Positions 1 through 31,323 of a stretch of 31,323 nt of DNA are shown here, piece by piece. Numbering within the stretch: position 1 is the first letter of the stretch; every line of letters begins with the position of its first letter. Both the position numbers and the translations under genes were made by a program. Source of the DNA: a virus; the IMG/VR virus record IMGVR_UViG_3300009149_000167, positions 1 to 31,323 of that record, one strand, 5' to 3'. The notes under the pieces were generated by a model, which saw nothing but the letters and a program-made list of their open reading frames with translations, was not told where the DNA came from and ran no database searches.

Positions 1-6
1 CCCGGA

Positions 7-56
7 AGTCCTTTGGGACTAAATAGTTCCTTAAAGGGGGGTGCGTTGAAATCAAC
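7..56 (+). promoter_or_regulatory. Leader upstream of the ParB-like gene with two small inverted repeats
   Basis: The first 62 bases hold no gene. Two small dyads are visible: AGTCC/GGACT around a four-base loop (7-20) and GTTGA/TCAAC around AA (45-56), the second next to a run of six G. There is no following T-tract, so neither is a convincing intrinsic terminator, and I see no clear -35/-10 pair. It may be the leader of the first gene or the tail end of an upstream intergenic region. Confidence 0.25.
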
Positions 57-74
57 CCGAAAATGGGGGTTATC

Positions 75-1433
75 ATGGATATGAGTGTAGGTCCTCTTGC
101 GGAGACCTTGAGAAAAACGGACAAACCGATTGTGACTCTTTATGAACCAGTGTTGAGGGCTCTCTTTGAACTGTCACAGGAGTCTAACGGTGGTTTTGTT
201 CGTTCGGCTGTGGTTTGTAAGGTTGAAGAGATCTTGGGAGTCCAAGAGGAGGAGTTTGGGAATTATCGTCGGGAGACTAAATTCCGTAGTTGGGTTGGGT
301 CTTGTCTCAGTCGACATCGGAAGCGTGGTCTTGTGAAGTCTCCTGTTCCCAGACGTTTTTCCTTGACGGAGAACGGGGAGAAAGAGGCTCGGAAGATCCA
401 ATATGAGAAGATCTCATCTAAAACAAATCCTGTTACCTCCTTTTCCCTTGAGAAGGACCTGTTCCTGAAACAGGTTTCTCAAACTCTAGAAGAAATGAGG
501 GGAAAGTCTTCGGGAGAGGGGAATTTCCCAGATTTTCTTGGAGAGCTGAATTCCCGTCTCCGTGGAAGGGAGGAGCCGTGGGGTCAAACGGAGACTATTT
601 CTCCGGAGAAAGCGGCACATCTCCTGGAATATAACACGAACAATCGTGGTTTGAGGCGTTCTCGCTTGGATCGATATGTTAAGGACATGAGGAGCGGTTC
701 CTGGAAAAATACCGGACAGGGTGTTATCCTGTCCAGCAAGCTCCCAGATGGAAGTCGTCGCCTCCTCAATGGCCAACATACTCTGGAGGCTATCCTTGTC
801 TCTGAGAAGCCCCAGGAGATTCTGGTGGTGTATGATGTGGCTCTTGAGAACTTTCCTTTCTTGGATCGTGGTAAGGAGAGAGACCTGGCCGATATCCTGT
901 CTGCTGCGGGGGTCCGTTATTCTCGAGAAATGGCTTCCATGTATTCCAAGTTTGTCGAGATCCAGGCAGCTATTGGTCAGATTCCTGACTATGATGGACA
1001 TCAATGTTTTCGTAGGCGCAATTCGCAGGTGGACTCTCGGGAAGCGATCAAGTGGGCAGATGAGAACTATAATGGTTTCCGTAATGCTATGAAGGCAATT
1101 CCTAATGGAACGATCGCGGCTCCTGTGTCGACTTTCCGTGCCCTTCATTTTTTGTTTGCCCCTGTAGACCAGGAAGCGGCAGACACATTTTTTAAGATTC
1201 TCGTGAACGGTTACGGGTACAGTGGGGAGAGTGACCCGATCTATCGTCTCCGAATGTCCCTGGAGAAAATGAGGTTGAGGGCTCAGAGGGTGAGGGGGAC
1301 TAAGATTTCGATGGCGCAACAGGTCGGGATGACGATCAAGGCTTGGAATGCTATTCGGAGTGGAAAGGTTTACAAGCAAATGTTTTTCAGGACTAATGAA
1401 AGGATTCCTTTCATTAACGGTTTGAAGGGATAA
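75..1433 (+). CDS. Winged-helix plus ParB-like domain protein, probable DNA-binding regulator
   Basis: The 452-residue protein has two recognisable parts. Residues about 15-115 resemble the Mrr N-terminal winged helix: a helical segment, then paired basic helices (SWVGSCLSRHRKRGLVKSP) and a closing FSLTENGEKEA strand-turn. Residues about 180-285 resemble the ParB/sulfiredoxin-like domain common in phages and integrative elements, with the pattern NNRGLRRSRLDRYVKDM, SGSWKNTGQG, LNGQHTLEAI and FLDRGKERDLADIL. The usual DGQHR core reads NGQHT here, so catalytic activity should not be assumed. The remainder to the C-terminus is helical and basic. An ATG at 63 is in frame, but the ATG at 75 has GGGGG five bases upstream and is preferred; a third ATG lies at 81. 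The next gene starts one base after the stop. A DNA-binding or regulatory role is inference. Confidence 0.65.
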   Translation: MDMSVGPLAETLRKTDKPIVTLYEPVLRALFELSQESNGGFVRSAVVCKVEEILGVQEEEFGNYRRETKFRSWVGSCLSRHRKRGLVKSPVPRRFSLTENGEKEARKIQYEKISSKTNPVTSFSLEKDLFLKQVSQTLEEMRGKSSGEGNFPDFLGELNSRLRGREEPWGQTETISPEKAAHLLEYNTNNRGLRRSRLDRYVKDMRSGSWKNTGQGVILSSKLPDGSRRLLNGQHTLEAILVSEKPQEILVVYDVALENFPFLDRGKERDLADILSAAGVRYSREMASMYSKFVEIQAAIGQIPDYDGHQCFRRRNSQVDSREAIKWADENYNGFRNAMKAIPNGTIAAPVSTFRALHFLFAPVDQEAADTFFKILVNGYGYSGESDPIYRLRMSLEKMRLRAQRVRGTKISMAQQVGMTIKAWNAIRSGKVYKQMFFRTNERIPFINGLKG

Positions 1434-1434
1434 T

Positions 1435-1731
1435 ATGACTCACATCAAAGCCTTGAGCGATCGTCAGGCTCGAAGGATCGACAAGCTGAGGGCTCTAGGT
1501 GATCCGGAGCGAAACCCGGAGAAGGGTGAAGCGAAGGCCGCTCGGGAGAAGAGCATTGATCTTCTTTACGAGGCGGGGATGCTCCATGATTCGATCAAGA
1601 TCGAAGTCCGTGAGGGAATCTCCGAGGAGGATCTCCGCGATGCTCTTCAGAAGCTTTGCCCTAACATTGACATGAAGTGGGTGAAGATTACGGTTGAGTC
1701 GAACCAGACCCCCCTCTGGAAAGACACCTGA
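1435..1731 (+). CDS. Hypothetical 98-residue protein
   Basis: I do not recognise this protein. It is small, charged and predicted mostly helical in its first half (ALSDRQARRIDKLRALGD, then a Lys/Glu/Ala-rich stretch). It ends in an acidic segment and a short strand-like part (MKWVKITVES). It has GAAGGGA four bases before its ATG and begins one base after the stop of the ParB-like gene, so the two are almost certainly co-transcribed and translationally linked. A strong terminator follows 22 bases after its stop. No cysteine pair, signal peptide or membrane segment beyond one internal Cys is seen. It could be a partner of the ParB-like protein, but only the neighbourhood suggests this. Confidence 0.7.
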   Translation: MTHIKALSDRQARRIDKLRALGDPERNPEKGEAKAAREKSIDLLYEAGMLHDSIKIEVREGISEEDLRDALQKLCPNIDMKWVKITVESNQTPLWKDT

Positions 1732-1750
1732 CTGGGTTCTTAAAGAAAAA

Positions 1751-1781
1751 TTGAAAAGCCCCTTATCTTGCGATGTATATT
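1751..1781 (+). promoter_or_regulatory. Candidate promoter embedded in the terminator loop
   Basis: TTGAAA (1751-1756) and TATATT (1776-1781) are separated by 19 bases. Transcription from here would begin near 1788, downstream of the terminator's left arm. The resulting RNA would carry the AAGGGG ribosome-binding site of the next gene without being able to form the hairpin. The 19-base spacer is longer than ideal, so this is tentative. Confidence 0.3.
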
Positions 1782-1809
1782 AAGATGTCGCTTGGTAAGG
1801 GGCTTTTTT
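1754..1809 (+). terminator. Rho-independent terminator after the accessory operon
   Basis: Left arm 1754-1765 (AAAAGCCCCTTA) pairs perfectly with 1796-1807. The stem extends by a T-G wobble and a C-G pair, and a second short stem (GCGA/TCGC, 1770-1773 with 1788-1791) closes a 14-base loop. The right arm ends in a run of T to 1809. It closes the operon made by the two preceding genes. The next coding frame appears to start inside it. Confidence 0.9.
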
Positions 1810-2314
1810 GCGTATTTCCAACCTCACTTTAATCTTTATTGACTCCTGTTGTTACGTGGAGGAAGGGCTCCGCTGTACTCAGTCTGAGTTATGGGATGCT
1901 TTTAGTGATTGGGTTCCGGATCTGAGGTTATCCAGAATTGGGAGAAATACCTTTTATACAACTCTTTTAGAGTATTTTTTGAGGAAGGGTAATTTATTTT
2001 TCTCTTTGTCTCTTCGAGACCCAGATGATTGGGAATATTTGGATAAGGGGGATCTTTCGCGGGTGTACCTGATCGGAGATGGCGATGCAGTTAAGATTGG
2101 GATTTCTTTCAATCCAAATTATCGATTGAAAGTTTTACAAATAGGTTCCTCCAGAGAACTTTATCTGTTAGCGAGTTTTCCGGGGGGAGAGAAAGAAGAA
2201 ACTATTCTCCATGGTCTTTTTCGAGAGAAACATGTGAGGGGGGAGTGGTTTAACCTTGACGAAAAAGATATCTTAAAAATATTTGGATTTTTTTCAGAAG
2301 TTGATCTAAAATAA
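1808..2314 (+). CDS. T5orf172 / GIY-YIG-like protein with an N-terminal helical domain
   Basis: The 168-residue protein has a C-terminal domain (about 86-150) matching the T5orf172/MUG113 branch of the GIY-YIG nuclease-like superfamily: VYLIGDGDAVKIGIS, an Arg at 106 followed by LKVLQIG, an acidic residue near 131, ILHGLF, and the signature HVRGEWFNL. Residues about 8-58 look like a small helical DNA-binding module resembling those at the end of D5-type primases (FIDSCCYVEEGL, SELWDAFSDW, a terminal aromatic helix). An in-frame stop at 1796 leaves TTG at 1808 as the only good initiation codon that keeps the first domain. AAGGGG at 1797-1802 gives five-base spacing. No in-frame ATG exists anywhere. 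The terminator behind it and its isolated position suggest a moron-like accessory gene. A nuclease role is family inference. Confidence 0.65.
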   Translation: MRISNLTLIFIDSCCYVEEGLRCTQSELWDAFSDWVPDLRLSRIGRNTFYTTLLEYFLRKGNLFFSLSLRDPDDWEYLDKGDLSRVYLIGDGDAVKIGISFNPNYRLKVLQIGSSRELYLLASFPGGEKEETILHGLFREKHVRGEWFNLDEKDILKIFGFFSEVDLK

Positions 2315-2378
2315 AAAAAGATGTGGACTTACACTCCTATGTAGAATCAGAGTTCTAAATTGTGTGGAGGAGTAGGCC

Positions 2379-2807
2379 ATGCAAAGGTCTCGAGCTGTTT
2401 TTGTGGATTTGAGTGATTTCTTGAAAGTCTCCGATGAAAAGGAGAATTTTATGGAACCACAACTAAAATTCTCCCCGCTCCTCCCAGGGTTTTTGAGGGA
2501 CCAGAAGTCTCTTTTCGGAAAACTTATAGGGTTTATTTGGCCTTATGAGATGTCTCAAACCTTTAATTGGGGTCTTCGAGAGGATTTTTCTACAGAGGTG
2601 TCTTTTTTGTTCGGGGAAAACAACGATTTCGTTTTTCCGATTATTTGTCTTAAAGATAGGGAGGACCCGAAACCTCTTTGGGATCTTCAAGCTCGTTTTG
2701 ACATTTCCTTGTGGGGTTCGAGTTACTTCACAGGAGTCTCTTGTTGTTGCACTTTTGCTAATGTAGCAGGGGTCTCAAAAATTTTGTCTTTTCCCTTTGA
2801 CTTATAG
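2379..2807 (+). CDS. Hypothetical 142-residue protein upstream of the tail tube
   Basis: I do not recognise this protein. It is rich in aromatic residues (Phe, Trp) and has hydrophobic patches such as FGKLIGFIWPY and a Cys cluster (SCCCTF) near the C-terminus, but no clear membrane helix. Two starts compete. ATG 2379 has GGAGG eight bases upstream. ATG 2451 has AAGGAG six bases upstream and would give 118 residues starting MEPQLKF. I report the longer form. Its stop overlaps the left arm of the stem-loop at 2801-2831, and the tube-like gene follows 70 bases later. Position suggests a small virion or tail-completion protein, but nothing in the sequence proves it. Confidence 0.6.
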   Translation: MQRSRAVFVDLSDFLKVSDEKENFMEPQLKFSPLLPGFLRDQKSLFGKLIGFIWPYEMSQTFNWGLREDFSTEVSFLFGENNDFVFPIICLKDREDPKPLWDLQARFDISLWGSSYFTGVSCCCTFANVAGVSKILSFPFDL

Positions 2808-2831
2808 TCGGATTGATAATTCGGCTATAAG
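2801..2831 (+). other. Long near-perfect stem-loop before the tail tube gene
   Basis: Bases 2801-2831 fold on themselves with the outer seven pairs perfect (CTTATAG/CTATAAG). The stem continues through two G-T wobbles to about 14 pairs around a three-base loop. There is no T-tract, so it does not look like an intrinsic terminator. It overlaps the end of the 142-residue gene and lies 46 bases before the tube-like ATG. It could protect or process the RNA 5' end of an abundant message, or be a protein-binding dyad in the promoter. Confidence 0.55.
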
Positions 2832-2832
2832 C
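2811..2832 (+). promoter_or_regulatory. Candidate promoter element upstream of the tail tube gene
   Basis: A TATAAG -10-like hexamer (2826-2831) sits in a 22-base stretch that matches bases 10260-10281, upstream of the tail-tip operon, at 16 of 22 positions, including CGGCTATA. TTGACT occurs at 2797-2802, but its spacing to TATAAG (23 bases) is too long for a classical sigma70 promoter. Part of the stem-loop uses the same bases. Confidence 0.3.
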
Positions 2833-2877
2833 GCTCCAGTTATAGGAGAAAGGGCCTTTTGTTTTCGGGGGTAAGGA

Positions 2878-3624
2878 ATGGCTACTAATCAGGATCTGAA
2901 TCCTCAAAATGGAGTACAGGGTACTTCTTATATTTATGACTTCGGTACCTCCCCGAATACTCGGACGGCGGTATCCCAGAAGGTTCGTCTTCTGACCCCT
3001 GCGTATGGAAGTACCGAGGGGTTGAGTCAGATTGGTGTTGTCGGATCCTTTAATCCGACTCACTCGAGGGATGTCACGGAAGTTCGCGGTATTGGTTTCG
3101 GTGACAAGGTTGCTGAGCTGGTGCCTTCGGTTTCTGCGGTTATCACGGCCTCCTTCGAGAGGGCGATGCTTTACCTGAGCGATATGTTTTCCGCTACCGG
3201 GTATGGTAGTGGTCTCAATGGTCCTGTGAGGGCTCTGAGTCATCACAGGTGGCCGTTTGATATTGAGCAGCAGTTGGTTTTTAGCACGCTTGCAGATATG
3301 GATCTAGGGGTCCAAAATATCGGTAAGACGGGAAAAGACTGGGATGGTGGTGTTAAGGCTATCGAATTTCCTACTACGGTGTTAGATAAAGCTAATAATT
3401 ACTCAACCCGAGGCCATACAGCAGTCGTTACTATTTACGAGGCTTGTTGGTTCAATGATTATAACTTCACCCTGTCGAAGGATGAGGGGCAGATCATGGA
3501 ATCAGGTGGAGTGACTGTTTCTGATGTCCATGATTTAGGTTCAGTGTACGGCGAATTCATGGCTACCGGTAATGACCCCACTATTCAGAGTGGTTCCATC
3601 AGGTTTGATCCTGTTAGTCCGTAG
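2878..3624 (+). CDS. Major tail tube-like protein
   Basis: The 248-residue protein shows a beta-rich pattern of the type seen in phage tail tube proteins: a glycine-containing strand (GVVGSFNPTH), a charged strand-turn (REVTEVRG type, here DVTEVRGIGFGDKVAEL), then VITASFERAMLYLSD. It also has a late strand run typical of tube loops and C-terminal edges (AVVTIYEACWFNDYNFTLSKDEG). It has no signal peptide or membrane helix. GGGGG lies six bases before the ATG. It is the last gene before a very strong terminator, as expected for a subunit needed in many copies. The chaperone-like pair and tape measure downstream fit the conserved order tube, chaperones, tape measure. A second structural protein (for example a sheath fragment) is an alternative but does not fit the length well. 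Confidence 0.65.
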   Translation: MATNQDLNPQNGVQGTSYIYDFGTSPNTRTAVSQKVRLLTPAYGSTEGLSQIGVVGSFNPTHSRDVTEVRGIGFGDKVAELVPSVSAVITASFERAMLYLSDMFSATGYGSGLNGPVRALSHHRWPFDIEQQLVFSTLADMDLGVQNIGKTGKDWDGGVKAIEFPTTVLDKANNYSTRGHTAVVTIYEACWFNDYNFTLSKDEGQIMESGGVTVSDVHDLGSVYGEFMATGNDPTIQSGSIRFDPVSP

Positions 3625-3647
3625 TCTGAATAATTGAGTGATTTTGG

Positions 3648-3685
3648 AAAAGGGCGAACCCGACGGGTTCGCCCTTTTCTTTTTT
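3648..3685 (+). terminator. Rho-independent terminator after the tail tube-like gene
   Basis: A perfect 14-bp stem pairs 3648-3661 with 3665-3678 across a three-base loop (GAC), followed by CTTTTTT. This is among the strongest intrinsic terminators in the window and separates the tube transcript from the chaperone/tape measure transcript. Confidence 0.95.
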
Positions 3686-3713
3686 ACAAGTTATTTCTAA
3701 CAAGTGGTATAGT
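3683..3713 (+). promoter_or_regulatory. Extended -10 promoter for the chaperone/tape measure operon
   Basis: TGGTATAGT (3705-3713) is an extended -10 element with TATAGT at 3708-3713. TTTACA (3683-3688) lies 19 bases upstream, or TTACAA with 18. It directly follows the terminator T-tract, and transcription would begin about 30 bases before the ATG at 3749. Confidence 0.5.
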
Positions 3714-3748
3714 TTACTCGGAGTTATTTTTGTTGTAGGAGAAAAAAC

Positions 3749-5017
3749 ATGTTAGATATTAAATCTCTTCAGGAAGCCCTTGATAAGGTTTCGGATATTG
3801 GCTGTCGAGAAGTGTCTTTTGAAGTGAATGGTTTGACGATTTCTTTTCGTCATTTGTCGGATGAAGAAGAAGTTGAAGTCTTCCGATATTCTCAAGAACC
3901 CTTATCTGAAGGGGTGGAAAGCCAAGCCGTTATTCATGATATGTTTCATAGGTTTAAAGTGTCTACTTTAGCCTATGCCTTGGTTCAGATTGGGGACAAG
4001 GATCTGAGGGGTGTCGATTTTATATCAATTGGAGAAGTATTAAAGAACGGTAAAGAAATAAAAAGACCAAGAGTAGAAGTTTTAAAAGAGTTGTTGAAAG
4101 GTTGGTCGAGACCTTTTTTAAGTCGATGTTTCATGAAGTATGGGGAGATTCTTGAACAACTGGAGATTGCTGCTGAGAAGGCAATTGAGTTTGAGCCTTC
4201 AAGTATAGAACTCGAAATAGAAAGGTTGGAGAAGAAGATCAAAGATCTTAAAAAATTGAGGGAAAAAAGAGATAAACAGGCGATTGATGAAAAGGATCAT
4301 TTTATTAAAGGGCTCATAGATGGTGAGAGAGAGCAGATTGAAGTGGGTAAGATTGATCTCGAAGAAAAGAGGGAAATAAGGACTCTAGGCCAAACTCTAG
4401 ATGAGAAGGAACCTCTTTCCGAGTATCAAGAAAAAATTTCCTCTCTGGCCCCTTTGCAACCTCCTATGAGGATGGTTCCTCCACGACGTTCCTTATCCCC
4501 GAGACCTGGGCAGCATCAGCCGGTGCAGCAACCTCAGCTGGTGCAGCAACCTCAGCCGGTGCAGCAACCTCAGCCGGTGCAGCAACCTCAGCCGGTGCAG
4601 CAACCCCAGCCGGTGCAGCAGCCTCAGCCGGTGCAGCAGCCTCAGCCGGTACAGCAGCCTCAGTCGGTACAGCAGCCTCAGCCGGTACAGCAGCCTCAGC
4701 CGGTACAGCAGCCTCAGCCGGAAAGGATGCAGAGAAGAAGGGCAAATTTGGAGGAAAAACGGATTGAGGGAACTGCTGTCAGGAGTTTTAGGAATTCCGG
4801 GACCGACCCGATTCCAACTCCAGTAGCAGGGAGAAAACCACCACATTTGAGTGCGAGTCAAATTGCAAATGAAATAGAAATGTTTGAGGTGCCTCCTCAG
4901 ATTCTCGGAGGACCTTCAGAGAGAGGAAAAAAGAAGTTATCTGATAATGATAAAGAACATATGGATAAGGTCTCTAAAGCTTCCGAGAACCCAAATTGGG
5001 TTCCCCCAAAAAGATGA
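3749..5017 (+). CDS. Tail assembly chaperone-like protein with QPVQQP repeat tail
   Basis: The 422-residue protein has an N-terminal globular part (20-150) that aligns by eye with the next gene product: VSFEVNGLTISFRHLS, then FKVSTLAYALVQI, then WSRPFLSRCFMKYGEILEQLE. A strongly charged coiled coil follows (about 152-215, SSIELEIERLEKKIKDLKK and on). Next comes a proline/glutamine segment of eleven QPVQQP units (257-322), then a basic, disordered C-terminus ending PNWVPPKR. TAGGAG is seven bases before the ATG. A position between tube and tape measure is where phages encode tail assembly chaperones, which bind the tape measure and recruit tube subunits, so that role is inferred from place and not from a named family. 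No programmed frameshift linking it to the next gene was found. An alternative is a structural linker. Confidence 0.6.
   Translation: MLDIKSLQEALDKVSDIGCREVSFEVNGLTISFRHLSDEEEVEVFRYSQEPLSEGVESQAVIHDMFHRFKVSTLAYALVQIGDKDLRGVDFISIGEVLKNGKEIKRPRVEVLKELLKGWSRPFLSRCFMKYGEILEQLEIAAEKAIEFEPSSIELEIERLEKKIKDLKKLREKRDKQAIDEKDHFIKGLIDGEREQIEVGKIDLEEKREIRTLGQTLDEKEPLSEYQEKISSLAPLQPPMRMVPPRRSLSPRPGQHQPVQQPQLVQQPQPVQQPQPVQQPQPVQQPQPVQQPQPVQQPQPVQQPQSVQQPQPVQQPQPVQQPQPERMQRRRANLEEKRIEGTAVRSFRNSGTDPIPTPVAGRKPPHLSASQIANEIEMFEVPPQILGGPSERGKKKLSDNDKEHMDKVSKASENPNWVPPKR
4517..4720 (+). repeat. Tandem 18-bp repeat, 11 complete units, coding for QPVQQP
   Basis: Eleven units run from 4517 to 4714, with a six-base partial unit to 4720. 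Unit 2 encodes QLVQQP and unit 9 QSVQQP; the rest encode QPVQQP. Silent variants are grouped: units 1-5 use GTG with CAA, units 6-7 GTG with CAG, units 8-11 GTA with CAG. This order suggests stepwise expansion from neighbouring copies. The tract lies wholly in frame inside the chaperone-like gene. It lacks spacers and is not a CRISPR. Confidence 0.97.
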
Positions 5018-5056
5018 GTAGTGAGGTTTTTTTAGGCAAGGAGTGTGGGGATCTAA

Positions 5057-6193
5057 ATGAGTCCAGTACGATTACCACATACTGCCTATTCACAAAGAGA
5101 ACAGTTTTATAAAGACACTTTAAAATTGTTGGATCCGGGTTTCTTAACTCAAAAGGTTAAGGTAAATGGGATCAATATTGTTTTTCGGTCTCCGAGTCCG
5201 TCAGATTATCTGTTAGCGGAACAAACAGAAGACGAAAATAAAGTTTGGTTATGTAGATTTTTATCTTTATGTACATGGACCATAGATCATCATGTTCTTA
5301 CTGACATAAATTCTAGTCGGAGAGTTTTTGACTGTTATCAAAATCTTCAGCCAAATATTCTTTCTTGTTTTTTTGGGGTTCTTCGGGGACTTATAACACG
5401 AGTTAAGGATAGTTGTGATGTAGTTAAGATATTTTCCGTTGAAGATCCTTCAAGGATTTTATGGCGTCAATTTGATGGTAAATATCAGGAGAGTATTTTT
5501 GGAAGATCTCTACACCCTCATCGTGAGCTGAACACGGTCCAAAAGTTATGGGTTTATTACAACTCGAGGAAGGATGAAGAAGATCAACTTTTGAGGGAAT
5601 GGTCTTATGTAAAAAGTATGCTTGCTCCCCATCTCTCGAAGAGTTCCTCTAATAGTTGGTCTTCTCAGGAAAAGGAAAGGGGAAAGAAACAGGAGTCTGA
5701 AAATAGAGTCCTGAAAGATGAGTTTTACTATAAAAAAATAGGAGTTCTTGAAGAAAGCGGGTTTAAGCGTCCAAAAAGGAAAAGTGAGGTTAAAGATTAT
5801 GGGACTCTTCAGGATGAGTTCCGTAGGTGGGTTAAGGGAGAGATGGATGATCATGATCAAACTGTTAAGTCTTATAAAGATGAGATAAGAAAAGCCTGGG
5901 AAGAAAGGAAAGCCAAGAGAGAAAAACAGAGACAAATTGTACTCGAAGCACATAAACAACACATGGAAACTTTGGACCCCGAGAAGCCTCTTCGTCTGGT
6001 CGGTTATTCAGAAGAGCAGTTGAAAGAAATATTACAAGGTAAACCCAAAGGTTCCCGAATTATTGACCCTGAAGGAAGTTCCTATATTTATAAAGGGTGG
6101 GTGGAACAGGACCCAAAACCTTTTAAGGGATCTCTCCAGAGCCAGATTGAAGAGAGATCCAGCAAAATGAAACGAGGAGATCCTAATGTCTGA
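5057..6193 (+). CDS. Second tail assembly chaperone-like protein
   Basis: The 378-residue protein appears paralogous to the preceding one. Residues 30-135 contain KVKVNGINIVFRSPSPSD, WLCRFLSLCTWTIDHHVL and LQPNILSCFFGVLRGLI, matching order and spacing of the three blocks in its neighbour. Then come a segment NTVQKLWVYYNSRKDEEDQ, a highly charged helical region (about 195-310, many Lys/Glu/Arg) and a short globular end (LVGYSEEQLKEILQGKPKG, DPEGSSYIYKGW). GGGG lies six bases before the ATG, and AAGGAG lies further up. It is in the same reading frame as the previous gene but separated by three stop codons, so the pair is two genes and not a frameshift product. Its end overlaps the tape measure start by eight bases, so the two should be translationally coupled. 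A chaperone function is inferred. Confidence 0.6.
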   Translation: MSPVRLPHTAYSQREQFYKDTLKLLDPGFLTQKVKVNGINIVFRSPSPSDYLLAEQTEDENKVWLCRFLSLCTWTIDHHVLTDINSSRRVFDCYQNLQPNILSCFFGVLRGLITRVKDSCDVVKIFSVEDPSRILWRQFDGKYQESIFGRSLHPHRELNTVQKLWVYYNSRKDEEDQLLREWSYVKSMLAPHLSKSSSNSWSSQEKERGKKQESENRVLKDEFYYKKIGVLEESGFKRPKRKSEVKDYGTLQDEFRRWVKGEMDDHDQTVKSYKDEIRKAWEERKAKREKQRQIVLEAHKQHMETLDPEKPLRLVGYSEEQLKEILQGKPKGSRIIDPEGSSYIYKGWVEQDPKPFKGSLQSQIEERSSKMKRGDPNV

Positions 6194-9100
6194 GTCCACT
6201 TTGAAAGCTCAGATGATTATAGAGACTAATTTGAAAGAGTCTCTGGCTTCTATTCTGAAATTCAGAAGGGCCGCAGGAAAGGAACTCAAAGGCTTAGGAA
6301 ACGTAATAGATGAGGAGTTCGGGGAGATCCCGAAGCTTGGAGTTAGTTCGTTTAAGAAAATGTTCGATGACTTGAAGAAGACTTCTTCTCGTCTTGGTCT
6401 GAATCCTTTTAAATTTGAGAAGATAGAGAAGAAGTTTGATAAACAGTATGCAAAGATGGAGGCGACAGAGAAAAAACTCGATAAATATCGAGCTAAGTTG
6501 AAGAAGTCGGAGAGTGAGGATGATAAGGAAAAGTATAAGAAAAAGATAGAATTTCAGAAACATATAATGCGGAAAGAGGGCCGTAATATTTCGGACCTAT
6601 TAGGTCACGAAAAAAAGTTGCTGGAAACAAGGAAGCAGAACCTTTCAGATTACCACAAAATTAGGCAAAAGAAGGGCTCTGAACATGTAGAGAGTCTTGG
6701 TAGGAATGCCGCCAGTATGTTCAATGATTTGAAGTCTCAGAATATCGGCATGTTTGCGGATATTTTTAAGGGAGGCGGAAAAGCTCTGGCTATGAGAGGG
6801 GCCCGTCTTCAGGAGAAGTTCGCAGGAGGAACGGGAATACGTGCGAAGGGAGCCAATATGATGGGGGACATGATGTCCAGCATGGGCCCCCTGTTGGCTG
6901 GTCTGGGTGGAGTTGTTGCCGGATTTACAGCCGTCGCAGGAATTGTGATGGCTGTAGATTCCCACACAAAGGGGTTGAACAAGACTTTAATTCAAAGCGG
7001 GGTTACTGCAGCCGACCTTGCTGGGAATTATATGGATTTCGAGGACTCCCTCAATAGAGTGACGGCTTTAACGGGAGGGGCCGGGGGTAAGGCGGAAGAA
7101 TTCCGTCAAACGTGGAATCTTACTGCTGAAGCTCAAATGCAGTTAGTGGGTGCCTTTAATCAAGGCAATATGGCTTTCAAAAAGTTTTCCAATAACGCTG
7201 ACGGAACAAGTTCTTCTATCGGGTCTATTCAGGAGAATATGGAGACGGCTCTGACTTATGCGAATTTATTTTCAGTAGCCGCTCCGGAGATGGTCGCCAC
7301 TCAATCTAAGATGATGACCGAATGGGGAATGAGTCTTGATGAAGTGAAGGAGCAGTTTGGGAGTATTTTTGAAGCGGCTCGCCAGTCTACTTATGGGGTG
7401 AAGAATTTCTATTCTATGGTCCTAAATGTGACGTCTGGGTTAGCTAGCTATAATGTTCGAATGTCTGAAACCGCTGCCCTTTTATTGAAGTTGTCTAAAG
7501 TTATGGATCCTGGAAGAGCCTCAGCTTTCCTGCAGGCTATCTCGGGTAAATATGAAAAGATGGGAATTAAGGATAGATTTACCGATGTGAAGAAGAGAGG
7601 GGCGGGGCTCACCAAGGAAATTCTGGTAGGTAAAGAAGGTATCGGAGGCGTCGGGAGAGTGGAGGACCTCAAGAAAAAATATGGGCATGCACTTCAATCT
7701 TCAAGTGATAGAGTTGGGGTTAAAATAGATTGGTCGAAGGGTTCTGAGGAGATTATGAAGCAGTTGTCAAAGTTGACAACTAAACAAGAGGGTATGCTGG
7801 TACAGGGTCTTCAGAGGGATCTAGGCGGGGGGGATAAAGGAACTGCGGCAGCAGAGGAATTAATGGCTGCGGCTCAGATCTCCGGAGCGATGTCTGGTAG
7901 TGCAAAAGACCTTGCAATGGCTATGGATGCGGTTTCTGCTGGACAGGAGCTGGCTCTTGAATTGACCGGTATGCAAAAGCTCGTAGGGGGGAAATCCATG
8001 GCTGAGGCTATGGATAAATTTGAAACTCGGGCTCTTATGGAGGAGACTTATGGAGCCGAACAGGCAAAAAGGCTTCGAGAGGTTTCTTTAAGGTTAGAGG
8101 GTAACTTTGACATTCTTCAGAAAGAGTCCGCTCGGATGAAGGAGTTGACGGAGCTGGCGAAACTGGAAGGTCCTCGTGGGGAGGAAGCTAAAAAAGAACT
8201 CGAAGAACTCAAGTCGCGACAGGATCAGAATGCAAAGAGTATGGGGGGGATGGTAAAGGATAATGGGGACATTGTTTCTACGACTATAGATGAAAATGGA
8301 GATGTTCAGGAAGGGGGCACTATGAATAAAGTCCTCGATTATATGATGACGAATGGTGCGGAGCTGGAAAAGGTCTCCCTAGATAAGCAGTCCCAACAGC
8401 TTGATGTTTCAAAACAAATAGTTGAAAATACAAAGGATATCGCGGACACCTTGAAGATCGGAATTGAGGCCTTGATGAGGGATATGTATTCTTGGATGAA
8501 GCCCATATGGGATGGTATGGGAATTGTTTGGGATGGGATAAAAGGTTTCCTTAGTATGGCGGTGGAAGGTATTATCGATCTTGTGGATCGTTTCGGAGGT
8601 AAGGGAACTGCGGCAAGACTTTCGAAAAATTTCAAGTCGGCTGTCTTAGGTCCTTTGGGATATGATGGTGATCTGGGATTTGCAGACCAAAATAGAGATA
8701 CTTTGACGGAAGAAGAGGAGAGGGAAAAAGCAGCTTTCCTGGAGAAAAAAAGAACAGAAATTCAAGCCATGAAAGTAAAAGAAACCTCCGCAGAAAAGGA
8801 GGTCCAAACTCTCTCCTCAGAATTGAGAGGGATGGGCAAAGGAACGCCTGCGGAGGAGGCTGCTTATAAGGCTAAAGAGAAGGAGTTAGAGGCGGCTCAA
8901 AAAAGGAAAGAAACATACTCAAGTCATGGGAGAGCCTTAGCTGGCCAGCTGTCCGGGGTCCAAAATTTAACTGGAGGAGGGATTCAGGTTTCTCTTGCAG
9001 AAACTGGATGGGAGGGTTTTCAAGGACAAGAGATGCTCGCTCTTTGGGATACGGCAGTGTCTTCAATGTCCGGAGAGGAGAAGAAAAAATATGATAGTAT

Positions 9101-10250
9101 TAAGCATTTTTCCGGGGAAGATAGAAATAAAATTGCTTTAGCAGAGACGGATAATGAGAGAAAAGCTCTTATTGATGAGATTTTCCGGAGCCAGAATGAT
9201 GGGGGGAAATGGACGGTTGCAGGAGCTGCTACCGCTCAAGCAAGGGGAGAGACTGGAATTGGTGCAGATGTCATTAGTAATTCTGCCGTAAGCCAGGCAG
9301 AGGGTAGGGGGTTATTACAGGCAAGTGAAGAGGGAGTTTCTTCGGAGGATCTGCCGAAATTTATGGCTAAATATATGTCCGATTTTTTAAAGGACTCCCT
9401 TGATTCAAACATCAAGTTTTTAGGAGAAGGCATAACCAAGACTGATGAAGACATTGCAGCTCAGCAGGAGAGAGTAGATTCGGCAGCTCTCACTCAGGAT
9501 AGTGACCTGTTTGTAGAAGAGCAAAGAAAATTAGAGGAGTTGCAGAATAAGAAGAAGAAATTTGAGGAGCAATTAGCTTCAAAGCAGGCTATTCAAATAG
9601 CGGAAGAGTTATGGAAAAAGGAAAAACAAGGAGATGCAGATGCATTTCTTAGTATGCTAGGATTTAGTCCGGAGCAGATCTCCGAAATGTCCGATGATAT
9701 GGCAGCTGCATTGGCAGACCCAAAAGCCCAGAAAAAGTTTATGAAGGGGGCGGAGGGCGCTAAGGTTAGAACAGCTGTTGAGATGGCGAGTTCAGATCCG
9801 ATTTGGCTCGAAGAGCTGAAAGCTTATCCAGAGTTTCTTAATATGGTTACCGGGGGAGGTAGGAGTCGTTCGGCTTCCCTTGAGGGAAGCCCCGAAGTGA
9901 CCGATGAGAGGTCTGCCTCTGAGGCGAACGCCGCTGCCAAGGAGAAGGACAGAGCCCGGGCTAGAGACGCCGAGGCGAGGGAGGGGGCCAATAGGGAGAG
10001 GGATGCGAAGGCTGCGAAGGAGGCAGCCGCCCTTAGAGGTCCCTCCCTTAAGGATTTCATTTGGAGGCCCGGCCAGGCACCTGTGAGCTTTAGTCCTAAT
10101 GATGAGCTTTTCGGAGCTAAGTCCGGTGGTCCCATAGAGAAACTCCTCGGAGGAGGTGGTGGAGGGGCAGTAAACATAAATATTTATGGGGACGAGGCGA
10201 AAGTATACCAAGTGGTTAAGCGGGTTCTTTCGGAGTTAAAGATGATCTAA
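6186..10250 (+). CDS. Tail tape measure protein
   Basis: At 1354 residues, with long helical coiled-coil stretches, this is the tape measure: it sets tail length and is ejected with or ahead of DNA. Residues about 30-170 are Lys/Glu-rich coiled coil. A Gly/Met/Ala/Val hydrophobic stretch (about 225-257, SSMGPLLAGLGGVVAGF and on) is a likely membrane-inserting segment, and a second amphipathic one lies near 780-805 (WDGIKGFLSMAVEGIIDLV). The middle carries tape-measure-like helices (AADLAGNYMDFEDSLNRV). An Ala/Arg/Glu-rich low-complexity segment (about 1235-1285) precedes a Gly-rich linker and a short C-terminal domain (VNINIYGDEAKVYQVVKRV) typical of the end that contacts the tail tip. GAGGAG is six bases before the ATG. 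No peptidase or transglycosylase motif was seen. The common 1.5 angstrom per residue rule would give a tail near 200 nm. Confidence 0.92.
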   Translation: MSESTLKAQMIIETNLKESLASILKFRRAAGKELKGLGNVIDEEFGEIPKLGVSSFKKMFDDLKKTSSRLGLNPFKFEKIEKKFDKQYAKMEATEKKLDKYRAKLKKSESEDDKEKYKKKIEFQKHIMRKEGRNISDLLGHEKKLLETRKQNLSDYHKIRQKKGSEHVESLGRNAASMFNDLKSQNIGMFADIFKGGGKALAMRGARLQEKFAGGTGIRAKGANMMGDMMSSMGPLLAGLGGVVAGFTAVAGIVMAVDSHTKGLNKTLIQSGVTAADLAGNYMDFEDSLNRVTALTGGAGGKAEEFRQTWNLTAEAQMQLVGAFNQGNMAFKKFSNNADGTSSSIGSIQENMETALTYANLFSVAAPEMVATQSKMMTEWGMSLDEVKEQFGSIFEAARQSTYGVKNFYSMVLNVTSGLASYNVRMSETAALLLKLSKVMDPGRASAFLQAISGKYEKMGIKDRFTDVKKRGAGLTKEILVGKEGIGGVGRVEDLKKKYGHALQSSSDRVGVKIDWSKGSEEIMKQLSKLTTKQEGMLVQGLQRDLGGGDKGTAAAEELMAAAQISGAMSGSAKDLAMAMDAVSAGQELALELTGMQKLVGGKSMAEAMDKFETRALMEETYGAEQAKRLREVSLRLEGNFDILQKESARMKELTELAKLEGPRGEEAKKELEELKSRQDQNAKSMGGMVKDNGDIVSTTIDENGDVQEGGTMNKVLDYMMTNGAELEKVSLDKQSQQLDVSKQIVENTKDIADTLKIGIEALMRDMYSWMKPIWDGMGIVWDGIKGFLSMAVEGIIDLVDRFGGKGTAARLSKNFKSAVLGPLGYDGDLGFADQNRDTLTEEEEREKAAFLEKKRTEIQAMKVKETSAEKEVQTLSSELRGMGKGTPAEEAAYKAKEKELEAAQKRKETYSSHGRALAGQLSGVQNLTGGGIQVSLAETGWEGFQGQEMLALWDTAVSSMSGEEKKKYDSIKHFSGEDRNKIALAETDNERKALIDEIFRSQNDGGKWTVAGAATAQARGETGIGADVISNSAVSQAEGRGLLQASEEGVSSEDLPKFMAKYMSDFLKDSLDSNIKFLGEGITKTDEDIAAQQERVDSAALTQDSDLFVEEQRKLEELQNKKKKFEEQLASKQAIQIAEELWKKEKQGDADAFLSMLGFSPEQISEMSDDMAAALADPKAQKKFMKGAEGAKVRTAVEMASSDPIWLEELKAYPEFLNMVTGGGRSRSASLEGSPEVTDERSASEANAAAKEKDRARARDAEAREGANRERDAKAAKEAAALRGPSLKDFIWRPGQAPVSFSPNDELFGAKSGGPIEKLLGGGGGGAVNINIYGDEAKVYQVVKRVLSELKMI

Positions 10251-10259
10251 AAACTTAGG

Positions 10260-10281
10260 GATTAAATATCCGGCTATACTC
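10260..10281 (+). promoter_or_regulatory. Candidate promoter element upstream of the tail-tip operon
   Basis: TATACT (10275-10280) lies in a 22-base stretch sharing 16 positions, including CGGCTATA, with 2811-2832 upstream of the tube gene. No good -35 hexamer is present. Transcription starting near 10287 would leave about 35 bases before the ATG at 10322 and would exclude the in-frame ATG at 10286. Confidence 0.35.
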
Positions 10282-10321
10282 TTGTATGATAAGGGGAGGG
10301 TTATTTTCAAAGGGGAACCCC

Positions 10322-11224
10322 ATGGCCGGAACGATCCCTGTATTTAGAAGTGCTTTTACATCTCCTGAAGATGAGTTTTCAGGGAGGGGGGTAAGGCCGG
10401 TTGTTTTCGACATCTTGGCCCCTGACCATGAAACTAGCATTCTTCCAGACCATTTAAAAATGGTCCTGCATGTGAATCCGACATCTATGAAGATGTCTCA
10501 TTCGAAGGTCATCGAGAGGATTCATACAGAGGGAGGATTTGTAGAACAGCATTTCGGAGATGGTACCGAAACCATTGCGTTCGAGATGGCTACGGGTGGG
10601 TTTATGAGACTCTATACGGGTCTCACGAATATTACCGGTGGGGGAATCGATGTCGGGGGTACCCGACGGGAAACAATTGCTTACGATAAATATTTGGATA
10701 TACTTGCCCTGTTTCATAATAATGGGCATATTTATGACTATCATGGGAGAATCGTTTTTGATGGGATCATCAAAATCTGGTTTGATGGGCATACTTGGTA
10801 TGGGTGGTTCCAAAGTTTTTCCGTTTCTGAAGAGGCAGAGTCCCCCTATCAATTCACCTTGTCCGCCAATTTTATTATAGATAGTGAAAAGGTGACTTTA
10901 AGGACTACAATACTTCCGGGAGGCGCCTCCTCAAGCCAGGACCCGACAAGAAAAACTTTCGAGTTCCAGGAGGAAGAAATTTCCACTGTGAATACTGATT
11001 TCTCATATGAATCGAAATTGGAAGAGGAAATTAAAAATTTCAAGAAGATTGGGGATATTAATCCTTCTTCCGAATCTTTTGAGGAAGATTATTACCCTGA
11101 ACCTGATAAAACTTCTCTGGGGATGGAGAATACTGAAAAAGAAGAGGCCACTCTGCAACTGTTCAAGGACGTTAAAGAAAGGGGAGAAGACATTCAGTCT
11201 TCTCTGGGGGAGAAGACTGAATAA
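10322..11224 (+). CDS. Tail-tip / baseplate protein sharing a domain with the next gene
   Basis: The 300-residue protein carries a domain at about 45-200: LHVNPTSMKMSHSKVIERI, HFGDGTETIAFEMATGGF, YLDILALFHNNGHIYDYHG, then IWFDGHTWYGWFQSFSV and a closing FTLSANFII strand. The same order of blocks is found in the second half of the next gene product. This arrangement is known from tail-end proteins located between tape measure and hub (the XkdP-like neighbourhood in PBSX-type phages). The C-terminal 90 residues are acidic and probably disordered. An in-frame ATG at 10286 lacks a ribosome-binding site; ATG 10322 has AAAGGGG seven bases upstream and is chosen. A 67-base gap separates it from the next gene. 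Confidence 0.6.
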   Translation: MAGTIPVFRSAFTSPEDEFSGRGVRPVVFDILAPDHETSILPDHLKMVLHVNPTSMKMSHSKVIERIHTEGGFVEQHFGDGTETIAFEMATGGFMRLYTGLTNITGGGIDVGGTRRETIAYDKYLDILALFHNNGHIYDYHGRIVFDGIIKIWFDGHTWYGWFQSFSVSEEAESPYQFTLSANFIIDSEKVTLRTTILPGGASSSQDPTRKTFEFQEEEISTVNTDFSYESKLEEEIKNFKKIGDINPSSESFEEDYYPEPDKTSLGMENTEKEEATLQLFKDVKERGEDIQSSLGEKTE

Positions 11225-11291
11225 CTCCGAAGAGGTGAAAAGGCTTCAAGAGATTGGTCCAAAGGCTTTCCAGAAGGAGAATGGATCTTAA

Positions 11292-13547
11292 ATGGCTTCA
11301 ACAAAAGAAACTTTTCCTATAGCAAACATTCCCGGTCGCCCCGTTTATGACCCAACTCGTATTCATTCTCCAAATGAATATTCCCTTTTGGGTGGGCTTG
11401 ATAGGAATTATGAGCTTCAGGAAAATATTCCCATAAGTGGGGTCAGAGAAGATCTTCGGGCCTACTCCCCTTTTAAAATTTCTCTAGTTCCCCCAATAGT
11501 TTATGGGAATCTTCCGGAACAGGATTCTATTTTTTCAGGGATCGGTGACAAATTAAGGCAAATAGGTCAAGGTGCCCTTGATTTATTTCTGTTCGCTTTT
11601 GGTATTGATGAAAGCGAAATTGATAGTTTGCTTTCACAGGATTACAATCTGGGGGCCGGTGGCAACGCAAGTTTTGAGGAGGACATTGAGACGAATGATG
11701 CTGCTTCGATTGCAGTACGAGAGGCCACAAAGGAATGGGAAGAATCTGTCCATGATGCCACGTGTAAGTGTACAAATGGAAATTCCGCGGGGAATTGTCC
11801 TTCTCCGTCGACTTTAAGAATTGATGGGTATATCAGAAGCCCCCAAGGTGCCGGACTAACGGGCTCAAAGCTGTACACTTGTGATACCGTAGCTAACGAA
11901 AACGGTGCTCAGGAATGGTGCGGGTTTTTTGTTGTTTACTGTTATGGGGCAGCAGGACTAAAGCCGGATATTAAAAAGAGGTTATATTCTGCTAGTGGAT
12001 CCAAGAACTGGGCGGATAAAACAGGGAGATTAGTCTCTCCTTCAGACATCAAATCTGGAGATATTCTTCTTATTGGGACTTCTCCGGGTCCTCCAACACA
12101 TATCGGGCTAGCTATAGAGGATGCGAATTACCCAACCTCTGTGAGGACCATTGAGGGGAACACGTCAGGAGAATTTCCTGATGGAAATAAATATGATGGA
12201 GTAGGGAAACGTACCCGTCCTTTTACTGGGGCAGGTGCTGTTCTTCATGGTATTAGATTAAAATCAGAAGATTTTGTGGATGGTTTTTCAGCTCGTTCCC
12301 CTACGGATGAGGCGAACGAGAATCAGGTGGCTGTGGGGGTGGCAGCACAAGTAGAGAGGGTGTCTGATGAGGCGGGTTTGGGTGTCGGTGAGGGAGAGGG
12401 TCCCCTTCAATCTCGTGGGTACGGTCCTTTACCATATACAATCAAAAATATTCAGACCTTAGACGTCGCCTCACACTATTATGATAGTTGGCAGGAGGCT
12501 AAGGATGCCCGTACTAGGGGAATCCTACAGAATCTTGGGGCCGGAGACTCTTGGGGGTTGGATGCCCGGAGTAAAGTTGAATCTTTTGTGGCTCTCGGAA
12601 AGAAAAGTTTGGCAGGTGGGGTTACGGAACCCGCTCTTGCGGACCGTGTTGTTGCAGCAGATGTTGCTTTACAGCTTGATGCTATTCTCAAGACACCTGC
12701 ACTGACTCTTCTCGTAAACCCACTTTCTTTAAGCATCAGTTACGAGAAGATTCAGCAACTTACTAATCACACACGTATGGGATATATATATGAAGCCTGG
12801 GGAGAACAGCAGCCAAAATTGAGTATTTCCGGACAAACCGGGGCTTTTATAGCAGGGGCCGGAGCCTCTGATGAAGAGCATACACGGACAAAGTCTCCCT
12901 CTGGGGTTCAGTTTGCTTGTAAGAGAGATAGTGCTGCTTATCAGAATTTGATGAATCTATTTACGATGTATAAAAACAATGGATATATTTTTGATTCTGT
13001 TTTTGGGTCAAAGTCTCCTCTTTTTGTAGGTGCTTTGTCGATTGAGTATGATGGGTGGGTCTACATAGGGCATATGGAAAACTTCAATTATGGGTTTGAC
13101 CAGAAGGAGACTCAGAATGGTCGAGTCCAATTTGATTTCGAGTTCACTGTAAGCCAGATGTACGATACGTCCCAACCTGTTGAGGTGGTTCAAGAGATGG
13201 CTAACCCTAATGGGGGTCGTCTTCTCCAAACCGGTCGCAGTGAAACATTGTCAGAGTTTTCTTCCACCTTTTTTTCGGGGGGCACTGCAACCTCCCCTCC
13301 CCCCCTAATCCCGGAAGCTTCCTTGCCTGGGGGTGTGGTGTCGGTACCTCCTAGCAGCCTCGGAGTAGAAGTTCCGGAGGACTCTCAGGAAGAGGAGCCT
13401 GTTGTTTATTGGGATCCGATTAATGGAGGCACTTTTCCAGAGGGGGGGGTTTCCATTGACCAAATTTCTGGGAGCATGGCGCAAGCAGAGGCTTATCAAC
13501 AGGAACCGGTTGAGACTCGTAACATTAAAATTTACGACGTTGTTTGA
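11292..13547 (+). CDS. Tail-tip protein with embedded CHAP-like peptidoglycan hydrolase
   Basis: The 751-residue protein joins an N-terminal linker region (1-150), a cysteine cluster (C158, C160, C169), a CHAP/NlpC-P60-like papain-fold hydrolase (about 175-320), and a C-terminal tail domain (about 475-630). The catalytic triad can be proposed directly: C210 in EWCGFFVVYCYG, H270 in PPTHIGLAIED, E288 in RTIEGNTSGEF. The GDILLIG strand lies before the His, and a GVGKRTRPF turn follows. The tail domain (LLVNPLSLSISYEKIQQL, YEAWGEQQPKLSISG, MNLFTMYKNNGYIFD, YDGWVYIGHMENFNY) repeats the domain of the previous gene. The Pro/Ser/Gly-rich C-terminus is probably flexible. GGAG is 12 bases before the ATG, a long but acceptable spacing; an ATG at 11281 opens only a 13-codon frame. 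Inferred role: local cell-wall opening during infection. Papain-fold activity could be amidase or endopeptidase. Confidence 0.75.
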   Translation: MASTKETFPIANIPGRPVYDPTRIHSPNEYSLLGGLDRNYELQENIPISGVREDLRAYSPFKISLVPPIVYGNLPEQDSIFSGIGDKLRQIGQGALDLFLFAFGIDESEIDSLLSQDYNLGAGGNASFEEDIETNDAASIAVREATKEWEESVHDATCKCTNGNSAGNCPSPSTLRIDGYIRSPQGAGLTGSKLYTCDTVANENGAQEWCGFFVVYCYGAAGLKPDIKKRLYSASGSKNWADKTGRLVSPSDIKSGDILLIGTSPGPPTHIGLAIEDANYPTSVRTIEGNTSGEFPDGNKYDGVGKRTRPFTGAGAVLHGIRLKSEDFVDGFSARSPTDEANENQVAVGVAAQVERVSDEAGLGVGEGEGPLQSRGYGPLPYTIKNIQTLDVASHYYDSWQEAKDARTRGILQNLGAGDSWGLDARSKVESFVALGKKSLAGGVTEPALADRVVAADVALQLDAILKTPALTLLVNPLSLSISYEKIQQLTNHTRMGYIYEAWGEQQPKLSISGQTGAFIAGAGASDEEHTRTKSPSGVQFACKRDSAAYQNLMNLFTMYKNNGYIFDSVFGSKSPLFVGALSIEYDGWVYIGHMENFNYGFDQKETQNGRVQFDFEFTVSQMYDTSQPVEVVQEMANPNGGRLLQTGRSETLSEFSSTFFSGGTATSPPPLIPEASLPGGVVSVPPSSLGVEVPEDSQEEEPVVYWDPINGGTFPEGGVSIDQISGSMAQAEAYQQEPVETRNIKIYDVV

Positions 13548-13559
13548 TGGGGTTACGTA

Positions 13560-16500
13560 ATGGGTGTTGAGCATCGTCCTTATGCGGGTAGTTGGAATTT
13601 GAATCAGACAAAACTGGTTCAACATTCCCCTGATTGTCTGGTTTATTTTAATGGGGACACTTCAATTCCCGGATGCTCGAGTTGTTCCGGCCGCATTGAG
13701 ATGCAGAAATATATTATCCAGGTCAGTGTGGAGTCTGGTGTGGATGCTGGCTCAGCTTCTGCTAACCTTTCCCTGGCAATTCCTATCCATACGGCGGACG
13801 GGATGGGGAGGGATGGTCAGTACCTTTTAAGGGCCGGGTTGGAAGTTCATATTTATATGAGGGGATATTTCCCGGTTCAGGGTCAGTTTCAGGGAGTGGA
13901 ACTCGAGGAGGATGTTGGAAATCTGGACATTTCCCAGATTATGACCTACCCGTATTATCATGTTTTTCATGGGGTGGTGACCGGAGTAGATGTCTCTAAA
14001 CAAGGGGGCCTTCAAAGTTATACGGTTCAGTGTAATAGTATGATGTATTTCTGGCAATATCATAATGTCAGCCAGAATGCTTCTGCTTTTGGGCCGAGAC
14101 CAGCTAACTCTAAGCTCAAGAGTAATCTTGTAGGGCATCAGTTTACTGGATGGACTCCTTACTCGATCATTTATACCTTATTCCATGATGTGGCGGGAGC
14201 TGCTGGTGGTGTGGGTTTTGCGATTGATCAAAAGACGAATGTTGATGCTAATTCCTCAGTAGGAGACCAAAGTCTTTTCTCTTTGAACCTTGAGTATTGG
14301 AAAAGAAGATTCCAGACCAGGATGATTCACTTGAGGATGCATGGAGCTAGCGGTCAGGTTTACAGTGCGGCTCAGGGAATTTTTTTGGGGCGTTTGAGCG
14401 GGAGTCGTGTGCAAAGTATTTTGACGCATTTCAAAGCCACAAGAAGTGCAAGTGAAACGTTAAAGTTTGACATTTTCTCAGCCTCAAGAGCTTTGGGGCT
14501 GACAAAGACTACAAAACATCCGACTACAGGGGAGACCATTGTTAAGGCAACTTTTGGTTCTAATGTTTCAGGAACCTCAGCTGAAATTGAAGGGGTAGAC
14601 TCTAATTCGGCAACGGACATTAATGTTTTTGATCTCGAGCCTTATGCACAGAAATTAGGGGAATTGGGACAGGTTAATTTTTGGGAGTCCACATATCAGT
14701 CCAAATTAGATGTGGCGCAACAGGTTTGCCAAACAACAGGATATGAGTTTTACCAGGATGTAGACGGAGATTTTGTTTTTAAACCCCCCCTTTATAATTT
14801 GGACACGTCTTCTAGTCGAGTGTACAGGATCGAAGAAATTGATGTTATCTCAATCGCGGAACATGATAAGGAACCTGTTTGCACATATATGACCTTTACT
14901 GGAGGCCAGTTCCGTAACTATCAGATTGGGGGTCTGGAGGGAGAGTGGGGAACTAGAGGTCAGTATGTGGATTATCGACTGGTGGCTCAGTTTGGGTGGC
15001 GTCCGGAAAGTTTTGAGTCTACCTATCATAATAATCCAAGGACTATGTTTTATGCGGCAATGAACAGAATGGATATCTTGAATGCCCCAACACGTTCCGC
15101 TGAGATCTCAATTCTTTTAAGACCTGAGTTAAGGCCTGGATTTCCAGTTTATGTAGTTGGGATCGATTGTTTTTATTACCTCCAAAACATGTCTCATTCC
15201 TGGAGTTTCGGGGGTTCCTGTACCACAAGTCTGAATTTAGTGGCAAAGAGACCAAAGTTCTATGCCCCGGGATATTCTAAAAAGAGAGGAATCGGCGCAA
15301 TTGATCTTTCTCAGATGTATCTCCCCAAAAAACCTTTGAAGATTATTGATAAAGAGGGACATCCTAGACTTTCTGGATTCCCAAATGTGGTTTTAGCCCT
15401 GAACCCTTATGGAGTTAATCCTCTCCATTTTGTTACCGGGGCAGATTTGAAAGATTTAAGCAATCCTTTGGTTGTAAGGAACCTCATAAAGATTGCTTTA
15501 GAAACTAATCTTATCTATGTGGACTATAATAACAGTGGGACGCCGGAGAAGGGCCCCTTTTTGATGAAGATAGACCCCACCTCGGAAGTTAAACCAGACC
15601 CCCTGGGGACGGAGGCTAAAGAAGGTGAGGTAAATACTGACGCTGCTTCGAATGGGGTCCCAGAAGGGTTCCAAAGACTTAATTTTGAAACCTTTGCGGC
15701 CGGTGCAAACCTCCTTGCAGCGGCACGGGAACAAAGGGCTTCGGTTGCACAAACTTATGAAAAGGTTATCCTAGAGATAACCTCAAATCTTCAGAATCTG
15801 ATAGAGAAAAGAAAGAAGTTGAATGCCCAGAAAAAAAATACGGAGGCCATAAACAATAAAATCAGTTCGGTAGAACGACAAATAGAGAGCCTGAGAAATC
15901 AGGTGACCCAAGCCGAATCCGCTATCCAAGATAAATATAAAAATGATGAGCAAATTCAAGGAATTTTAGACCTGTTCAAGAACTTAATGCTTGGATATAT
16001 CCAGGATCAGTCTGATTATCCGGCTCCGAACTCTACTGCTTCCTACCTGGACCTCCTCAGCGACAAAAAAGCAGCCTTTACAAATACAGAATTGCCTGGA
16101 GCCTATCAATATTTTTCTTGCTCCCACCCGGACCCGAAATTTCAAGGTCCTGGTATTCTGAGGGCAGACCTCAAAGCGGGAGCTTTGGTAGAGCCCCCAG
16201 CCAGGGTGCGGGAACAGTATCGTGATACTGTAGGATTCGTCCCCACTCCGACAAGAGGTCCTGACGGGGTTTTTCCAGAGGCAGAGTTAGGGAAGATTAC
16301 AGTTTATAATGGCTTGGCTCTTTTAACTTCTCAAAAAGAATCTTTTGTTGACAAGGATGGTAAGGAGAAGACCAGAAGAATTCCAGATATCTTGCCGACT
16401 TCTGAAATAAAGAGTATGGTTTTTACAACTCACCAGTTGGACTTGAGCCAGGCCCAAACAGCTTATAACTTTGGGGAGAATTTCACTGGTCTGGGGGAGG

Positions 16501-17804
16501 GAACTTTTGAGGTAGTCAATAAGGCAATTAATACTAAAGCTAAAAAGGGTGGAACTAGCCTGGAGTATTTTTATAAAGAGGATTGGGAGAAATTTATTAA
16601 GGGAACAGTAGGATGGCCAGAGTTTTATGAAAAAGTGGAATTCCCAACGGAAGTTGTATTTTTAGGGAGTCCTTATGCTACGGATCAAGAAGATATTCTC
16701 ATAGATTTGAGGCTCACCCCTTCTTTTTCCGAGTCATCTACGGATAAAGAAATTACAGAGGTTCTTCGTACCTTCTTTGTAAACCTTCTGTATGTGACAG
16801 TAAATACGGCCCTTCGGGAAAAATGGATAGAGTTAAAGCAGGAAGTTTTGGCGGGGACCGTAGGCGAACAGAGTAATTTGGTGACTGCTACGACTCAGAT
16901 TGAGGCGGATTTTAAGGGAATTGGTAAAGCTCTTTTCGGTAAATCTTTTAAGATGAAGTCGGATAAAGTTGAAAAGGTAGTGGGGAAAGGAAAGAAGATT
17001 TTTGCCTCTCCCGTTTTCCCCGTGAGTGACCGAAAAGGATATGAGGTTATTGGGTCGTATCAGTATGGAAGAGATATAGATATTGCTCCAGGTTCCTCAT
17101 ATGATCAGTTGGCCCTGAAAGACCCCCTCTCTTTTGCGAACCCCTCTGACGTAGAAGAGTTTATCAAAATTTTGACCGGAGACGCTAGAGATACAAGCAC
17201 TGGAGATGATGAGGAATTAGTGACTCCTATCCAGAAGGCCGCTGCCGAGATTGAGCAGAAACTTATGAGTGGGATTCTTAACAATCCTGGAACCCCCAAT
17301 GAGGTACTTGAATTAGTACGAGGTTTTATGGATGAGTCTAAGGGTAAGAAAACCTCAGTGGGGTTCGCTAATTGGATTGCAGCTTCTAATGACCAAGATT
17401 TCAAACTCTCTGTTAATAATGCTGCTTACCAGTTGGCAGACCTTCAGTTGCATGTGAATAAACCCATCTGTAATTGCCGAGCTACGGAAGCAGACATACT
17501 CCTGAGCGAGGCTTTCAATTCAGAAAACTTCACTCAGATTGTACACACGGAAGATTTAGACCAGGTGACTGGGGCCATTAGTAATCTCGTAAACCAAAAG
17601 TCTGTCGGATGGGACAAAAGCCAGAAAGCTATGGGAGGTCAAACAACAAATCTATTTCCCAGCACCACTTCTGAGCTTAATAAAAGAAAACAAGATGTTT
17701 CTACAGCTTTCGGAGATCTCAAAAAGTTAGCGGACCATGTGGTCAGTGATAGTGGGTTGGAGGAGGCTATTGCTGCCTTTGATGCTGCCAAGGAGAAAGT
17801 CTAA
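13560..17804 (+). CDS. Baseplate hub protein, gpD/gp27-like, with a long C-terminal extension
   Basis: The 1414-residue protein starts with a possible zinc-binding motif (H22, C26, C39, C42). Residues about 50-580 follow the pattern of phage late control gpD / T4 gp27 hubs: SGVDAGSASANLSLAIPIH, LRAGLEVHIYMRGYFP, YYHVFHGVVTGVDVS, GLQSYTVQCNSMMYFW, QQVCQTTGYEFYQDVDGDFVFKPP, and RSAEISILLRPELRPGFPVYV. Beyond the hub fold lie a coiled coil (about 735-800), a mixed region, and a late block containing FPVSDRKGYEVIGSYQYGRD (about 1152-1172). Typical gpD/gp27 proteins are 350-450 residues, so two thirds of this protein are extra. TGGGG lies seven bases before the ATG. The stop overlaps the ATG of the spike gene by one base. 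The hub forms the ring joining tube to spike; the extension's role is unknown. Confidence 0.75.
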   Translation: MGVEHRPYAGSWNLNQTKLVQHSPDCLVYFNGDTSIPGCSSCSGRIEMQKYIIQVSVESGVDAGSASANLSLAIPIHTADGMGRDGQYLLRAGLEVHIYMRGYFPVQGQFQGVELEEDVGNLDISQIMTYPYYHVFHGVVTGVDVSKQGGLQSYTVQCNSMMYFWQYHNVSQNASAFGPRPANSKLKSNLVGHQFTGWTPYSIIYTLFHDVAGAAGGVGFAIDQKTNVDANSSVGDQSLFSLNLEYWKRRFQTRMIHLRMHGASGQVYSAAQGIFLGRLSGSRVQSILTHFKATRSASETLKFDIFSASRALGLTKTTKHPTTGETIVKATFGSNVSGTSAEIEGVDSNSATDINVFDLEPYAQKLGELGQVNFWESTYQSKLDVAQQVCQTTGYEFYQDVDGDFVFKPPLYNLDTSSSRVYRIEEIDVISIAEHDKEPVCTYMTFTGGQFRNYQIGGLEGEWGTRGQYVDYRLVAQFGWRPESFESTYHNNPRTMFYAAMNRMDILNAPTRSAEISILLRPELRPGFPVYVVGIDCFYYLQNMSHSWSFGGSCTTSLNLVAKRPKFYAPGYSKKRGIGAIDLSQMYLPKKPLKIIDKEGHPRLSGFPNVVLALNPYGVNPLHFVTGADLKDLSNPLVVRNLIKIALETNLIYVDYNNSGTPEKGPFLMKIDPTSEVKPDPLGTEAKEGEVNTDAASNGVPEGFQRLNFETFAAGANLLAAAREQRASVAQTYEKVILEITSNLQNLIEKRKKLNAQKKNTEAINNKISSVERQIESLRNQVTQAESAIQDKYKNDEQIQGILDLFKNLMLGYIQDQSDYPAPNSTASYLDLLSDKKAAFTNTELPGAYQYFSCSHPDPKFQGPGILRADLKAGALVEPPARVREQYRDTVGFVPTPTRGPDGVFPEAELGKITVYNGLALLTSQKESFVDKDGKEKTRRIPDILPTSEIKSMVFTTHQLDLSQAQTAYNFGENFTGLGEGTFEVVNKAINTKAKKGGTSLEYFYKEDWEKFIKGTVGWPEFYEKVEFPTEVVFLGSPYATDQEDILIDLRLTPSFSESSTDKEITEVLRTFFVNLLYVTVNTALREKWIELKQEVLAGTVGEQSNLVTATTQIEADFKGIGKALFGKSFKMKSDKVEKVVGKGKKIFASPVFPVSDRKGYEVIGSYQYGRDIDIAPGSSYDQLALKDPLSFANPSDVEEFIKILTGDARDTSTGDDEELVTPIQKAAAEIEQKLMSGILNNPGTPNEVLELVRGFMDESKGKKTSVGFANWIAASNDQDFKLSVNNAAYQLADLQLHVNKPICNCRATEADILLSEAFNSENFTQIVHTEDLDQVTGAISNLVNQKSVGWDKSQKAMGGQTTNLFPSTTSELNKRKQDVSTAFGDLKKLADHVVSDSGLEEAIAAFDAAKEKV

Positions 17805-20203
17805 TGCCTCGTCCTCTTTTTAATAAGGCCACTTATGGTGTAATCCATGAGATGGTGAATCGGAAGAAAGCCCGGGACCAGAGGTCCTCAAGTGGCATCT
17901 CTTCAATGAATCTCTGTCTCGGGAAAGTAGTGTCGGTGAATTATGAGGAGGCAAAGGTTACCCTGAGAATCCTTTCCGGGGCCGACCAGGAGTTTCAAAG
18001 GGTACCAGTACCGATTACCTTTCCAGGTGCCGGAGATCGGGTTTTTCTAGGGGCTATGCCAATGGTGGGAGATGTGGCTGTTTTAGGTCACCTCACTCAA
18101 GAGTCCACTGGTGGAGAGACTACTCCTGTAATTCTTAGCTGGTGTCTTCCGGGTCCTTGGATGGGTTATGACTGGCTTCCCGGGCAGCCCTTTGCCCCGG
18201 ATGAATATTCTATGGATCCTAAAGACTCGGCTTTCACAGCAGGAGTCTTTCAGAGGACCCGAAGAAAGCTTCGACACATGGAGCCTGGTAATATTGTAGC
18301 CTCTTCTGGGCAAGGTTCCGATTTGGTTCTTGATGAGGGAGTTCTTCTCTCAAATCGACGATGCAATGAAATCCGTCTTCGGGACCAGGACCAGGCTCTA
18401 GTTTGCCGAACTCTGCAACAGTTCCATGCAATGGCCGGAGTTCGTGTTTATTCCGGAATGGTTCAGAGGGAAGCCACCCTTTTGCCAACCCAAATGATCT
18501 CTGATGGAACTTATTGGGAGACCCCTTATCAAGTAGACTATACGACAAAAACCCCCCTTGATGATGAGGGTCTGAGGAAAATTCCACACCCTAAATATCA
18601 GGTGGGATATCTATCCCCAAATGATGTTTTCAATCGCATTGAAGATTCCGGAAATATGGCAGGATCAAATTTATCTGGAGTTTTCTTCAATGGGGACATA
18701 GACCCATATGTGTTTTTGAGGAGGGGTCTCTTCATTACACAAAATGGGTTTCTTTATGACGGGAAAACCTCTTCGGGGGCTTCTTATGGGGGGAAGCCGG
18801 GTTATCGAGTTTCAGTGAACACAGATGAAGACGGCGTTCCTCTAAATAGTCTCACAGGGGGGAAGGAAAATGCGGAATCCTTTACTGAGTATCGAATTGA
18901 AGTTACTCACACCTCTGATGGGAGGCTCCCAGTAACAGAGCAGACAGATAACTTTGACGCGGAAAGGCTTCCTTCCGCAGAGTTGTCTGGAACCAACCTT
19001 AACGGGAAAACTTCCCCCTTTGTTACCCTTGTTTATGGAAGCGTTGTAGGGAATGACCCGTTCACCCCTGCCGGAAGAGAAAAATATGGAATCCCACTAA
19101 AACCAGTGATTTTTACGGAAGCGGGAGACCCTGCTCCCGACATGGAAAGTGGGATAGGTTCTCCTGTATCCGACCATGCCGCAAGTTATTTCGGAGTTAG
19201 CCCAGTAAATGCAGACACACCTCCTACTTTTTGGTCCGTGACCAAAGACGGTCGGGTGAAGATGTCTGTGAGTGGGCCGAAAACCTCTGCTTTTTGCGTT
19301 GAAGCTAATTTTTCTTCTGGTGTAAAGATTAATACCGGAGGAGTTTTTGAGGTTAATGCAGCAGGAGGCTTCCAGTGGTCTATTTCAGGAAAGAATGAGG
19401 TTGATAATCGTAGCCTTAACCTTTCCTCAAAAGGGGCGGTGAGGATTTACGCCGACGGAGACACGACGGAGGGAAAACAAACAAAGGATCTTCGTTCAAA
19501 CTCGGCTTCTACACAACCGAGTTTGGAGATAGGCGGTAAAAATAATGTTCTTGTCAGTTCTGGGAAAAGAGTTGACCTGCGTTCGGAGGTAATTGAACAC
19601 CAAGCCCAGACTCATCGATTACAAGCGATGTCTGGAATTTCTTTGAACGCAGTGAAAAATATTGAGGTAAACTCGAGCGTATACAGCCAATCTGTCGGGG
19701 GTAAGGCTGATTATTCATATTTTGGCCCGAAGGATCTTTTGCCCACTAGTGGCCCTCACAGGAATACCGTCATCAGTGGTGTCGGTGTAGGGACGGTAGA
19801 CAATTATCTTGTCTTGATGGGAGACAGGACGGAAAACATTGTGGTTGGAGACCACAGCACCTCGATCCTGATAGGAAACCTCACTTATGAGACCCTTGCA
19901 GGAACCTGGGAAGCAAGGGCTGGGGTAAATTCTCTTTCTGTGGATGTGGCAACAGGTCTCAGTGGTTCGGTTAAGGTTGGAACAGTGAAAATGGAAGCCT
20001 TGGCAGGGACTACAGAGATCAGTGGGCAAGTGTCCATCACTCTGAGGAGTTCAGGTCCCGCAACCCTCGCAGGATTAGCTGGAGTTAATTTACAGGCTCC
20101 CGGAAAGAAGGGCGGTATAGTGAGTGGGTCAGACTTGGACCCCCTTACAGGGGCCCCCCTCTCCACATATGGGATGGGAAGCCCGGGTCATCTTTTGACA
20201 TAG
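17804..20203 (+). CDS. Baseplate spike / puncturing protein, gp5/gpV-like
   Basis: The 799-residue protein has an N-terminal OB-fold region (about 37-115): LCLGKVVSVNYEEAKVTLRI, VPVPITFPGAGDRVFLGAMP, MVGDVAVLGHL, as in gpV/gp5/VgrG-type spikes. The middle is beta-rich. From about 525 to 765 short strands repeat (VDLRSEVIEHQAQTHRLQAM, SGISLNAVKNIEVNSS, STSILIGNLTYETLAGTWEA, SGQVSITLRSSGPATLAG), typical of a trimeric beta-helix needle. It ends GSPGHLLT with no lysozyme domain, unlike T4 gp5; the hydrolase seems to be supplied by the CHAP protein two genes upstream. AAGGAG is eight bases before the ATG, which overlaps the hub stop codon, so hub and spike should be made in a fixed ratio. It is expected to sit below the hub and to pierce the outer layer of the host. 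Confidence 0.78.
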   Translation: MPRPLFNKATYGVIHEMVNRKKARDQRSSSGISSMNLCLGKVVSVNYEEAKVTLRILSGADQEFQRVPVPITFPGAGDRVFLGAMPMVGDVAVLGHLTQESTGGETTPVILSWCLPGPWMGYDWLPGQPFAPDEYSMDPKDSAFTAGVFQRTRRKLRHMEPGNIVASSGQGSDLVLDEGVLLSNRRCNEIRLRDQDQALVCRTLQQFHAMAGVRVYSGMVQREATLLPTQMISDGTYWETPYQVDYTTKTPLDDEGLRKIPHPKYQVGYLSPNDVFNRIEDSGNMAGSNLSGVFFNGDIDPYVFLRRGLFITQNGFLYDGKTSSGASYGGKPGYRVSVNTDEDGVPLNSLTGGKENAESFTEYRIEVTHTSDGRLPVTEQTDNFDAERLPSAELSGTNLNGKTSPFVTLVYGSVVGNDPFTPAGREKYGIPLKPVIFTEAGDPAPDMESGIGSPVSDHAASYFGVSPVNADTPPTFWSVTKDGRVKMSVSGPKTSAFCVEANFSSGVKINTGGVFEVNAAGGFQWSISGKNEVDNRSLNLSSKGAVRIYADGDTTEGKQTKDLRSNSASTQPSLEIGGKNNVLVSSGKRVDLRSEVIEHQAQTHRLQAMSGISLNAVKNIEVNSSVYSQSVGGKADYSYFGPKDLLPTSGPHRNTVISGVGVGTVDNYLVLMGDRTENIVVGDHSTSILIGNLTYETLAGTWEARAGVNSLSVDVATGLSGSVKVGTVKMEALAGTTEISGQVSITLRSSGPATLAGLAGVNLQAPGKKGGIVSGSDLDPLTGAPLSTYGMGSPGHLLT

Positions 20204-20224
20204 GATTTCCTCCAACCTGATAAT
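20195..20224 (+). promoter_or_regulatory. Sigma70-like promoter for the 195-residue/giant protein operon
   Basis: TTGACA (20195-20200) is a consensus -35, and GATAAT (20219-20224) is a five-of-six -10 with an 18-base spacer. The -35 overlaps the last codons of the spike gene. Transcription would begin near 20231, about 100 bases before the next ATG. Confidence 0.6.
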
Positions 20225-20333
20225 TACTCTATGTTAACCCATGGGTAGACGTTTTTCTACTCCCCCAAGGGGGGGTGTTGCCGGGGAAAAGAAATATAAA
20301 TTCTTTCTTTTGAGAGAAAAGCGTTAAACATGC
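20225..20333 (+). promoter_or_regulatory. Structured leader of the last operon
   Basis: The leader contains the palindrome ACCCATGGGT (20237-20246) and a seven-pair stem-loop at 20259-20276 made of a C-run facing a G-run with loop CAAG. No T-tract follows, so it is not an intrinsic terminator. A weaker CTTTT/AAAAG dyad lies just before the start codon. The ribosome-binding site of the following gene (GAGAG...AAAAG) is poor, so translation may depend on leader folding. No terminator was seen after the spike gene. Confidence 0.4.
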
Positions 20334-20921
20334 ATGGCTTTATCTTCAACAATCATATCTTCAGCTATTCTCAATGCCGGATCGGACCTCCTCGGCCCAA
20401 CTTTCCCTCTGTTGTGTAATGCCATCGGAACTTCCGTATTTACCTGGTCGCTGATTCCAGCAAACTTTGCTCTTACTGGGGTCACCTCTGGGGTTCTCGG
20501 AGCAGGCATCGTTACGGGAAAGATTACGGTATCTCCTAATGTGTCGATAGTTCAAGGAGCCCTCACAGGGCAAGGGGTTTCCGGGGTGGTTTCTCCTCGC
20601 CTTGCCAAAGCAGTAGCTATTGGGATCTCGACTTCTTTTTCTTCCTCGGCTCAATATACTGGCCCCTCTGTGGGGGTGGCGGTCGGTACGGATACGTCTA
20701 TCGTGTCCGTTTCGAATCCAGCTACTTTATTATCTTTGATGATTTCCTCAATGATCTCTTCTTTTGGATCTTTCGGAGCCTCCGCAGGAAATGTGGCCTC
20801 CGGATTAGGCAACGGAATTGCACTTCTCCTGCAGACTGCCCAAGGTTTTGGTGCAGTGGCCGGGACTCCGACAGCTTCCGCTTCAGCGGCCGGGACCTCT
20901 CCGCTTAGTAAGGTTTTCTAA
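20334..20921 (+). CDS. Gly/Ser/Ala-rich hydrophobic protein, 195 residues, unknown
   Basis: I do not recognise a named family. The sequence is rich in Gly, Ser, Ala, Val and Ile and almost free of charged residues. It has regularly spaced glycines (LTGVTSGVLGAGIVTGKITV, LTGQGVSGVVSPRLAKAVAI, YTGPSVGVAVGTD) and a hydrophobic stretch TLLSLMISSMISSFGSFGAS. The closing part (GLGNGIALLLQTAQGFGAV) and Ala/Ser tail end SPLSKVF. It starts at ATG 20334; an out-of-frame ATG lies four bases upstream. The giant gene starts at the base after its stop, so both are coupled. The composition would suit a membrane-active or baseplate packing protein; a tip or membrane-contact role is speculation. Confidence 0.75.
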   Translation: MALSSTIISSAILNAGSDLLGPTFPLLCNAIGTSVFTWSLIPANFALTGVTSGVLGAGIVTGKITVSPNVSIVQGALTGQGVSGVVSPRLAKAVAIGISTSFSSSAQYTGPSVGVAVGTDTSIVSVSNPATLLSLMISSMISSFGSFGASAGNVASGLGNGIALLLQTAQGFGAVAGTPTASASAAGTSPLSKVF

Positions 20922-23900
20922 ATGGCTAACATTTTTCAAGGTACGGTTTTGAAGCCAACTCGAGCGGGGACCTCCAACTCCGCCGACACCTCAGTCCCTG
21001 TTAGTGGAGTCATCAGGGATGTGAAGCCTCCCCCTACTGGTTATACTCTCCCGTATCCAGACGTAGTCGACATCGGATTGCAGAGATATAAAGCAGCGAT
21101 CCTTGAGCAAGAGAATTCTGTAGAATATATGGTTTGGGCGGCGAACAGCTCTAACCTTACCCGTGTAGATGACCCTACTTGGTCTCTTGGAGACGGTAGC
21201 GTTACAATTCCGGAGGGTTCTTATACTGTTGTCGATGCAAACAGCCCGGACGAGGAGTTAGGCACACATATCCGAAGGGACGGGTCGGAATATCTTGTTC
21301 TTCGAGATAACCAAGAGAGGAGTATCAGCCAGGTCCTGACCCTGACGATCCGTAATGGGGCGAATCAGATACAAAAGAAGATCTACGAAGGGTTTGATTT
21401 CGATGTCTTGGATGCTGAGACTGGCCTTATTCAGCTTCTTGATACGGCTTTGACTCAGAGTGTTTGTGATCCTTTCGGTACGGACCCTCCCTCGATGTCA
21501 AATTTACGGGGAGATAGCATTGTAGAGATGTCTTATGTGATATCTCCTCAAACTTTCTGGTGGACACGGAATGACTCTTTGAGCACCCGTTTCTCGTGGT
21601 CGGATAGAAGTCAGAGTTGGGTTTTACGAAAAGGAAATTCTCCAGTCGAAGTTGGGGTGTTGACTCCGGGTACCCTTTACACATTAGAACCTAAAGTGAC
21701 CGGGCTTGTGGCAGGCTCCTTCCTTCCTGGAGCCATCTCTGGAGATGCCTGGTGCATGGTCCGTCTTGGAACCTTCCCAGACTCAACTAGCCTTCCTTTG
21801 GGGAAAAATTTATCGGGTCCTTTCGATGGGATTTTTGTCGTTAGTGATTTCACCTCAAAGGAGATCTTCGATTTTGGGGCCATGAGCCCTCCCCCAGCAG
21901 CTGTGATCGGGCAGACGAATTCTCTGATTCAATGGAATCCGGCTTTTGTTGACCAATATGCGGGTCAAACAATATGGTACAATTACAGATCCTTCCAAGA
22001 GAATAAGAACGGAGTTGTAGGAGACTTTCTTACCGCTAAAGACTCCTCCCTCTTTATTGTTCCGGTACCACGCCTTTATGAGAGGCCTATGCTTCGGATA
22101 GGTTCTAGAAGGTACCTGGATACAATTATTGTAAAAACGGAATCCCTGCTGTCCTCTACGTTTGTTGCTTCGGGGCGGGTCGGAGTGGCCCTCTCTACCG
22201 GTAAGTTAAAGTTCAATATCCAGGATGTTCTCAAAAGTGACCCTGAAAGTGTGGAGTTTGAGCCAAGATATCTAAACGACCAAGTGTTTTATGATGGGGT
22301 AGCCCTCAACCTTGAGATGCAACCTCCCAGACCCCCCATCATTCTCCAGGATTCGGATAGTTTTACCCCAATCAGGTCCAACAACGAATTTTATGTTCCA
22401 AATGCAAATCCTTTCCGAGGACTCGGGGTTTCTGGGGTCGAAAACATCTATGATGGTACGGGAGCCTCTCCGACGTCTGGGGTGGCTTCCGTTCGCCCAG
22501 GTGGAGATGACCCCGCCGACCCCTACGCGGGCCTCATACGGCAGGTGGTGGGTCTCTGTAGCCCACTTATCTTCACCAAAGAAGGTCCACTGACAAAGTT
22601 GGTTGTGGTAGACCGTGTCTCGGACATCCCAACCTTCCTGTATAAGATTCCGGACAATACCGTTTATGTTACAAAGGAGAACGTGAACGGCTCCTCGGGC
22701 AGCCGTTTGGAGATAAGCTCTAGTGAAAGATCGAGATTATCCGGATTAGATCTTTATTATCAGCAACCTTACCTCACCCCTTCTTTGTATACAAATGTCG
22801 CTAGCATTGCCTCGAAAAGATATGATTTCTTCGACCTAGATGGGACCGAAAAATTATACTTTGCCTTAAATGGTGTAGATTACGTTTGGGATTCCAGTAC
22901 CCTAACCGGAACTTCTCCGTACTCCTCAGAGGTAGTTGCAGATAGTATTGACTCTATTGTTACAGGACCTGGGAGGGTTTATTCTTTTTCAGGGCATGTG
23001 GTTATTGAGGCTGATAATCCTTTGTCCGGTGTGGTTGAGATCGGGTTTGGCTCCTTAAGTGTTCCTGATTTGAGTGGGTGTTCAGCTTTGGGTTTTGTTC
23101 CTGGTTGGCAGGTTGATTCTTTAAATCCTGACAGTTATTGGATTTCTGATAGTGGGGTTTCTTTTGGGTTGTCCCCAAATTTAATGAAAGATTCAGAGGT
23201 GGCCGACTTTACTGTTTTTGGCCGCCTGGAGAACGAAGTCCTTCAAAAAAACATCTCTCCGTCTGATTTTGTATTTTTGGATCCGATCCCTCTCAAGGAT
23301 ATTCCGGGGTATGATGAGGATTTGTTTTTCAGAGTTCAGGACGGGGATAATAAGATTGATCAGGATCCTTATGAGGAGGTCCTGTATTCTTTCGAGATAA
23401 ATAAAAGGTTCTCTTGGCTTTCCGAGCATTCTGAGAGCCAGCAGATATCTCGGCCCACCAGTTTTATTTATCTCGGTCAGAGGAACGTTGTTGAAGAGGG
23501 GTTTTATCCCTCTATGGGTAGCAGTTTCCTGTTGAGTGATGACGGAGGTCCGTTTGTCAGGCAGGAAATAAATGAGGACTTCATCCTGAATTCTCAGACG
23601 GGTACGATTACCCTGACGAATCAGGTTAGTGGTTTGACCCTACAGGGTTATCGAGGGTCTTTTACAGCTTTCAATAATCAGTTTGTAGACCCAGATGCGG
23701 ACTTTACACTTGCGGGAGTTTCTGAAGGGTATCAGCTCAAGATCCCGTCGGGAAGTGCCATAGGTACTTATATCATTCAGTCTGTTGTTAATGCGACAAC
23801 TTTGGAGGTTTCTCCCAATTTTTTGGTTTCTTCTACCCTCCCGGTTTTCTGGGAAATTTATGAGGGTCATCCCCTTTCAGTTTACGATCCAAGTTTGATT

Positions 23901-26900
23901 TCAGATGTCGTTTATGAGGATTTCAGGCACCTGAGTGCTGAAACTTTTATTATCCGCTTGTTGACTTCTTTAGGTTTGACCCCGGATACGGTTCCAGACC
24001 AAGCCTCGAATCGTCTTGTTTCCGAAGTGGCCAGAGCTTTGGAGATGGGTCGGCTTTTGTCTTTGAGGGTGGACCCTCAGGATAGGCAGAAGGAGTGGGT
24101 GGTAGGGAATGCTGTGGACGGGATAATAATCCCAGCGGTAAATACAGGTTCCTATTATTATGATTTTGGTCTTTTCACTCTGGATGTAGGTGAACTTTCC
24201 CTACGGCCAGGTGATGGTAGTCTTACTAAGGTCGAATCTTTTTCTGCGGCATTGCCCTCAAACAAGGTCGAGTATATCGAGGCCACGGGCCAGCTGAAGT
24301 TCAGCTCGAACCTTTTAGGCAGGATGGTGATCTATACGGAAGACACCGCTGCTCCCTCTTTTGTGGGTGGGTTTGATATTTCTTTGTCTCTCCTTGGGAA
24401 AGAAGAACTTGGGACGATTGCAAATGAGAGTTTGTTTGTTCCGGACACCGGATCTATTAGATTTAACGATGAGGCTTTCTCTATTCAGATTGGGTTAGAC
24501 ACCTTTCAACATGGAGCCCAGTTGGAGGGGGTAGCTTCTTTCACCTCTCCTCTTCCGGCCAATAAAATTGAATATCTGAACTCTACGGGAGAGTTGAAAT
24601 TTGGAGAAGATCTCCTGTTTGATTATTCCTTGTCCAGAGTTTCCTATGTGGAGGAGTTTCTTAGCCCTTCTGTGATGACGGACAGGACTGCGGAGGTCAA
24701 ATTTGAGGGAGAGATCAATTTATCTGAGGATGATATCAATGAGTTCGGGGGAGAGCCGATTTATTTTGTTGAGCAGGCGATCTCTGAACCTCCGGACACA
24801 GTGATTAATCCGATTGACGGGTCTTTTTCGTTCCTCAGCCCAGTTCTTTCTGGGCAATCTGTTGAGGTCGAGTATTTCCAGGCTTCAGCTTCTGGAGAGC
24901 TTTGTAAGGCTGCCTCTGGATTCCCCGCTCCGATCCGGGAAGTCCTTCCCGTTTTTATTCAAGGAGAGGAGACTACCCGAGTTTCGGATAAGATTTATTC
25001 TTTTAATCCAGGTGGTAACACCATTTATACTCCATATGAACCTCTTGTTTATGTGGGGGCAGTCCAGAAAAACAGGGGATCCGATTACGATTATTTCATA
25101 AACAATCTGAATCAGATTGTTTTCCTTCTCTCAATAGAAGACCCCACCATTTCTGTTACCATTACGTATGCTATTGCGGAGGCATTAGGGGGAGAAGCAG
25201 CCTATTCGACTTCCACCAAACCGGTTTATCGACCTCCTTTTTACCTTGAAAAGGAACAGGAGAGCTTTGAACTTTCCGGAGACCGAACTTCACAAATGGT
25301 TCCCGGGAAACTCTTGCGTCTTGGGGCTTCCTGTTTTTATCTGGAAAGCTCTGCCTACAATGCTTCCACCGATATTACTACGGTCGGGATCTATCCCACT
25401 CCGAGAGAAGAAGCAGGATCAAGGGCTCCAGGGAAAGATTTGATCTCTGCTTTATCAAATGTTCCGATTGCAGTGGGGGTTCCAAATATTCCCAATGGCA
25501 ATCTTGGGTTTATGTTGACCCTGAATGTTGATTATCAGTCCATCCAAAAAAATCAAAGGGATGTGACCTTTGTCGGGGATCTTACTTCTTTTGCCATTGC
25601 GGGTCACATACTCCAGATAGGTGGGGAACCCTATATAATCGCTAAGAGTCAGTTTGATGAAAATGGGTCTTATACGAAAGTTACTGTTGCGAGTCCTTTC
25701 ACAAGAGAATTCGAAGCTTCTACCGTTTCCACTAGGGTAAGCGCCCGCCCAATTTACCCTTCTGGGGCAACCATTTTTCTAGGGCCGGGGCAGATCGTTG
25801 GAGATAGCTATGAAGTCATAGTTTTTGGGGAGACTCAGAATTCAGTTCCCCTTCCTGGTAGGACCCTTATCTCAGAGAAGCATTATACAATAGAGAGCGG
25901 GTCTGGGAATATCATTCTTCTCTCTCCCTTGCAGGAGGGGATACAACCCGGACAGAGTTTCTACATGAGGTTCTCTGGGGCTCGGGTTCTCCAACCGATT
26001 CTTCTTAATGACACGGTTATTTATCCTCGTTTCCGAGCCACTTTTAAGTACGTGCAGATCCCTGAGGAGACCCAGAATAAAATTCTCCAGGCCACCTATA
26101 GCTACTACAATCCAGACACTTTCTATGCGGAATCCGTCCCCTTGTCAGAATATGCTGTGGAGGTTTCCCAAGAGGTGGCTAAAATGGTTCAGAGCCAGAC
26201 TCCTGGGGGAGGTGGTTTTGTTGTTTCTCAAGGAGCTGCTGGAGGAGATAAGGGAGGGACTGACCCCCTCTCTAATATTCGAACCGCAAAAGATAAAGAT
26301 CGGGCGGCACGGCTGTACCTTGATTATTATAACCGTGTCATTGTGGGGTTTGAGCAGATCTATGAGGGGATTACAGGACTCGTAATTGGTGATCGTGACG
26401 GAAAATTCAAATTCTTCGTGGGGAGATTCAAAGACGTTCCGCCCCCGGGTCTTGAGGACGACGTTACCGGATACATGAACCCACGCAGTTTGTGGTCTGA
26501 AGTTTTCCGTTCCAGGACCGTATCTTCCCCTTATCCTCTTGTTACGGTACTGGAGGATAATATTGTAAATCCAGCTACGGCGGTTTTGTCGAATGGGACT
26601 TTGTCCGGAGAACTTCTGGACCCGGAGGATTTGTCTCTCCTCATGGGGGAGCAAAAGGTCCTTGTCAAAAATGACATGGACGATTTTATCCTCACCCGAA
26701 CCGGGGGAGTTCAAACTGTTTTCATCCCGGGATCTTTCCCTTTACAAAGTCGGGGTCAGGTCTCTGGGGTTCATCAGAGAATGGCTTCTCCGCAGGTCTG
26801 GTCACGTTTGTACCCTTTGCGGTCCAGGGCTTTTACTACAACCTATCCTGGGTTGGGTGCAGATGTGGATCCTCCTGGAGTGTATTCCTTCTCTTATACG

Positions 26901-29900
26901 TATGAGAACTCTTCCGGGGAGATAGTTACTGCCTCCACTCATAATAAGCCGATTGCTCAGTTGGGGAATCCCGTTCTAGGGGACCTGACAAAAATTCAGA
27001 AGACTTCGATTGGATATCGCCTTCCGAGAGCTTGGGTGTGGGACTACAGTCCTGAAGGGTTCCCTGAGATAGATATTTTGACGGCAGGAATCCCTTGTAT
27101 AGTAGCGTCGATGGTTCCGTTGTCGGAGTTCCCGGTAACTTCAGAAGGTCTTCCAGATCCTCAATATTTGATGTCAGTTCCTCCGGGGCCTCCTGGACCG
27201 GAAGACAAGTATGATTTGTCCTCGGGTAACCCAGACCTTCACATGCCCCCCTTTGAGCCAATCTCAAGTTTTAGTGGGCTTGAAAACTTTTATTCTGGGG
27301 GGAAACCACAAAGGCTTGCTCTAGGAAAACCCGATGGGTCTGTAATAGACCTGGCATCTACCCAGGAAAGTTTTGGCCTGTTAGGGGGTTCTATCCTTTC
27401 GGGAATTTTCGTGAATGACGTCCTTCAAGGATGCCTCATCACGATGTGCACTCCTTCGGGAGTCATTTCTGACTCTAATTCTATTGTGAAAACCACAGAA
27501 GAGCCTCTCAAAGGAGAACCGGTAACCTTCGAGAGGGGAGACACTATTTTTGTGGTTCCAGGTGAGCCCTTTGAGATTTCTGATACGGAAGAGGTGAGCC
27601 CAACCAGCTCTGGTGTATTCAGACCCGGTGTAGATTTTGGGTTGAACTCCGAGACAGGAGAATTGCTAGACGTCACTCCCCCTAACCTATTCGGGAGTGT
27701 CTTCACCTCCCCGGTCACGGTTCTCCTCGGATCAAATGGACCTAAACCTCTTCGTACGATTGAAGGTTCTATTGAATACCAGAGCACGAGACTCGAACCT
27801 GTGGGGATTCCGGCTCTTTTGGGGCAAAATAAAGATGATAATGGGGATTACACCCTCCCATTTATCGGATCGGATCTTCAAGAGCCGAAACTTTTGAAGG
27901 AGGTTTTCGATTCCTTCGTGAAACTCCTTTCAGACACGACGATTCCGAATTCTATCTACCCCGAAGAATTTTTAGCATCCGATGGTGAGGTTTTGTCGAG
28001 TGTGTCGGGACTTCTGGATCCCGGAGTTTTGATTACCCAGACAAATCTGAAGCCTTCATCGACGGTCCCCTACATCCCCAACTCTGGAGTTGGGAACCTT
28101 CGTCCTTACGATTTCCTTTTCATCCAAACAGATTCCGAAAGTGGGTACGAGGGCCTTCTCTCTGTTGGTGATGTGTCATATGATTCTGCTGTGGGTAGCT
28201 GGATTGATCCCCCGAGATTTGTGACCCAGACCCGGAAAGGGAACCGAGTTAGATACCTTTTCGATAACTGTATGGTTCACCTTGGGCCTGGGTTTGTCAC
28301 GATTGTAGAGGGAGGTGGCTTCACTGACATTATCCTGGACCCAAGTGTCCCTTTAACTCTTGATGATGGGTCCAATATCGCAGTTGGTGGTTTGAATTCC
28401 ATTGTAGATAATCTTCTTCTTCCGTTCCCAAATGAAAATAAAGTAATTATAGACCTTTTTGATACGACAACGGGAGTTTTTCAGGAAAGGATTACGATTA
28501 CTGGAAATGCTATTCTTCCTGCCGGGATAGTCCAAACACAGGTTTTTCCGGGAAGCTCTCCCTTTACCCCAACGGCTCTGTTTTATAGTAAGAGCATAAG
28601 AATCCCATTGACGGGGTGGATTACTCCAGGATTTCTTGGGGTTCCTTTCCATTTTTCTATTTCCGTGGACACTCAGGATACAGGTTCTCCTTCAGGAAAC
28701 GTCGCCATTGGCTCTGTCGGGGCTTGGGTTTCTTCTAATAGGGTCACGTTTAATGAGTCCTATGATTTAACTCAAACTGCTCCGGAAGGTGCGGTGCAAA
28801 GCCAGTTGTCTGTAATGACGGTTACGGACTGGAACTCAGATTTGCTTGAGGTAAATTCTCCCGATGTGGTGAATGGGGGGTTTCCTTTCACTTTTAAGCC
28901 GAGGTCTGGGAGTCTTGGGACTTGGACTCCCGCCACGTCTCCGGGAGCTGGAGATGAGAACGGAGACATCAAGGTAACGTCTTTTAGAGGATTCGGTAAC
29001 CTAGACCTGACTCTTTCGAATCTTACTTTTGCGGGTCTCCCTTCTTCAGACTCTAACGAAACTGAGATAATTTTACAGGGGTCTGGAGATGCTGATTCTG
29101 TTTTAGATATGCGGATCACCTCGATAAGTCCGGTCTCAGGTTCCGTAGAGAATGTAGAGCCGGGTGATGTTCTTGTGATCCAGGAGTCTTTTTCTGGACA
29201 GGCGATTAGTAAGGCTGGGACATATCTTGTCCGTAAGGCGGTCGAAGACCCCGGCCCAGGATACAAAGAGGTTATTACAACAGCTTCTTCTGGTGGTGGG
29301 GGTTGGGTAGAGATTGATTTCCCAACGGTGGTTTCCTTTGATGAGATCACAGAAAAACTGACAATTAGCAGTACGGTTCCTTTTTCTTTGTCTACAACAG
29401 GCCATTCTTTTTCTTCTACGGGACGGATTTATGTAATCACGAATCCGTCTAATGTAACCTCTACAGACCCAGCTGTATTTGCGAAAACTTGTGTTAGTGC
29501 TTCTTATAGTTCGATTGATCCTGTTAATCCGATTTTCACTCTTGTTCCAGGAACGTATCGGGATGCCAACAATATTCTTATTAATGCAACCTTATTCGGG
29601 CAGGCAATTTCTGCTGGGATGACTGTTTCGGGAATGGTTTATTTCCCTGTAAATATGGGAGGTATTTATAATTTACCTGAGGTGGGTCTTGATTCCCCCG
29701 CGACTCCTTATGGGATGGTTCGGGTGAACTACACCACCCGTGTGCAAACTCAGCCTTTTCTTTTTGACTATTATATAGCGGGGACTCCGGATACTTTTGA
29801 GGTTCAAAAGAAACCTGTTGTTGCGTTTAATCAGTTTACGGCGGACCCTGCAGCTCCTTTTTATGAAAACATCCCGGGATTGGTTTCTATTACCGAACTC

Positions 29901-31323
29901 AGTGATATTTCTTGGGACTTTCTTCACAACCCTTCTTCTCCAGGGACTACGGTAGTTCGGTGTGTTTTACCTGGGGAGACGTTTCAATTAACGTTCCACG
30001 CAGAGTCGGGGATTTTTCTTGAACCTACGGTACCTACCAGTGTATTTGACCTTGGTGGGATACAAGCTCATGTTATTGACAGTGCGCATACCGGAGGATT
30101 GCTACCAGTATCTGAATTTGGGTTTAGAGGAAGTGTGGCATATCCTTCGATACTTGAGCCGGAGCCAGTTAATATTGAGGTCAGGAGAATTCGAAGATTC
30201 CATGAACCTCTTCAGAAGATCTCTTCTGGGTTCGGAAATCTTCGATACCTTAATGAGGTTCGAAGAGGTGTAGTCTCTGTTTATTCAACTACCTCAAATC
30301 AATATGGGCTCCTGACCACAACACCTCAAGGGACCAATCTTGGTGGTTTGGATGAGTCGAAGGTCAATGTGAGAGCTGGAGACCTGTTCCGACTCCTTGA
30401 CGTTGACGGGAACCTTTTGGAAGAGGTGGAGATCTCTGGAGTGCTTGACCCGGTCACCTTAATGCTTAATCCCCCGGGATTGCTGACTACCCCGGTGGCG
30501 GGGCTTTCTTTCGAGATCTATTTGAGGAGTTCTCCAGTTCCGTACGGTCAGTCTGTAGAACAGCTTCTTGATCTAATGACAGAAGAGGTTTTACTTCGTC
30601 GAACGGCGGACCTTGGAACCAATACCGGTGGCTATGTAGATACCGTGAATGAATTGAAGGATTCAGAACCTTCTACGTTTGGTAGTCTTGGGGTTCAGGT
30701 GGGAGACATTGTTCTTATTGACCCTGCAGGAGAAATTGTGTCTGGGTCTGATCCCGAGTTTGGGTCTAGGCCTTTGGGAGATGTTTCTGTTTTTTCTCGC
30801 CCAACAGCACATGTTCCGGGAGGCCCTTCCTATTTGGACGATAACCGAGGGTTCTACAGAGTTTCTCAGGTAAATAATGAGAGTCTAACGGTAACCGGGG
30901 CTTCAAGTTTTGCAGGAGACCATATTTCTGGGGACACTATTTTTTATCAGGGAACAACGTATGATTATGCTGTTTACCCGACCATCTCGGACAGCGATTT
31001 GACGGGAGGTACGGAGGGTCAGAACGATTTGAGGCCCACAGCTTATGAGAGTGGGGGTTCTTTCTTAGGAGACCCGGAGTCCATTGCTCCGTTCTCCTAC
31101 CGTATCCTTCGGGCAAGGCAGCTTATAACAGAGGAAGCAATAGACCTCATCCTTGTGGAGAGGGATAGGATGCTTTCCTGGTTGGAACTTCTTAGATCCA
31201 GTGTCCAGGAAATCGGGGGCACTTATTATTTGTTCCAGCTCAATGCTCAAATATATGATTTGTCTCTAGGTGTTATTTCAAATGCCCAGATTGAGGGTCT
31301 TGGAGGAATTATTTATGTAGCTC
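20922..31323 (+). CDS. Giant baseplate/tail structural protein, 3' end outside the window
   Basis: I translated this frame by hand from ATG 20922 to the window edge and met no stop: 3467 complete codons and still open. TAAGG lies eight bases before the ATG. The protein is beta-rich with few charged helices and no signal peptide. Motifs of the form STGELKF or DGSFSFLSP followed by a V-E-V-x-Y strand recur (near 890, 1120, 1174, 1220, 1299, 1658 and 2242); the copies at 1106-1127 and 1206-1227 are exactly 100 residues apart. Linkers are a Gly-rich stretch near 1760-1780 and PPGPPGPE near 2087. Near the right edge a different, helical region begins (about 3396-3427, RARQLITEEAIDLILVERDR then MLSWLELL). 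Position after the spike suggests a baseplate wedge or fibre-bearing protein. No catalytic motif was found. An adhesin or several fused baseplate proteins are alternatives. Confidence 0.85.
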   Translation, partial: MANIFQGTVLKPTRAGTSNSADTSVPVSGVIRDVKPPPTGYTLPYPDVVDIGLQRYKAAILEQENSVEYMVWAANSSNLTRVDDPTWSLGDGSVTIPEGSYTVVDANSPDEELGTHIRRDGSEYLVLRDNQERSISQVLTLTIRNGANQIQKKIYEGFDFDVLDAETGLIQLLDTALTQSVCDPFGTDPPSMSNLRGDSIVEMSYVISPQTFWWTRNDSLSTRFSWSDRSQSWVLRKGNSPVEVGVLTPGTLYTLEPKVTGLVAGSFLPGAISGDAWCMVRLGTFPDSTSLPLGKNLSGPFDGIFVVSDFTSKEIFDFGAMSPPPAAVIGQTNSLIQWNPAFVDQYAGQTIWYNYRSFQENKNGVVGDFLTAKDSSLFIVPVPRLYERPMLRIGSRRYLDTIIVKTESLLSSTFVASGRVGVALSTGKLKFNIQDVLKSDPESVEFEPRYLNDQVFYDGVALNLEMQPPRPPIILQDSDSFTPIRSNNEFYVPNANPFRGLGVSGVENIYDGTGASPTSGVASVRPGGDDPADPYAGLIRQVVGLCSPLIFTKEGPLTKLVVVDRVSDIPTFLYKIPDNTVYVTKENVNGSSGSRLEISSSERSRLSGLDLYYQQPYLTPSLYTNVASIASKRYDFFDLDGTEKLYFALNGVDYVWDSSTLTGTSPYSSEVVADSIDSIVTGPGRVYSFSGHVVIEADNPLSGVVEIGFGSLSVPDLSGCSALGFVPGWQVDSLNPDSYWISDSGVSFGLSPNLMKDSEVADFTVFGRLENEVLQKNISPSDFVFLDPIPLKDIPGYDEDLFFRVQDGDNKIDQDPYEEVLYSFEINKRFSWLSEHSESQQISRPTSFIYLGQRNVVEEGFYPSMGSSFLLSDDGGPFVRQEINEDFILNSQTGTITLTNQVSGLTLQGYRGSFTAFNNQFVDPDADFTLAGVSEGYQLKIPSGSAIGTYIIQSVVNATTLEVSPNFLVSSTLPVFWEIYEGHPLSVYDPSLISDVVYEDFRHLSAETFIIRLLTSLGLTPDTVPDQASNRLVSEVARALEMGRLLSLRVDPQDRQKEWVVGNAVDGIIIPAVNTGSYYYDFGLFTLDVGELSLRPGDGSLTKVESFSAALPSNKVEYIEATGQLKFSSNLLGRMVIYTEDTAAPSFVGGFDISLSLLGKEELGTIANESLFVPDTGSIRFNDEAFSIQIGLDTFQHGAQLEGVASFTSPLPANKIEYLNSTGELKFGEDLLFDYSLSRVSYVEEFLSPSVMTDRTAEVKFEGEINLSEDDINEFGGEPIYFVEQAISEPPDTVINPIDGSFSFLSPVLSGQSVEVEYFQASASGELCKAASGFPAPIREVLPVFIQGEETTRVSDKIYSFNPGGNTIYTPYEPLVYVGAVQKNRGSDYDYFINNLNQIVFLLSIEDPTISVTITYAIAEALGGEAAYSTSTKPVYRPPFYLEKEQESFELSGDRTSQMVPGKLLRLGASCFYLESSAYNASTDITTVGIYPTPREEAGSRAPGKDLISALSNVPIAVGVPNIPNGNLGFMLTLNVDYQSIQKNQRDVTFVGDLTSFAIAGHILQIGGEPYIIAKSQFDENGSYTKVTVASPFTREFEASTVSTRVSARPIYPSGATIFLGPGQIVGDSYEVIVFGETQNSVPLPGRTLISEKHYTIESGSGNIILLSPLQEGIQPGQSFYMRFSGARVLQPILLNDTVIYPRFRATFKYVQIPEETQNKILQATYSYYNPDTFYAESVPLSEYAVEVSQEVAKMVQSQTPGGGGFVVSQGAAGGDKGGTDPLSNIRTAKDKDRAARLYLDYYNRVIVGFEQIYEGITGLVIGDRDGKFKFFVGRFKDVPPPGLEDDVTGYMNPRSLWSEVFRSRTVSSPYPLVTVLEDNIVNPATAVLSNGTLSGELLDPEDLSLLMGEQKVLVKNDMDDFILTRTGGVQTVFIPGSFPLQSRGQVSGVHQRMASPQVWSRLYPLRSRAFTTTYPGLGADVDPPGVYSFSYTYENSSGEIVTASTHNKPIAQLGNPVLGDLTKIQKTSIGYRLPRAWVWDYSPEGFPEIDILTAGIPCIVASMVPLSEFPVTSEGLPDPQYLMSVPPGPPGPEDKYDLSSGNPDLHMPPFEPISSFSGLENFYSGGKPQRLALGKPDGSVIDLASTQESFGLLGGSILSGIFVNDVLQGCLITMCTPSGVISDSNSIVKTTEEPLKGEPVTFERGDTIFVVPGEPFEISDTEEVSPTSSGVFRPGVDFGLNSETGELLDVTPPNLFGSVFTSPVTVLLGSNGPKPLRTIEGSIEYQSTRLEPVGIPALLGQNKDDNGDYTLPFIGSDLQEPKLLKEVFDSFVKLLSDTTIPNSIYPEEFLASDGEVLSSVSGLLDPGVLITQTNLKPSSTVPYIPNSGVGNLRPYDFLFIQTDSESGYEGLLSVGDVSYDSAVGSWIDPPRFVTQTRKGNRVRYLFDNCMVHLGPGFVTIVEGGGFTDIILDPSVPLTLDDGSNIAVGGLNSIVDNLLLPFPNENKVIIDLFDTTTGVFQERITITGNAILPAGIVQTQVFPGSSPFTPTALFYSKSIRIPLTGWITPGFLGVPFHFSISVDTQDTGSPSGNVAIGSVGAWVSSNRVTFNESYDLTQTAPEGAVQSQLSVMTVTDWNSDLLEVNSPDVVNGGFPFTFKPRSGSLGTWTPATSPGAGDENGDIKVTSFRGFGNLDLTLSNLTFAGLPSSDSNETEIILQGSGDADSVLDMRITSISPVSGSVENVEPGDVLVIQESFSGQAISKAGTYLVRKAVEDPGPGYKEVITTASSGGGGWVEIDFPTVVSFDEITEKLTISSTVPFSLSTTGHSFSSTGRIYVITNPSNVTSTDPAVFAKTCVSASYSSIDPVNPIFTLVPGTYRDANNILINATLFGQAISAGMTVSGMVYFPVNMGGIYNLPEVGLDSPATPYGMVRVNYTTRVQTQPFLFDYYIAGTPDTFEVQKKPVVAFNQFTADPAAPFYENIPGLVSITELSDISWDFLHNPSSPGTTVVRCVLPGETFQLTFHAESGIFLEPTVPTSVFDLGGIQAHVIDSAHTGGLLPVSEFGFRGSVAYPSILEPEPVNIEVRRIRRFHEPLQKISSGFGNLRYLNEVRRGVVSVYSTTSNQYGLLTTTPQGTNLGGLDESKVNVRAGDLFRLLDVDGNLLEEVEISGVLDPVTLMLNPPGLLTTPVAGLSFEIYLRSSPVPYGQSVEQLLDLMTEEVLLRRTADLGTNTGGYVDTVNELKDSEPSTFGSLGVQVGDIVLIDPAGEIVSGSDPEFGSRPLGDVSVFSRPTAHVPGGPSYLDDNRGFYRVSQVNNESLTVTGASSFAGDHISGDTIFYQGTTYDYAVYPTISDSDLTGGTEGQNDLRPTAYESGGSFLGDPESIAPFSYRILRARQLITEEAIDLILVERDRMLSWLELLRSSVQEIGGTYYLFQLNAQIYDLSLGVISNAQIEGLGGIIYVA
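24237..24635 (+). repeat. Protein-level repeat of 100-residue period inside the giant protein
   Basis: Residues 1106 onward (SFSAALPSNKVEYIEATGQL then KF) and 1206 onward (SFTSPLPANKIEYLNSTGEL then KF) match at most positions and are separated by exactly 100 residues. DNA identity is lower than protein identity, so this is an old duplication under selection, not a recent one. A weaker third copy starts near residue 1299. Confidence 0.8.

Follow-up and report, generated by a model that had tools for sequence, protein, structure and literature searches.

The stretch of DNA analysed here (the window, 31,323 b) is the entire IMG/VR record IMGVR_UViG_3300009149_000167, a linear fragment that carries a run of putative tail genes on its + strand and ends in a giant reading frame. 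A 456-aa protein encoded near the left end (63-1433) matches phrog_5931, a family whose function is not known (E 3e-44); no other strong match to a family was obtained in the window's left part. The + strand run includes: i) a 1354-aa probable tape measure protein (6186-10250), with a weak PhageMin_Tail match below the cut-off; ii) a 312-aa protein, g312 (10286-11224), kept in the same cassette at 45 loci in relatives; iii) a 751-aa tail lysin (11292-13547) with a lysozyme/endolysin-like domain; iv) a 1414-aa protein, g1414 (13560-17804); v) a 799-aa protein, OB799 (17804-20203); vi) a 195-aa protein, g195 (20334-20921), directly upstream of the giant gene; and vii) the giant gene itself (20922-31322). 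The g1414 profile matches gp254 of Tunturiibacter phage Tunturi_5, which is annotated as a tail protein (E 4e-34), and gp185 of phage G (E 2e-6), and the protein is therefore probably the baseplate hub. Its length among relatives varies from ~1280 to 1870 residues, and weak PDB matches give it a coiled-coil-like middle. OB799 is likely the spike; its homologue in the relative L009 weakly matches the Phage_base_V OB domain, under the Pfam cut-off, and a baseplate PHROG. Searches of the PDB with the profiles of OB799, g1414 and the 882-aa gene that lies downstream of the giant in relatives (d882) gave nothing useful, g1414 yielding only the coiled-coil matches.

The giant frame begins with an ATG at 20922, immediately after the TAA stop of g195, and runs free of stops for 3467 codons, reaching to within one base of the record's end. 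This bears out the original prediction of a single + strand frame with an ordinary start, open to the window edge. The probability of such a run arising by chance at the composition of the region (47% GC) is ~1e-78, and the other two + frames of the region have 5-31 stops per kb. Since the window is the whole record and the frame is still open, the stop codon lies off the assembly. The 3467 residues present amount to 375.7 kDa, with a pI of 4.4 and 12 cysteines. Homologues align starting at residue 1, and their C-termini run ~125-130 residues beyond the edge; thus the predicted total is ~3,600 aa, or ~390 kDa, the 3' end of the gene being cut by the edge of the record.

A tblastn search of 50,697 phage records found one relative only, LR745208.1, an uncultured 485-kb phage, with 33-35% identity across essentially the whole length; no cultured phage carrying the gene was found among these records. 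The LR745208.1 homologue is complete (3642 aa) and aligns globally with the giant end to end at 39% identity. The corresponding locus, LR745208.1:213460-260824 (of a 485,034 b record), has a counterpart in IMGVR_UViG_3300025030_000038 (485,040 b) with a 100% identical giant gene, apparently one phage deposited twice. A single-sequence search of viral contigs gave no matches. When the two-row alignment of the giant and its LR745208.1 homologue was used as the query, 74 IMG/VR loci were recovered, mostly full-length, and a query with the C-terminal part recovered 114 stretches, 80 of which were kept. IMG/VR contains relatives at no fewer than 114 places, most of which align co-linearly along their full length with 26-44% identity. 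The contigs that bear them are as long as 485, 497, 402, 376, 372, 312 and 297 kb, and none of the frames matched holds a stop.

The length of the protein is conserved as well. Among 118 complete stop-to-stop frames, taken from fetched loci of which some duplicate or overlap, all but one encode 3010-4168 residues (median 3656). The exception (locus L041) has 2192 residues. There the giant frame is split at 16375-16570 into overlapping parts of 2189 and 1589 codons, and it is intact in the 99.9%-identical L038; the single one-base gap that distinguishes the two points to a sequencing error or a local lesion in L041. In the one large genome checked, LR745208.1, the giant is the longest frame (3644 codons vs 1833 for the next). 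The extreme size first proposed for a single protein holds for its relatives as well. A chance frame or an assembly artefact was considered and is ruled out by the relatives, the chance estimate and the stop-free, length-conserved complete copies.

The setting of the gene is equally constant. Across 75 loci the genes usually run g312, lysozyme, g1414, OB799, g195, giant, d882, a ~290-aa gene, a gp25-like gene, a gpJ-like gene and d288. The window holds the upstream half of this baseplate run; gp25 and gpJ, seen in relatives, would fall past its edge. In L009, the gp25-like protein matches Sheath_initiator at E 5e-4, under the Pfam cut-off, and the gpJ-like protein matches Baseplate_J at E 4e-22. 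The link to g195 persists even in the most distant clade (L065, L067, L072 and L076), in which the other baseplate genes are gone from the locus and g195, giant and d882 are still adjacent. The giant and d882 are also adjacent in LR745208.1, where the OB799 spike and gpJ lie more than 20 kb away. Most relatives keep the baseplate genes in a cluster; in that genome they are dispersed, at ~230,000, 263,839 and 470,519. As judged by gene order, the giant belongs to a contractile-tail baseplate cassette together with an OB spike, a gp25-like sheath initiator and gpJ, and the tail or baseplate association originally proposed is borne out at this level. The gene order and the conserved g195-giant-d882 trio make a baseplate role the most likely one.

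Gene order alone does not prove that the protein is incorporated into the virion. It could be a non-virion or non-baseplate protein, for instance one that modifies the host surface, placed in the cassette by happenstance; no family match assigns it a function, and its placement in the virion is itself inferred. At most of the 75 loci the giant is in close synteny with baseplate genes, which leaves this reading only a slight chance of being correct. Location in the tail cassette would also suit a tape measure, a spike tip or a protein ejected from the tail lumen into the cell, and the longest tail proteins are often tape measure proteins. Here, however, the probable tape measure and the OB spike are encoded by other genes, and the models of the giant are rich in beta structure rather than long helices; a role of this kind is accordingly quite unlikely.

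Cultured phages offer partial counterparts of the cassette. Bacillus phage G, which by gpJ is the closest of the cultured jumbo phages, shows a similar order in gp183-gp189: the tape measure gp183, gp184, the g1414-like gp185, gp186, gp187 and the gpJ-like gp188. Unlike the relatives of the window, it has neither a giant nor an 882-aa gene between gp186 and gp188, and the giant's profile matched none of the phage G proteins tested. In Tunturi_5 (308.7 kb, Acidobacteriota host) the tail genes gp257-gp252 include the hub-like gp254 and also gp253, which aligns with a portion of the OB799 profile (E 1e-8). A 1003-aa protein, gp252, occupies the giant's expected place, yet it gives no match to the profile of the giant. 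Among bacterial genome contigs, three giant-bearing loci lie in MAG bins: L077 (a Terriglobia MAG), L079 (an Actinomycetota MAG) and L078. Although binning does not show the host, it hints, together with the Tunturi_5 hub match, at Acidobacteriota hosts.

Domain searches did not connect the giant to known baseplate families. None of 13 members of the family matched any Pfam family at E 0.05, including Baseplate_J, gp25 and fibre families. PHROGs gave nothing credible, the weak matches to wedge PHROGs (E 0.018 and 0.03) coming from one member each, and a PDB profile search with the family found no credible chain match. T4-type wedge proteins gp6, gp7 and gp10, and Baseplate_J (PF04865), belong to the same neighbourhood, and gpJ neighbours the giant in relatives. 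The giant, however, has no sequence match to gp6, gp7 or gp10 and is several times longer, and the gp6/gpJ role is held by a separate gene. These results bear directly on the original suggestion that the protein may be a fusion joining fibre modules to wedge proteins of the known gp6/gp7/gp10 type, to which its size and its closeness to the wedge genes lend some appeal. Separate gp25-like and gpJ/gp6-like genes exist in relatives, no such module was recognised in the giant by Pfam or by the PDB profile search, and the family is co-linear along its whole length, unlike a fusion confined to one lineage. The fusion is therefore unsupported, and we regard it as improbable.

The original prediction had also proposed comparison with known baseplate folds. 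Confident AlphaFold models of giant residues 1-1032 (pLDDT 86.8, pTM 0.85) and of the C-terminal 1180 residues of the L009 homologue (2425-3604; pLDDT 85.5, pTM 0.77) are both chains of beta-domains, and the last ~175 residues of the L009 model are helical. Foldseek of both ends against the PDB gave no match at E<=0.001. The best fold score against the PDB (Z 8.1) spans one domain only; single domains weakly resemble sheath, tail-tube and tailspike barrels. An EF-Tu-like barrel (Z 7.8) and the sheath/flagellin-like domain (Z 8.1) were considered as kin and set aside as common arrangements. Many matches in BFVD are baseplate or tail proteins, all of them weak. Those labelled "baseplate J-like" reach E 9e-10 but with a TM of 0.09 and an rmsd of 38, and so reflect a shared domain type at most.

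Conservation is distributed over the entire chain. Profile self-comparison reveals duplicated domains, for example at residues 1021/1141, 1381/1501 and 841/1561 and, as a weaker repeat, at 2701/3181-3241. An insertion at residues ~1031-1150 (24012-24371, + strand), present in few relatives, is a tandem copy of the approx. 100-residue domain that follows; alignment occupancy at residues 1051-1150 is 0.06-0.14. Pairwise identity between close copies marks residues ~2400-3000 (28119-29921, + strand) as fast-diverging: the L065 and L076 giants are 24-55% identical there vs 75-96% elsewhere. The C-terminal ~450 residues stay conserved and are among the best conserved of the protein, and the N-terminal end is conserved too.

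The main rival to a scaffold role is a long side tail fibre or receptor-binding protein, its N-terminus on the baseplate, the rest projecting and the variable stretch binding the host. A chain of beta-domains, small tailspike-like barrels and a fast-diverging stretch of ~600 residues are what such a protein might display. The C-terminal ~450 residues, however, are the expected tip of a fibre and yet among the protein's best conserved parts, the variability being internal; Pfam and PHROGs recognised no domain of the fibre, lectin, lyase or intramolecular chaperone type; and the gene is located between those of the spike and the wedge, not behind both. A fibre is thus rather unlikely, though it and a peripheral scaffold predict overlapping things.

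We favour, with a probability of about 55%, a structural baseplate protein that forms a peripheral scaffold, its conserved ends docked and the ~600-residue stretch turned outward. Its gene lies between that for the OB-fold spike and those for the gp25/gpJ wedge, and the protein would belong to a huge phage's contractile-tail baseplate; its beta-domains, some of them gained by internal duplication, would form a chain that ends in a helical C-terminal domain. The N- and C-terminal parts, both conserved, may dock onto the baseplate alongside the 195-aa and 882-aa neighbours, and the docked protein would form an extended peripheral scaffold round the wedge ring. The ~2400-3000 stretch would then face outward, contacting the host surface or bearing exchangeable receptor-binding proteins. 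The docked ends and the outward stretch are inferred from conservation; location in the virion, copy number and a receptor role are likewise putative. Against the scaffold stands the lack of any match to a known baseplate subunit, whether by sequence or by the folds of the two modelled ends. More tentatively still, the contractile injection machine of these phages might possess an extra baseplate ring or cage, with one ~390 kDa polypeptide per wedge, the 882-aa and 195-aa proteins as partners, no solved counterpart and a dedicated internal host-facing region; we consider this possible but doubtful.

Huge phages are widespread, and from its sequence relatives and their gene order the giant family is a conserved, previously unnamed component of the baseplate gene set in many uncultivated huge bacteriophages. 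Huge phages carry very large predicted proteins, of up to 7,694 aa, some tentatively annotated as structural (Al-Shayeb et al. 2020, PMC7162821). The literature search found no paper describing the giant's family, this remark being the only one; in the portion of that article consulted, no family, gene order or fold is named for the large proteins, whereas here the family is defined and placed in a cassette. The giant, conserved at 3.0-4.2 thousand residues and unannotated, can serve as a marker for its group of huge phages and is a candidate for the largest component of their virions, as originally suggested. One internal stretch, residues ~2400-3000, is singled out as the likely region of host contact, and provisional names become available for the genes that encode hub, spike and wedge in these huge phages.
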